Shown here: piece after piece, positions 1-59,775 of the stretch
How the letters are laid out: the number at the start of each line of letters is the position of its first letter
Numbering within the stretch: position 1 is the stretch's first letter
Notes under the pieces: generated by a model
What the model was told of the DNA's origin: nothing
Seen by the model: the letters and a program-made list of their open reading frames with translations, nothing else
The model's database searches: none
From: Sergeia podlipaevii
Taxonomy: Eukaryota; Euglenozoa; Kinetoplastea; Trypanosomatida; Trypanosomatidae
Length of the DNA stretch: 59,775 nucleotides
NCBI GenBank assembly: GCA_030849805.1
Contig: JASANZ010002164.1
Span: forward strand, 1 to 59,775
Direction of reading: 5' to 3'
Program-made: the position numbers and the translations under genes

Positions 1-7
1 TTGATAG

Positions 8-24
8 TTTTTTTGTTTCTTTAG
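8..24 (+). promoter_or_regulatory. trans-splice acceptor of the ABC-class ATPase gene
   Basis: A T-rich tract is followed by the first AG at 23-24, leaving a 48-nt 5' UTR before the ATG at 73. This is the usual pyrimidine tract plus AG layout of kinetoplastid spliced-leader addition. The exact site is inferred. Confidence 0.5.
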
Positions 25-72
25 TTTTGATAGTAGTAGTATTATTATTTCACTGATTCATTGCCGTGAGCC

Positions 73-2202
73 ATGTCGTACGGCGGCGGTGGAGGTCAAC
101 GTGGTCGCGGATATGGTCGAGGAGGTGGAGGTCATCGCGGGTACCGTGGAGGAGGTGGTGGGAGCGGTAGCTTTTATGGAGGTGAGCGGCAGTACCGAGA
201 TGCGGTGGAAGGGCCAAACAGCAGTGGGGGTGGTCCTTTAGAAGAGTTCTTTTGCTCCGCTGAAGGGGGCAACTATGGTCAGCTCAAGTCGCTCACCGGC
301 CGAACTTTTCCTCTCTGCACGGCAGAGCAGGATAGTGGTTGCAAAGCAGGAATCACGTTTAACCATATTCAGTCCGATCCGTTTGCTCCTGGCAGTCAAG
401 TATCCGTTGAATTGCCAATTCCGTTTAATGCCGCTGAAGTGTTGTGTGTCGGGACACATAGGGAGAACGGTTCAGGGGTCGCTGTGGAAGAGTGCAGACG
501 TGTTGCGGCCGAAGACTTTATCCTGCGCTGCTTCAAGCAGGGCATGGATCAGCTGCATCACAGTGGTGCACTGCAGATGGCACGTGTTAGTCAACATGTA
601 CTCGCTCGGAGTGCTGTTGTGCTTACAAACGATGTCAGTTTGGAGTCTCAGCGTCAGGGATCAGAGCGGGATCATCAACGGGACTCCCTGCCGACCCGCG
701 TGATCATTAGCCTGCGTGTCAAACTGCCCGGCCATGGCCGTCGCATCGATGGCCGTGGTAGTCTCCGCATCTTACTTGGTGAGTTAAGACCTATCATTGC
801 GCAGCATGTCGCTCAGCTAAGCAAGCGCGCGCTTGCTGCCCACGTGACTTGCGTTCATGACCAGGAGTGGCTACGGAGCCAACTGCACAGCTCTGGGCTT
901 ACCGCCTTTGTGGTCGACGGGGCTGTGCTTCCGAGGGCTGCCGGAGACACGGACACGCCGCTGCCAGATGCGGTGCCTTTTCGATCCCCGCCGACTCTTT
1001 CGCACACTTTTAAACTCCCGCATAGTGGCGCAACCATAGCCGGGATGGGACTTCCCCATGGGCTAACGCTCATCGCTGGCGGTGGGTTCCATGGAAAGTC
1101 AACTCTTCTGCGTGCGCTAGAGCTGGGCGTGTATAACCACGTCCCGGATGACGGTCGCACTTATGTGGTGACCGACCCGACAGCGGTGAAGATCCGTGCG
1201 GAAGACCGGCGCTCTGTTCAGGGCGTTGACATCTCACCATTTATACGAAATTTGCCGTTTCAGACTGACACAACACGTTTCTGCACGTCAGACGCTAGCG
1301 GCAGCACGAGCCAGGCCGCGAACATTATGGAGACTCTCGAGCTCAGCAGCACGACCCTCTTGCTGGATGAGGACACATCTGCGACTAACTTTATGTATCG
1401 GGATGTGCTCATGGAACAACTGGTGCCGCGCACGCAGGAGCCTATTACCCCTTTCGTAAAGCGAGTGAGGGAGTTGATAGATGGCTATGGAGTGTCCTCT
1501 ATCATGGTCATCGGTGGCACAGGGCAGTACTTTCACTGCGCTGACGTGGTGCTCGTCATGAACGCATACCACGTCGAGGACGCTACGGCGCGGGCTCGCG
1601 AAATTGGCAAACAGTTCCAGCAGCAAGACGTGGACGGCAGCAGCAACGGCAGCACAACACAAGGCTCACATCAACCCTCGACCTTTCATGTTCCTCTTAA
1701 CCGCCACCTGCAGTTTGCGGAGACATTCCGCTCTGTGCACGTGCGTGAGGGGCGAGGGGCAAAAATGTCCGCCAACGGACTTGACGAGGTGCGAATTTCT
1801 GACGAGAACATAGATGTTGGTCTGGTCGAACAGCTTGTGGAAGAGGGCCAACTAAATGCCATTGCGCAGTGTGTGGCTTTGATCTTTGATGGCGGTCGCA
1901 ACGCGGCAGACCGCATTCAACAAGGATCGCAGAATCTTAGTGGTTTCCCCTTGGCGCTCCAAGAAAGCAGTCATACTATGACGCAGCAGCAGCAGCACCA
2001 CCACAACTCTCTTCCTTCCCCTTTCCTGCGCACCCCGTCCAACTACTCGAAGCTTGTGTACCACTGTGAGGCACAGCTACGCAAGGCGCGGCTAGAGCTT
2101 CAGTCACCTTCCTGCTATCTCCCGCGTGGATTTACATCCATGCCTAGGGTGTTTGAGATTGGGGCAGCACTGAATCGACTCCGCACCTTATGCATCAAGT
2201 AG
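73..2202 (+). CDS. ABC-class ATPase with RGG-rich N-terminus, MRB1590-like
   Basis: 709 residues. Residues 1-40 are almost only Gly, Arg and Tyr (RGG/GGY type), a composition typical of RNA-binding tails. The rest matches the 'predicted ATPase of the ABC class' family. A Walker A motif GGGFHGKST lies at 336-344 (Lys342), a signature-like SGSTSQ stretch near 408-413, and a Walker B LLLDED at 429-434. The best-known trypanosome member is MRB1590, a mitochondrial RNA-editing factor whose crystal structure shows an ABC-ATPase fold with an RNA-binding pore. The assignment to MRB1590 itself is inferred from family membership. The N-terminus does not look like a mitochondrial presequence, so a nuclear or cytosolic paralogue is possible. 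The start is the first ATG after a good splice acceptor. Confidence 0.7.
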   Translation: MSYGGGGGQRGRGYGRGGGGHRGYRGGGGGSGSFYGGERQYRDAVEGPNSSGGGPLEEFFCSAEGGNYGQLKSLTGRTFPLCTAEQDSGCKAGITFNHIQSDPFAPGSQVSVELPIPFNAAEVLCVGTHRENGSGVAVEECRRVAAEDFILRCFKQGMDQLHHSGALQMARVSQHVLARSAVVLTNDVSLESQRQGSERDHQRDSLPTRVIISLRVKLPGHGRRIDGRGSLRILLGELRPIIAQHVAQLSKRALAAHVTCVHDQEWLRSQLHSSGLTAFVVDGAVLPRAAGDTDTPLPDAVPFRSPPTLSHTFKLPHSGATIAGMGLPHGLTLIAGGGFHGKSTLLRALELGVYNHVPDDGRTYVVTDPTAVKIRAEDRRSVQGVDISPFIRNLPFQTDTTRFCTSDASGSTSQAANIMETLELSSTTLLLDEDTSATNFMYRDVLMEQLVPRTQEPITPFVKRVRELIDGYGVSSIMVIGGTGQYFHCADVVLVMNAYHVEDATARAREIGKQFQQQDVDGSSNGSTTQGSHQPSTFHVPLNRHLQFAETFRSVHVREGRGAKMSANGLDEVRISDENIDVGLVEQLVEEGQLNAIAQCVALIFDGGRNAADRIQQGSQNLSGFPLALQESSHTMTQQQQHHHNSLPSPFLRTPSNYSKLVYHCEAQLRKARLELQSPSCYLPRGFTSMPRVFEIGAALNRLRTLCIK

Positions 2203-2574
2203 CCTTCAGCGTACTTGTGTGAGAGAGAGATAGTGTCTAGAGGACGTTGCGTCAATGCATGTGTGTTTGCTTTTTTTCACTTGTTGGATGTCAGAGCAAT
2301 GGCGGTTGCATAGACGAAAGAAGGGAGAAGCAAGGATCGCTTAATTGAGCGCAGAATTATTTATTAGACAAATGTTTTAAAACTATATTCATAAAAATTG
2401 TAATCAACCGCGTTGATGTGATCAGTTTATGTGTTTACGATATTTGTCTGCACTTTCACGCCTATCTCTCCCTTCTCTTTCATTTTATCCTCTCTTCCGC
2501 ACATGTGCGTGTGCGTTTGCACGGAAGTATTGAAGGCACTCGCTAGAGTACTAAATACAACATTGTGCTAGATC
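2203..2574 (+). other. intergenic region
   Basis: It holds the 3' UTR of the ATPase gene and the splice signals of the next gene. The AT-rich middle (2340-2400) may carry the polyadenylation site. Nothing else was seen. Confidence 0.6.
2461..2527 (+). promoter_or_regulatory. trans-splice acceptor of the CxxC protein gene
   Basis: A pyrimidine tract at 2461-2499 is followed by the first AG at 2526-2527, 47 nt before the ATG at 2575. The site is inferred from this layout. Confidence 0.5.
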
Positions 2575-4446
2575 ATGAACTTGGAGCAAGCAGATGTGTT
2601 TGGTGTGCTCAGGTCCTTGTCAGATAACGCCGCTGAGTGCCTCACGTATGCACAGTACACAGCCTTGGTGCTTCGTGTGACAACTCAGCTTGGCATGGAT
2701 GAGGCAACTGCACGATATACCTTTAATGTGGAGACATTGAGCCCTGTGGTAGGCGCGGCATCTGACGGCTCCCAGACCGCTTCCATTGTCAATCCTCCTT
2801 GCTGTGCCCATTTGGATCGGGAAGGGGCGACTGAGCACACCACGCATCCAGAGGCAATACCAACCGCTCTTTGTTTGAGCCATGAGGCGGAGGAAGAGAA
2901 AGATTGTCAATGCGTGAACGGGGTGTCTTGCTCTATGCTGCCTAAGCCCCATGAGGGCCCTCATGTTCATTGCTTGCGCTGCCTGCACGTGGCCGCCGCG
3001 CAAGCACCTCTTACGAGAGGCGGTGTACCACTGCCTGCGACCGTGCAGGAGCTGAGTGGTAGCGGAGCGTGCGAGGGCATGTGGCGCCATCATGAGGATC
3101 ACCGACTGCGGAGAAACAAGTATTTATCCCTCATCGACGAGGTTGATGAAGAGAACGAAGATGCCTACGTCAAGTACGTGGGGGACTCGGCAAGTGATTT
3201 GGACCTTGACACGGACGAGGGAGTCGAGGCGTGTGAGCGGATCGCTGAGGAAGCTGGGCGTCACAGCTGCTTCAGTGTATCCTCTGGGGCAACAGCATGC
3301 CCTGTGGTGGTTGCCTTCTGCTCCATCTGCCAACAGTTAGCCCCGCTGGTGCATTTTGTGTATCAAGGCGATAGCGTGGACTCTGGCGGTGGAGGTGTAT
3401 TGGAGGATGAAGAGGCAGTCCCTAACAACAAGAAGGGGCTTGTGCCTGTGGCGGAGCAATGGGTATCCACCGACGACATCAACATGGTGATGTCCCGAGT
3501 GCTTTTGGGCTGCCACATTGTGACGGCTTTCTTGCAGGCATCTACTCAGCACGAAAAGCCTCGGTTCTCAGCTGCGCCACGGGGGCAGTTGGATGGACAT
3601 TGTGCAGCTGGGTCCTTGGCGGCGAGCGAAGACCCTAGTGACACACTTCTCTTTGTCTTTAAGCCATCTCTCTTTGACGAAGAGGATGTGGATGACTATG
3701 TCCTGACGGATGCCTTTGAGGATGGAGTGGAGTGCACGCATGGCACCGCGGTGCTGCCATGGGCACGGGTAGTGGGAGCCCCTTCTCATCCCAAGCTGGC
3801 CCTTGACCACTGCACGGACACAGTAGAGGCGCTATGCCCTGTTTGTGAGCTGGCGAGGAACTCCACGCCACCCTATACGTTTGGGGAGGTGGTCATCGGA
3901 TTCCTCATGCAATGGAATACGGCTGCAGAGGTAGAAGAGAGGGTACAGATGGTGTTGAAGCATGACATGGTGAGCAACAATAGTGCTGGCAGTAAAGCAG
4001 GCTTTCGGGTCACACGTCGTCCTGTATATGTTGAAGACACACAGCAGTGGGTACTGGCGCGTGTCTTGTATCACCAGAGTGTGGCAGCAGGTCCTGAAGT
4101 GAGCACGTATTATGATGCCGCAGACCCCACTGAGTCAGTGCGCACCGCACGCGATTACGTCGTGCAGACTCCCTTTCCGTTAAATGTGCGTGCTCGCTTT
4201 GTGCGCCTCTGCAATGATGCCGAAGGCGGTCACATATCGCAGACTCAAGCACCTGCACCCCTATCTTCTTCTTCCCTGGTTGCAGCAGCCGCAGCAGGCG
4301 GGGATGGTGACGCGGAGCTGGATGGGTGCCCTTTCTCAATGGAGGCACGCACGATCAACTTCTTTACTAGCATGACTGCTATTGCAAGGGCGATGCATGA
4401 AGTGGCGCTATTCTTTAATCAGGACAGTACCGCTCCTGACAGTTGA
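2575..4446 (+). CDS. unrecognised protein with three CxxC pairs
   Basis: 623 residues that I do not recognise. It is rich in acidic residues and cysteine. Three well-spaced CxxC pairs (C133/C136, C249/C252, C421/C424) and a CxC at 111-113 could bind zinc, but I cannot name a known zinc fold. There is no signal peptide and no membrane segment. The C-terminal part (about 480-623) is more ordered-looking, with a low-complexity Ser/Ala run near residue 565. Coding status rests on the long frame, its fit to the surrounding coding strand, and the splice acceptor just upstream. Probably a trypanosomatid-restricted protein. Confidence 0.75.
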   Translation: MNLEQADVFGVLRSLSDNAAECLTYAQYTALVLRVTTQLGMDEATARYTFNVETLSPVVGAASDGSQTASIVNPPCCAHLDREGATEHTTHPEAIPTALCLSHEAEEEKDCQCVNGVSCSMLPKPHEGPHVHCLRCLHVAAAQAPLTRGGVPLPATVQELSGSGACEGMWRHHEDHRLRRNKYLSLIDEVDEENEDAYVKYVGDSASDLDLDTDEGVEACERIAEEAGRHSCFSVSSGATACPVVVAFCSICQQLAPLVHFVYQGDSVDSGGGGVLEDEEAVPNNKKGLVPVAEQWVSTDDINMVMSRVLLGCHIVTAFLQASTQHEKPRFSAAPRGQLDGHCAAGSLAASEDPSDTLLFVFKPSLFDEEDVDDYVLTDAFEDGVECTHGTAVLPWARVVGAPSHPKLALDHCTDTVEALCPVCELARNSTPPYTFGEVVIGFLMQWNTAAEVEERVQMVLKHDMVSNNSAGSKAGFRVTRRPVYVEDTQQWVLARVLYHQSVAAGPEVSTYYDAADPTESVRTARDYVVQTPFPLNVRARFVRLCNDAEGGHISQTQAPAPLSSSSLVAAAAAGGDGDAELDGCPFSMEARTINFFTSMTAIARAMHEVALFFNQDSTAPDS

Positions 4447-4959
4447 TTTATGCGGCATTTATGACTCTATATGGATCAATTGAAGAAGAAAAAGGCGAAA
4501 GGAAAGAAAATAGCAGCTGTGCTTTCTGAGAAAATATTAGATGTAACTCTACGAATATTGTTATCATTATTTCCCTTGACAAGCCCCTTCGGAAGCGTAT
4601 TTATGATTTATTTATCATTTCTCTATCATTTCGCTGCTTTTTCTTTTCCCTCAAACTAAATTTTATTTCTGGAAGCATACACGCGCATATTACTATATAG
4701 TACTTCATCTATATTAAGCAAGGAGAAAGGGAGAAAAAAGAAACGCATATAACTCAGCGTAAAGGGAAAAAAATATTGTGGGAAAAGTCAGTTCCTCTTA
4801 TTGCTCTCTTCTTATAAAGAGGGTGGTTAGGGAGAAGAAAAACGCTATCGCATATTGTCTGTACGTCTGTATACAGATATATACATATTACATTGTCCTC
4901 AGTGTATACAAAGGGGAAAAACTTTTTTAAAAAAAAAAGGATACTAGCACAATCAAAAC
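4447..4959 (+). other. intergenic region
   Basis: AT-rich 3' and 5' untranslated sequence. The pyrimidine tract ahead of the kinase gene is weak (about 4799-4813), with candidate AGs at 4818-4819 and 4901-4902. A run of ten A lies about 20 nt before the kinase ATG. A short open frame at 4471-4659 is low-complexity and not believed. Confidence 0.5.
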
Positions 4960-7587
4960 ATGCCACCACGGCCACAGCCTCCTCAACAAAAGCGTACGGC
5001 AATCAACACACTGTACACAAGCGTCACCCCGAAGAGCAGGAGCGGCATTACCTCGAGTGGTGGCGGGAACCCTAGGGGCGGCGGCAGTGCGCACAGCGAT
5101 CAGCGCCTACCCATCATTGCTCCCGCTAGCAAGGGCATTGTCGTGACCAGCGGAGTAGCCTCTCTTGAAGCAGATGCAGCGTTGGACGCCACCATTGACA
5201 ATAGCGGCAACATCCCCTATGAGAACAGAAGCAACGTGTTCAGTGTCAGTGATGAGGCTGCCGGTACAGTACTCAGTGTAGGCGGCGGCGTCAACAGCAC
5301 GCTCCTCAGCACAGTAGGGAGTGACTCCCTAGCAGTAGTACCCTTTACCCCCAGTAACGGCGCTACCAACGGTGGAGGCAGCGCATCGCCAAGCATCACG
5401 ACAACACTCGACCATCCCCCCATGCAGCTCAGCACACGGCGTGTGTGTCCGGCCTGTCTTCGCCCTCTCAACGAAGATGATGAGGAGGACCAGGACGAAG
5501 AGCTGGGCACCAGGCGCCGCCGGTCGAGACATGCGAGTAGGGTAAGTGGAGGAGACAATCAGCTGAGGATGCGGTCACTACGCCCACCACCACATCTTAC
5601 CCCTCAGTATTTCCGCGCACTCGCCCTTGCCGCCCACGCGCCGCAGCTCTTACAAATTGAAGATGGATCCGACAGCGTCAACCGTGGCAGAGGGGCTGGA
5701 GGAAACCTGCCAGTGGTCCCCGCTCCATCCCCTTCCTTGCGCTCGCCACGCTTGGATATGAGTCCACAAAACTCAGGCGAGTATCACTGCTCTCGTTCCC
5801 GGAGTTGTGGGAGGTCGCATCAGAGAAAAGCCAGCAAGACCTATGGTGTGGCGGATGTTAGCGGGGAAGACAACAGCGACTCCTATGAAGGGGGATCTGG
5901 CAATCCGCCACTTTGGTACTACGTTAGCCCTACTGGGCCCGACTCATATGGTAGCGCCTTCCCAAGTATCGAGGATGGGCAGAAGCCAGAAGGCAATAGT
6001 CCCTCGGCGGATCCACTTCTCAGAAGCCAGGAGCATGAACTTTCCAAAGTTCTTGAGGAAGAGGAGGAGCAGCAATATCAGCAGAACGAAGGGGCAGGGC
6101 GGGCAAACACTGGCAGCAGCGTTACAGGGTATTACAAGACGTACTTTGTTGAGCTTCAAAAACTCGGCAGCGGAACCTTTGGTGGGGTCTACCTCTGTAA
6201 GCACGTCATGGAGGGTGTCCCACTGGGCATCTTTGCTCTCAAGAAGATCCCAGTCGGTGATAACACGGCGTACCTGCAGAAAGTGCTGCGCGAGGTGAGG
6301 ATTCTTGAAGAGGTCAAACGACACCCCAATGTGGTAGAATACAACCACAGCTGGGTGGAGGAGGCACAACTTGCAGACTTTGGGCCTCCTGTCCGTTGCC
6401 TCTTCATTCTGATGGAGTACGCCTCTGAGGGATCTCTTGACTCTTATCTGGACCGCAACGGCACCTCTCTCTCCACTGTGGCAGTGTGGTATTTCTTTTT
6501 GAGCGCGGTGGCTGGCACTGCACATCTGCACCGCAAGAATATCCTTCATCGAGATCTCAAACCACAAAACCTACTCCTTTCTGGCCCTGTCGGCAAGCCG
6601 CCACGTGTACTGGTCAGTGACTTTGGCACTGCGGCACTTCTGGATGACATCAGCTATGATCGTACAGGGGGCACTGGGACTATCGAGTACATGGCGCCGG
6701 AGCTGCTAGAGTGCGATCCAAATATTACCGAGGAGCGGTATGTCAATAGGCACACGAGAGCCTCAGATGTGTGGTCGCTCGGCATGATTCTCCACTTCCT
6801 TGCGTGTGACGCAACGCTGCCGGCACGACTGCCAGATGGCTCGGTGCTGCTGAACATCGAGAGTCGCTCCCCTTTTCCCCGGCCTCCTGAGATGATTGAG
6901 CTCACCCGAGCAATGCTGCAGCGAGACCCAAAGCGCCGCCCGAGCTGCAACGACATTCTCAAGTCGACAGTTGTGCAGACCATTCTGCGCAGCTTCAACA
7001 TGGCCAACTTAACCAGTGGGGATATTCTGCCCCAGATGTCGGAGCAAGGCTCTCCCAAGCCTGAAGGGGACGTCATCTGTGCCCCGGTCTTGCAGGAGCG
7101 TGTAGTGGAGGAGCATGAAGAAGAGCAGCAAAGCGACAAGGGAGGTAGCCGCGCAGCCGCTCGGATAACCGGCGGTGGCACAGACGCCGGCTCACCCCTT
7201 GGGCCCTTACGGCGTCGCAGCAGCCGCGTGGAGCTGCTGTCTTCCACTGTGCTAGAGGCACCGCTTATGATGCAGTACCACTCCAATGAAGCACGAGGTA
7301 ACGCGGCCAACTTCCACAGCAGCAACAATACAAGCTTTGGGCCTACTGGTGGTAGCGGAGTAGCAGGGGGTGGAGGGAGGGAAGTCTCTGCGTTGGAGTC
7401 ACAGCAGCTTGCGGTTTCTGCACTTCTGCACAGTACCAGCCAAATGCTGAAGCGAAACCGCTCTGGATCGTCCCTTGACGCGACATTAAGGTCTCCTCTG
7501 CGTAAAAAGGTTGCCATGGTGGATGCACAAATGCAAACAGAACCCATCACTATTGTGGCGTCGGATGGGACGCATTCAACAATATGA
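4960..7587 (+). CDS. IKS1-like: serine/threonine protein kinase, IKS family
   Basis: 875 residues: a long disordered N-terminus, a kinase domain at about 392-665, and a disordered C-terminus. All catalytic landmarks are present: Gly loop GSGTFGGV near 402-409, Lys428 in FALKK, HRD at 530-532, DFG at 554-556 and APE at 579-581. The kinase is probably active. The stretch around the Gly loop and lysine (LGIFALKKIPVGD) and the NHSW segment after the C-helix resemble the fungal IKS1 group. An N-terminal CPAC (C163, C166) followed by a PQYFRAL segment also fits the CPxC plus YFxxL element I recall from IKS1 proteins. The function of this family is poorly known. The family call is from recognition of motifs, not from an alignment. 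The kinase call itself is secure. Confidence 0.85.
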   Translation: MPPRPQPPQQKRTAINTLYTSVTPKSRSGITSSGGGNPRGGGSAHSDQRLPIIAPASKGIVVTSGVASLEADAALDATIDNSGNIPYENRSNVFSVSDEAAGTVLSVGGGVNSTLLSTVGSDSLAVVPFTPSNGATNGGGSASPSITTTLDHPPMQLSTRRVCPACLRPLNEDDEEDQDEELGTRRRRSRHASRVSGGDNQLRMRSLRPPPHLTPQYFRALALAAHAPQLLQIEDGSDSVNRGRGAGGNLPVVPAPSPSLRSPRLDMSPQNSGEYHCSRSRSCGRSHQRKASKTYGVADVSGEDNSDSYEGGSGNPPLWYYVSPTGPDSYGSAFPSIEDGQKPEGNSPSADPLLRSQEHELSKVLEEEEEQQYQQNEGAGRANTGSSVTGYYKTYFVELQKLGSGTFGGVYLCKHVMEGVPLGIFALKKIPVGDNTAYLQKVLREVRILEEVKRHPNVVEYNHSWVEEAQLADFGPPVRCLFILMEYASEGSLDSYLDRNGTSLSTVAVWYFFLSAVAGTAHLHRKNILHRDLKPQNLLLSGPVGKPPRVLVSDFGTAALLDDISYDRTGGTGTIEYMAPELLECDPNITEERYVNRHTRASDVWSLGMILHFLACDATLPARLPDGSVLLNIESRSPFPRPPEMIELTRAMLQRDPKRRPSCNDILKSTVVQTILRSFNMANLTSGDILPQMSEQGSPKPEGDVICAPVLQERVVEEHEEEQQSDKGGSRAAARITGGGTDAGSPLGPLRRRSSRVELLSSTVLEAPLMMQYHSNEARGNAANFHSSNNTSFGPTGGSGVAGGGGREVSALESQQLAVSALLHSTSQMLKRNRSGSSLDATLRSPLRKKVAMVDAQMQTEPITIVASDGTHSTI

Positions 7588-8424
7588 TGACGGAAGTGTC
7601 TCTTAAATGTGTTGGCTACTTAATGAAAACGTCTCTCTTGCGCTTTTTTTTTTGCCTTTAGCGTCCTCCCCCCCCCCCCTCATTTCGATACTATACCTTT
7701 CTATATACGATCCATCATACACGAAACGTTCTTTTAAATTTACCTTTTTTTTTTGCTTAAATCTGAAGAATACGTTTGCTCTTTAGGAGCCACAGTGCTC
7801 TCAATACACTACTTCCATTACTATTATTTTTGTGTTGTTATCTTTTTTTCATCAGCTTGGCTTTGTGAAAGTGCGTGTGCGATGTATGCAAGTGTATGTA
7901 CGAGGATAGTACAAGTGTTGCTTTTGTTTGTTTTGCAGAACACATGAACTCGCCTTGGCCGCTACTCATTTTATTTATTTATTTTTAGGCAGCATGGCTG
8001 ATGTCAAGATGGAATGCACGTACAAGCATATGGTGTCACTATTCCTTCAAAAAAAAAAAAAAAATGCCCCCTGTTTTCTTGCCTTCTCGCTTGTAATCTT
8101 TTCTTGTTGTTTTCTTTTTACCAAGAGACGCACAAGCATCTACCGAACGGCATTTAGAAAAACGCAAATTTGAAGAAGAAAGTGGTGGGGAAAAAGCGAA
8201 TATAACACATTGTTTACGTATACATATCTTAACCCAGCATAGTAGTAGTAGTACACACACATATATACACGCAGCTTTCGTTTTTTTTTCTTTTTCCCAC
8301 TTCACTACGTTGTTGAACAGACTGAAAGGCTGCTGTCTTGAGAAACGCACTCTCTTCTCAGAAGCCATAAGCGAGAAAAAAAGAGAAGCAACAGCAAAAT
8401 TCTTATCTACAAAGAAAAGAAAAC
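7588..8424 (+). other. intergenic region with C12 tract
   Basis: Long untranslated region between the kinase and the 278-residue protein. It carries a run of twelve C at 7668-7679, several T and A runs, and the acceptor described separately. Short T-rich open frames here are not believed. No RNA gene was recognised. Confidence 0.55.
8279..8320 (+). promoter_or_regulatory. trans-splice acceptor of the 278-residue protein gene
   Basis: A T/C tract at about 8279-8304 precedes the first AG at 8319-8320, giving a 104-nt 5' UTR. The site is inferred. Confidence 0.5.
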
Positions 8425-9261
8425 ATGCTTCGGGCAACCATGCTTCTCTGTGGGGTGGGTGCCGTCGGTGCAGCTGGATACGGCTACTACCTCAACAACG
8501 TGGTTGCCGCGCAGGCAAATTCACTTTTTCTTGATGAGGTCCCCATGCGTTTCAAGAGTGTCCCGACCAATATAGAGACCTCACCTGGGAGAATACTGCT
8601 TGCGTACCACATGGACGCAAAGTTGTCCACGGCAAAAGCAGTGCAGGATATATATGGCACTCAGGCAGCGATGTATGGCTCCTATATCCGCTCCGACGGC
8701 GCAAAGGTGGTCAAATCGAAGACAAAGAAGTCCGATGAGATACCCACACTTGGTGCACTTTACGCCTTTCAGGCCCTTGAGAACTCGATGCCGCTGCGAG
8801 GGTGGCTGGCAATGCGCCAGTTCTTTCATACCTGGCGCCTTACAGATATATACCTAATACTGCGCAACACCAATGCGAACTTTATGCACACCGCACGTGA
8901 AAAGATGATTGAGGACCGTAGTGCGGACAATCTGAAAGGCGTTCCTGCTAAAGTTGATCAGTACTGTAAAGCACACTCTGAAATGGGATATGAGCCACGT
9001 GATGTGAAGCTCTTTGCAGAGAACAAGGAGGCGTGTGTGGTGTATGGGCCAAACAGCGATGCGCCTGTGAAGGTCACAGTTGCACTTGGCGATGCCCTTG
9101 ATCCAAACGAGCAGCCGCATGGTGTGCGGCTCTACACATTCTTTCAGATTCCCGCGCTCGCCATGGAACCAGGAATGTGGAACCGCGTGGAGAAAGCGTA
9201 CTGGGAATTTTATTGTCGCTGGGCAACAGTGGGTATAGTCAAGGCTCTCGGCAAGATTTGA
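8425..9261 (+). CDS. unrecognised protein with N-terminal membrane segment
   Basis: 278 residues, not recognised. Residues 1-25 form a Gly/Ala-rich hydrophobic stretch (CGVGAVGAAGYGYY) that could be a single membrane anchor or an uncleaved mitochondrial inner-membrane signal. The remainder is soluble-looking, with a basic patch near residues 92-101 and a compact C-terminal part rich in aromatic residues (WNRVEKAYWEFYCRW). No catalytic motif was seen. The layout of one short N-terminal membrane helix plus a globular domain is common among mitochondrial inner-membrane proteins, so that location is a guess. The start is supported by the acceptor upstream. Confidence 0.7.
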   Translation: MLRATMLLCGVGAVGAAGYGYYLNNVVAAQANSLFLDEVPMRFKSVPTNIETSPGRILLAYHMDAKLSTAKAVQDIYGTQAAMYGSYIRSDGAKVVKSKTKKSDEIPTLGALYAFQALENSMPLRGWLAMRQFFHTWRLTDIYLILRNTNANFMHTAREKMIEDRSADNLKGVPAKVDQYCKAHSEMGYEPRDVKLFAENKEACVVYGPNSDAPVKVTVALGDALDPNEQPHGVRLYTFFQIPALAMEPGMWNRVEKAYWEFYCRWATVGIVKALGKI

Positions 9262-9986
9262 TGTGCGAAAGGGAGGAGCACATTGACGAGATTCGCACAA
9301 CTACAGCAACACCAGAAAAAAAAAAAAGCAAATTGAACGAAAACAAAATAAAACGCATTTGATGAGGAAAAATTACTTCGCAAAAGGAAGAAGTGAAGAA
9401 AATGATACACAAAGAAAAGAAATAAACGAAAGCCGAAAAGCTCTTCTTCTGTGATGAAGGAACACCTTCAAAAGGAAAGGAAAAAGCAAATGGAATTGGG
9501 TAGAGGGGTCTGTGTTGTGCGTAGCCTTTTCCGACGCGTAAATGGAATTTGTATGCCAGCCAACAAAAAAAAATTGTACGTGTGTATTGTTTGCATATGT
9601 GATTGACAACGAGGAGTGGGGATGGCAAGGGGATGGTGTCCTGTTTATCTAATCTCTTTTTATGTATATTTTATTGATGCGATGCTACTTTTTTTTTATT
9701 TATATGTGTTTCCTTTCTTCTCTTCAATTTGCATGTTAATATTTACTTATACCTTCTCCCTTGTGTGCTCAATGATGTCTTGTGACTCTCACTATTTCAA
9801 AGAGGAGAGGAAACAAATAGGACGCAGTTTTTTCTCTTAAAAGAAAAAATCAGACACACCCTTTTTTTGTGTGTGTGACAGAAGAAAACATATTCATAGA
9901 TAGAGGGAGGCGAAGAGAAGTTGTTGAACAGGCTTCTCCAAAAAGAGTATAAAGAGAAGCAGAGCATACGACAACTACGTGGTAAA
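9262..9986 (+). other. intergenic region
   Basis: A purine-rich stretch (9300-9500) is followed by a T-rich stretch. A pyrimidine tract at 9859-9868 with AG at 9880-9881 is the likely acceptor for the next gene. No RNA gene or repeat family was recognised. Confidence 0.5.
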
Positions 9987-11387
9987 ATGCTTCAGGAGAC
10001 GTTGCGCATGACGCAGCCCCACGAAGGCGTGATTGAGATGCTGATTGACGTTATCTACAGCGATGTCGTGAAGCACGACTCCTGCTGTCGTCGCGTTGGG
10101 TCTGCCTTCATCGTCTCTAATGAACTAGCACTAAGAGAGCTGGTCACTTCTGGCAATCTCCCATGCGAGGTGGAGAAGGCTATAGAGACTTACTGCATCC
10201 GTAACCTTCTTCAAAAGTTTCCTACCCTTATCCTTTCTTCCGCCAATGTCGCGGACGCTCTCCTGCGTATAGCAGACCAACTACGCGTGGAGCCTCGCAT
10301 CACACTTGTAGCAGCCGGAGAACAGATTTACAGCGATGTGGTTGCTCTGCGTGAGCGGCTCACGACCAACCGATATGCGCATCTTATTGAAATGCTTGGA
10401 GAGGCGGCAGCTGGGTATCTGCTCCAGGCCTCTCGCTTCTACAGCGTAGGACAAAAAAATGATGAAGCAGGAGAGGAGGGAAGCAAGATTAGCGTCATGA
10501 GGGCAGTGCAGTCGTTTGCCTCCGCTGTGAAGGAACTTGAGGCGGCCAAGGAGAAGGAGCTGAACAATGTGGCGGATCGTCTTCTCTTTTCCTCTACTCC
10601 ACCGCCAACCACTTCACCGCCTGCTTCGACTGCGGGAGCAGGGGAGACAGAGGCTAAAGTGCCACGCACGCAGGAGAATAACATCAGCTTCTCGCAGTCA
10701 ATACGCGATGCGATGCACACACCGCAAAAGCTGCCACCTCCTACACTTAACAGCGATCAAAAGTCCGAAAATAAAGAAAAGGCAGTTGGCACGCGCACCC
10801 CCAAGCCGCCGGCAAGTTCCCAAGCGAAGATGGAGAAGTTGTCTGGGCGTATGATCAACAATGTTGTGGATGCGGTAGCGGAAGGGTGTGCCGCGCTGGA
10901 AAGAGAAGAGACAAGAGCAGAGGCACCCACGCAGGCACGGTCATCACAGCAGAACGGCGGCGATGACGTGAAGGTTGCCCCACACTCTCTACAAGACATC
11001 AGCTCTATCGTTGTTGAAGCCTCTATTGTCAGCTCCTCTCCAGCCTCCACCAAAAAGGTGGGCGGTGGGCGGAGAAAAGGGCCTGTGCTGGTTGGTGCTA
11101 CCGACGCCAGTGTCTTGATGGCGGTAGATGTGGGGAATGCGGTGGAGTCACCACCCTCGGCAGCATCCACCCAGAGCACAGGGATGATAGTGGTAGAGAC
11201 GCCAACGCCAGGTGAGGAAAGGGATGCAGATGGAAAGAACGAGAAAGGGAAGAAGCGGGCGAGGTCTGCGGTCACTGCACAGTCAGAAGATGCGTGGCTG
11301 AGTCGCAGGGACGTGGAGTCGCGAAGTTACTTTCTTTGTGATGCTACACACCGCTTTGAGCCTATGGCAGCCAAAGGGTTCTTTTAA
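9987..11387 (+). CDS. unrecognised protein, helical N-terminus and disordered C-terminus
   Basis: 466 residues from the first ATG. The frame is open 66 nt further upstream, but only to a TTG, so the ATG at 9987 is used. Residues 1-165 look well folded and mostly helical. From about 185 onward the chain is Pro/Ser/Thr/Ala-rich and probably disordered, ending in a short conserved-looking tail (SYFLCDATHRF). A basic KGKKRARS stretch near residue 430 could be a nuclear localisation signal. I do not recognise the family. There is no membrane segment. Confidence 0.72.
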   Translation: MLQETLRMTQPHEGVIEMLIDVIYSDVVKHDSCCRRVGSAFIVSNELALRELVTSGNLPCEVEKAIETYCIRNLLQKFPTLILSSANVADALLRIADQLRVEPRITLVAAGEQIYSDVVALRERLTTNRYAHLIEMLGEAAAGYLLQASRFYSVGQKNDEAGEEGSKISVMRAVQSFASAVKELEAAKEKELNNVADRLLFSSTPPPTTSPPASTAGAGETEAKVPRTQENNISFSQSIRDAMHTPQKLPPPTLNSDQKSENKEKAVGTRTPKPPASSQAKMEKLSGRMINNVVDAVAEGCAALEREETRAEAPTQARSSQQNGGDDVKVAPHSLQDISSIVVEASIVSSSPASTKKVGGGRRKGPVLVGATDASVLMAVDVGNAVESPPSAASTQSTGMIVVETPTPGEERDADGKNEKGKKRARSAVTAQSEDAWLSRRDVESRSYFLCDATHRFEPMAAKGFF

Positions 11388-11629
11388 AAAAGGGAAATGA
11401 GGGGGCTCTGTGTAACAGGATTGCCTTGTTGATTTCTTTTTTCCCTTTCGCCCCTGTCGATGTGTTTTTTTCTTATGCTTTGCACCACTGAATAGATATC
11501 AAAGACAGCTAGTACTAGAAGCGGAATTTGTTTAGTTCAAGCTGTGAATTGACTAGTGACCACCCTTTTTTTTCTTTGCAACAGAATATATCTTTGCTTT
11601 ACTGCTCCTCTTTTTTTGTATGGAGTCGC

Positions 11630-11671
11630 CTGTCTCTCTCTTTCTTTCTCATTTTTTCATCTGCCAACAAG
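11630..11671 (+). promoter_or_regulatory. distal trans-splice acceptor of the NSUN6 gene
   Basis: A strong TC-rich tract is followed by the first AG at 11670-11671. Use of this site would leave an upstream ATG at 11742 in the 5' UTR. Confidence 0.45.
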
Positions 11672-11719
11672 AGTGGCAAGCCTGCTCACACGTGGTAGGA
11701 GGATAAGACCGTGATTCAG

Positions 11720-11759
11720 TCCTCCATCCCTCGCGTTTCTTATGCATTTTGGGGTGGAG
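11720..11759 (+). promoter_or_regulatory. proximal trans-splice acceptor of the NSUN6 gene
   Basis: A second pyrimidine-rich tract at 11720-11750 is followed by AG at 11758-11759. It would give a 22-nt 5' UTR and remove the upstream ATG at 11742. Confidence 0.45.
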
Positions 11760-11781
11760 GGAGGAAGAAGCGCATTCTGTG

Positions 11782-13731
11782 ATGATCACCCTTGAGAGCT
11801 ACGCTCGGCACCTACACGCGTTTGCACGCGCTGCCACGGTCGAACACTTGCGGCAAACCGTATTCCAGCCTCTTGGGCTTGACCCTACTACGATTACTCA
11901 ACACGACGGCAACTCTGCAATGTTAGAGTCTGACGACCTCTTACTGCCATATGAGTCTATCTATGCCATTCCACCTGGTACAACAAACGCACGCTTCTGC
12001 GGGAGTGGCATCACCGACAGAGCCAAGAGAACTCTGAAGGCAGCAGCTGTGAAGCAGCAGGCGGAGCAGCTGGGGGGTGATGTCGGCGATTCTCTCTATG
12101 AAGCGCCAACATCGTTGGAGTCGCTTGGGCTTCCGTTTTGTGTTTGCATCCGCCCAAAGGAAGCCTGCAGTGCGAGTGCGGCAGGACTCCCTCCCTCGCT
12201 AGCAGACAAGCCCGAGTTGCAAGATAAGACCAAGTCTGTCAAGAGCAGCGTGCCTACTGTGGTAGTGGATATAGGGTGCGCGGAAGCTGTGCTTCGTGGC
12301 AGCGACGTCTATGTGCCTGGTGTCACTACAGCCGAAGAATGGTTTGAGGCGGGAGCAACTGTGCGCATTGGTGTTTTTGTGGAGCGGATTCCGTGTGCTC
12401 GCGCTGCCATCTCGGAAGAGGCACATTTGTTCAAGAGCGCAATGGCTACCGCCGCCACGCTTCCCCAAGAGTTGTACACAGTTCTGGATGATGGGGAAAT
12501 GAAAAACCTTGTCCGTTCCCGTGACGCTTCCGAGGACCCGATCTCAGTGGTAGTGTGCATTGGGGAAGGCACTGCGGTGCTTGACTCTCGCACCATTATT
12601 ACTCGTGCTGTGCGTGGTGTGGCCATCAAGACTACGTGGACTCCGCTTGAACAACCTTCCAGGTCCGCTATTGAGTCTCTGCTTGGTATTGAGAACACAA
12701 GCAGAGCAGTTAGGGACGAACTTTTCTTGCAGAACTACTCAAGTATGGTTCCTGTGGTCCTTCTCGTAGAGCGGCTCTCTCGGGACTGCTTTAGTGCTGC
12801 CTCTGCACAGCAACGCGGTCCTGTGGTGCTGGATGCCTGCGCCGCGCCTGGGGGGAAGACAAGCTTACTCATCTCTCTTCTTTCGGAGCGATGTATGCGT
12901 GAGACTGGGGAGAGAGATAGCTTTTCTGTGGTGTACTGTGAACGCAGCCGGTCGCGCTTCAACAGCATGAACAAGCTTCTAGAGCAGCACTTTGGTGAAG
13001 AGGCATGTAGTACTAGCAATGGACTTCTCTGCTCAGTTCTACACGGATACTGCACCGACGTCAACAAGTTGCACACGGCGATGGATAAGGGAGTGGCGAT
13101 GAGCGAAGATGGCAAGAATGAGCCCTCCTCTGCACCGCCTGCTCTTGTCAACAAGCGGTTTGATGCCGTGCTTCTTGATCCCCCATGCACCGGCATGGGC
13201 TTGCGACCCAAGCTGCTGCCGCACACGCACAGCGTTGCGCTGGTGAAGGAGTCGGCGGACTACCAGCGCAAGCTTTTTGATACTTGTGTAAAGCATCTGC
13301 AAGCCACTCAGTTGCAGCAAAGCAACAGCAGCAACCCCGGTACATCGCTGGCGCCACGCGTTATTGTCTATAGCACCTGCACGATAACGCTTGAGGAGAA
13401 CGAAGGCAATGTGCTGCAGATCCTACGCACGTACCCGACGCTGCGTCTTGCACGAACCACAACAGAGCAAGAGCGGCGCTTGTGCCTCTCTCCCATCACA
13501 AATTACCCGGTGGCAACGGCAACTGGCGAAAGCAAAGAAGTGCGTCGGTTTTTACTTCAAGATGATATTTTGGCTGTACAGCGGGAGCGAGAAGAGGCTG
13601 CCACTGGTACTGCCTTGGATGACATGGAAAGTCCCGTTCTAATGCTACGCTTTATGCCCCGAGCGTCTCTTGCACACAGCGACCAGGATGGGGTTGGCTT
13701 CTTTACGGCCGTTTTTGAACTTCATGAGTAA
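11782..13731 (+). CDS. NSUN6: NSUN6-type RNA cytosine-5 methyltransferase
   Basis: 649 residues from the first ATG; the frame is open upstream only to a TTG. A PUA domain lies at about 160-285, with the typical AVLRGSDVYVPG stretch at 169-180. A Rossmann methyltransferase domain of the NOL1/NOP2/Sun family follows. The SAM-binding motif DACAAPGGKTS is at 351-361. Both catalytic cysteines are present: Cys469 in PPCTGMG and Cys533 in STCTIT. The PUA plus methyltransferase order and the near-terminal GVGFF segment match NSUN6, which in animals methylates C72 at the 3' end of specific tRNAs and some mRNAs. It is longer than human NSUN6 (about 470 residues), mainly through N-terminal and linker insertions. 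The substrate in this organism is inferred. Confidence 0.88.
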   Translation: MITLESYARHLHAFARAATVEHLRQTVFQPLGLDPTTITQHDGNSAMLESDDLLLPYESIYAIPPGTTNARFCGSGITDRAKRTLKAAAVKQQAEQLGGDVGDSLYEAPTSLESLGLPFCVCIRPKEACSASAAGLPPSLADKPELQDKTKSVKSSVPTVVVDIGCAEAVLRGSDVYVPGVTTAEEWFEAGATVRIGVFVERIPCARAAISEEAHLFKSAMATAATLPQELYTVLDDGEMKNLVRSRDASEDPISVVVCIGEGTAVLDSRTIITRAVRGVAIKTTWTPLEQPSRSAIESLLGIENTSRAVRDELFLQNYSSMVPVVLLVERLSRDCFSAASAQQRGPVVLDACAAPGGKTSLLISLLSERCMRETGERDSFSVVYCERSRSRFNSMNKLLEQHFGEEACSTSNGLLCSVLHGYCTDVNKLHTAMDKGVAMSEDGKNEPSSAPPALVNKRFDAVLLDPPCTGMGLRPKLLPHTHSVALVKESADYQRKLFDTCVKHLQATQLQQSNSSNPGTSLAPRVIVYSTCTITLEENEGNVLQILRTYPTLRLARTTTEQERRLCLSPITNYPVATATGESKEVRRFLLQDDILAVQREREEAATGTALDDMESPVLMLRFMPRASLAHSDQDGVGFFTAVFELHE

Positions 13732-14227
13732 AAAGAAGAAGGAAAAAGGGGGAAAGATAGGCACACGTGTTATTTCCCTTTTTTCCTCCGCGCACGTTGC
13801 TGCTCCTGCCGCTATGCTTTCTAGGCAGCGTGTGCCTTGTTGTAATTATAAGTTGCTTCAGCATTTAAAAGGTAAAAGCAGTCATTAACACTAGTCGTTT
13901 AACAGATGAATAATTTCAAAGATAGAAACATTAAGCAATTTATTACTTTGGCTGACGCGTATCAATGGCAATGTCCTTTATTTTTGCTTCGTTTTACTTT
14001 GCTTTTCTGCGGAGACATCGTTGTATGTTTACTTTTCTTTCTTCTTTACTTGTGTGAGTGTCGTCTTGACAGTTGTAGGTACGCGAGTAGTGTTGGCAGT
14101 CCCTCCACACTACTTCACTTGATATCATTATTATTACCTTTTAGTTATTACTGTTATACAACACAGATAGGGTGCAACAAAAGGCATACCAACTAAAAGG
14201 GGTGAGTGCGCCTTCAATATAAAGAAA
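13732..14227 (+). other. intergenic region
   Basis: Untranslated sequence with a T-rich second half. The likely acceptor for the next gene is AG 14143-14144 or 14165-14166, after the tract at about 14111-14142. An open frame at 13906-14196 runs through these signals and is not believed. Confidence 0.55.
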
Positions 14228-17200
14228 ATGAAAGCAGCATCGCTCTCGCGTGGTAGCTACAATGAGGAGGAGGTGCCACTGCTTATTCAAGACTTCTCCT
14301 GCTCCAACTGCTTTGAAACTGTGGTGGATGCCATTGAACGGTATCTTCTCGACATTTTTGCTACGGAAGAACTCCTGCAGGACCTTCTGTATCGTGAGCC
14401 ACCAACGCACGTGTACGGCAGCAGCGATGACGTGGTAGTGGCAGCAGCGGTGGGAACAGCAGTGGAAGCGACAGCAGCGCTATCATCTTCCTCATCGTCG
14501 TCACTTTCGACGGCACATTCCCTGCATAGCGAAGGAGGAGATGAAGGAGGAGAGGCACAGCAGCAGGATACAATTACTAGTGGCAGTCCCTCTTCACAGG
14601 GCATGATCCCTTCAATGGTGATGGCGGCGTCAGTAGGGGTCTCAGGTGAGGCACGAGTTTGGGGCCGCAATTTCAAACTGGGCAAGCAGCACAGGCGTGG
14701 TACGGGCGGCAGTGAATCTGCTGGGGACAGCAGCAGCACCATGGTAAACGTTGAAATACATCTTTTTGACTATCATCACCCAATTGCCAAGCAGTTCTAC
14801 CTGCCACTTTTCTTTCTCATTCAAGGTGCCGCCGCCCATCCCACCTATACGGAGAGAGAGGCGAATTACCTCCTGTCCCTTCTCGTTACTGCGGTGGGCA
14901 ACGTGTTTGGTCCTAGCGGCAGACTCGTGCTTGATATCACCTCTGCAGCTTCTCGGCGAGGTCTCTCCTCGGTGGTACCGCTTAGCTCCCCTCTTTTTTA
15001 TGCGCGGGGGTGTGCGCCGTGCTTTGTGCCTCTCGGGGATGCGTTTCAGCAAGTCTTCTCCGGACTTGCACCAACGGCCATTGCTCCACTGGATGGTAAT
15101 GGCGCCTGCACGACCACAAGCGCAGCTGTTGGCCATCACTCTGATAGTGAAGATACAGCGAGCTGGAGCAGTAGCAGCAGCAGGACTAGCGCAGGAGCAG
15201 ACCGTCTGGTGCCATCACAGCAGTCTCAGCCTCCAAGCCGTCTGGCGGTGGCGCTGGGGCAGCCCGTATTTGCGTGCCAGTTTCTGCATCATGTTTTTCC
15301 ACAGGCTCCAGAGGAGTGCCGGTGTGTCAGTGACTACATCGATCTCTTCCAGCTGTATATTGGCCAGCACAGTCGCTTACACAGCGATGATGAGGTGGAT
15401 GGTATGTGCGTGTCGGTCAGTAAAAAATACGAGCTCACCATCCCGTGGCGGTTTCCGTCCACAAACCCAGCCCATTCGGAAGGCCTCACGTGGAGTGCGA
15501 TCCTTGAGCTGGAAAACAGTAATCAGCGCATCCTCTGTGGCCCCTGTACGTACCCGTTTGGGTGCACCTCAGCTCCGCTGCAGAAAATTGAATGCGACGT
15601 GCAGTGGAACCAACTGACTGATTTTGAAGCTCAGGAGAACGCTTCGCGCAGCTACTTGAACCCGCTTGCGGATATCTCAAGTGGTGCGCACAATGGCAGC
15701 GACAAGGCAAATGCAGCAGTGCCAACGGTGACGGAGCGGGTGAGGGCAAAGTCTGCAGTCATTGCTCGCGCGGTCCCGCTTGAAGAGGCCCGAATACGGC
15801 ACATTGTTTGTGATCGTGTCAGCCCGATCGTGGACGTTATATTAAAAAACATCAAGTCGATATTATGCAGCTCTTCGCGTGATATTGCTGACGTGGAACT
15901 TTCAGAAGGGCAGCGGCAGGTTGCCTTCAGCATTGTGGATGCATGTGTGTCTCAAGAGACCCGCGAACGGCACGGCATGCTTCTCAGAAAGATTTCTGCT
16001 TCGCCATGCTCAAAAAATGAAGGGGCTATGCCGATACACTCTCCTGTGTCTCGCTATCTCTTTAATGACGCATTTCGGTCTCAACAGAAGTCGCAGGGTG
16101 TAGCAAACGGCGTCGGGCGGGATGTGCGTTGGGGCTACTTTCCCGGCTCTCTTCCCTCTCGCTTCGCCTACACCATGGCGGACTACATGGTTGCGGACTC
16201 TCACAGCGGTGGTGGTGCGGATGATGGTGGGACGCTGCGACCAGGCACAGTACTCGGGATATGGCGAGCGGCTGTCTCTCATCTCCGCACACGCGTGGAG
16301 CGAGGAGGTGGGAACGACGGCATTGCCTTCGCACTGGCTAGCATCGGGCTTCCGGCCAACAGCGGTGCAAATGTTGATTGTGTGGTCGACGTTGCGCAGC
16401 CTCTTCTTGTGCAAAAAGTACAGTTCCTGGCGTACTGCTTGAGGGAGCTTCTCCGACGCCCAGTATTAGGGGCGACAGCAACATCAGGAGTCGCATCTGA
16501 GCATGCTACGCAAAAGAACGTCCCAACAGATGGGTGGGAAGAGAACGACGATGCAGGAAATGGGGGTAATCTATTAGATGCTCTCGGTGAGCCTTTCTGT
16601 GACGACGACTTTGGCAGTGATGTAGGCAATGGAGGGCAGGTGTGGGGAGAAGCGCGCCTTATTTCCAATCATGAGCCCCTCATGTCGCCTCCAAGCTTCA
16701 CCCCACCGCCGTCTACGACGGATATGTTGCTCGAACGGGCATCAGAGCTGCGGTCGCTTGGTGCTGGTAGCACAGCCCAATTGACGCGGTCATGGCTGCA
16801 GAGCGACACGCTCTACAACGACATGTGTCTATTTCTATACGCCAACCGAGCCCAAGACAGACGGGTCGTACGGTTCCCAGATTTTATTCAGTGGCACAGC
16901 CCGCGGGACTTTGTGCAGCCTCCCCCACATGCCGACCGTGCAGACGACAACGCGTTTCTCTCGGAACGAATGCAAAACCACGAAGATGACTCGGGGAACA
17001 GCGACGACGGTGCAAAGACAGCGCACGTATGGTGGGCACTGTGGGCCCGCGCCACTCCACGGTCCTTGGCGCAAGTCATCAAGGAGTCATTCCGGCCTTA
17101 TGAGCAAGCGGTGCTGACTCTCCGATGGTTAGAGAAGAACGTCACTGCGGAGATGCTGATGATCACCATTGCGGGCGCTACGATTGCCAACGCGGCGCAT

Positions 17201-17791
17201 CGACTTCTATCGCATCCCTTAATAGCTGGAAGTGATGAGGAAGTAGTGCCGGCACTACACACATATGCGCAGTCGGTTATGCACTCTCTCACATGTGACG
17301 TTGAAAGGGCCTCCGCGATCCTCTTGGCGCCGCACCCGTGGGAAGATGCTGGCACACCCTTTATTGATGTAGCGGACGTTGAAACATCTCGCAATCTGTT
17401 TGCCACCGCTGTTCGCAAGCTCGGCGAAGTCGAAACTGCAATCTCTGTTGGACTTGCTGTCCACCACCTGCTTGGGGTATCTCCCTCATCATCGCAGTTG
17501 CTGCCGCAGACAACGCAACCCTTGGCACGAGCACTGAGCTCACCTGCCTTTCGCCAAACAGACCCCACGTGCTTGACGCTCGAACAATCTGTAGCAGATA
17601 TGGCGTCCTGGATGCCAGTGTTTACTACTCGCTTGTCTCCGTTGCACGACCCTGTAGAAACCGTTGTGCGCCTAACCTGTATGGCTGAACGCCCACTTGG
17701 CACAGCGAACTGCTTTCAGCAGCTGGTTGTTCATCACAACAATGGTGGTGTACTCCGCTGTGCATTGGCACTGACGCAGGAAGTTCTATAG
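14228..17791 (+). CDS. RAB3GAP1: Rab3 GTPase-activating protein catalytic subunit
   Basis: 1187 residues, against about 980 in humans. The C-terminal third gives the identity: a segment near residues 865-890 (FLYANRAQD, then QWHSPRDFV) resembles the conserved FVRWYSPRDY stretch of RAB3GAP1. The helical tail that follows (WWALWARATP, then EQAVLTLRWLE) matches the same family. An N-terminal region (NFKLGKQHRR near 150, then FDYHHPIAKQFYLP near 178) resembles the conserved N-terminal part. Low-complexity Ser/Ala/Glu inserts separate these blocks. RAB3GAP1 with RAB3GAP2 acts as GAP for Rab3 and as exchange factor for Rab18 at the ER and in autophagy. The non-catalytic partner is not in this window. 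The call rests on motif recognition. Confidence 0.8.
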   Translation: MKAASLSRGSYNEEEVPLLIQDFSCSNCFETVVDAIERYLLDIFATEELLQDLLYREPPTHVYGSSDDVVVAAAVGTAVEATAALSSSSSSSLSTAHSLHSEGGDEGGEAQQQDTITSGSPSSQGMIPSMVMAASVGVSGEARVWGRNFKLGKQHRRGTGGSESAGDSSSTMVNVEIHLFDYHHPIAKQFYLPLFFLIQGAAAHPTYTEREANYLLSLLVTAVGNVFGPSGRLVLDITSAASRRGLSSVVPLSSPLFYARGCAPCFVPLGDAFQQVFSGLAPTAIAPLDGNGACTTTSAAVGHHSDSEDTASWSSSSSRTSAGADRLVPSQQSQPPSRLAVALGQPVFACQFLHHVFPQAPEECRCVSDYIDLFQLYIGQHSRLHSDDEVDGMCVSVSKKYELTIPWRFPSTNPAHSEGLTWSAILELENSNQRILCGPCTYPFGCTSAPLQKIECDVQWNQLTDFEAQENASRSYLNPLADISSGAHNGSDKANAAVPTVTERVRAKSAVIARAVPLEEARIRHIVCDRVSPIVDVILKNIKSILCSSSRDIADVELSEGQRQVAFSIVDACVSQETRERHGMLLRKISASPCSKNEGAMPIHSPVSRYLFNDAFRSQQKSQGVANGVGRDVRWGYFPGSLPSRFAYTMADYMVADSHSGGGADDGGTLRPGTVLGIWRAAVSHLRTRVERGGGNDGIAFALASIGLPANSGANVDCVVDVAQPLLVQKVQFLAYCLRELLRRPVLGATATSGVASEHATQKNVPTDGWEENDDAGNGGNLLDALGEPFCDDDFGSDVGNGGQVWGEARLISNHEPLMSPPSFTPPPSTTDMLLERASELRSLGAGSTAQLTRSWLQSDTLYNDMCLFLYANRAQDRRVVRFPDFIQWHSPRDFVQPPPHADRADDNAFLSERMQNHEDDSGNSDDGAKTAHVWWALWARATPRSLAQVIKESFRPYEQAVLTLRWLEKNVTAEMLMITIAGATIANAAHRLLSHPLIAGSDEEVVPALHTYAQSVMHSLTCDVERASAILLAPHPWEDAGTPFIDVADVETSRNLFATAVRKLGEVETAISVGLAVHHLLGVSPSSSQLLPQTTQPLARALSSPAFRQTDPTCLTLEQSVADMASWMPVFTTRLSPLHDPVETVVRLTCMAERPLGTANCFQQLVVHHNNGGVLRCALALTQEVL

Positions 17792-18144
17792 TGGGCTGCT
17801 CAAAATACAACAACGGGCGTGTTTCAATGCCGTCGCCCGCTTATTTATATGCACATCTGAAAAGGGAAGCGTCCCTCTACCGACCACTTCACTGTCGTCA
17901 ACCTGGTATGATCATATCCAAAAGCCAACTTGGTCTCAGTTGTTGCTCTTGTTGATGAGCGCACTGGCGTTTCATCTTGCATTTTTCTCCTTGAATGCGT
18001 TACAGCGGTTATCATTTTTCTCATCCATTTTTTCACCTATTTCCTTTTTAAATTTTACGCCATCTTCTAGAACACTAGGAAGCAATCGCTGCAAGTCCAC
18101 CTTTAGCGTGGTATAGAAGCTATATTCAAAGAAGAAAAGGCAAC
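17792..18144 (+). other. intergenic region
   Basis: Short untranslated region. It holds a strong pyrimidine tract and acceptor in its second half and nothing else seen. Confidence 0.55.
18012..18070 (+). promoter_or_regulatory. trans-splice acceptor of the 439-residue protein gene
   Basis: A long T/C tract (18012-18050) is followed by the first AG at 18069-18070, leaving a 74-nt 5' UTR. The site is inferred. Confidence 0.55.
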
Positions 18145-19464
18145 ATGTCAGTGGTGGCAAGTGACGCTGAACCGCCCACGCTTTCCTTCGTACCCTGTGC
18201 CGAGGACGCTCTGGGCGGTGTCCCCCGCCACTCTTCGAGCATCCAGAGTATTCTTTGCGACGTTGGACGACGCCTTCTGATAGCGCAAGCACGGCTTCAG
18301 CGGCTGGAGGCGACCCCCTCTGTAGAAAGGACAGATGAGGCAAGGAAGGGACTACAGAATGAGGCTCTGTCTTGCCACGAGCTGCTGTGGGGATCCCGCG
18401 AGGCAGTACACGACTCAGGACGACGAGAGTGGCTAGAGACGGCGCTGGTGTTGCTGGAGGTTCAACAGTCCTTAAAGGAGGCGTTCAGGTGGGTGCTGGA
18501 TGGCGAAGGAAAAGGGACACGCGGAGGCAATAGGTGGGTGCTCTGGGAAAACCATCAGCGTCGCATCGACTTTTTGACGTTGCGTACCACAGCCGTAAAA
18601 CCAGAACAGCGTGGCGGCTATATGGTGATGGAGCCCATGACCTATATTGATATAGTGAAGATGGACGGATCAGCTTTTGCGTACCGTGTCCGTCTGTGGC
18701 TGCGCTGCGGAGAACTCACACAGGATTCATTTCCCGATATTGAGCGACACTGTGTAAATCCCCAGATTTGTAGTGGTGAGCCCTGCGCGCTGATAAGGCA
18801 ACTCATCAACTCCACTGTCAGTAGTAGCACACACGATGCCATAGTAGGGGCGCTTCGCTTCCGCATGCTCATGGAGCTCTGTCTTGTTCGACTCGCTGAT
18901 GCACCCCGCTGTCTGTTTATGTGGCGCCTATTCTCTGAATCACTTTCGTACTTGGCTCACTATGCCAGCAAGGGAGACGCTATGAGGACTCCCGGTGTGG
19001 CTGCGCGTGCGGTGATCGGTCACATGCACGCATACATTACTAGCCATCTCATCCCCTATCTTGAGCTGCGAGACAGGCACGTTGAGTCTTTGCGTGGCAC
19101 TATGGCACGCGGTGCGCGAGCGCTCCTTATAAGAGATACAGAGGCGTGGGCCTGCGCTTCATCCTTTGGTGATTCCCCATCATGCGCGATGTACAACGCC
19201 ATGAAGGACATCTGTTGCTACGCAGAAGCCACGGGATCACAGGGAAACTTGCTTCTTCCCTGTGAGGCAGAAGGGAGCGAAGCTGCCCTGGAAGCACCCT
19301 CCAGCAGTTACCACCACGAGACCCTGCGTAATGTGTTGTCATCGTCGTCTGCCCGACGCTCTGGTGTCGAGCACTTCGTCACTCGCTTTTTTCTTCAAGA
19401 CCCAATGCACGCTTTTGAGCGTTCGGGGGTTCAGGCGGCTCGTCCGTGTGAGGACATGAAATAG
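18145..19464 (+). CDS. unrecognised protein, mostly helical
   Basis: 439 residues, not recognised. The sequence looks predominantly alpha-helical and moderately cysteine-rich, without a signal peptide, membrane segment or enzymatic motif that I can identify. The C-terminus (SGVEHFVTRFFLQDPMHAF) looks structured. It is the last gene before the gene-free GC-skew boundary and uses the same codon style as the genes before it. Its coding status is supported by length, strand and the acceptor upstream. Confidence 0.72.
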   Translation: MSVVASDAEPPTLSFVPCAEDALGGVPRHSSSIQSILCDVGRRLLIAQARLQRLEATPSVERTDEARKGLQNEALSCHELLWGSREAVHDSGRREWLETALVLLEVQQSLKEAFRWVLDGEGKGTRGGNRWVLWENHQRRIDFLTLRTTAVKPEQRGGYMVMEPMTYIDIVKMDGSAFAYRVRLWLRCGELTQDSFPDIERHCVNPQICSGEPCALIRQLINSTVSSSTHDAIVGALRFRMLMELCLVRLADAPRCLFMWRLFSESLSYLAHYASKGDAMRTPGVAARAVIGHMHAYITSHLIPYLELRDRHVESLRGTMARGARALLIRDTEAWACASSFGDSPSCAMYNAMKDICCYAEATGSQGNLLLPCEAEGSEAALEAPSSSYHHETLRNVLSSSSARRSGVEHFVTRFFLQDPMHAFERSGVQAARPCEDMK

Positions 19465-19860
19465 GGTGCATACGTTGTAATGCTGCTCTTTTCAGCTGCC
19501 AGCCATTCTTGAACTTTCACACCTAATGCTATGTTTTATTAAATATTGTATACCTGTTTTTTGTGCAGTTATTGAAGAGGCACTTAGAGTACATTTTTTT
19601 TTTGGATTATGGCGTAGACACCCCACACCGTGAAACTGCTCCATACATAAATCATCTCAACACCTCACCTTCACACATTCTCATTCTGCATCATCCAAAA
19701 AGTACACCCACACTACCTTTCTCAGTATAGCAGCACGTGCTCCATCTTACAAAATCAAGTTTCATCACGTATCAGCTCCCGCATCTACAAAAGCCCCTTG
19801 CACTTCCCAATCTCTTTGATCTTCCCACGCAACTATTAGTATACAACATCTCCCGTATTT
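19465..19860 (+). other. CA-rich left flank of the boundary region
   Basis: Gene-free. After about 150 nt of ordinary AT-rich 3' UTR the + strand becomes CA-rich: 19621-19860 contains 85 C and 20 G by my count. The opposite strand is therefore GT-rich here. The skew flips at about 19860. Confidence 0.7.
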
Positions 19861-19878
19861 GGGCTGGGACCTAGGTGG

Positions 19879-20113
19879 GCCGGTGGTCCTGGGCTCTGGG
19901 TCCTGGGTCCTGGGTCCAGGGGTCCTGTGGCTCTGGGTTCTGGGCGGGTGGTCCTGGGTCCTGGGTCCTGCGGTCCTGGGTCCTGCGGTCCTGGGGTCCT
20001 GTGGTTCTGGGTTCTGGGCGGGTGGTCCTGGGTCCTGCGGTCCTGGGTCCTGTGGCTCTGGGTCCTGTGGTCCTGGGTCGGGTGGTCCTGTGGTCCTGTG
20101 GTCCTGTGGTCAT
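19879..20113 (+). repeat. G-rich degenerate tandem repeat (GGTCCTG family)
   Basis: Seven- to eight-base units close to GGTCCTG(T/C/G) are repeated across the region. A higher-order unit beginning GGTCCTGTGG(C/T)TCTGGG starts at 19921, 19995 and 20046; the first two are 74 bp apart. The stretch 19919-20111 has no A at all (193 bases). All three + frames and one reverse frame are free of stops over most of it, which follows from the missing A and the repeat structure and is not evidence of coding. GGG tracts spaced by four bases at 19891-19922 fit the canonical G-quadruplex pattern. Confidence 0.9.
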
Positions 20114-22037
20114 GCGGCGCGTGGTTTTGCGGTTAGGGGGTTGGTTTGGCGGCTTGTGGCGATGGCGCTGGTCGGAAGGTATGTGGATGTGTCGTGGGAA
20201 GTCTGTAAAGGTTATTGGGGGGGGGTGTTTTATTGATATGTAGAGGTTTCCTTTATCTTTGAGATGGGATTCTTTTTGTAAATGGCTTTTGTTCGTTTGG
20301 TGGCGAGTGATGCGGGGGGGGGGGTGCTTGGCGCTTTAGAGGTTGTCATGGTGTGTTTTGTGTGTGTGTGAGTTTGTTTCACCGGTGTTTGTATGGGTAT
20401 GAGTTATGAATGAAGACGAGGAGAGGTGAAGGGGATTTTTCTCCGGGTGGGTGTAGAGTTTGATTTCTTTCGTGCATTGCTTTGGGGTTTCTTAAAGCTG
20501 ATTTTAAGCTTCTTGCTCATACTTTTTGGGTCGGGTTCTGCCTTCTTTGTTTAACAGTTTTGCGAAAATGTTTACAGTATTTTATCCACCCAGTTCTCGC
20601 TTCGATCTTTACAGTTGAATTCTTTATGTGTAGAAGGGGTTGGGTATTTCCTCGGGCTTCGAAAGATCATGTAAAGTGGAACTATATATACTCAAGCAAA
20701 CAGAAAAGTAAAGGATGTACAATAAGATATTTGTACGTTTTGGGGGCGTGGGATTCGCCCTTTCATGCTAGGTGCTTTGATGACTTAGATGTTTACACCG
20801 AACGTGTCTCTTTTTCTTCTTCGCTCTTTACTTATTCTATTACATTGTTTGTGTTTTGCTGGCTGTTGGTGTCTTGGTTGTGAATAGTTATATACACTCG
20901 TGTGGTTGATGGGGATTTGGCGATATCTTTGCACAAAGGGGCGATGTGATGTGTGATGAATAGGTAAGCGTATAATTGTTAAAGGCATTTTACGATAGTT
21001 TGCACTGGTGGGAGCCACCTATTTAGAGTTGGGTATATTATTTTGTGTTTTGTTTGTTCAAGATGAGGAAATATATATATATATGTATATACAGTTTGCA
21101 TTGTTGTGATGTGAGATGCATTTTGGAAGGTCACTTTGATTGTTTTGTTTGCAATGATGTATTATTTGATTATGAAGTTTTTATATTATCTTGAATAATT
21201 GGTCAATTCGCTCACTTTTTCTTTTGTACATACTTTTTTTTCTTTTTGTAGCTGATAGGTGTTTTTTTTTTCTTGTCATTGCTGAGAATTCTTTTCTCTG
21301 ATTCAAGTATGCAATGTACTTCTCTATTTTTAACTTAAGCAAGCATTAGTAAATCACTTTATCTTTGATATTTTTTATATCAACAAATATAAAAATAATA
21401 ATTGTTGTAATCAGTTGTTTCTCATTAGCATGAGCAGAGGTTCTCCAAGCTGTTTTGCGTGCTGCATGAGGCATTCTGTACCTTTTTTTTTTGATTCCAT
21501 TAAATTTTCAATGTTTCTTCTTTATTAAGTGGGGTTGTTACAATGCTTGCTGCTGTGCTCGTAGTGAGCAGGAGAGAAAAAATGATTGGTTACACGTATG
21601 TTTTCGTTTACAAGAGAAAGCACAAATTTTAAGAAAAATTTGCGTTTTGTTTTGTTTGGCGCTGTTTCTGCCTTTTATTCAATATTTTTATGAAATTTGT
21701 TATTAAAGTTTTGGCTTGTGTGGCGTTAGACTGTTTGCTTAAAAGAGGGAAAAGCGATTGGAGTTGTATTTGTGCTGACTTAAGCGTTTTCGTGTTTTTA
21801 AGCGGACGCTAACACAATTGTGTTCGGACAATAACTTCAGTATTTACTTTTGTGTCTTCGCAGGAATTTTTTTGTCCTTAAAAATTTTTACTTTTGACAT
21901 ATTGAAACTTAAATGCATTTAGCTGAGGGCGATTGCTTGTGTATTATTTTTCATGTTTTTGTTTTGCCTGCTTTCGTCAAAATTTTCGCTTTATTTTATT
22001 CCTTTTTGGATTTTCTTTTTTAATCAATAGAGAAAGG
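20114..22037 (+). promoter_or_regulatory. GT-rich region, candidate RNA polymerase II start region
   Basis: Gene-free. The + strand is GT-rich: 20161-20400 contains 94 G and 20 C by my count. It carries runs of nine G (20217-20225) and eleven G (20314-20324). GT-rich DNA and G-runs are associated with RNA polymerase II start regions in Trypanosoma brucei. After about 21050 the region becomes AT-rich. The last 50 nt hold the splice signal of the EFHC1 gene (tract 21983-22021, AG 22029-22030). A frame at 20626-20883 starts with ATG but has no recognisable features and is not called. The promoter role is inference. Confidence 0.45.
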
Positions 22038-24383
22038 ATGAAGAACAGTGTTGTTCGTACTCAACCCGGAAAGGCGTATGCTCATTTGCCAAAAGATGAG
22101 AATCGCCCCTTAGCCATTGGCGCCAATTTTCATGACGACCCTCTTAGTAGGAATACGCAGCGCAAGAGCCACAACCTTCTGTTAGATTCAAAGGTGAACC
22201 ATGCACCACATACAGAGTACATCTACAATGGTGGCACTCGTTCGCATCAAAATGCTGCGTCTGTTGGGCGGTATTCCGCAACACAAAGTGGTGCAGATGA
22301 TTCAGACGATGCTGACGTGTGGGATGGCTGGTTCTCTGAAGAACTTTCTGAAGAAGATAAGAAGGAGTTTGTCGTGCGAATGTTGGGATATTTCCGCGAA
22401 AAAGTTCCAGAGAGCCCCTTGGAGGAGGAGCGAGTAAGAAAGGTGTGCATAAAGTATTTTGTCAAGGATGATAGCATTGCCATTGTTGAGCCAAAGGTTG
22501 AGAACAGCGGCATCGAGCAGACTGGAATTCTTTCGCGTCGTCGTGTTCCGAAAGATGGTGGAGACGCCAGCGACCTGGTACTTCTGAGTGATTTTGAAAT
22601 TGGTAATTCCATTTCCATTTTTTGTCAGACATATCATATTTTGGATATGGATGCGCGCAGTCGGCGTTATTTTTATGAGGTACTGGGCCAAGAAGTTCCG
22701 ACTGGGATTCTCCTTCCGCAAGATGCCTTTAGCACGCGAAGGATGCAGAAGGGCCTGCCTAACACACGGATGATGACAGCAGATGACATGGATGCAAAGC
22801 GAGTGGCAGAACAACAACTGACTGGCATTTACACGAAGCACTCGAATGAAGATATTGCTATTGCACAACAGTTTCTCAAGAATAAGATCAACGAGCATCT
22901 CGCTTTCCTTGCTTTATGGGATGACCGTGGAAGCATTAGCGGTGATGCCCATCTTTGTGTTATCCGTTTATTTCTTGAGAATTTTTCGATTGAAATTGCG
23001 GAAAAGCAAGCAGAGAACTCTGGCCGCATGACTGGGCCAATTCTTTTGAGCCGCCAGCGTGTTCTCAGGCCAGGTACTGTGCTGGAAAAGAGCAGATACC
23101 AGCAGCACACTTATGGGAAGTTGATGAAGACGGATTATCTATGCCCTGAAGATTTTCAAATTGGCGAAACGTACAATATTTTTGGGAAGCCGTTTTTTAT
23201 TTACGATGCAGACCAACATACGCGTGAGTACATGAAGGCTAATTGCAACATTGAGCTTAAGCCAGCAGTGGATACTTCTCCTTTTCTGCATAGCGACTCG
23301 AAGACCGTTATGTTTCACGTTCCACCACCGAACGGATTTGGAAGTGAAAAGGAACGTCGCGACAATTGGCTGGCGTTGGTGGGCAAGACTGCCAGACTGG
23401 ATCAAGATAAAATTCGGAAGGAAACGGGACGTATCATGAACTTTTCTGCGCGACTTGCGAAGCCACTGGTAAAGGGTGATGAGGAGCGCGAATTTATTAT
23501 TACGTTTTACCGTGAAACAGACGAACTTGAAATAAATGAGAAGCCTCGCCGCAACTCTGGGTTTTTGGGCGGTCGTTTTCTGCTCAAAGGAAAGCACCGC
23601 AAGCAACTGCCTAACGGAACAACGGTGCTTTTTCAGCCTAGTGACTTTGTTGTTGGTCAGGAGGTTGTTATTTTTGAACGTCCATTTATTCTATTGGATA
23701 TGGATCTGGGAACGAAGCGAATTTTGGAGGGAAGTGATAATCCTACAACTGATGACAAGATCAAATATCTGGTGGTCTTGCTCAAGCAACAAATCAACCT
23801 TCGTTTTACACGAGCCAATGAGGCGTACCTGGCACTTGCTCCAAATGGCACTCTCGGATTTAAGCAAGTAAAGGAGTTTCTACGTTCTTCCAGCTGTGAT
23901 ATTTCTGACGAGGAAGCACTGCTGATTGTGCAGAACATTTCCCCCGGAACCAACGGCGTTATTTCTTTTGATGATTTTCTTGTTATTCTCAATGCGTCCG
24001 CAGAAAGCATGGATGAGGCTTCCATGTCTGCACGCTCCGTGAAAAACGTGAATATGGCGGTAGATCAAGCGATGAAGACCAATGCAGATAGCTCTGAGGA
24101 TAGGCAGAGACGCCGTGAGCTGCAATTGCTTTTGCAGCACAAGCTCATTCAGCGCAAGGGCACGACGAACGAGCAGTTTCGGTTGCTTGGCGGACACAGT
24201 GCCAACGCACGCATGCATCGTGATGCATTTCGCCGCTCACTTGACGAGCTTTTGCACATCAACATGGGCAAGAAGGACGAGGATATGATGGTATCAATGC
24301 TTTTTGATGGAAAAGAGGACGAAAACGGAGAGATCGCGTTTAAGCAGTTCCAAGAATTTGTTGATTCAACGGTTCCTGTATAG
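22038..24383 (+). CDS. EFHC1: EFHC1/Rib72-like DM10 and EF-hand flagellar protein
   Basis: 781 residues. Three DM10 domains lie at about 120-212, 285-402 and 465-563. Each carries an acidic strand followed by the 'ENSG' or 'RNSG' and 'DFxxG' elements (for example PKVENSG, then LSDFEIGNSISIF). EF-hand-like segments follow near 598-652 and 750-775. Three DM10 domains plus C-terminal EF-hand is the layout of EFHC1 and Chlamydomonas Rib72, inner-junction and microtubule-lumen proteins of the axoneme. The frame is open upstream to a TTG, but that part encodes only the T-rich splice tract; the acceptor AG at 22029-22030 gives a 7-nt 5' UTR. The gene appears more AT-rich than its neighbours. Confidence 0.9.
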   Translation: MKNSVVRTQPGKAYAHLPKDENRPLAIGANFHDDPLSRNTQRKSHNLLLDSKVNHAPHTEYIYNGGTRSHQNAASVGRYSATQSGADDSDDADVWDGWFSEELSEEDKKEFVVRMLGYFREKVPESPLEEERVRKVCIKYFVKDDSIAIVEPKVENSGIEQTGILSRRRVPKDGGDASDLVLLSDFEIGNSISIFCQTYHILDMDARSRRYFYEVLGQEVPTGILLPQDAFSTRRMQKGLPNTRMMTADDMDAKRVAEQQLTGIYTKHSNEDIAIAQQFLKNKINEHLAFLALWDDRGSISGDAHLCVIRLFLENFSIEIAEKQAENSGRMTGPILLSRQRVLRPGTVLEKSRYQQHTYGKLMKTDYLCPEDFQIGETYNIFGKPFFIYDADQHTREYMKANCNIELKPAVDTSPFLHSDSKTVMFHVPPPNGFGSEKERRDNWLALVGKTARLDQDKIRKETGRIMNFSARLAKPLVKGDEEREFIITFYRETDELEINEKPRRNSGFLGGRFLLKGKHRKQLPNGTTVLFQPSDFVVGQEVVIFERPFILLDMDLGTKRILEGSDNPTTDDKIKYLVVLLKQQINLRFTRANEAYLALAPNGTLGFKQVKEFLRSSSCDISDEEALLIVQNISPGTNGVISFDDFLVILNASAESMDEASMSARSVKNVNMAVDQAMKTNADSSEDRQRRRELQLLLQHKLIQRKGTTNEQFRLLGGHSANARMHRDAFRRSLDELLHINMGKKDEDMMVSMLFDGKEDENGEIAFKQFQEFVDSTVPV

Positions 24384-24829
24384 GATAATCTCAGTTTGCT
24401 TCTTCTCCCTTTCTTCTTTACGTGCTCCTTCTTTTCAATGTACTATGTTGAGAATATGAAACCTGTGGTTGGAGTGGCGTCACAGCCGCTCGATGTACTT
24501 ATAGATAGAAAAGAATATATATACATGTTTTTATTTTTATCATCACCTTATGCTTTGCATATGGTATGCAAACATGAATGCCTTCATTTTCTGCGCCGAT
24601 TTTTATCCTACTCATCGTGTTTGGAGACACTTGAGAAGGTGACTTTTTCTTTGGTAGGCATATTAGTCGTTATTATTTTCCTTTTTTTACGTGCCTAATT
24701 GCTTCAGCTAATCAATCTATCGTCTTCAACTTTCCCCCTAACATTGATCTTTCTTTTGTTCCTTTTTCTCAAAATATTAGGTAAACATTTTAAGAAAGAT
24801 CAAGGCATCTTCTCAGAAAAAGATAGGAT
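24384..24829 (+). other. intergenic region
   Basis: T-rich untranslated region with the mtRF1 splice signal at its end. An open frame at 24396-24698 is T-rich low complexity and is not believed. Confidence 0.55.
24731..24780 (+). promoter_or_regulatory. trans-splice acceptor of the mtRF1 gene
   Basis: A T/C tract at 24731-24770 precedes the first AG at 24779-24780, 49 nt before the ATG. The site is inferred. Confidence 0.55.
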
Positions 24830-26194
24830 ATGCGGCCATTGTTTTGGAATACGTCGCGGTTGCTTTTTGGCACAGGCAGCACTCAAGGAGGTGTAAAGAA
24901 GGTAGTTGTCGCAAAGATCGATTATGACCGGTGGGCAGTCAAAGAAGGCACACGTGCGCTTCTTGCCTCTGCTCACCATCCTCTGGTACTAGAGTATTTT
25001 GTACGTCTCAATGACAAACGTGTTGCATTGGAGAAATGGATGGAAAGCAGCACCAACAGCAGCAGTGTAACGGCTCTCACAAACAAAATAGACAGTAGCC
25101 CATTCAATCATGTGCAATGGAATGTTATATATAGAGATGAACTGGACGTAGCTGAAAAGATGAGTGGCTTGCTGCGACAACTGGATGAAAATGTGACGCT
25201 GCGGGATCAGCTAGCGGCCAAACAGGACGCAACCACAAACGACAAGGAGCTGCTAGAAATTGTGAAGGAGGAAATAGCGGATCTGGTGTCGCAGGTTACG
25301 TCTCTCAATGACGAGGTGGATCCTGTCATGGAGAAGCGTCTAAACTCAGAGGATATTGTTGGATCTTCGAGTAATACGTGGACCATCACTGTTTCTGGAA
25401 AAGCTGGAGGTGAGGAGGCGAGCTTGTTTGCTGCTGAGTTAGCTGAGATGTTTAGGGTGTACGCGACAGAGTTTCGGGATCTAAAAGTTCAAATCATCCC
25501 GAGTGGAGGGTCTTCCGCTAGTGGCGACGCCGCCGACGAGTCCATAGCAGCAGGTACTATCGGGGAAAACAAATTTCGGGTCATTGGTGTGAATGTCTAC
25601 AGATTTTTTCATCATGAAATTGGCGTACACAAAGTGCAACGCGTGCCAGTGGCGGATTCCGCAGGAAAAATGCAAACTTCTACCGCTGTATTTACCATGA
25701 TGCCCGAGCTGAACCCCGTTTCTGTTGATGTGCACGAGAGCGACTGCAAAATTGACTTTGTGCGTGGCTCAGGGCCTGGCGGCCAAGGTATGCAGAGTAG
25801 TTCGAACTGTGTGGTGCTGACTCACAAGCCGTCTGGCATCTCTGTCAAGTGCCATCAATCGCGGTCAGCTCTTGGGAATAAGGAGCTAGCGCTGCAGATG
25901 GTGGCACAACAAATTCTTTCTGAGCGCGTGAAGGATCAAAAATCGTCGCTTTATGAGGCGTGGAAAAATCAATGGAGCAGCGGCGAGCGATCTGATAAGA
26001 TGAGAACGTACAACTATCCACAAAACCGGGTGACCGACCATCGCATTGGAAAAGATTTCCCACTACAGGCGTTTATGGAACGCGGCTTTGGGCTGAAGCA
26101 GCTCCACGATGAACTTAACAGCATCAATGACCAACAACAGTTGAGTATTGTGCTTCTGAAGCACATTGATGGGGACTTTGGAAGCACAGTATAA
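24830..26194 (+). CDS. mtRF1: mitochondrial class I release factor, RF1 type
   Basis: 454 residues. A short basic and aromatic N-terminus (MRPLFWNTSRLLFG) suits mitochondrial import. The family landmarks are present: HKVQRVP near 267-273 and the catalytic GGQ at 317-319 in GSGPGGQ, followed by the C-terminal helices. Release factors recognise stop codons and use the GGQ glutamine to hydrolyse peptidyl-tRNA. In trypanosomatid mitochondria UGA encodes Trp, so a factor for UAA and UAG is expected, which fits RF1. Two oddities: the tripeptide at 273-275 is PVA where bacterial RF1 has PxT, and the residues after GGQ (GMQSSSN) differ from the common HVNTTDS. An insertion near residues 62-80 is Ser/Thr/Asn-rich. 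Confidence 0.92.
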   Translation: MRPLFWNTSRLLFGTGSTQGGVKKVVVAKIDYDRWAVKEGTRALLASAHHPLVLEYFVRLNDKRVALEKWMESSTNSSSVTALTNKIDSSPFNHVQWNVIYRDELDVAEKMSGLLRQLDENVTLRDQLAAKQDATTNDKELLEIVKEEIADLVSQVTSLNDEVDPVMEKRLNSEDIVGSSSNTWTITVSGKAGGEEASLFAAELAEMFRVYATEFRDLKVQIIPSGGSSASGDAADESIAAGTIGENKFRVIGVNVYRFFHHEIGVHKVQRVPVADSAGKMQTSTAVFTMMPELNPVSVDVHESDCKIDFVRGSGPGGQGMQSSSNCVVLTHKPSGISVKCHQSRSALGNKELALQMVAQQILSERVKDQKSSLYEAWKNQWSSGERSDKMRTYNYPQNRVTDHRIGKDFPLQAFMERGFGLKQLHDELNSINDQQQLSIVLLKHIDGDFGSTV

Positions 26195-26560
26195 AGAACA
26201 TGTCTACGCACTGGGAGTGAACGCTGAATAGCGTGCTTGACTGACGTCACTCTCTGGTACGTAGCCTCAACTTCACAGAGAAAAGAATATACAAAAATCA
26301 ACACATGCAACAATGACGCGGAAGGAAGAGCGAAAGATAATGTGTAGGAATATGTCTGCAGTAGAATGCTAGGCTACTGCAATAGTACGGAGAGCCTCGG
26401 GACAGAAACAGGCGGCTAGGCATTCTAACTTGCGCAGTTACGTATTCCCTTTTTTTTTTCATTTCTCCGCAATAATTTTTTCAATAAAAAATATGCTATT
26501 GCTTTTACTGTAGAGCATATCGTTTAAAACAGCAAAAACAAAAATACAAAGTAGGCTAGC
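26195..26560 (+). other. intergenic region
   Basis: Untranslated region with the acceptor of the next gene in its second half. Nothing else was seen. Confidence 0.55.
26449..26513 (+). promoter_or_regulatory. trans-splice acceptor of the membrane methyltransferase-like gene
   Basis: A T-rich tract at 26449-26468 and a second at 26475-26481 precede the first AG at 26512-26513, leaving a 47-nt 5' UTR. The site is inferred. Confidence 0.5.
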
Positions 26561-27355
26561 ATGTCAACTGCTGCTCAAAAAACTGACCAGCCCGAGCAAA
26601 CACCAGCAGAGGCGACGAGCTCGACGAAGCTGCCATGGCTTGTGCGGCAATGGCTGCGTGTCATTGACACGCTCACATCAACGTTTCTTGGAGGCCCAAA
26701 GTGCATCAAATTTGCACACGTGGTGAACTTTCAGAAGGGCTGCACGCTTCTTGTGTGTATTGGAATGATGCGGAAGGCGCAAAACTTCACACCAACGGCA
26801 ACGGTCTATACTGCTCTCCATGGGGGCTATGGTATCTGTTGGCTGCTGAAAGATCTCATCTTCCCCGATCCTAAGTGGGAGACTAAAATGACCGTTGGCA
26901 GTGCGGTAAGCGTGGTTGCTACTGTGCTCGCACCCTATTGGGGAATTGCTTACAACGCCATCATGGGTCGCTCAGAGCGCTCGAATGTTGCCTTATGCGC
27001 TGCCACTATTGTCTATTCAGTGGGCCTCTTTTTGATGACAGGCGCAGACGCTCAGAAGTACTTTGTGCTGAAGAGGGCGAAGGGGCTCATAACAGACGGC
27101 TTTTTTGCTCGTGTGCGTCACCCCAATTATCTGGGAGAAATGATGATTTACGGGTCATTTGCGTACGTTTCTGGCCATGCTAGCTCGTGGTTGGTGCTGA
27201 GCTGTGTGTGGACTGGTGTCTTCCTGCCATATATGCTGCGCAAAGAGGCCAACATGAGTCGGCACAGTGGGTGGGCAGCCTACAAGGCACAGAGTGGTTT
27301 TCTTCTTCCGCGCCTTTTGCCCGTTCGGGCGTCAGCACCCGTAACGAAGGAATGA
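26561..27355 (+). CDS. membrane protein of the ICMT/steroid-reductase-like superfamily
   Basis: 264 residues with several hydrophobic segments (about 60-75, 85-100, 112-130, 143-160, 195-225). The C-terminal motif GLITDGFFARVRHPNYLGE (RHPNYLGE at 186-193) is the hallmark shared by isoprenylcysteine carboxyl methyltransferases, phospholipid methyltransferases and DUF1295 steroid-reductase-like proteins. In these enzymes it binds SAM or NAD(P)H at the membrane face. The closing segment (GWAAYKAQSGFLLP) is also typical. I cannot tell from the sequence whether it is a methyltransferase or a reductase. The start is the first ATG after the acceptor. Confidence 0.75.
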   Translation: MSTAAQKTDQPEQTPAEATSSTKLPWLVRQWLRVIDTLTSTFLGGPKCIKFAHVVNFQKGCTLLVCIGMMRKAQNFTPTATVYTALHGGYGICWLLKDLIFPDPKWETKMTVGSAVSVVATVLAPYWGIAYNAIMGRSERSNVALCAATIVYSVGLFLMTGADAQKYFVLKRAKGLITDGFFARVRHPNYLGEMMIYGSFAYVSGHASSWLVLSCVWTGVFLPYMLRKEANMSRHSGWAAYKAQSGFLLPRLLPVRASAPVTKE

Positions 27356-27663
27356 GGAATGTGTGAATGTGGTCCTATCACATTTCTTTTTCTTCGAATC
27401 AAAAGTACTTGAAATTATCATTGCCTTTTTGTTTGTTTTGGAGGAACACGATGCATACGTGCAAGCTGCCATGTTATGCTTAATGCCCAATTTCTCATTT
27501 TGTGCAAGCTTTTTCCCTTCCCCTGTCATTTTTTTTTCTTTTTGCTAGTTTTACCTCTTTGAAAAAGCAATAGCACAAAAAGGACACCCCAGGAACATTC
27601 ACACTCGTGAATATACATACCCGAAGCGGCTATCCACCATATATACATTTATTGTGCTTAAGT
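27356..27663 (+). other. intergenic region
   Basis: Short untranslated region carrying the acceptor of the next small gene. Nothing else was seen. Confidence 0.55.
27510..27548 (+). promoter_or_regulatory. trans-splice acceptor of the tail-anchored protein gene
   Basis: A strong T/C tract at 27510-27543 precedes AG 27547-27548. The following ATG at 27664 is in the frame of the 84-residue protein. The site supports that this small frame is a real gene. Confidence 0.55.
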
Positions 27664-27918
27664 ATGACCGGCACAACAACCACCTCACGCAAACAGCGTA
27701 ACCACCCCCCTCCGGACACCTCAAAGACGTACGACACGGTGCAGCATGTGCAGGCGCAGAAGAAAAACCCCATTGTGCGCTGGTTGGATCGAATGGGAAC
27801 GGAGGTTGCGTTTGGCCAATTGCAGCCCTCTGAGAAGGTTGTCACGTTCATTTTGCTTTTCGTAGTTTCCGCTGTTTTGCTTGGACTCCCTCTGTATGTG
27901 ATCTCAAAACTGTTCTGA
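27664..27918 (+). CDS. small tail-anchored membrane protein
   Basis: 84 residues from the first ATG after the acceptor; the frame is open upstream only to a GTG. The first 55 residues are polar and basic with a Thr-rich start. A single hydrophobic segment at about 60-82 (TFILLFVVSAVLLGLPLYVI) ends almost at the C-terminus, so the protein is probably tail-anchored with its N-terminus in the cytosol. The layout resembles small ER or mitochondrial outer-membrane subunits such as Sec61 beta or TOM components, but I see no family-specific motif. It has its own splice acceptor and a clear spacing to both neighbours, so it is believed to be a real gene. Confidence 0.65.
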   Translation: MTGTTTTSRKQRNHPPPDTSKTYDTVQHVQAQKKNPIVRWLDRMGTEVAFGQLQPSEKVVTFILLFVVSAVLLGLPLYVISKLF

Positions 27919-28823
27919 CAGGGATGGCTATGGGTAGTAGTCAAGACTTTACACGGAAAGGCAGAAAAAGGGTTGCGATGATACTGAAAGGAGGTGGAAG
28001 AAATATATATATGTAACGCTTGTAGCCGATGGGGCATGCCTTTGCCCTGCTTAGAGGGTGGATGCGATACATACATGCATACATACGTGAGTGTGTGTAC
28101 CTTTGTTCCAACCTATATACATAAATTGCTTTGCGCAAACATGCAGTTGTGAGGGCTGATTTGGACAGATACGTGGCATTCGCTAGACACATTTATCATC
28201 GCATTTGTCCCCCCCCTCTTTCTCCTTCCTCTCCTTCTTCGAGGGTTTCTTCTGTAGAAAACAACAGCAACAAAAAAAATTTAGTATCTTACCCCCTTTA
28301 GAAATGGAACATGCCATACTAGCAGCATGCTGACTTGCAATGCCCCTTTGATTGCGGTACTGCATTCTGTTGTACCTTTATGTTAATGCGAAGTTTATCA
28401 AATACTTTCTCGTTCTTTCTCCACATACTTGTTTGTTTTCTTTTTTTTTTTTTTTTTTCCTTTTTTTTGACGATAGAGTGCTGGAAGAGGAAAAAGAATC
28501 CTCTGTGCCACAGTATATATAGGTAGACATTAACCCACATATGAGAGGAATCTTTTTCGTATTGGTTCACATCTATTATTTCTATTGATTGCCGAGGCGT
28601 TCTACTTCTGAGTACCATTTTCTGTCTCCTTCCCCCCTTTTCCATCCTACCCTCACTTCGCTTCGATTTTTTTTTATTCCGACTGTACGCTGTTTCTTTT
28701 TCTTTTTTTTTTTGTGTGCTAATTTACTTTTCCCTTTTCGTTCAGTTTTTTTTTGTTCATTTTGTTGTCACGTCAAATCTTTTTTTATCAGTGTTTCTTG
28801 TTTTTAACGGGTTATATAACGCA
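27919..28823 (+). other. intergenic region
   Basis: A 905-nt untranslated region. It holds a short ACAT-type repeat near 28069-28085, a run of eight C at 28209-28216, long T runs around 28441-28468 and the acceptor at its end. No RNA gene was recognised. Confidence 0.5.
28746..28791 (+). promoter_or_regulatory. trans-splice acceptor of the 245-residue protein gene
   Basis: A T-rich tract precedes AG 28790-28791, 32 nt before the ATG at 28824. An alternative AG lies at 28744-28745 after an even longer tract. Confidence 0.5.
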
Positions 28824-29561
28824 ATGCCCGGAGTGTTTTCGCGAGCTGAGGCACCAACGGTGCGCGCCAACTATCTTACTCATTGTGAAATAAAGCGTTA
28901 TCTGCCGTACTTTGATCCAGAATACGATCCGCAGGTGGGAGACTGGGTAATGGTGACCCCTCCTCGGCGTGCAATTCTTCTTAATCCACTCATTGCCATT
29001 TGGGAAAGACAGCCTGCCCGATCTAACAGTGACGGAGCCGCCTTCTCATCTAGCGCTACCCCTCGAGATGAACATACACGCAGGAGTGATGTGCCCGTGC
29101 GCTATCCTCTTTCCGGTTTTGCATGTTTTGCGAGCGCGATGGGTGGCGCAGCGCTGGGCACTACAATGCCACAGCTCGCTCCCTTGTCAACGGCCAAGGC
29201 TATCTACTGTCCACGCAAAAGACAGAGGTCGACCGTCTCCTCGACAGATGATTGTGACTCATGCCTTAGTGAGACTATCAATCAAGCAGATCCTGTGCTA
29301 TACCTACACATTCGACTTGGTCTGCTCACACCATCCACTCCTGCCATCTTTGGTGGGTCAGATTGCGTAGAGGCGCTTGTGATACGATCCGCGTGGCAGT
29401 CTCCCGAGTTCGAGATTGTTCAACTGTACGCTGGAGATGCTACGCAAGGACTGCACGTGCACATGCCAGAGTGGTGTGCTTCGGCGGAAGAGGAGGCCAA
29501 AGAGGAACTGGCAGCTTGGCAGAAGAAGCGCTTTTTTTGTCGTTTTGCCACAAACACTTAA
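28824..29561 (+). CDS. unrecognised 245-residue protein
   Basis: 245 residues from the first ATG. The frame is open further upstream only through the T-rich splice tract, which would encode a false hydrophobic leader. I do not recognise the family. Two ordered-looking blocks (about 15-55 and 150-240) are separated by a Ser/Arg-rich linker; a basic PRKRQRS patch at about 130-136 could be a nuclear localisation signal. The C-terminus is acidic (EEEAKEELAAWQ). There is no membrane segment in the true frame. Confidence 0.68.
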   Translation: MPGVFSRAEAPTVRANYLTHCEIKRYLPYFDPEYDPQVGDWVMVTPPRRAILLNPLIAIWERQPARSNSDGAAFSSSATPRDEHTRRSDVPVRYPLSGFACFASAMGGAALGTTMPQLAPLSTAKAIYCPRKRQRSTVSSTDDCDSCLSETINQADPVLYLHIRLGLLTPSTPAIFGGSDCVEALVIRSAWQSPEFEIVQLYAGDATQGLHVHMPEWCASAEEEAKEELAAWQKKRFFCRFATNT

Positions 29562-31064
29562 CTCATTTTTCCCTTGCTGGGCAGATGACTCCGTTTTTTT
29601 TTTCTTGCTTTAATGATTGTCTTTGTAATGAGGTGAAAACGCTTCTACACATTCTTTTTTCCCAAAGCGCGAATGTCTTCTTTATTTATCTGTGGTCGGC
29701 CCTGCTCACCCCAATCGCTTTCATCACTCCTCTTTCTTGTACGCACTTGCTTGTGTATGTGCTAGCTAATAGGATTTCTGCTCTGTTTCCAAAGCCAGAA
29801 GGCAACTAAATGTTCTTTAAGTGCAAAGGCAATATCAGTGAATTTTTTTTAGTTTTAAATAATTACGATAATAGGGGAAAAGAGGATGCTGAATTGTGTT
29901 GTGAAGTCTTCTTACGCTCTCTTCGCTACTAGGTCATTTTTTTTTTTTTCTTCTGCCAGCACCAACTCTATATCTATAGTGGTGCATCTTTCCTTTTTTC
30001 TTTCGGATTACAAGGCGTTCATATTAATATAGTAGTTCAGGCATTTATGAGCCACATTTTTTTTTTCCTTTTGTTGACTGTTTTTTCCCCTTCTATATAT
30101 AGTTCAAGCATTGCGCTCGATTTTTTTTCTTTTTCTGAGAGCTCAATGTATGTCTAGACAAAAGAGACAACGCACTATTCTTTCTCCACTTTTTTTTTTC
30201 ACTTATATGTGCGTGCATGGTGAAGAAATTTTGGAGTACGACGACGCCAGACTTTTCTGTGATTCTGTGTAGCAGTATATATTTACGTTTTCATTTTTCC
30301 GCAGCTTTTTTAAATGGCAAAAGTTCATTTTTTTTCTTTTTTGAGGGTGCGTGTATTGACATTTTGATTTGTTGTATCTCTAGTTCGGAGACGAAGTGCC
30401 AATGCCTCTAGTGAATACACTATCACAGTATTCGCAAGAAAAACACGAATATATATATGTGTGTGACTATTGATTACCATTTTCCACTCTTTATTTATTT
30501 TTACTTTCTCTAGCGGGGGAGAAAGTTAAATGGGGCTCTCAGCCAAAGGATTGTATCCTGAAGGCGCCAACCGTAGGTGTCTTTACATGTCCAATATATA
30601 TATTTGTAATATTCGCATATAAACAGATTATTTAGTACGTCATTTTTCATTCTCTCAAAAACAAATAAATGATCAAAACGATGGCATTTGTTGTGTTAGC
30701 ACTGAGTTGTAACGAGCACAACTAGTACATAATATGAGTACTAGGCCACTTGATTACATGTTAGCATGTCCTCCATTTCTTTTGAGTGAAAAGAAATCAC
30801 CTCTTTCCTCTTTGAATCCATTTTAAAAAGAATTCTTTTCGGTTATTGCTCATTTATCTGGATTGAGAACTTCCGTTGACACGTGCGCATGCATCTCACC
30901 GCGAGCTTGGCTGGATCACAAAGTGCACGTTAGCCAATCAACATCAATAGTAGCACCCACTCTTGTGTGGGGTTAGTAGAGTGGGTGTGTGGGCCCCTCT
31001 CGGCCTCCTTTTTCTTTTACTTATATATATATAACAATTAGACTTTGCATTTGCATTTAAGACA
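29562..31064 (+). other. long intergenic region of 1.5 kb
   Basis: One of the longest gene-free gaps apart from the boundary region. It is AT-rich with many T runs. A block at about 30511-30595 is richer in G and C and contains a small perfect hairpin (AGGAT, loop TGT, ATCCT near 30548) and a GGCGCC palindrome. This could be part of a non-coding RNA, but I cannot assign a class. No tRNA-type A or B box was found. Open frames here are short and T-rich. Confidence 0.5.
31004..31041 (+). promoter_or_regulatory. trans-splice acceptor of the DEDDh exonuclease gene
   Basis: A T/C tract at 31004-31021 precedes AG 31040-31041, leaving a 23-nt 5' UTR. The site is inferred. Confidence 0.5.
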
Positions 31065-32447
31065 ATGCTACACAGAACACTACGAAGATTGGCAGGAATG
31101 GGGGCTACATCTGGAGCGAAGAATAATCTTTCACCACTGGAGGTGTTTACGCAGCTACAGCTGGGCATCACACCACCCCTCAGTGTGCAGCGTAGCTTTC
31201 TCCTAGAGCACTGTGAGCTAGAACTTGAGAAACGCGGGATTACAGAGGCGAAGCTGTTTGCCATGGACGGACGACTTTGCGCTCACTTGCTAAGGCAGCT
31301 AGTATACGAACAATACCTTGCTGTGCCGTTCCGCGTGTATAGCTTTGACATGGAATTTACTGGTCCTCCCGCTTTTACGCATGATGGTCCCACAGAGGAC
31401 ATCACAGAACTAGGGCTGTATTCACCGTCGCGGGAAGAAATCTTTTCGTGCCTTGTGCATCCTGCTTCTGGGCGGAAGCAAGGTGCGGGGGTTACGGAGT
31501 TGACTGGGATCACAGACGAGATGCTCTCCAAGGATGGCATCCCCTTTGTTGACGCATGGCAGCAGTTTCTCGATTTTGTCTCCAAACCGGAGCCAGAGGA
31601 ACTCCCAGATGCAGAGCAGCGCATTTTGCTTCTCTCACACGGCGGGAAACTCGCCGATGTGTCGCTTATCAAGTGGACACTGGAGAAGTTCAACCTCGAG
31701 TTGCCTCCCACGTTTGTTTTTGGCGACACGATTCATCTCATCCGCGATGCACATCGCCGCCGACCCGTGACGGTCGACAAGCACCCACCTTCATGGAAGC
31801 TACTCGATTTAGTGCAATGGCTGAAGATACCGCCTACATTACCCGCCCATCGCGCCGGAAATGACGCCAAGTTGACGTGGGACGCGCTCTACCACACACT
31901 GCTGCGCTACGGCGATGACGAGCTTACACCACGTGAACAGCTAGTGTGTCGCTTTTTTGACGATGAGGCCAAGCGCCGCATGAGGGCAAGCCAGCAGAGG
32001 TACAGGCTGGAGAAGGACGTGTTGACAGATGACTCCTTCTATGATGTTGGCGCAACCACGTCGCTTTCCTCTTTCTCCTTGGAGCTTTCTGGGACTGCGG
32101 AGAAGCTTCTGGATCTCGATTTGGATGATATCTTTAGTGGAAAGGATACCACGAGCGAGCAAGGAAGCAGCTCCCGTCTTCTCGACACCGAGGAGTCTGA
32201 CAATGATAAGACAGAGCTTTTTCTAGAGGACGACACAGGGGCCATCAGCGTTGACGAGGCGATGGACCTGGAAGCAGACGTTTCGGTTCCCGTGAAGCCA
32301 TCCAAAAGCGTGTCCAATTCCAAGCCGAAGCAACATACTACCAAATCTTCCAAGAAAAAGAATGTCTCTCACAAGAAGGTCTCCTTCACAAGCAAGAAAA
32401 AAGCGGCAGATGAGGACGACGACGATATTGTGACCCTGGAGCTGTAG
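31065..32447 (+). CDS. DEDDh 3'-5' exonuclease, DnaQ-like
   Basis: 460 residues. An exonuclease domain at about 88-290 has the full DEDDh set: Asp95 and Glu97 in FDMEF, Asp198 in the HGGKLADVSL segment, and His262 and Asp267 in AHRAGNDAK. Such enzymes digest DNA or RNA from the 3' end using two metal ions. The first 20 residues (MLHRTLRRLAGMGATSGAKN) are basic, Leu-rich and free of acidic residues, as in a mitochondrial presequence. The C-terminal 160 residues are disordered, first acidic and then Lys/Ser-rich, ending in an acidic tail; the Lys-rich part could bind nucleic acid or act as a nuclear signal. Location is therefore ambiguous. Substrate cannot be read from the sequence. Confidence 0.88.
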   Translation: MLHRTLRRLAGMGATSGAKNNLSPLEVFTQLQLGITPPLSVQRSFLLEHCELELEKRGITEAKLFAMDGRLCAHLLRQLVYEQYLAVPFRVYSFDMEFTGPPAFTHDGPTEDITELGLYSPSREEIFSCLVHPASGRKQGAGVTELTGITDEMLSKDGIPFVDAWQQFLDFVSKPEPEELPDAEQRILLLSHGGKLADVSLIKWTLEKFNLELPPTFVFGDTIHLIRDAHRRRPVTVDKHPPSWKLLDLVQWLKIPPTLPAHRAGNDAKLTWDALYHTLLRYGDDELTPREQLVCRFFDDEAKRRMRASQQRYRLEKDVLTDDSFYDVGATTSLSSFSLELSGTAEKLLDLDLDDIFSGKDTTSEQGSSSRLLDTEESDNDKTELFLEDDTGAISVDEAMDLEADVSVPVKPSKSVSNSKPKQHTTKSSKKKNVSHKKVSFTSKKKAADEDDDDIVTLEL

Positions 32448-32940
32448 AGCTCAGTTGAATGACAATATATCGTTGCATTGTTTTTTTTTTTGTTCCTCTC
32501 TTCCTTTTTAATGAATCAGAAACATTATATTCACATGACATTATCAGCAAAAGCAATAATACAAAAGGAAAAAATGCGGCACATAGGTGCATATTAAGCT
32601 TAACGTGCTTTTTGTTTGCAGTGACGCGAGGCATCACCTTTTTTTTTTTGTAAGCTTCACTCCTTCTTTTCCTGTAACTCCGATTTATTTCTTTGCTTTA
32701 CATTGATTGTGCCATAGAGTAGAATTAGAAAAGGGAAAACACACAAACATATCAAAAGGCGAGCGTAAAGAAAGAAAGAGAAAACAACAACGCACACACT
32801 ACTATTTCAGTTAGACGCTCAAGCAACAACATCAGAGTCAACTCGATATATTTTTGTTTATCTACTTTTTTCTTTGTTAGTTGATTTCTAGCCTTTTGGG
32901 GGGCTGCTGTTTTTTCTCAGACCATTCAGGATTCGTAAAT
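32448..32940 (+). other. intergenic region
   Basis: Untranslated region, T-rich at the end, with the IFT38 acceptor. Nothing else was seen. Confidence 0.55.
32850..32880 (+). promoter_or_regulatory. trans-splice acceptor of the IFT38 gene
   Basis: A T-rich tract is followed by the AG at 32879-32880, leaving a 60-nt 5' UTR. The open frame upstream of the ATG begins exactly after this AG and only at a TTG. Confidence 0.6.
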
Positions 32941-34389
32941 ATGTCATTCCGTGAGCTGCGCTCCTTTGCGGAGACGATGAGGCTGCTGGGGTACCCAAAC
33001 CTCATCAGCATGGAGTCATTCCGCAATCCCAATGTTGAACTCGTGGCGGACTGCTTGTACTTGCTGATCAAGCGCTATGACCCCTCTGCGGAGGTAGTGT
33101 ACGACATCGAGCGTGAGTCCGATCGTGTGTTTTTCTTCAAGCAAATCTGCGAGGTGGCATTGGCGAAGGGTCGCATTAAGCTCAACGTCAAGAAACTGTA
33201 CCAGTCAGATGGCCACGCCGTGCAGGAGATGCTGAAGCTGGCTAACGTTCTCAAGAAAGCGATGAAGGCTACAGACGAGGAGGAGCTGGACTTCGCTGGA
33301 CTTCAGCAGATGGCTGCACAGAAGAACATCAACGATGCAAAGGCAGTGCAGCAGCTGTGCAGCGAGCTGACGGCGGACGGTAGTAGTCTCTTCTTCATGG
33401 TGGATGAGGAGACGCAGAACCGTACGGAACGTCAGCGGGTGCTCTCTCGTGCTACCGAGGTGGGCGAGTTCGAGCGACGCCTGCGGGAGCTTCTGACCAG
33501 CGTTTCTCAGCAGGTAGAACAGCTGCAGCAGTCTATTACGAACTTGAGCGCTGACGAGACCAACCTTGAGCAGAAGATCGAGAACAAGAAGACCCAGCTG
33601 GAGCGTGCACAGAAGCGCTACAAGTCCCTCATGGCGGTTCGCCCAGCGTTCGTTGAGGAGTACGACAAGCATGAGGCTGAGCTGCAGTCTCAGTTTGTGA
33701 AGTATCTGGAGCAGTATCGTAATCTAGAGTTTCTCGAGTATCAACTTGCTAAGTTCAACTCGAAGGAGGACGCAATGCTGGAGGAGCAGGAGACGAAGCT
33801 GAGGGTCATGCGGGAGCGCCTGCGCAAGGAGGAGCTCAAGACACTTCGTGCCGAGGGCGGGGGTTCGATGCGGCCTGCCGGCGCGCGACGTGTCGCCGCG
33901 GACGATGACGATGACGACGAGGATGACATCACTGAAGGGGTGAGGATGCGTGACGCGATGATCGAAGGCAGCAGCGTAGACTCCTCTGAGGAAACAGACG
34001 AGGACAGCCGCGGCGCTCCACCGCGGCCGCAGAACGCGCTGGGTCGCAGCCGTCCTTCGCCTTCCGCAGAGCTGGAGAACCGCCGCCATGGTGGCGGTGG
34101 CCCTGGCACGATGATGGACAGCGACGGTGACGATGATAGAGAAAATGTGGTCGGAAGCATGCGGAAGCCACGCATGGGTGGTAACGGCGTCGGTATTGGA
34201 GGGAGTGGCAGACCGCCCATAACCAGACCGTCACAAATGCACGGCGACGATGACGACGACAGCACCAGCGAGGATAACGACGATGACTCTAGCGATGACT
34301 CAGACGACTCGAGCGACCTGACCACTTCCAGCGACGGCGACGATGACAGCGACGATAGTGACTCGGGTTCGGATGAGAGCGATATTTAA
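32941..34389 (+). CDS. IFT38: intraflagellar transport protein 38 (CLUAP1 orthologue)
   Basis: 482 residues from the first ATG. The N-terminal 130 residues match the calponin-like domain of clusterin-associated protein 1 (SFRELRSFAETMRLLGYP, then ESDRVFFFKQICEVALAK). A long coiled coil follows at about 170-310, and then a disordered C-terminus that ends in a strongly acidic Asp/Ser tract. IFT38 is a peripheral subunit of the IFT-B complex and is needed to build the flagellum. Human CLUAP1 has about 413 residues; the extra length here is the disordered tail. Codon use is biased toward G- or C-ending codons, as expected for a well-expressed gene. Confidence 0.93.
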   Translation: MSFRELRSFAETMRLLGYPNLISMESFRNPNVELVADCLYLLIKRYDPSAEVVYDIERESDRVFFFKQICEVALAKGRIKLNVKKLYQSDGHAVQEMLKLANVLKKAMKATDEEELDFAGLQQMAAQKNINDAKAVQQLCSELTADGSSLFFMVDEETQNRTERQRVLSRATEVGEFERRLRELLTSVSQQVEQLQQSITNLSADETNLEQKIENKKTQLERAQKRYKSLMAVRPAFVEEYDKHEAELQSQFVKYLEQYRNLEFLEYQLAKFNSKEDAMLEEQETKLRVMRERLRKEELKTLRAEGGGSMRPAGARRVAADDDDDDEDDITEGVRMRDAMIEGSSVDSSEETDEDSRGAPPRPQNALGRSRPSPSAELENRRHGGGGPGTMMDSDGDDDRENVVGSMRKPRMGGNGVGIGGSGRPPITRPSQMHGDDDDDSTSEDNDDDSSDDSDDSSDLTTSSDGDDDSDDSDSGSDESDI

Positions 34390-35308
34390 GCCCTTTCTCT
34401 CTTTTCTCTCTTTTACACCCACACGCGGGCACGTACCTCTCCACACATAAATGACATACTAGTTCTCCACTCCCGCTTCTCCATTTTTGCTTATGAAAGA
34501 ATTAGACACTAGGCTTCTATAGAACCTGCGCGCCATGTGAGTGGGTGTAGGGGTAGGGAGAGATGGAAAGAAGTCAGGAAAGAGGCTTGCAAGCATCTCT
34601 CTTCTTACTGCTTTTTTAAATCTTTACTCTTTCACCTCCTCCTCCCATTTATTGGACACTTTTTCATCAGAGTTTTATCTGGGTCATTCGTATAGATATA
34701 CTTCAAAGGGGAGGACAATGAACTGCAAGAGGGAGGCAACGCGTGAAACACCTGTTAGCAAGAGATTTTTTCATTTTTATCGAGTTATGTGTGTTGCATC
34801 ACTTGATGTACTTTTCTTCTCTGTTTTCGCTGTTATGGCTCATCTTTTAGTCCCTTTGTTACTACCCATGATTTTTTCTTTTATTTTCAGCCGATGTTTT
34901 ATAGTGTGGCAGGGATAGCCAATATATATATACACATGATGCACAGCACTTCCATAGACAGGCTCGCTCGAATAAATTGCAGTAGGCGTTTTACAAAAAC
35001 CCTCCTGCTCCCAGCAAGTTCTGGTGGAGTATATTGCCTATTATAATTATTATGCACTGGTGAGTGCTTGTCTTGGTTCATTATGCCCAAATCGAGATCA
35101 CTACAACGTGGGCGATTTGTTACATTTATCCAACTATAATTCAAAACTGTCCTCGCTCAAATTTTCTTCTTTCTCATTTTCCTCTTTTTTTCCTTATTCA
35201 TATTGCGCATTATTGTTGAGAAGGTTTACGCTTCGCTCAACCATTAAATTTTATAATATTTATTGAATAGAACTGATACAGGCACCTGCACCTACAGCTG
35301 ACCGAAAG
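34390..35308 (+). other. intergenic region
   Basis: A 919-nt untranslated region upstream of Ran. An open frame that reads from a GTG at 34541, or an ATG at 34718, to 34918 is hydrophobic and T-rich and is not believed. No RNA gene was recognised. Confidence 0.5.
35160..35220 (+). promoter_or_regulatory. trans-splice acceptor of the Ran gene
   Basis: A long T/C tract at 35160-35199 precedes the first AG at 35219-35220, leaving an 88-nt 5' UTR. The site is inferred. Confidence 0.55.
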
Positions 35309-35962
35309 ATGCACCAGCAGAGCTCCAACGATTGCGTCGCTACTTTTAAGCTTATTCTTGTCGGTGATGGCGGTACAGGAAAGACCACCTTTGTGAAGCG
35401 CCATCTGACCGGCGAGTTTGAGAAGCGCTACGTTGCCACCGTTGGTGTGGATGTGCACCCTCTGACCTTCTTCACTAACCGTGGTAAGATCTGCTTCAAC
35501 TGCTGGGATACCGCCGGTCAAGAGAAGTTCGGCGGTCTTCGTGACGGCTACTACATTGAGGGCCAGTGCGCCATCATCATGTTCGACGTGACCAGCCGTA
35601 ACACGTACAAGAACGTGCCCAACTGGTACCGCGATATCACTCGCGTGTGTGATAACATCCCTATTGTGCTCGTTGGCAACAAGGTTGACTGCGCTGACCG
35701 CCAGGTCAAGGCGAAGATGATCACTTTCCATCGCAAGAAGGGTCTTCAGTACTACGATATTTCTGCCAAGTCTAACTACAACTTCGAGAAGCCCTTCGTG
35801 TGGCTCGCGAAGAAGCTGGCCAATGATAACGACCTGCAGCTCGTGGAAGCCCCCATTCTTGTTGGTAGTGCCGTCTCCATGACTGCTGAGCAGATCGCTA
35901 TTCTCCAGGCTGAGCACGCTGCCGCTGAGAATGCCCCTCTCCCTATGGGTGATGACGAGTAA
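35309..35962 (+). CDS. RAN: Ran GTPase
   Basis: 217 residues, the usual length of Ran. The P-loop GDGGTGKT is at 19-26, the switch [12 protein letters not shown] has the catalytic Gln71, and NKVD and SAK base-binding motifs follow. The Ran-specific stretches [17 protein letters not shown] and SNYNFEKPF identify it clearly, and the chain ends in the acidic DDE tail. Ran drives nuclear import and export and spindle functions. Codon use is strongly biased: every lysine codon I read in this gene is AAG, as expected for an abundant protein. A longer antisense open frame across it is a by-product of this bias. Confidence 0.98.
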
Positions 35963-37283
35963 GTATGATTGCTTTCCCTCTCCTCTTGCCCCCACCCTTG
36001 AATTGGTCCGCTTCTTTTCCCTTTGTTGCAGTTTCTCTTGAGAGGGGGACGGGGGGAGGGGGATGAAGCAGCTAGTGTGGGTTGACGTTACTGCTGGATA
36101 TTTTCGTAGAAGGGGGGTTAGTAGTTTTTGTTTTCTTCTCCTTCTCCCCCTCTTTCTCCCCTTTTTGTGGAAGGAGTAGGTGAAGAAGCACGTTGGCACA
36201 TGTGATGGGCAACAGATCAAGGGGACGCTCTTTTTTTCTTGCATGTGTACCGGTGCGGTCAGCAGATCGTGATGCGAGGAAGGCTATCTCCCTCTCGCTT
36301 TTTCAACTTTGCATTGCGGAAATGCTAAGTGCATCCTCCCACTATTTTTTCCCTAGAGCAGAATCGATGCCGCAGCAATTATACAGAAGTTGAACGGGGG
36401 TAGCAAAAGGCGAGAGGAGGGAGCTTCGCTATATTAATAGAGCCTCTTTCGTTATTATTCCATTTTTTAAAAAAGGAAAAAGTGTTTTAAGTATATAAAG
36501 AAGAGGGAGAAAAAATGAAAAACAAATGAAAAGGGGCTTCAACTATATTGTTTTCTTTTTTGTTTGCTTCTTCCTCGCCTATTGTTTTATTTATGTGTCA
36601 TGCCTCACATGGGTTCTCTTGGTATGGCTACTAGAACAGGAAGCACCGTTCCCTCTTGCTGTCAACGATTGCCATTACTTTCTCTTTGTTAATGATGAGG
36701 AAGGTGACGAGAGAACGGGAGAAAGTAAATAGTGATCGGTGAAATTAGAAAGCGCTGAAGTACAGTTGTTGTGTTCATTTTTTCTTTTTGTAACGAGAGA
36801 GGCAGACAACATCAACAAAGAAACAAAATATTCATAAGTAAACCGCCACCATCGCCAAAAGCAAAGCAAAGCGTAGCATGCATGAGTAAGAGGGTTCACA
36901 GCGGCGCTGCCTTGCAGCAGGTTTTCAAAACTCCTTCTTGTTCATAATGTGCGTGCTTTTTATCTATTTTTTTTTTTTATCTTGAGAGTCTTTAACGCTT
37001 TTCTTTTCGTTGACGTGCAACAAGCAAAACAGGATTGTTTTTTTTTCTTTTGTTATTTCATGCCGTTCTTTTCCTTCTTTTACATTACTTGATTGAAGAG
37101 CCAACGAAAAGTATTATCTCTGTTTCAAGGGTTGCGGCGGCGTTGGATTCTTTTTTTTTCTTTTTCTTTTCTGTCATACATAGATTCCATCGACATACAA
37201 ATTCAGCATAGGAGTTGTGACAGTAGGACATACACAAACACATACATTAGCAAAAGTGAGAAGGAAAAAAAAAAGAAAATATC
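35963..37283 (+). other. long intergenic region of 1.3 kb
   Basis: Gene-free by my reading. Pyrimidine tracts near 36140-36165 could mark a processing site. A 68-residue frame at 36526-36732 begins with ATG and encodes one hydrophobic segment; it could be a small membrane protein, but its acceptor is poor and I do not call it. Weak C and D snoRNA-like boxes (36692-36698 and 36755-36758) were noted and rejected. Confidence 0.45.
37149..37183 (+). promoter_or_regulatory. trans-splice acceptor of the POLD2 gene
   Basis: A T/C tract at 37149-37173 precedes AG 37182-37183, leaving a 100-nt 5' UTR. The site is inferred. Confidence 0.55.
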
Positions 37284-38984
37284 ATGCCCGAGCAGACTGC
37301 ACGCAGCGAGTGTCCTATTGTGCGAAGCCACAAGCGGTTCCTGCTGAGCAAACTTGAGTTTTCCCAGCAGTACGCCCCCATGTACCGGTGTCGCTTGGAG
37401 ATGCAATACAACCGTACTCTCAGTGCCATCCAGCGCCTTGCCTGTGAGGAGCGGAAGAGGGCAGGTGAGGCCGACGCGGTAACAACATGCCGTGTGCTCG
37501 AGCTGGCTTTAGGACGTCCATCTGTATGCGTGGGTGTTGTGTACAAGAATATGAAGTTCTTGCCCAAGTTTTTGGAGGAGTATCAGAAAGAGCTGGTGCG
37601 CATTGATGCGGGCGATGACGACAACGAGGGCGAGGGTGGCGGCGTGGCGGAGCTGGTGGAGAAGGAGGAAAATGACAATGCTCGGCTGAATCAAACCAGC
37701 GAGGATGCCACTAGCCTCGCTCTTGCGGCTACCAATGAGCACTTTAACATTTGCAGTGCTGCAGATGAACTTATGATTGAGGACAGTAGCGGTCGAGTTC
37801 TACTGCAGGGGCTTAACACAGACCGATTTTGCACTGGAGTGGTGCTTGGCGTGTACGGCATGCTGCTCCCCAACGGGCATATGCAGGTAATTCGCTATTG
37901 CTTTAGCGGTCTGTATGGTCTTACCATTCCCAGGCCGCTTTTCTCGACTGCCGCTGCAGGCAGCGATAGTACCAAGGAGCCGTGCTACATTGCATTTGTG
38001 TGCGGCCTCAATGTGCGCGCGATGCCTCCTGAGGATTCAGAAGCCATTCAAGCCCGTACCCTACTGGAGCTGCTGATGGACTTCATCAGTGGCAACGTCG
38101 GGGACGCCGATATGCTGACCAAGTCACGGTGCATCTCGAGACTTGTGATCGGCGGCAACAGTATCGCTCCCACAGAGGAACTGAAGCTCAAGAAGAAGGT
38201 GAAGCTGGACCCCTCTGATCACGTTCGCCTCAATGATGATAAGTCTCAATCCGGGGTGGTGAGCTCCGCCCGCTTGATGCGGGAGTTTGACGCAGTGCTG
38301 GCGAGACTCGCAGCCACTGTGGAGGTGGAGCTCATGCCCGGCGACAACGACATGTCAGATGCTTTCCAACCGCAGCAGCCACTTCACCCTGTGTTGCTGC
38401 CGACGGCTGCGCGCCACTCCACTTTACGGCTCGTGAGCAATCCGTTTGAGTTCACAGCTCTACCTGGAGGTGATAGCAATGGTGCCGCTGCTGCTTCTAT
38501 CGTAAGGGGACAAGGAGCAGCAACTGGCGGCGGTATACGAGTCTTTGTGACGGCTGGGCAGAACGTCAATGATGTGGCGCGTGAGACGAACTTTGCGAAG
38601 CGGCCCGACACGATGGAGATGATTCTGGCCTCTGGTTGCGCCTGCCCTACCGCACCTAACACACTCTTCAGCTATCCATTTAAGGACACTGACCCTTTTC
38701 TCTTCACACACGCCCCGCACTGCTTTGTTGCTTGTGACCAGCCGTGTTTTGAAACACGCTATGTGTCATACGAGCGCCTTGCGGAGGAGACAAGCTGCTA
38801 TCTAGCGTCGTCTCCTGAGAGTGGCGAGGCTAACGAGGAGTTGGAGGAGGCTGAGGGGCGCTTGGAGAAGGATGGCGTGCGGATCGTCTCCGTTCCTTCA
38901 TTTGAACGTAGTGGTACCATTGTGCTAGTAGATGTTCACTCGCCCACACTGCGCGCGACGACAGTGGAGTTGTCTATGAGGTAG
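37284..38984 (+). CDS. POLD2: DNA polymerase delta subunit 2 (small B subunit)
   Basis: 566 residues, against about 469 in humans. The N-terminal part (FLLSKLEFSQQYAPMYRCRL near 19-38) and the OB-fold segment around residues 160-205 (LMIEDSSGRVLL, then FCTGVVLGVYG) match the B-subunit family. An inactive calcineurin-like phosphoesterase domain follows from about 235, beginning YIAFVCGLNV and including the ending HAPHCFVACDQPCF, as in POLD2. Acidic and Ala/Gly-rich inserts account for the extra length. The protein bridges the polymerase delta catalytic subunit with the other subunits at the replication fork. No metal-binding set expected of an active phosphatase was seen. Confidence 0.9.
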   Translation: MPEQTARSECPIVRSHKRFLLSKLEFSQQYAPMYRCRLEMQYNRTLSAIQRLACEERKRAGEADAVTTCRVLELALGRPSVCVGVVYKNMKFLPKFLEEYQKELVRIDAGDDDNEGEGGGVAELVEKEENDNARLNQTSEDATSLALAATNEHFNICSAADELMIEDSSGRVLLQGLNTDRFCTGVVLGVYGMLLPNGHMQVIRYCFSGLYGLTIPRPLFSTAAAGSDSTKEPCYIAFVCGLNVRAMPPEDSEAIQARTLLELLMDFISGNVGDADMLTKSRCISRLVIGGNSIAPTEELKLKKKVKLDPSDHVRLNDDKSQSGVVSSARLMREFDAVLARLAATVEVELMPGDNDMSDAFQPQQPLHPVLLPTAARHSTLRLVSNPFEFTALPGGDSNGAAAASIVRGQGAATGGGIRVFVTAGQNVNDVARETNFAKRPDTMEMILASGCACPTAPNTLFSYPFKDTDPFLFTHAPHCFVACDQPCFETRYVSYERLAEETSCYLASSPESGEANEELEEAEGRLEKDGVRIVSVPSFERSGTIVLVDVHSPTLRATTVELSMR

Positions 38985-39540
38985 CACCAAGGCGTGCGGG
39001 TTTTAGCATTCGGCGCACATGCACGCGACACATATAGCCGACAGTGAAACATAGAATTAACAACAAAAGAGAACTAATACATGTTGCTTACCGCATTGAA
39101 TAAGAGGTAACGGTAACAACAACAGATGGATTGCGTTGAGTGCTACTTTATGTGCTGAGAGCCACTTGGATTCTTTTTATAATTTGGTGAGGATCAGCAT
39201 ACACACACCAAATTCGTTTTAATTCTTATTGCTTACTTTTTCTTTTTGCTTTTATCCTTTCTCTTTGCTTTAGCAGCGCGAACACTCCACTAGTAACTTC
39301 GGCGTTCCTAGGTTTCTCACCCTCCTTTTTTTTATTTTGTGCGTGCCCGTGGAAGAGCGGACTTTTTAGCATTCTAGCGTACACTCACAGCAACTTACAA
39401 GACACATCTCATACCTCTTAACCACAGAGTGAGAGAGGAGGAATAGAGTACATATTGTTGGATTATCAAACAAACAGCATTTTTTTTTTAAAAAATAAAC
39501 TGTTAGTCTTAGTCGCTACTTTTATTATTGCTTAGAGTAA
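38985..39540 (+). other. intergenic region
   Basis: Untranslated region. The acceptor for the next gene is probably AG 39505-39506, after the T run at 39480-39489. Nothing else was seen. Confidence 0.5.
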
Positions 39541-40983
39541 ATGGAGGATAAGGACAATGAAGGGCTAGCCACGCTCTTTGTGCCTGGCCCAGAGCTGCGC
39601 ACGAAGATCGACAACTTTGCAGCACGTCTCTCTGCAAAGGACAAGCGAGGAGCAGACGAGATGATAGCCAAGGTGCTTAGCTCCAATAGACGCGACCAGT
39701 TTCTCTACGCGCAGCCTACCCACATCCTATACCCTTACTTTTTAGTTAAGCTGTCGGAGTATCGCAACCACCCAGAGATGCGTCCAGCGACCGGGACGAA
39801 CAAGGCAGAGGGGGCTGCAGGAAGCGGAGCAGCCGCCGCAGGGGCTTCTGCTGCTTCTACTACCACCACAACCAACCTGGGTGGTATTGTCCGCACTGTT
39901 GGTGGCACAGCAGGGGGTGCTGAGACGGACCCGAAACGTCTAGAGCTACTCAGGACGGCTGAACAGGAGGCAAAGAGGTATCTGCACGATCCCTTCCCTA
40001 ACCACTACTCACTAGATCTCAAGAGCGGTACCATCGACATGCCCGCCCTTGTCATGGACGTGCTCTCGTGCACTGCGCAGTACACTGCCAAGTACGGAAA
40101 TGCCTTCTTAAGCGTTGTGCAGTCCAAGCAGAAAAATAACCCAGCTTTTCGCTTTCTTCACAACGACGACATTCGCCACGGCGTATTTCAAAAGCTTGTC
40201 GAGTCATACAAGCGCATCTTGCGCACCACCGCTGAGGAGGCAGAGTCGCGACTTGAGAAGCTAGAGTCCTCACAGGAGTACATTCTTGACGTTCTGGTGG
40301 AGGAGAAGACCAAGTACGCCAAGGCGGCGGTGGCGCGGCGCAAGGCAGCCCTGCTCACAGACGAGGAGCTGCGCGCGAAGCTGCAGTGGGGTTCCTTCAA
40401 AGTGATCAAGAGCTTTACACTCAGCGATCTGATGCTAGACGGTGTTGTGCCCGCCACTGCGCTGTCACAGCGGCACCAGCAGCGCTCACAACAGCTTACG
40501 AAGAGCGCGGCAGCTGCGGACGGCGTCAAGGCAGCCACGACGGCGAGCAGTGCGGCTTCACTGCCCTCCACGACGATACAGCCACCGGGCGGGGCTTCTG
40601 CGTTCGCGCCTGTCTATATGAGCGCCAATCTTGTTCACTCAACAACGGACGCACATCGCAAGAAGGGAGGCAGAGCAAGCGGTGGGCGGAGGTCTTCGCA
40701 GCGCGTGGAAGAGGAGGATCCGACAGCAGTCTATACAACGGTGGATGTGGTAGAGAACTATACACCAAACGTGGTGGCACCAGTACGCAGGGGTGTTGAT
40801 TTCTTTGTCGATGGAGACTCTGGCCGCAAGGTGAGCGCCGAGGCATTACAGCGCTCTGAGCAGCCTAGAGAGGACGGTAGTAAGCGTGGGCGGGAGACTG
40901 AGGAGGGCAGCGGTGATAGCTACGGGCTGGCGACCGAGGCAGAGATGGCGAGTGAGCTTCGCCGTCGTGCGACGGAGCAGTAA
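39541..40983 (+). CDS. SF3A1: SF3A1-like splicing factor with SURP modules
   Basis: 480 residues. A clear SURP module lies at about 175-225 (AQYTAKYGNAF, then NNPAFRFLHNDD). A more degenerate one lies at about 15-75 (LRTKIDNFAARLS, then FLYAQPTHILYPYF). Two SURP modules followed by a helical linker are the N-terminal layout of SF3A1 (SF3a120), a U2 snRNP subunit. The C-terminal ubiquitin-like domain of the human protein is not recognisable, and the chain is much shorter (about 790 residues in humans). In trypanosomatids the U2 snRNP serves trans-splicing of every mRNA. Ala/Ser-rich inserts and a disordered tail fill the rest. Confidence 0.8.
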   Translation: MEDKDNEGLATLFVPGPELRTKIDNFAARLSAKDKRGADEMIAKVLSSNRRDQFLYAQPTHILYPYFLVKLSEYRNHPEMRPATGTNKAEGAAGSGAAAAGASAASTTTTTNLGGIVRTVGGTAGGAETDPKRLELLRTAEQEAKRYLHDPFPNHYSLDLKSGTIDMPALVMDVLSCTAQYTAKYGNAFLSVVQSKQKNNPAFRFLHNDDIRHGVFQKLVESYKRILRTTAEEAESRLEKLESSQEYILDVLVEEKTKYAKAAVARRKAALLTDEELRAKLQWGSFKVIKSFTLSDLMLDGVVPATALSQRHQQRSQQLTKSAAAADGVKAATTASSAASLPSTTIQPPGGASAFAPVYMSANLVHSTTDAHRKKGGRASGGRRSSQRVEEEDPTAVYTTVDVVENYTPNVVAPVRRGVDFFVDGDSGRKVSAEALQRSEQPREDGSKRGRETEEGSGDSYGLATEAEMASELRRRATEQ

Positions 40984-41299
40984 ATTGACATTATATAAAA
41001 GGTGGATTTCTTTTCTCCAGAAAATTCTAAAAATAGTATTTATGGCGAAGCTCTTACTCAGTCGTTATAGTGAAATACAAAATCTGTTTTTGTGCATATA
41101 TGTTGGCCCTTTGATATCCACACACGTTCAGCTGATGTGTCGTTGGGTAGTTCTTTTCTTTCATCTTTTGTTGTCCACTTTTTTTTTTTTGACTTGTTCT
41201 AGCGCAAATTATAAATTTTTAATTGTTTTGTAGAGGTCTCCCTTCAGCGAACGGAATTTTTTGCGAGTAGTAGCAATTGTTTTAGAGCAAGCTGAACAC
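40984..41299 (+). other. intergenic region
   Basis: Short AT-rich untranslated region with the GPN3 acceptor. Nothing else was seen. Confidence 0.55.
41159..41202 (+). promoter_or_regulatory. trans-splice acceptor of the GPN3 gene
   Basis: A T-rich tract at 41159-41199 precedes AG 41201-41202, leaving a 97-nt 5' UTR. The site is inferred. Confidence 0.55.
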
Positions 41300-42097
41300 A
41301 TGGGGAAGTATGCTATTGTTGTTATCGGCCCCGCGGGGTCAGGCAAGAGCACTCTGAGCATGGTATTAGCGGAACACTACGCATCCAAAGGTCGTTCCAC
41401 CCACTTGGTGAACATGGATCCGGCTGCGGAAGAGCTTCCTTACAAGCCATCTATCGATATCCGTGACCTCATCTCCCTTGATGATGCCATGGAGGGAAAG
41501 GGCCTGGGCCCCAATGGTGGGCTTGTGTTTTGCATGGAGTATCTGGTCACAGCTGGTGTGTCATGGATCACAGAACAGCTTGGCGACTACGCGGATGATT
41601 TTATTATTGTTGATATGCCTGGTCAGGTGGAAGTGCTGTCCAATGTACCTGCTGTGCCAGCTTTTACCTCGCTCTTGCAGAAGGAAGGATACTATGTGTC
41701 CGTGCTGTATCTTCTTGACGCCTTAGCAACGACCGCGGACAGTGGAAAGTTCATCTCTGGCTGCATGTTTTCGCTTTCAAGCATGGTGAGCTTTGAGTGC
41801 CCCTTCATTAACGTGCTCACCAAGTGCGACCTTCTGAGCCCAGAATTCAAGGAGGACGCGCTGGAGCACTTTTGCATGTGCGACTTCGACTTCATGGATC
41901 TCTCACGACTGCCGCCGAGGTGGCGTTCCATGTCGCGCGCGGTCGCGTCTATTCTCAATGACTACAATCTGGTGACGTTCCGTCCAATGGATATCAATGA
42001 AGCCGCTTACATTAGCAACCTGTGCGGCCTGCTGGATGAGACCTTGCAAGTAGCAGATGAGGAGGAGGTGCGGGATAGAGACATGGACGATGAGTGA
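41300..42097 (+). CDS. GPN3: GPN-loop GTPase 3
   Basis: 265 residues from the first ATG; the frame is open upstream only to a TTG. The P-loop GPAGSGKST is at 10-18 and the family-defining GPN tripeptide at 70-72 in LGPNGGLVFCMEY. DMPGQVE is the switch II equivalent and TKCD the base-recognition motif. KFISG, the following helix and the short acidic C-terminus favour GPN3 over GPN1 or GPN2. GPN GTPases help assemble and import RNA polymerase II. Human GPN3 has 284 residues. Confidence 0.92.
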   Translation: MGKYAIVVIGPAGSGKSTLSMVLAEHYASKGRSTHLVNMDPAAEELPYKPSIDIRDLISLDDAMEGKGLGPNGGLVFCMEYLVTAGVSWITEQLGDYADDFIIVDMPGQVEVLSNVPAVPAFTSLLQKEGYYVSVLYLLDALATTADSGKFISGCMFSLSSMVSFECPFINVLTKCDLLSPEFKEDALEHFCMCDFDFMDLSRLPPRWRSMSRAVASILNDYNLVTFRPMDINEAAYISNLCGLLDETLQVADEEEVRDRDMDDE

Positions 42098-42691
42098 GAC
42101 GGAGACTCTTTTTCTATGACTCGTTCCCCTCTCTTCATGTGTGGCTTTTTTCTTTTGCATTTTTTCATTTTTGCTTGTATATTGCGCGCCCTTTGGGCGG
42201 ACCGTTCACAAGGATACTAAATAAGTATGTTACTCGTCGTTTAAACAAGAGTGATAGCTCTTCTTCAAAGCCTTCACAATTTCTTTTTTCTTGGCGTAAT
42301 AAATGTGTGTAAAAGAGGAACTTTAGTCGTAGGGGAGTGGTTGGTTCACAGTTGTTGTTCTAAATTTGTTTTACACCTATGAATACACTTCTTTTTCTTC
42401 TCTTTTTTACTCACTCAGCCACGGACACGCCTTACTTTCCATCTCCTTTTTTTTTTTTATCTTGTCGGTTTTTTTTTTTGGCGGATATTACGCACAGCTG
42501 CTGGTTGCCGCGCATTTGAAATTAACGGAGGCAGGGTTGAAGAAAGAGAAAGAGAAAAAAAAGCTAGAAAAAGGGCCTACAGTATGGAACTACATCGTTA
42601 ACTCTACCATACTTACCTATCCAATTCACACAGACACACTTACATACATACAACTACACTCATACGAAAATACGCAATAGCGCTGCCCGCA
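42098..42691 (+). other. intergenic region
   Basis: Untranslated region with very long T runs at 42447-42458 and 42469-42479. An open frame at 42366-42680 runs through the splice signal and is not believed. Confidence 0.55.
42431..42497 (+). promoter_or_regulatory. trans-splice acceptor of the 265-residue putative mitochondrial protein
   Basis: Two long T-rich tracts between 42431 and 42479 precede AG 42496-42497, leaving a 195-nt 5' UTR. The site is inferred. Confidence 0.55.
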
Positions 42692-43489
42692 ATGCGCACA
42701 TCTCGCTTTTTTTTTTTAGTTGCCTGCCTCCACACAACGCCCACTCGATACTTTCAGGCAGGCAAGCAGGGTTCATATAGCGGCTCTAATACTGGCAGTA
42801 GCGATGCCAATAGCGGCAGTGCAACAAAGTACGCCACATATGCTCCCTCCAAGGGAACCGTTACGTTCGGTTCGGTCGATCCCAGCATTCCTGAACTCCG
42901 CAGCCTCCTTACACAACAGCTCTCCGCCAACGCTCCTCGCATGGAGAGCGTGAACACGGAAACAAACCTTATCGTACAGCTATCGCGCAGCAACATTGCG
43001 GAGGAGCGACTTGAGTCCTTGGAGCGCGGTGAGGCGCTCTGGGAGGAGCTACACGAGGCCAACTCCCCTCTTCCTCTAACCTCGCGCAGTACGGTAAAGA
43101 TGTCGCTGTGCTCTGCGATGCGGCGCTGTGCGTTGGTGTCGCGGCAGAGAGGGCTAGCAGAGCTGTGGACGCAGCGCTTCGCGGAGAGGGTATCATCGTT
43201 GTCACCTAAGGACTTCATGGAGGAGCCAATACTGGATGGAAAGGTCTTGGGGTGGCGCGAGGCGCGGGCAAAGGCACGGCCTGGCACTGGCATTGACGAA
43301 GATGATGTTGAGGCGGATAGGCGTGATGAGGAGGAGGAGCGCCGCTCGAAGGAGGGCAACGGCAGGAAGGAAGCCAAGAAGAAGGAGACTCCCATTCAGG
43401 CGTTCAGGAATGAAGTGCTGATGGATCATCCAACGGTACAGGTGGCCTTTCGCCGACAGCCAGGACCTGGGCCTAGATACACGGGTTGA
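42692..43489 (+). CDS. unrecognised protein, putative mitochondrial
   Basis: 265 residues, not recognised. The first 22 residues (MRTSRFFFLVACLHTTPTRYF) contain Arg, Ser, Thr and hydrophobic residues but no acidic ones, and end in a RYFQAG stretch that resembles a processing-peptidase site, so mitochondrial import is likely. A Ser/Gly-rich linker follows, then a helical central part and an extremely charged region (about 205-235). The C-terminus is short and basic (RRQPGPGPRYTG). This composition is common among trypanosomatid mitoribosomal proteins, but no family motif is visible and that role is a guess. Confidence 0.68.
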   Translation: MRTSRFFFLVACLHTTPTRYFQAGKQGSYSGSNTGSSDANSGSATKYATYAPSKGTVTFGSVDPSIPELRSLLTQQLSANAPRMESVNTETNLIVQLSRSNIAEERLESLERGEALWEELHEANSPLPLTSRSTVKMSLCSAMRRCALVSRQRGLAELWTQRFAERVSSLSPKDFMEEPILDGKVLGWREARAKARPGTGIDEDDVEADRRDEEEERRSKEGNGRKEAKKKETPIQAFRNEVLMDHPTVQVAFRRQPGPGPRYTG

Positions 43490-44012
43490 TTACAGAGAGG
43501 CAGATAAAAGCAGGCGACGAAATCAGGCAACTTTATATATATGGAATGAATATGCTAACCTTCTTTTAAAAAAGGATATACAGCCAACATCTACGATGGC
43601 TGCAACTTTGGTCCCTTCAGCACTGAACTCCTGTTTCTATTTTTATTGATCTTTTTATCTTCATTACACATTGGCTATATCTGATACTACACACTTTTCT
43701 TTTTTGATTTTGCATTCCACACTTTTGTTTCCATATACTATTTTATCTGACATTTTTTCTTTTGCAGAGCGCGAAATCAACTCTGTGCAGGGGCGTTAGC
43801 ATCACTTTCTCTTTTTGATCTACTATTTGTCTTTTTGTATATACACTCGCTCTTTGACGATTGAGAAAGCAATCAACAAAATAAGGTATTCTTTCAAAAC
43901 AAATCATAAAGAAAGTGAGAACTCAAACTGCGTTGAGATTTGCACGTACGCGTACACACACAGTATTGCCTGTTTGTTCTAATTGGTCAAACTGTAGGGG
44001 CGGTAGGCTGAC
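43490..44012 (+). other. intergenic region
   Basis: T-rich untranslated region with the TAP42 acceptor. Nothing else was seen. Confidence 0.55.
43751..43767 (+). promoter_or_regulatory. trans-splice acceptor of the TAP42 gene
   Basis: A compact T/C tract is directly followed by GCAG, with AG at 43766-43767. A second, looser tract lies at 43805-43860. Confidence 0.5.
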
Positions 44013-45368
44013 ATGGAGACCACCCCCAATGACACTACCGTGAAGGGGCACTTCAACGTCCTTAGCGACCGCTACACCAGCGAGATTGTCCGCGGCGATC
44101 TCCCCAGTACTGATGCTGCCCTTCGCCATCTTGTATGCAGCACGATTGTCGAGTGCGAGGAGCTATGGAAGCGTCTCTCGTCGGCAGGCGTTTTCTCTGC
44201 CAATGATGAATGCGACGACTACTCCACTACTGCGTTAGAGTTGCTGTGGACGCCATACATGATCGCAGACTTGTATCAACGCGTTCAGGGAAGCGAGGCT
44301 GGCGCGGTGGCTCTGGGAACAGGGGCGGCTTCTTCTTCCTCTGGTGCACGTATGCAGGGCGAGCATGAGCAGATCGCGAGGGACGCCGCCGTGTTCCACA
44401 GCAACGAAGGAAACGGCAGTGGAGGTGCAGAGGCGGCTGCGTACGCTGCTCTTATGGCGTCCCGCGGCAAGGCGGTGGAGTCTCTCACGCGCCAAGAGGC
44501 GCTTGCGCGGAGTCATGAGTGGTTCAAAATGTTCTTTGAGTGGATGCAGAACATCGAATTGGTAGATGAGAAGACGATAGAGCTATACTCCGTGTACCGA
44601 GGCAACCAGCGCACACAGCGCATTGAACTTGCCTGTGAAACTCGGGTGCTGGAGCAGCAGTGGTGTCAGTATGAGGGGAAGGTGTTCTATATGCGAGCCA
44701 AGCGCAGGCGCATGCAGGCGCTGATGGAGGAGAGCGGGGACGCTATTGAGGAGACTGGTGGTGAGGAGGAGGAGGTGCTGCGTGATCGTGCTCTGGCAAG
44801 GCTCAAGTGGTCGATCTTTGACGCTTTCCATCAGTTGCAGCTTTCATCCCGCGAGCTAGAGATGCTCAAGGCTGTGAACCCAGAGCAGCGGGCGACAATC
44901 TCGGCAGAGTACCAGGCAACCATGGATGCTGTCCGTCGTGGTGAGCTCTCACTCGGGCGTCAGTCCTATACGATTCTTCCCGGCGGAAAGATGACGGTCG
45001 GCACTCTCAAGGACCCCCAGGCAGTAGACGCTGGCATGATCGAGCGCTCCGGTGGCATCTCAGCGCAGGTGGTGCAGGCAGCGATGGCAGGCCAACATCA
45101 CCAGTTTCGCCAGCAGGTTCGTGATGACCTCATGAAGGATTTCAATTCCCCCACCATGACACTGCAGGAGTTTGCTGATATGGAGATGGCGGAGATCCAG
45201 CGGCAGACGAACGAGGCAGCAAAGTTGCAGCAGGAGAGGCAGGAGGAGGACGAAAGACTCGGCAAAGACGGTGTGGAGGATCGGCAGCGCAAGAAAGATA
45301 GTGCGTGGGATGACTGGAAGGACGAACACCCCGCGTATGGTATTACCAACAAGGGAAACTACTCGTGA
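44013..45368 (+). CDS. TAP42: TAP42/IGBP1 family PP2A-binding protein
   Basis: 451 residues; yeast Tap42 has 366 and human IGBP1 339. The N-terminal helical region is interrupted by an Ala/Gly/Ser-rich insert at about 95-150. The family stretch around residues 240-290 (ARLKWSIFDAFHQLQLSSRELEML) and the basic residues before it match the PP2A-catalytic-subunit-binding fold. The C-terminus, DSAWDDWKDEHP near 431-442, is the conserved end of the family. Tap42/alpha4 binds and stabilises PP2A-type phosphatase catalytic subunits and links them to TOR signalling in yeast. A coiled-coil Gln/Glu-rich segment near 390-415 precedes the tail. Confidence 0.9.
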   Translation: METTPNDTTVKGHFNVLSDRYTSEIVRGDLPSTDAALRHLVCSTIVECEELWKRLSSAGVFSANDECDDYSTTALELLWTPYMIADLYQRVQGSEAGAVALGTGAASSSSGARMQGEHEQIARDAAVFHSNEGNGSGGAEAAAYAALMASRGKAVESLTRQEALARSHEWFKMFFEWMQNIELVDEKTIELYSVYRGNQRTQRIELACETRVLEQQWCQYEGKVFYMRAKRRRMQALMEESGDAIEETGGEEEEVLRDRALARLKWSIFDAFHQLQLSSRELEMLKAVNPEQRATISAEYQATMDAVRRGELSLGRQSYTILPGGKMTVGTLKDPQAVDAGMIERSGGISAQVVQAAMAGQHHQFRQQVRDDLMKDFNSPTMTLQEFADMEMAEIQRQTNEAAKLQQERQEEDERLGKDGVEDRQRKKDSAWDDWKDEHPAYGITNKGNYS

Positions 45369-45402
45369 CGAGGCGGGGGTTGGGTGCGTGGGGGTCTCTG
45401 CC

Positions 45403-45429
45403 ATTATTATTATTATTATTATTATTATT
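45403..45429 (+). repeat. (ATT)9 microsatellite
   Basis: Nine perfect ATT units read directly in the 3' UTR of the TAP42 gene. Confidence 0.95.
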
Positions 45430-46074
45430 GTTGTTGCTATTGTTACGTTTACATTTCTGCTTCTCTTGTTGCGTGGCGGTGCACGATTACGTGACTTGAG
45501 GTCTTTCCATATAAAACATCTTCAACAGCAGTAACAGATGTAGAAGACTCTCTTTTTTTTGTATGAGTTGTTGTAATGGAAGAAGTACACCTCTTATTAT
45601 TAAAAGGCAATCGATCGCTTTTTTTCTTTGGTGGCTGCATCTGAGCACTTGTTTCTCACATTTCCGTTTCTCTTTTCTTTCTTTTTCATCATCTAACTGC
45701 CTCTTTTTTTGTTTCTCAGTGAGTACGAAAGCTTTGGAGACCTCTCTTTTTCCATCAAAAGAGAAGGAGAGGAGAGAAGAAAGAAAATAGAAAAGAAGCG
45801 AAGCGCGATTACAAAAATCAGAATAGTAAGAGGCATTTTTTTTGTTTATTGAAGGAGGCCTTTATTTGTATTACTACTAGAGGTGAACGCTTCTTTTCCC
45901 CCCTTTTTTTTAGTGTTACCCCTCACATAAAAACACGTAGATTGGCATAGAGATTGTTTATTTAGACGTATAGCTTTTTTTTTTCTAATCAACCTGTAAG
46001 CACATTTTGTAGCAAGAACTGCTGCTTTCCGCCTTAAAAAGTACTGCTACTTGTCATAGAGAACAGTGTGTACA

Positions 46075-46088
46075 TTTTTTTTTTAAAG
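46075..46088 (+). promoter_or_regulatory. trans-splice acceptor of the 914-residue protein gene
   Basis: A run of ten T precedes AG 46087-46088, only 14 nt before the ATG at 46103. The site is inferred. Confidence 0.45.
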
Positions 46089-46102
46089 TAGCGTGTTCTG
46101 AG

Positions 46103-48847
46103 ATGTCTCTAAAACGAACGCTGCGTTCTCTCAGCAAGCGTTGTAGTGGGACTGTTTCTTATAGAGGCTCCTGGATGTCCCCAAGTCTATCGTCGCACCA
46201 GCAGCTCGACGCTGGCATTGCTGCGAGGCAACACGCAGGACGCAAAGCTCTCAAGAAGGCAAAGCGACCCTTTGCAAATTACTTTAAGACAGAGTACCGC
46301 AGTTCCCCTAGCTATGGCTTGCCCATGGTGGGCAACAACGGCGTTATATCTGCGTACAACGCTGCTAAGATGATGGCGGACCCTAGCCGCTCTTGGGGCG
46401 CGCCATGGGGCCTCGCGACTGGTCGAGTGCGGACTCGAGGCAAGCGCCAAGACGTACTGGAGAGGCCGGAACCCGAGTTTGGAGAGGATGCCTTGGATGC
46501 CTGCATTGAGCGGCTGGTAGAGTTGCGGTTTGACTGGGACAAGGAGGACGGCATATCAGCACCGAGCTTGGTGCCTGCTAGTTTGTATAGGGCAACGGAG
46601 CACTGCGAGCCGTACGCACCAGGATATCAGCCGATCTCAGCATCGGCGGCGGCCTCTTCTCTGGAGGACGCCTCTCAAGGCGGCGTGGAGGACATTGAGG
46701 AGGAGGAGGTGGTAATCAGCGGCGTGCGCGTGGCAATTCGAGGTCGCAACGGCCGACATCGCCCCCGTGCCGGCCACCCCAAGCGAGAATACGTACGGCC
46801 CAAGTGGGGATTTACGGGTGTGGACACAGTCCCCTCTGTTGTACTTGACGCCTCTCGCGGCCCCCTCGTGTCGAGTAGCAACGAGACATTGCTCACGCTA
46901 CGCTGGAAGGCGGAGAATCGCATCACTGACAGTGTCGCAGGAGTGGTGGCTCTTCGGCAACGCATGAGCGCGGTGGCCGCGGTGGGTCTGCCCACGCGGT
47001 CTGCACTGCTGCTGCTCAAGTCTGTGGCCACAACGGAGATGGAGGATCCCGCCATGGATGTCGCCCTGGCAGTGGCTATGGGAGAGAACTACTACGCGTA
47101 TGAGCCTACGGAGTGTCTTGAGCTGCTGCGGTGCCTGCGCCGTGTGGCGCTGGTGCGTCTGCTGCCTACGCTTCCTGCTCCTGCGCCATATTCTGGCAGC
47201 GAGCGAGGCGGCAGGTGTGGATTTCCTCTCTATGATGACGCCACTCTTTGCCACGGTGTATTTGCAAGCTACATCAAGGACGCTGCTCCACTGCTAGCGC
47301 AGAAGGTATGGTCGCGGCTGCCAGAGCACAGCCAGCGGCTGCTCACAAAGGGATATCACCTGGATTGGGTCGATCTTCTTTCTCTCGCGGTCGAGGTGGC
47401 AGGCCCGGCGCGGCTGCCAAGAGGCCTCCCCAACGCCGCGAGCGACGCCCCATATGCGGCCAAGTATCTCTTCCTTCGTCATACACTTGAGTTAAGCGAG
47501 CCCGCTGTGCGGGCGGTGACGGAGGGACTAATAGCCGGTGCGGGAAAATCCGATAGTCCTGCTTCTTCTTCGTGCGTTCATTATGTGGAGGAGGACGCCG
47601 AAGTGACGGTGCGTCCTCTTGTGTTGTGGCTGGCTGCTTCGATGCTCGTGCGTCTCGTCGCCGAGAGTCTTGGCGATGTCTTGCGTTTCCTTGAGCAGTG
47701 TCTACGTCAGCACGCTGAGCTGGCTGCTGAGGAGGCCCTTGAGCGCCTTGAGCGGCACAACAGTAGTGGCAGTGCTATCAGCGGTGCAGACGAAGTTGAC
47801 CTGGAGCGTTATCTCGACCGTCTTGCCCTTGCACGGCCTCACGTAGTGGGCCCGTACTCGCTGCGCATGTCAAGGCCCAGGAAGGTTCGGGTGCGTCTGC
47901 TGCCTTTTGAGGCCTTCCCGTCTGTTACACGGTGCCTCCCTACCCCCTTTGCTACCGTCACACGTCGAGCAGAACGCGCAGAGCGCGAGAGGCAGCAGCA
48001 ACAGCGGAGACGCAAAGGACGGCTGCAGCAGAGGCAAAGGGCGGTGGCAAATGAGAGGGCTATTGTGGAGACGGAGGGAAGCGGCGCTGTAGGTTCTGCT
48101 CATCAACAGCCCCATCAGTTAGAATCCCCTTTTGCCACTGCTGTGATTGGTTCTCCTGTGGCCAAGCAAAGCCTAAAGAGGGCGTATGCCACTTTGGACT
48201 GGGCAACTATGGTGCTAACCTACTGCAAGAAGATGGTGTCGGGACTGCCTCCTTTATTCCCCTCTGCTCCATCTCGGCCTACCCCAGCGGGAGCATCAGC
48301 CGTGGATGACGGTGGTGGCAGCACGTCTGGCATAGAAAATGTCAGCGCTATTGAGCAGCGGCAGATGATGTGCGATATTTTTGTCAAGTCTCGCGTGCAG
48401 CAGCAGCTGGACACTCTCTTTACGTGCATTCCATGGGAGGGGATGGAGTCGCACTTGCAGCCTCTTCTGGATAGCGCGCAGGAGGAAGAGAAGGAGAGCT
48501 GCGCTGCAGCGGATGACGATGGCAATGGAGCTACAACACATGAAACTGACGAGGCTTTGAAGATTGCGTTGAGCATGATGGAGACTCCTCTTGCCGCACC
48601 AGTGGGCACAGGTGACAGTGTAGGGTGCGATGAGGCCGCATGCCCTTCTCCTTGTATGGGGAGAAGGGAAGAATGCAAGGTGCACTCGGATGCCACCATC
48701 ACAGACGCCGAGCGTGAGATGCGTGAGATGATGGTGGCACTTCAGGAACACGTTGCCCGATTTGAAATTGCAGTGGCTGATATCTTGGTGGAGCAGGAGC
48801 GCTTCTTCGGCATGGCACCATCCGAAGAGGAGGTGACACAAGTGTAA
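46103..48847 (+). CDS. unrecognised 914-residue protein, putative mitochondrial
   Basis: 914 residues, not recognised. Residues 1-25 (Lys, Arg and Ser rich, no acidic residue) form a good mitochondrial presequence. Residues 45-130 are basic and contain Gly/Tyr/Asn-rich stretches (YFKTEYRSSPSYGLPMVG) such as are seen in mitoribosomal or ribosome-assembly proteins. The central 260-600 region looks helical and Ala/Leu-rich. A Gln/Arg-rich stretch lies near 627-650, and the last 200 residues alternate between disordered and helical parts. The large size, basic N-terminal extension and lack of known domains fit trypanosomatid-specific mitochondrial ribosome or assembly factors, but this is inference. 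Confidence 0.72.
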   Translation: MSLKRTLRSLSKRCSGTVSYRGSWMSPSLSSHQQLDAGIAARQHAGRKALKKAKRPFANYFKTEYRSSPSYGLPMVGNNGVISAYNAAKMMADPSRSWGAPWGLATGRVRTRGKRQDVLERPEPEFGEDALDACIERLVELRFDWDKEDGISAPSLVPASLYRATEHCEPYAPGYQPISASAAASSLEDASQGGVEDIEEEEVVISGVRVAIRGRNGRHRPRAGHPKREYVRPKWGFTGVDTVPSVVLDASRGPLVSSSNETLLTLRWKAENRITDSVAGVVALRQRMSAVAAVGLPTRSALLLLKSVATTEMEDPAMDVALAVAMGENYYAYEPTECLELLRCLRRVALVRLLPTLPAPAPYSGSERGGRCGFPLYDDATLCHGVFASYIKDAAPLLAQKVWSRLPEHSQRLLTKGYHLDWVDLLSLAVEVAGPARLPRGLPNAASDAPYAAKYLFLRHTLELSEPAVRAVTEGLIAGAGKSDSPASSSCVHYVEEDAEVTVRPLVLWLAASMLVRLVAESLGDVLRFLEQCLRQHAELAAEEALERLERHNSSGSAISGADEVDLERYLDRLALARPHVVGPYSLRMSRPRKVRVRLLPFEAFPSVTRCLPTPFATVTRRAERAERERQQQQRRRKGRLQQRQRAVANERAIVETEGSGAVGSAHQQPHQLESPFATAVIGSPVAKQSLKRAYATLDWATMVLTYCKKMVSGLPPLFPSAPSRPTPAGASAVDDGGGSTSGIENVSAIEQRQMMCDIFVKSRVQQQLDTLFTCIPWEGMESHLQPLLDSAQEEEKESCAAADDDGNGATTHETDEALKIALSMMETPLAAPVGTGDSVGCDEAACPSPCMGRREECKVHSDATITDAEREMREMMVALQEHVARFEIAVADILVEQERFFGMAPSEEEVTQV

Positions 48848-49426
48848 GAAGGAGAAGATTTCTTCAATGCACCTTATATTGTGCTCGTGAGCTTATAAGT
48901 TGAATGGCTTGTCCTTCTTTTTATCTCTCCCTCCTGTTTTGCCGTTAAACACAAACTAGAGGCGGTGCATGTATGTGTGCGTGTAGAAGCATTGGATCAA
49001 AGCAAACACACACAAAAGGTAAACCACTGATTGAAGTGTCTTGCATTTCCCAATATATAAATAGCAAGAAGGAAGTACAAGTGCGAAGGAATGTGCATTA
49101 CCATTTACTGCTATTTTTCTGCTATGTATATATACTTCGCTTTTATTCTTCTCTTCCTGTTCTAAAGTGTATATAGCTCACATACGATATCTCTTCTACT
49201 TCCTCTTTTTATTTAGGAGAGGAGATATCTCTTTTGCATTTTTTTTTCCCTTTTATAGACAAACAGCAGGGCATCTTATAGTCGTTACTTGGCTTTCTGT
49301 TGTTACTATTGCTGACTTTTCCATCTTGAACACGCGCACCTGAAGCAGCTACTACCTCTCTCCATATATACAGCAGCTACACACATACACGAGCATATCT
49401 TCTTTAAAGGAGCGGATCAGTGGTGG
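48848..49426 (+). other. intergenic region
   Basis: Untranslated region with the acceptor of the giant ASH-domain gene. Nothing else was seen. Confidence 0.55.
49239..49258 (+). promoter_or_regulatory. trans-splice acceptor of the ASH-domain gene
   Basis: A T/C tract at 49239-49254 precedes AG 49257-49258, leaving a 168-nt 5' UTR. Confidence 0.5.
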
Positions 49427-52400
49427 ATGGAGGCAGCGGATAAACCACTGCTGCAGTCATGGGGCTCCCGTGCGCTACAGCTTTTTAGTGATGAAGTGAA
49501 CGAACTGACTGAGCTCTCTTACCTGGACCAACAGCAGCGGGAGGCTGAACTTGTTGGCATACGCGCCAAGGCGACCGCAGAGGCAGAGGTGGCACTTCGT
49601 CCGTCCTCAGGCGCTAACGCGACGTCATCAAGCCCGCAGAGTACGCGCAAGGCAGTTAGGCTGAAGGGTGCTGGCAACAATGACGCCTCGGCGACTGCAC
49701 TGGCTTTCAAGAAGGCCAAGTACATTGACGAGCGCGTGAAGGAGATCGTTCAGGCGCGCGATCATCAGCAAGGATGGCGCGTGCTAGGAGCTAAGATGGA
49801 GGAGGAGCTGCACAAAGTAAAGGCCACTGTGGACCCAGTACGCGCGCGGGAGCACAAGGAGTTTGAATTCTTTCTTTCTCACAACTACGACTTTTTTACG
49901 ATGGACGAAATTCTTTCTACCGATCGCAACATGCCACCTACTGGCAAGCAGCAGCAATCACAACACTCAGAGGCTTCACCGGCATCCGCCGCGGATGCTG
50001 CCGGAGAGGAGGCTGCAGCAGCTTACTCAGCACCGAGTTCGACAGCGGCCACAAAGGCGTTGAAAAATGCCCTCGTGCGGCCTCCGTTTATTATTGACGC
50101 TGTTGGATTTGCCGAGGACTACAACGCCACTCTGCAAGCTGAGTACAGTTATAGGCCCGCTATGGGAGCCAACCACCCAGGCCCATCTATGTCTCATTCT
50201 CCTGCCGCCACTGACAATGCAGCGCTGAAGCGATTGCTAGACACTCACGGACCTGGGTTGGCCACCACGCCTCCTCAGTTTTGCTCCAAGGTGTGGAACG
50301 CAGCAACAGTAACAACAGCCGGAGCAGCAGTAACAGCTGGTGGGCAGCAGCAGCAGCAGCAGGCAGACACGGTACTAGCGTCTCTCAATTTACCACCAAT
50401 AGCGCGGACAGCTACGGCTTCATTGGATGAAGAGCAGCAGCAGCAGCGCTACTGTCCACCTGACAAGCCCAATCGACTGACTTCTTCCCTGGAACTCCCT
50501 CCCATCGAAGAGGGAGGAGGGACCCACGCACAAACGGCACCGGGGAAGCGGAGCCTTGGTAAGAAACGAGGCAAGAAGGATTTAGCAGCGACTGCGGCGG
50601 CGATGGCTGGAGACGACTCTAGCGCTGACGCTCTGCGGGCAGACATGATGGCACAGGATAGGTACCTTTCTAACGTTGATTGCTCAATCCGCGACCGTAA
50701 CCTGCGTCTCACGAGTACAGCAGGACAGGAGATAAAGACCATAGTGCGCTTTACCAATCGCAATGCCCACCGCATGCGTCTGCGCGTGGTCGCGGCTGCC
50801 CATCCGTGGCTGAGCTTTAACTGCAAGGCCGTGGCTGCAGTCGCCGGCGGAGTCATCCGTAGTGGGCCTTCTGCGGAAGCAGAGGCGGCGCTGTTGAGCT
50901 GTGGTGGGTACATGGAGGTGGAGGTGACCTTCGAGCCGCAGGACACAACGGAGCCGCTTATCGAAGAAGTATTGCACATCGGTGTGACCAGGGAGGTCAA
51001 CGCGCGTTCCTTGGAAGGGTCACAGTGGGCATTTCTCGATGTGCACGTGCGTTGCGAGACGGCGCTTCCAGGCTTTTGTTTGTACCAGAGCAGTGTGTGC
51101 CTCGCTGACCAAGGCTTAGAGCGCTTGACGCCTTGTCCGACCACTGTGGATGACATAGGGGATGGATTAATGATTTTGGGAGAGGCGGGAGAGGAAGGCA
51201 GGGAAAGGGGTGGCGATAGGACGGTTGTAAAGAAATCCAAAGCGCAGTCAAAGACGAAGAAGGACGCCAGTGAGAGATTGACACAGAAGAGGCAGCATCA
51301 GCAGCAAGTCACAGAGTGCTGCTTCCCTCCAACGCTTGTGTTGGCCAAGTCGGAGATGCGCTTTCACCTCGAGAACGTTGGCTCCAATGCTGTTGTGAAT
51401 ATCTTGAGCGACTCTCCTGCCTTTGTCATTCAACCGTCTTCGGAAACGGCTACGCTGCTCCCACAGGGTGATGCCATGGACCTTGTTGTGCTCTTCTCGC
51501 CACCTTGTGCAGACAGCGAGGACGAGGCCGAGTATGGTAACAGCGCTGCTGACAAGGGCGAGAACAGTGGCACTGGAATGTGCCGCGGAGTCATGACCAT
51601 CGTGGTGCGCGACAGCGAGGAAGGCCCAGTCCTGTCAGAGCACTTCTTCTGCATGTCCGGCCTTGCCGTAGTGCCTCACGTGACGGTTAAGCAGCTCAAC
51701 GATGTTGTGATAGCGGACAGTGGGAAGCCGCAGTGGAGCCTCGACGATCCTAGCAAGCCAACAGCCGGCGAAGGGGCTCCAAGGTACCTCGCCGAGGACA
51801 CCACACCCGGCGTCACCACTCAGGTGCAGGTGGTGGTGAGCAATGACAGCCCAATATCTCTTCCATTTTATTGGAGCTGCGAGGACGGCACTGGACTAGC
51901 ATCAATTGGTGAGTGCACCGCCGAGCTGAACTCTGCTGTTGGAACTATGAATATTGCTCCCGCCTCGGGCATGCTGCCCGCAGAAGCGGATATGCACTTT
52001 ACTATCTCCATTACGCCTTGCACCGCACAGCCGCTCATCACGTCATGGGCGTTGTTTCTTGAGGGCATGCCGGACCCTATTATGAGTGAGTACTTGGTGT
52101 TTCAGCAGCAGCATAGCGGGCTGCCCCCATGTAACGCGAATGCCGTCGGCCTTTACACTCGCGCCAAGTTTATTCCATCAGCAGACACCATGACCGCGAT
52201 GACACATGCTAAGAAGGAAGCTTCCGGTAGTCTTGATAGCATAGCAAGCGCTGCAGGTGGTGGCACTCCCAATGTGTACCGCGATCCTTTTGGCGCGTTC
52301 ATTCATAGCAATCGCCTGCAGGATCCTCTGCAGATACCTCACGCCTTCGCTACTGGATTCTTTGTCTATGCCCAACCTCGCACTCCCAGCGCGGTGCTTG

Positions 52401-55400
52401 TGCCGCAGCGTCTAGAGGAGGCTGTGGACTGCCTCATTCACTATGACAATGTACGCCGCGTCGCGTTGCAGAACCACTCACCACGTCCACTCACCTTTAT
52501 CTTTGATCCTACAGAGGCGGAGCTCAACCAAGATGGCAATCAGTACACACGTGTGGCGAGTGATGCGCGAGATGTGGTGTCGCTCAAGTTTGTGCCTCGC
52601 AAGGGAGTTGTACCAGCGTTTGGCAGCATAGATATCACTGTCCGTTTTACCGTCAACACTCCTGGCTGCCACTGTGTCGCAGCCGACTGCTTCATTGCGG
52701 AAATCATGGCGCTTACTGGGCCTGGCGCACCGTGCTCACACCAGCTTCGGCTCGACGTCACCGGTGTAGGTGCCTGCTTGCACACCAGCACAGACCTTCT
52801 CGACTTTGGCCTGATGGAAGCCGGCGGCGAGGCAGCGGCCTCGTTTACCGTCACCAACGACAACCCCATTCCGGCTGTATTTGATCTACAGGATCCGCTG
52901 TTCCGAGAGCCTGCTCGCTTTGTCTTTCTGCCACCATCCTTTAGACTTCGGCCAGGGGACTCGGTGGAAGTCACCGTGTACCGTCGCGGCATCCCAGGCG
53001 ACGATGCGCAGACGTTCTTTGAGCTTGTCGTGCGCGAAGGTGGATCGACGCTGGCGATAGAGACCCGTGCGACCATTCAGGTCCCAACGCTGGTGCTCGA
53101 TAGCGCGGTCGTCAACTTTGGCGAGGTCCCTGAGGGTGTGTGGCAAGACGGTCATATTTACCTCTCCAACGCATCTGGCCTGGATATTGCGTTTTCGCTG
53201 GAGGCGGTGACGCCACCGGACCCACACGTGCAGCTCAAGTTCGCGACGGATCATGTGATACGTGCCGGGCAGAGTCACGTGGGGATTCCAATTCGAGGAA
53301 AGTTTCTCTTTCGAGGCGGCAGCAGCGATAGCAAAGACAGTGGCAAGCGGCTCAAGGGTAGTGCCGACCAGCCGGCAGATGGCATGGAGGCTGCACCGCT
53401 GCCAGCACAGCAGCCAACACCTACGTTGCTGCGCATACGGTCCAAACGTGGACCTCAGACTCTCCTTTTGGAAGTGCGCTGCGGTCACGTGTCGCGTCTC
53501 AGTGTTTCGCTGGATGTTGTTCCTGCCAACGGTGCACGCAGTGTTTCACTAGTTGCCGCTGCGGGTCCCAATAGCACCAACAGCAGCAGGCCTTCACTCA
53601 TTCCAGGGAACTGTGGCGATGCTGAAGAGCGGGCTACCACCGCGTACATTCAAGCGCTGTTGTACAACTCCCTTAATGCCGCATTAGACGCCTGCGCTGC
53701 CGAGAGCATATCAGGCCACAGTGGCGTGTTGGTTCCACTGAGACCATACTGCCCGCCTGTTGGCCTCACAGTAGAGATGGCAGATGACTCGCCTGTGTGC
53801 AGCGAGGAGCTGGACCTACACATTTGCAACTACACGGGCTGCGATAGCCACTACAGCGTGCGTCTGCTGAACTACAGCCCTCTCTTTGTTACCCCTGCAG
53901 ATGTGGCGGCTGCTGTGCTGGCTGTTGGGTCCTTCAGCCTTGAGGAGTCGGAGCGTCAGAGCAAACAGCAGCAGCAGCGGCGGCGCGGCACACAGCGCAG
54001 TGTATCAAGCAAGCAGGGCCACAGTATTCCCTCCGTCACGGAGCTCACACGCGGGTCTCGCAGTGCTACAGAAGGCACTCACCACATCGCCACCTCAGCG
54101 ATCGAACACTTCGAAGGCGACCGCCCAGTGTTCTGGGCCACTAGCATAAACGGCGAGGAGCAGCGGGAGCGGCAGCGACGTGCTGCTCTGGCAGAGGCCC
54201 AGCGACTACTCCTTGACGGCCGTGGGTGCGCTTCACAGCTGACCACCTTTGCCTCGAACAGCAACAGCAACAGTGGTGGCATCGGCAGCGGTGACCTCGG
54301 CCCTCACGCCTTGTTGCAGCTTCCCATTTCCTTCACCACCAACCTACCTGGTTGCTACACGGAGCAGGTGCGTGTGCAGTGCGGCCACTTGCCCCCGGTG
54401 GATATCCCTATTACATATGAAGTCTTTGGCAAACCGCTGCTGCTTGACCCGACCACCTCCGGTCTTACCACTGTGGGTTCTCACCGCGTTCTCATTATGC
54501 CGCCGGTGATTGCATCAGTAGGCTCATCGCGGCGCAACCTGCGCGTCATGAACCGAGCCCCACGCGACATTAATGTCTTCGTGGTCATTTATCTCTGCGC
54601 AGCTTCTTTCAAGGTTGTCGCGGTGGAAGAGGACGCGGACGCAAGCCAGGTGGTGCTGAAGCTAGGCCCACTTCTTGATTCCGACCGCAGGCGCGAGGCG
54701 GTCGGCAAGGGATCCGCCTACGTGCAGCCCGAAAGCTTCTTTATGGCGGCAATGTCCTCCAAGGAGGTGTTGATCGAGTACACACCCGCGGCGGAAATGG
54801 TGGCTGGTGTGCTTGCCCGCATGGGTGCTGCGGCTGCTGAGGTCGGCGGAGACGGTAACGACGGGGCTCCAGTCTCTTCTGCCATGCAAGAGGTCGACTG
54901 GCGGGGAAGTCTTGTGATTCACGCTGAGGTGACTTCAAGCACTTTCAACGACGCATTCTTGATGGATGAGTTTTACACGATTCACGCCGATCGCTTCCCG
55001 AGTACACGCATTCTGAGACAGCCAGCGGCTGGCGACAACAGCGACGCGGGTAGTGGGAAGACCGCTACCACATCTAGCATGCCATGGCTGAACAGTGTCA
55101 CACAGAGCATTCCGCTTTTGCAAGTGATGCGTCCCCTTCGCACGCGGCCTGGGCGTGTGCTACGCAATAATAAAATGCTGCGGCCTACTCCAGCTGAGCG
55201 GGTGATCCTTGAGAGGGAACAGTCGCGGCGCTCTGGTGGGACAGGATCTTCTTTGCGACGTAGTCGGGTGATATCACGGAACGAATTGACCAGCAGCAGC
55301 AGGCCGTTGCAGCAGCAGCGAGGCAAGTCAGAGGAACGCGGTAGCGACGGCGGCCACGATGGGGATGGAGAACGTACGACGCCGACGCCGTATTTGAGGG

Positions 55401-57025
55401 AACGTCGCGGCACATCACGACAGAGCGAAGTGAGCTGGAGCGGCTGCGTTTTTGCGGAAGCAGACGACGACAGGGATGGTGATGCTAGCGACAACAGCAG
55501 CGACAGTAGAGCAGAGAGCGAGATGCCCCTGCCAGATATGGGAAGGGAGTCCACGCGTCCAGTGACTGTGCTACTCGCCGAGGAAGAGGAGAAACAGGAG
55601 CTTATCGCTTTCATCAAGCGTCGCCGCGAAGAGGTGCGGCAGCAGAGTCTCCGCTACTTCACCCCAATTGAGCTTTTGCTGCGCTCACGCTGCGGCGTGC
55701 CTCAACTCGCCGTGGAGCCCTCCGGCTCTCACGTCCTCTTTCCCCGCTTCCACCAAGGCCAAGCGTGTGTGCGTACCGTGCGCTTGACCAACCGAAACAG
55801 CGCGCAACTGCTTTTTACGTTGCGCACATTGGATCCTCAGCGATTTAAGATTGTTTCCGTCCGCTTGGTGCCTTCCGAGGTGGAGGAGGACTCTCTGGAG
55901 GATGATAGCGAGGAGAGCAAACTGGGCCTGCGTGCGCTGGAGAAGCTCAAGTGGGGAAACATCACGGAAATCCAGCGTGCGCGTGCGATGCTTCTATCTG
56001 GCAGCAAGGGTGGGAAAGTAGGCACAACAGGCAACGACGCACAAGGAGAGGCTGATCCTACTGCTGGGGCGTTGTTTCTTCCTGCCATGGACGCCAACAG
56101 CGCCGCTGCGTTGCATATGTGCACCTCTCCAGTAGTCTCGCCATTCGCGGCGGTCATGGAGGCGGCGCAAGGAGAGGCGGTGTATCGTCTCCGTTGCTCA
56201 GATGCGCTTGACGTTACGGTTGAGTTGGTGGATCCGCAGTCGTACATTGATACCCTTGACATGCTCCACCAGCCTCGACACGTCCTCGCTGGGGCTGTGC
56301 ATGTACGCTTCATCAGCACCACCGGCGAGCGAATGCGGCAGATCTCTATTGCCACGACGGCTTCTCCATCCCGCACCTTCTCTCCTCCTCTTAAGAGCTG
56401 CCCCAGCAGCGCAAGCATGCGAAAGTCTGTCTTGAGGACCGGCCGACCACCCGCACTGGAAGACGTGGTAGAGAAGCTGGTAGACCCTCTGCAGGTTATT
56501 TCTTTGCTCGCCACCTTCACTGCCCCCATCGTGACGTGCAACCCGCAACTTCTCTGGTTCAAGCCAGGCCAGACCACGCACGATGGAAGGGAGCAGCCAA
56601 GCTATGCTCAGGTCATCACTCTGAGCAACCAGGCACAGGAGCCAGTGACGTACGAACTCATGCCTGTGGTTGCGACGGGTGTGTTTGCGGTCTCGTCGAT
56701 GCGCGCGACCGTGTCTGGTGGGGCTGACATAACGCGCAGGCGGAAGGTGCACGAGGTGGTGAGGATGCCCCAAGCGTTGCCAGCGGACTCTGGAGACGGA
56801 CTCGTGGTGGTCAAGGACAACGAGGCGCGCTTTCAGATTTTGCAGCCACGCGGCGTCATTCCTGCTGCGAGCGCTGGCGGTGTCCCTGGCACTGCAGAGG
56901 TGCGTGTTACCTTTACGGAGCACTCGAACGTGCGATATGAGTGCGCCTACCAGGTAGCTATTAACGGGCAGGAGACGGAAACCAAGTTTTTGCTCCGCGG
57001 CGACAGCAGGGAGACGGAGGTGTAA
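49427..57025 (+). CDS. giant ASH/MSP-domain flagellar protein, DLEC1/HYDIN type
   Basis: 2532 residues. The N-terminal 200 residues are helical, with a FEFFLSHNYDFFT segment near 145-157; a Gln-rich, disordered linker follows (polyQ near 307-312). From about 410 onward the protein is a series of beta-rich modules of the ASH/MSP (immunoglobulin-like) type. Typical starts are LDFGLMEAGGEAAASFTVTN near 1124, VVNFGEVPEGVWQDGHIYLSN near 1226, and the last one near 2370 (LLWFKPGQTT). Disordered Arg/Ser and Asp/Glu-rich linkers separate some of them. Such proteins (HYDIN, DLEC1, CFAP47, CFAP65) belong to the central apparatus of motile flagella. Size, the helical N-terminus and order of modules make DLEC1 my best guess, but HYDIN-like relatives cannot be excluded. 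Confidence 0.78.
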   Translation: MEAADKPLLQSWGSRALQLFSDEVNELTELSYLDQQQREAELVGIRAKATAEAEVALRPSSGANATSSSPQSTRKAVRLKGAGNNDASATALAFKKAKYIDERVKEIVQARDHQQGWRVLGAKMEEELHKVKATVDPVRAREHKEFEFFLSHNYDFFTMDEILSTDRNMPPTGKQQQSQHSEASPASAADAAGEEAAAAYSAPSSTAATKALKNALVRPPFIIDAVGFAEDYNATLQAEYSYRPAMGANHPGPSMSHSPAATDNAALKRLLDTHGPGLATTPPQFCSKVWNAATVTTAGAAVTAGGQQQQQQADTVLASLNLPPIARTATASLDEEQQQQRYCPPDKPNRLTSSLELPPIEEGGGTHAQTAPGKRSLGKKRGKKDLAATAAAMAGDDSSADALRADMMAQDRYLSNVDCSIRDRNLRLTSTAGQEIKTIVRFTNRNAHRMRLRVVAAAHPWLSFNCKAVAAVAGGVIRSGPSAEAEAALLSCGGYMEVEVTFEPQDTTEPLIEEVLHIGVTREVNARSLEGSQWAFLDVHVRCETALPGFCLYQSSVCLADQGLERLTPCPTTVDDIGDGLMILGEAGEEGRERGGDRTVVKKSKAQSKTKKDASERLTQKRQHQQQVTECCFPPTLVLAKSEMRFHLENVGSNAVVNILSDSPAFVIQPSSETATLLPQGDAMDLVVLFSPPCADSEDEAEYGNSAADKGENSGTGMCRGVMTIVVRDSEEGPVLSEHFFCMSGLAVVPHVTVKQLNDVVIADSGKPQWSLDDPSKPTAGEGAPRYLAEDTTPGVTTQVQVVVSNDSPISLPFYWSCEDGTGLASIGECTAELNSAVGTMNIAPASGMLPAEADMHFTISITPCTAQPLITSWALFLEGMPDPIMSEYLVFQQQHSGLPPCNANAVGLYTRAKFIPSADTMTAMTHAKKEASGSLDSIASAAGGGTPNVYRDPFGAFIHSNRLQDPLQIPHAFATGFFVYAQPRTPSAVLVPQRLEEAVDCLIHYDNVRRVALQNHSPRPLTFIFDPTEAELNQDGNQYTRVASDARDVVSLKFVPRKGVVPAFGSIDITVRFTVNTPGCHCVAADCFIAEIMALTGPGAPCSHQLRLDVTGVGACLHTSTDLLDFGLMEAGGEAAASFTVTNDNPIPAVFDLQDPLFREPARFVFLPPSFRLRPGDSVEVTVYRRGIPGDDAQTFFELVVREGGSTLAIETRATIQVPTLVLDSAVVNFGEVPEGVWQDGHIYLSNASGLDIAFSLEAVTPPDPHVQLKFATDHVIRAGQSHVGIPIRGKFLFRGGSSDSKDSGKRLKGSADQPADGMEAAPLPAQQPTPTLLRIRSKRGPQTLLLEVRCGHVSRLSVSLDVVPANGARSVSLVAAAGPNSTNSSRPSLIPGNCGDAEERATTAYIQALLYNSLNAALDACAAESISGHSGVLVPLRPYCPPVGLTVEMADDSPVCSEELDLHICNYTGCDSHYSVRLLNYSPLFVTPADVAAAVLAVGSFSLEESERQSKQQQQRRRGTQRSVSSKQGHSIPSVTELTRGSRSATEGTHHIATSAIEHFEGDRPVFWATSINGEEQRERQRRAALAEAQRLLLDGRGCASQLTTFASNSNSNSGGIGSGDLGPHALLQLPISFTTNLPGCYTEQVRVQCGHLPPVDIPITYEVFGKPLLLDPTTSGLTTVGSHRVLIMPPVIASVGSSRRNLRVMNRAPRDINVFVVIYLCAASFKVVAVEEDADASQVVLKLGPLLDSDRRREAVGKGSAYVQPESFFMAAMSSKEVLIEYTPAAEMVAGVLARMGAAAAEVGGDGNDGAPVSSAMQEVDWRGSLVIHAEVTSSTFNDAFLMDEFYTIHADRFPSTRILRQPAAGDNSDAGSGKTATTSSMPWLNSVTQSIPLLQVMRPLRTRPGRVLRNNKMLRPTPAERVILEREQSRRSGGTGSSLRRSRVISRNELTSSSRPLQQQRGKSEERGSDGGHDGDGERTTPTPYLRERRGTSRQSEVSWSGCVFAEADDDRDGDASDNSSDSRAESEMPLPDMGRESTRPVTVLLAEEEEKQELIAFIKRRREEVRQQSLRYFTPIELLLRSRCGVPQLAVEPSGSHVLFPRFHQGQACVRTVRLTNRNSAQLLFTLRTLDPQRFKIVSVRLVPSEVEEDSLEDDSEESKLGLRALEKLKWGNITEIQRARAMLLSGSKGGKVGTTGNDAQGEADPTAGALFLPAMDANSAAALHMCTSPVVSPFAAVMEAAQGEAVYRLRCSDALDVTVELVDPQSYIDTLDMLHQPRHVLAGAVHVRFISTTGERMRQISIATTASPSRTFSPPLKSCPSSASMRKSVLRTGRPPALEDVVEKLVDPLQVISLLATFTAPIVTCNPQLLWFKPGQTTHDGREQPSYAQVITLSNQAQEPVTYELMPVVATGVFAVSSMRATVSGGADITRRRKVHEVVRMPQALPADSGDGLVVVKDNEARFQILQPRGVIPAASAGGVPGTAEVRVTFTEHSNVRYECAYQVAINGQETETKFLLRGDSRETEV

Positions 57026-57595
57026 GGAGTGCTAGAGGTGCGTTTTGCTTTTTCCCTTTAAGAAAAATGTATAGTGTATCATAATAGTATATATAGACAG
57101 ATAGACAGATAAGCTAGGGGAAAGAGGAAGGGTGACCCGGCACTGTACAGCTTTTGTGTGTGTGTGGTGTCTGTGTATATATATCCACCCGTACACACTG
57201 CCTACTTCTATCCTATCATGCCCATGTAACTATGGCGAGCATTGACCCGCTCACGTCTTTTTTGCTCTTGTGGTGAGCAAAAAGACAAGACAGAATACAT
57301 ACAAGACAAAGTCAAGAAAGGACTGCGCCAACCGCACAGTATTTTCTACGTGACTTATCAGTCCATATAGATACCTGAAGTTCCATTTTTGAAAGTTTTT
57401 TCTTTTTTTTTTTTCTTGCTACTCAATCTATGTAAACTTCAACTTTTGCCAATTGCTCTTTTTTTAAACGTTTTTTTTTTTACTCCCTCCCTCTTTTCTT
57501 AAAAAAAAAAAAATGTGTTCAAATGCTAAAGGAGCAATAAAACAGAAGAGAAAAGCACAAACTTTTCCACCATTTCATCAAAACAGCTATCAAAG
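57026..57595 (+). other. intergenic region
   Basis: Untranslated region with T runs and a run of thirteen A at 57501-57513. An ATG at 57513 is out of frame with the next gene and lies before its acceptor. Nothing else was seen. Confidence 0.55.
57457..57531 (+). promoter_or_regulatory. trans-splice acceptor of the EF-hand protein gene
   Basis: Two pyrimidine tracts (57457-57465 and 57471-57500) precede the first AG at 57530-57531, leaving a 64-nt 5' UTR. The A13 run lies between tract and AG, which is unusual. Confidence 0.45.
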
Positions 57596-58822
57596 ATGAT
57601 GGACACCGCCTTCCGTGTGCAACCCACCAGCGCATCCAAGATTGTGACGGTGGACCGCTCCATCATGGGCATGTGCAACACAAGTGTGCTAGTGAACTCC
57701 GTCGTAGTCCGCCATCTCCCCATCAACGTCAGCGAGTTCAAGTGCGGCATCACCATCACCGTCAACGGCACCGCACACACCCTCCCAGCCATCATGCCCG
57801 AGCGCGAGATGGGCGAGGTGAATGAGGTGACTGGCACTACTTCATTTCTGGAGGAAGACGGGAAGGAGATAGCGTCTTGCGGCGGCAGGAGTGGCGTGTT
57901 CAAGTTGAGCTACGATAACTTGGGCTTGCTTTTCCCTGGTAACCGTATGCGTGCAGGCGACATGGGCAAGTCTGCCAAGATGGTCATTGAGGATCCCAGG
58001 CGCTTTACTCATGGCATGCATGTCACCGTGCACTCCGCCAACATGAACCAGGTCTTCGGCTCCACGCTCTGCACGTACTCTGGTGAGGCCATGTCGCTCA
58101 GCTTTCCTCGCGGTGAGGCCATCGCCAACTTCCGCGTGTACCCTGTCATCAACGGTGAGGCCGAGATGAGCCGTCTGTTTAACAAGAGCAGCTTTGTGAC
58201 GACGTACTTTGGCCCAAACGCTGTCCGTGTCAGCTCCGCCTCGCCTGCTGCTATCACTGAAAAGCCTGCTGATGCCATGGACGAAGGAGAGGAGAAAGCG
58301 AGCGCCAACAAGAACGCCGCGGGTGAGTTTGACGACGCTGTGGACGCTGAGAACGAAGCTGCTGGAACTGCTTCTGCTACTGCCGAGGATGAGACCTCCG
58401 AGGCGAACGCGGCTGAGGCCGAGGAGGTGGAGAAGGTGGAAGGGGTCACGGTGGTGCAGGGTGGGGAAGCAGAGCAGCAGGCGAATGAGGAGAATTCGCA
58501 GGAGGAGGAGGAATCTGAAGAGAGCGCTATGGAGGTGGCCGTTGTGCCTCTGCGGCCCCCGATTGACTGGTCCTCCTTCATTCAAGTCCCTTGCTACACA
58601 GAGGAGCAGCGCCAAGCCGCCTTCGCAGCCACGGATAAGGACAATAAGGGGTACCTGACGTACAGCGAGCTGATGGGCTTCTGCAAGTCAGACTGCGCCT
58701 ACGCCGACTCCTGGGTCAGCGACGATCAGATGATTCGCTCTCTCCTGCCAAACATCCGCGAGGATCAGCACATCTCTTATGATCTCTTTTCCTACGTGTG
58801 CCTCAAGCTGGCCTGCTCCTAA
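57596..58822 (+). CDS. EF-hand protein with conserved-looking N-terminal domain
   Basis: 408 residues. Residues 1-215 look like one folded, beta-rich domain that I do not recognise (for example VVRHLPINVSEFKCGITITV near 38-57). A long acidic Glu/Ala-rich linker spans about 225-315. The C-terminal 90 residues hold an EF-hand: loop DKDNKGYLTYSE at 347-358, with Asp at positions 1 and 3 and Glu at 12, but Lys at position 5. A second, degenerate EF-hand may follow near 385-400. Calcium binding by the first loop is plausible but weakened by the Lys. Codon use is biased as in well-expressed genes. Trypanosomatids have many flagellar and cytoskeletal EF-hand proteins, and such a role is only a guess. 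Confidence 0.8.
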   Translation: MMDTAFRVQPTSASKIVTVDRSIMGMCNTSVLVNSVVVRHLPINVSEFKCGITITVNGTAHTLPAIMPEREMGEVNEVTGTTSFLEEDGKEIASCGGRSGVFKLSYDNLGLLFPGNRMRAGDMGKSAKMVIEDPRRFTHGMHVTVHSANMNQVFGSTLCTYSGEAMSLSFPRGEAIANFRVYPVINGEAEMSRLFNKSSFVTTYFGPNAVRVSSASPAAITEKPADAMDEGEEKASANKNAAGEFDDAVDAENEAAGTASATAEDETSEANAAEAEEVEKVEGVTVVQGGEAEQQANEENSQEEEESEESAMEVAVVPLRPPIDWSSFIQVPCYTEEQRQAAFAATDKDNKGYLTYSELMGFCKSDCAYADSWVSDDQMIRSLLPNIREDQHISYDLFSYVCLKLACS

Positions 58823-59775
58823 AGCACTTCCTCTCGCACACACGAAGCACACACAACATCCTCCATGCCTCTCTCTATCTTCTAGGTGAAATGACGTGTG
58901 TACCGAATGTCGGTGGGGGGGGGGCATGACTAACTTCTTCTTTGCACCGGGGAAAGTAGGAATTTCAAAAAAAAAGGAAAAAGAAAAAACACAAGAAAAA
59001 GGGAGTAGGTGTGTGATGTGTGGAGGATGAGCTATGGAAAGGAAGGTACACTGATATTTTACCCTTTATTTCTCCATTAGGAAATGATTCGCTCACTATC
59101 GTACATGTACTTTTTTGTCGTCTTGTCTGAGCTTGTATATATACTAATCATATTTGCCTTGTCTTTTGGAGCTAGACCTGCATGGTAACTTGGAAATATT
59201 TTCCCCTTCACTTGCTATTTTTCAATAGTTTGTATTTTATATATTGGTACTCATCTTTTCTATGAACATGTACTATGGGGCTTATGAACAGAATGAATTG
59301 CCCTTGGACTTTTTTTTTGCTGCTGTTGTTGTTGCTATGCAGGATTGCACGTCTTGGTGCACCAACTTGACCGTCTTTTCAATTGAATGTAAAATAAACT
59401 TTGAGAAAACAGCAACAAAAAATATATATACAAAAAATACACAAACACAAGACGGTAGTCTGAAAGGGAAGGATGGGTAAAATTAAGTGGTTTTGGCTGA
59501 AACGAGTGCAGTACTATCCACATCATATGTAGATAATGGCGCAAGAGCTTGCTCTTCTTATCCGAATATTACTATTATTATTATTATTGTGAGGCTCACC
59601 GTTTTTTGTTTTCTTCTTCTTTCATAGTGAGATATGAGATTATGATGATTTTTACCGGCTTGACTAAACAATTATGTGTCTTTCACTTCTCTCTCTCTCT
59701 CTCTCTCTAGCTATGTGTTGCACAGAGTTTTATGTTTTCTTTCTCTTCTTCTTACTCACGCAACACAAACAAGCA
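58823..59775 (+). other. 3' region to window end, with G10 run and microsatellites
   Basis: Gene-free. A run of ten G lies at 58915-58924. A short ATT repeat lies near 59571-59588 and a TC repeat at 59688-59708. The last part looks like the 5' signal of a further + strand gene whose body lies outside. A 78-residue open frame at 59244-59480 is not believed. Confidence 0.5.
59688..59710 (+). promoter_or_regulatory. trans-splice acceptor of the next gene
   Basis: A TC repeat directly followed by AG at 59709-59710. ATG codons at 59713 and 59731 are open to the window end, but the sequence after them is again pyrimidine-rich, so a later acceptor and start beyond the window are equally possible. 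Confidence 0.45.

What the first reader, a model, noticed from the sequence alone, without database searches (positions are those of the whole stretch)
19621..20480. Mirror-image GC skew inside a one-directional gene array: candidate internal transcription start region
By direct count, 19621-19860 has 85 C and 20 G, and 20161-20400 has 94 G and 20 C; the flip is sharp, at about 19860. Each arm is thus GT-rich when read outward. GT-rich DNA is reported to promote RNA polymerase II initiation and H2A.Z deposition in Trypanosoma brucei. The outward symmetry suggests a bidirectional start site, yet genes on both sides lie on the + strand, so a leftward transcript would be antisense. It could separate two head-to-tail units or mark an old rearrangement.
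Basis: partly seen in the sequence, partly recalled or inferred. Interest (0 to 1): 0.75.

Follow-up and report, generated by a model that had tools for sequence, protein, structure and literature searches.

The report
Likely internal gene-array start boundary
In the genome of a trypanosomatid related to Strigomonas, a gap between two genes that point the same way carries an unusually sharp switch in strand composition and a small G-rich repeat, which most likely marks where one long multi-gene transcript ends and the next begins, a kind of site already known in related parasites.

Summary
In detail: 85 C/20 G in 19621-19860, 94 G/20 C in 20161-20400. The flip at 19855 is the strongest in 222,775 sampled bases of this genome (0.92; next 0.65), in the longest (2573 b) and most GT-rich of 44 sampled same-strand intergenics. 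The flanking genes Rab3GAP and CARP4 are close neighbours in three other trypanosomatids, so a rearrangement is unlikely. Two divergent strand-switch regions of the same genome show this polarity only weakly, so skew this strong is not the ordinary start-site signature here. In Leishmania major, sharp G-skew flips with forward-strand G4s, also between head-to-tail units, mark the single origin/kinetochore locus per chromosome (PMC7511235). Best reading: a head-to-tail transcription-unit boundary with a rightward start region, possibly also an origin/centromere; reverse-strand G4s and a clearly negative left T skew, expected for that subclass, are absent. No chromatin or RNA data were available.

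The parts
14228..17791 (+). Rab3GAP catalytic-subunit-like gene (1187 aa), second gene upstream; synteny anchor
   Evidence: Pfam PF13890 E 5.6e-33; homologues with locus tags
18145..19464 (+). last gene upstream: 439-aa ORF, no Pfam match, no homologue found
19465..19620 (+). 3' flank of the upstream gene, T-rich, with a T-tract near its end; no GC skew (30 G, 26 C)
19621..19860 (.). left arm: C-rich, G-poor (85 C, 20 G); no second copy found in the genome
19885..20111 (+). GGTCCTG minisatellite (7-b unit, about 30 copies), nearly free of A on +; canonical G4 motifs at 19891-19922, 19935-19965, 20009-20032 on + only; no second copy found in the genome
20112..20500 (+). right arm, core: G/T-rich, C-poor, G-tracts of 9 (20217) and 11 (20314)
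20501..22037 (+). right arm, tail: T-rich with G over C, fading to background towards the next gene
22038..24383 (+). first gene downstream: CARP4/Rib72/EFHC1-like (781 aa), three DM10 stretches and an EF-hand match below its cut-off
   Evidence: Pfam PF06565 E 1.3e-67; 62% identical to the Leishmania martiniquensis and Novymonas proteins
24830..26194 (+). second gene downstream: peptide chain release factor-like
   Evidence: Pfam PF00472 and PF03462

Best explanation
A head-to-tail boundary between two polycistronic transcription units. Shown: a 2.6-kb same-strand gap with a sharp C-rich to G/T-rich switch, a G4-motif minisatellite at the switch, G-tracts on the sense strand just downstream, and about 1.9 kb of GT-rich sense strand up to the CARP4 gene. 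Inferred: the upstream unit ends around 19.5-19.9 kb, and Pol II starts again over a broad GT-rich stretch from about 20.1 kb, running rightward into CARP4; the GT bias on the non-template strand favours H2A.Z/acetylated nucleosomes and sets direction, as reported for GT-rich DNA in T. brucei. The short C-rich arm would be the upstream edge, carrying at most weak leftward (antisense) initiation.
For: Strongest skew flip in 222,775 sampled bases and highest G+T in 300-, 500-, 1000- and 1500-b windows of them. Longest and most GT-rich (0.635; next 0.629) of 44 sampled same-strand intergenics; best two-part skew split of the 30 of these with 500 b or more: 0.70, next 0.41. Outward G-tracts also occur in both divergent strand-switch regions read from the same genome (G9 in C571; C18 and C12, i.e. 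G-tracts of the minus strand, in C563), where the polarity is the same but weaker. Literature, passages only: GT-rich elements drive directional transcription and H2A.Z deposition (PMC5579346); 54 internal acetyl-H3 peaks in L. major, 38 without other features, with G-tracts the only motif at presumed start sites of protein-coding units (PMC2679053); internal starts in T. brucei (PMC2936537); head-tail regions in L. major (PMC11708010).
Against: No RNA or chromatin data. The two divergent regions, which should be starts, lack strong skew (best flips 0.56 and 0.48; two-part split of the C571 region only 0.13), so the signature is not calibrated as a start mark here. G-tracts of 9 or more are common (9 in 163,000 sampled bases), and L. 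major has them throughout its genome too (PMC2679053). In T. brucei, GC skew around start codons was inversely, not positively, related to R-loop signal (PMC6294496). Of the 48 baseline stretches besides the window, 40 are 2.5 kb and two 1.5 kb long, so long intergenics are under-counted; L027 in C530 has 3.1 kb without a called gene in a minus array.
Confidence: 0.55

Rival explanations
1. It is the origin/centromere subclass of such boundaries: the one early-S replication origin and kinetochore (KKT1) site of its chromosome, with the skew flip imprinted by leading strands leaving the site and G4s on the leading strand.
For: L. major: a highly localised negative-to-positive G and T skew flip with G4s downstream on the forward strand marks the early-S AcH3/base J/KKT1 sites, also between head-to-tail units (chr 31), while other internal AcH3 sites flip in T skew only (PMC7511235, section 8 read whole). 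Here G skew flips strongly and forward-strand G4s sit at the flip; a G4 with 4-b spacers and 7-b period occurs in only 3 places of 23.4 Mb (5 matches; the pattern read backwards has 3). Origin-bearing boundaries are longer in Leishmania (PMC4612428, passages); this one is 2573 b against 1894 and 2136 b for the two divergent regions. On a CARP4 tree the organism groups with Strigomonas culicis, nearer to Leishmania than to Trypanosoma.
Against: No canonical G4 on the reverse strand anywhere in the window; T skew is -0.04 in the left arm and +0.09 over the whole left part, not clearly negative; the left arm is only 240 b, while the paper used 1-kb windows and plots of 10 kb to each side. Position of the chromosome's origin in relatives could not be checked (one search found no paper).
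Confidence: 0.25
2. No start site: a long 3' flank of the 439-aa gene in which a G-rich minisatellite and GT-rich simple sequence have grown by slippage, next to a C-rich stretch by chance.
For: The repeat, two G-tracts and a GT run at 20349-20379 carry much of the right arm's peak skew; simple sequence makes a 0.87 flip in another one-directional array (L027); GT-rich long flanks exist elsewhere, e.g. L039 at 0.66 per kb; of 12 other places with paired G-tracts, five lie between called genes of one strand.
Against: The C-rich left arm is not a tandem repeat, and the GT bias goes on for more than 1 kb past the repeat; both arms are at the extreme of the sample at the same place.
Confidence: 0.3
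3. Scar of an old inversion or join of two units.
For: Compositional mirror symmetry only.
Against: Rab3GAP and CARP4 are 3, 5 and 7 locus tags apart, on contigs of identical length, in Leishmania sp. Namibia, Porcisia hertigi and Leptomonas pyrrhocoris (in L. seymouri they lie on two short contigs, which tells nothing). 18 short inverted pairs but no long one (longest 25 b at 72%). 6-mers shared between one arm and the reverse complement of the other: 64 against 51 +/- 10 for shuffles.
Confidence: 0.04
4. An unannotated RNA gene or cluster (tRNA, snRNA, snoRNA).
For: 16 of the internal acetyl-H3 peaks in L. major follow tRNA or snRNA genes (PMC2679053).
Against: No tRNA, no Rfam match at gathering score, and in the gap only six matches at E 0.85 to 3.8, all below their gathering scores.
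Confidence: 0.05

Closest known systems
[quoted passage not shown] major, base J followed by acetyl-H3 inside a unit (PMC11708010, PMC2679053, PMC4612428; passages)
   Same: Boundary-like gap inside a one-directional array, G/T-rich sense strand, G-tracts
   Different: Chromatin and polymerase were mapped there; here only sequence. The G-skew flip here is stronger than in the two divergent regions of its own genome
AcH3/base J/KKT1 early-origin (centromere) loci of L. major (PMC7511235)
   Same: Sharp local negative-to-positive G skew and forward-strand G4s at and after the flip, also between head-to-tail units
   Different: No reverse-strand G4s on the left, left T skew near zero rather than negative, left arm very short, origin and kinetochore untested
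GT-rich promoters / non-divergent transcription start regions of T. brucei (PMC5579346; passages)
   Same: GT-rich sense strand in a one-directional array, direction set by strand
   Different: Different genus; the T. brucei elements were tested in reporters; the G4 minisatellite has no counterpart in the passages read

Membership tests
Head-to-tail transcription start region | lies between genes on the same strand, at a long intergenic | tested here: met
   all genes called in the window on +; longest of 44 sampled same-strand intergenics
Head-to-tail transcription start region | GT-rich sense strand with G-tracts | tested here: met
   G+T 0.77 in 500 b from 19994, highest sampled; G9 and G11; but G-tracts are common
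Head-to-tail transcription start region | same composition as presumed starts of the same genome | tested here: inconclusive
   two divergent regions show the same polarity, much weaker
Head-to-tail transcription start region | acetyl-H3/H2A.Z peak preceded by base J; primary transcripts | not testable with these tools
   needs ChIP-seq and 5'-triphosphate RNA-seq
AcH3/base J/KKT1 origin-centromere locus | local negative-to-positive G-skew flip | tested here: met
   -0.38 to +0.31 over the whole intergenic; in 1-kb windows -0.13 to +0.35
AcH3/base J/KKT1 origin-centromere locus | local negative-to-positive T-skew flip | tested here: not met
   rises but is not clearly negative on the left: left arm -0.04, whole left part +0.09, right +0.35; 1-kb windows +0.12 to +0.45
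AcH3/base J/KKT1 origin-centromere locus | G4s on forward strand downstream of the midpoint | tested here: met
   three canonical motif stretches at 19891-20032 on +
AcH3/base J/KKT1 origin-centromere locus | G4s on reverse strand upstream of the midpoint | tested here: not met
   no canonical motif on the - strand in the window; the paper used experimentally mapped G4s, not motifs
AcH3/base J/KKT1 origin-centromere locus | longer than other boundaries | tested here: inconclusive
   2573 b against 1894 and 2136 b, n = 2
AcH3/base J/KKT1 origin-centromere locus | early-S replication peak and KKT1 binding, one per chromosome | not testable with these tools
   needs MFA-seq, ChIP-seq and a chromosome-level assembly
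T. brucei GT-rich promoter | strand-biased 10-mers enriched at start regions and reporter activity | not tested

The most novel reading that the evidence does not exclude
The G4 minisatellite with its two opposite-skew arms is the combined transcription-restart and early-origin/kinetochore site of its chromosome, readable from sequence alone in a species with no map of either that I could find; the repeat itself would be a recently expanded element that stops the incoming polymerase and opens the DNA for both machineries.
Probability: 0.17. Interest if true: 0.65.

Novelty: new member of a known kind. Interest (0 to 1): 0.4.

Why it matters
If a sharp G-skew flip with one-sided G4s predicts head-to-tail boundaries, or their origin/centromere subclass, it gives a cheap, testable predictor for species without chromatin maps, and the locus gives a concrete place to ask whether GT bias causes initiation or only records it.

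Tried and rejected
Paired G-tracts as a genome-wide start mark: 13 distinct places have two G9 runs 70-100 b apart. Of the 12 besides this window, one (C563) proved to lie in a divergent region; C530 lies in a minus array (minus at four of four sampled points, one of them weak); five (L008, L013, L015, L021, L025) lie between called genes of one strand; the other five were not settled. Best flips among these places besides the window: 0.87 (L027) and 0.70 (L030), the rest 0.64 or less. So paired G-tracts are not a start mark here.

Long G/T-only runs as a search pattern: none of 30 b without mismatch in the window. Inverted duplication or second copies of the arms: none found (the search tool skips simple repeats). 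RNA gene: none. Homologues of the 439-aa gene: none among 7993 scored candidates, so the immediate left neighbour could not be placed in relatives. A strict pyrimidine-tract/AG search found no splice acceptor in the gap, which says little. Position of the L. major chromosome 25 origin near CARP4: no paper found and the centromere paper is not held; that CARP4 lies on chromosome 25 is my inference from contig lengths and recall, and that T. brucei Rab3GAP lies on chromosome 3 rests on contig length and recall.

The sample is small: 17 large contigs probed at a few points; two were minus then plus, hence two divergent regions. The left edge of the C563 region rests on a weak 135-aa ORF. The 11 paired-G-tract loci and L096 were not random and were kept out of the 222,775-base baseline; L085 (inside L086) and the short probes L087-L100 were left out too. 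In checking, I found that one search had counted 31 intergenics including the C571 divergent one; one search recounts 30 of one strand, with the same ranking.

Full report
WHAT WAS CHECKED. The window is a whole contig (C465, 59,775 b) of an unnamed 23.39-Mb, 576-contig genome. Its proteins are trypanosomatid: the CARP4-like protein is 60-62% identical to Leishmania and 62% to Novymonas proteins and 54-58% to Trypanosoma, and on a FastTree of 41 sequences it groups with Strigomonas culicis (support 0.78), on the Leishmania side rather than with Trypanosoma, although some deeper nodes are weak.

THE OBSERVATION. The base counts are exact. The 240-b skew reaches its window minimum (-0.62) at 19615 and its maximum (+0.69) at 20194, and the steepest flip of the window is at 19855 (0.92; next 0.59). 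To get a baseline I read 163,000 b from elsewhere in the genome (48 stretches, L038-L084 and L086); with the window this makes 222,775 b. The best flip of any other stretch is 0.65. If the weaker of two arms up to 400 b apart is scored, the window has 0.62 and no other baseline stretch more than 0.36. Among 30 sampled same-strand intergenics of 500 b or more, the best two-part split is 0.70 here and 0.41 next. So this is far more than ordinary variation.

ANATOMY. After the 439-aa ORF (18145-19464) come about 155 b of T-rich flank without GC skew, then the C-rich left arm (19621-19860), then a GGTCCTG minisatellite (19885-20111) that is almost free of A and holds the only canonical G4 motifs of the window, all on + (19891-19922, 19935-19965, 20009-20032). 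Then comes the G/T-rich core with G-tracts of 9 and 11, then a T-rich tail with G over C that fades towards the CARP4 gene at 22038. Two units of the repeat occur as an exact match only here, a DNA search found no second copy of the repeat or of either arm (the tool skips simple repeats), there is no long inverted repeat, and no RNA gene was found. A four-part G4 with 4-b spacers and 7-b period occurs in only three places of the genome. The intergenic is 2573 b, the longest of 44 sampled same-strand ones, with the highest G+T (0.635; next 0.629; pooled others 0.55). Of the 48 other stretches, 42 were 2.5 kb or shorter, so long intergenics are under-counted; L027 on contig C530 has 3.1 kb without a called gene in a minus array.

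NEIGHBOURHOOD. Upstream: Rab3GAP-like (PF13890) and the orphan 439-aa ORF. Downstream: a protein with three DM10 stretches (PF06565) and a weak EF-hand match (PF13499, under its cut-off), then a release-factor-like protein. The DM10 protein corresponds to CARP4 of T. [quoted passage not shown] CARP4 and Rab3GAP carry locus tags 3, 5 and 7 apart, on contigs of identical length, in Leishmania sp. Namibia, Porcisia hertigi and Leptomonas pyrrhocoris; in L. seymouri they are on two short contigs, which tells nothing. The linkage is old, so a recent join or inversion at this point is unlikely. The tags also suggest 2, 4 and 6 genes in between there against one here; what they are was not seen.

CONTROL AT PRESUMED START REGIONS. 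By sampling gene strands along large contigs I found two divergent strand-switch regions: C571:51429-53322 (1894 b) and C563:73684-75819 (2136 b; its left edge rests on a weak 135-aa ORF). In both, the strongest negative-to-positive flip of the stretch read lies inside the region and next to an outward G-tract, but it is modest (0.56 and 0.48). Whole-arm G skew goes from -0.15 to -0.02 and from -0.27 to +0.05, T skew from -0.29 to +0.04 and from -0.21 to +0.09; in the window it is -0.38 to +0.31 for G and +0.09 to +0.35 for T. So polarity agrees, but the strong G-skew flip is not what these divergent starts look like. This counts against reading the skew simply as 'bidirectional start site'. 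n is only two.

LITERATURE. GT-rich DNA can drive directional Pol II transcription and H2A.Z deposition in T. brucei, with about 4:1 sense to antisense primary transcripts (PMC5579346, passages); internal starts and antisense reads are reported in PMC2936537 (passages). In L. major 54 of 184 acetyl-H3 peaks are internal, 38 without other features, and a G-tract was the only motif at presumed start sites of protein-coding units, though common elsewhere (PMC2679053, passages). Head-tail regions with base J then acetyl-H3 exist inside L. major units, and polymerase falls to zero inside a unit only where a centromere lies (PMC11708010, passages). The closest match to the finding is in PMC7511235 (section 8 read whole; other passages): a highly localised negative-to-positive change of G and T skew, with G4s on the reverse strand upstream and on the forward strand downstream, at the AcH3/base J/KKT1 early-S sites, visible also between units transcribed in the same direction; other internal AcH3 sites change in T skew only. 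A later paper says that these single sites per chromosome appear to be the centromeres and overlap localised skew changes (PMC12890776, passages). Against a simple R-loop account, skew around start codons in T. brucei was inversely related to R-loop signal (PMC6294496, passages).

INTERPRETATION. I favour a head-to-tail transcription-unit boundary with a rightward start region (0.55). Within that, the strong G-skew flip and forward-strand G4s fit the origin/centromere subclass, but two of its features were tested and not met (reverse-strand G4s upstream, clearly negative left T skew), so I do not file it as a member (0.25, as a rival that overlaps with the best reading). Expansion of simple sequence in a long 3' flank without a start function remains a serious rival (0.3), supported by the L027 control, where a purine run alone gives a flip of 0.87. 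The confidences overlap and do not add to one.

NOVELTY. The kind of site is known from L. major. What may be new is a one-locus G4 minisatellite at such a flip in a lineage related to Strigomonas; one search for papers with at least four of six terms (Angomonas deanei, Strigomonas culicis, strand switch, centromere, replication origin, transcription start) found 16, of which 15 were listed, and no listed title is about mapping these features in Angomonas or Strigomonas. This is a search of open papers only, and the species itself is not identified.

Noticed in passing
window 18145-19464: 439-aa ORF with coding-like composition but no Pfam match and no homologue among 7993 scored candidates; perhaps a fast-evolving or lineage-specific gene just upstream of the boundary.
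   Followed up: partly
window 49427-57025: 2532-aa ORF with CFAP65/HYDIN-type Ig-like domains (PF24507, PF22544), a probable axonemal protein in the same array as the CARP4/Rib72-like gene.
   Followed up: no
L027 (C530:23956-27045): 3.1 kb without a called gene inside a minus-strand array, with G-tracts of 11 and 10 on + and a purine run that makes a 0.87 GC-skew flip; a candidate second boundary or just simple sequence.
   Followed up: partly
C563:73996-74107 (L031): C-tracts of 18 and 12 b, 100 b apart start to start, inside a divergent strand-switch region, i.e. G-tracts pointing into the minus unit.
   Followed up: partly
C388:11400-11423 and C492:53352-53382: The only other places of the genome with the same 4-b-spacer, 7-b-period G4 pattern; context unread.
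   Followed up: no
L051 (C573:3001-5500) and L053 (C572:3001-5500): No coding ORF called in these stretches near contig ends; perhaps repeats or subtelomere.
   Followed up: no
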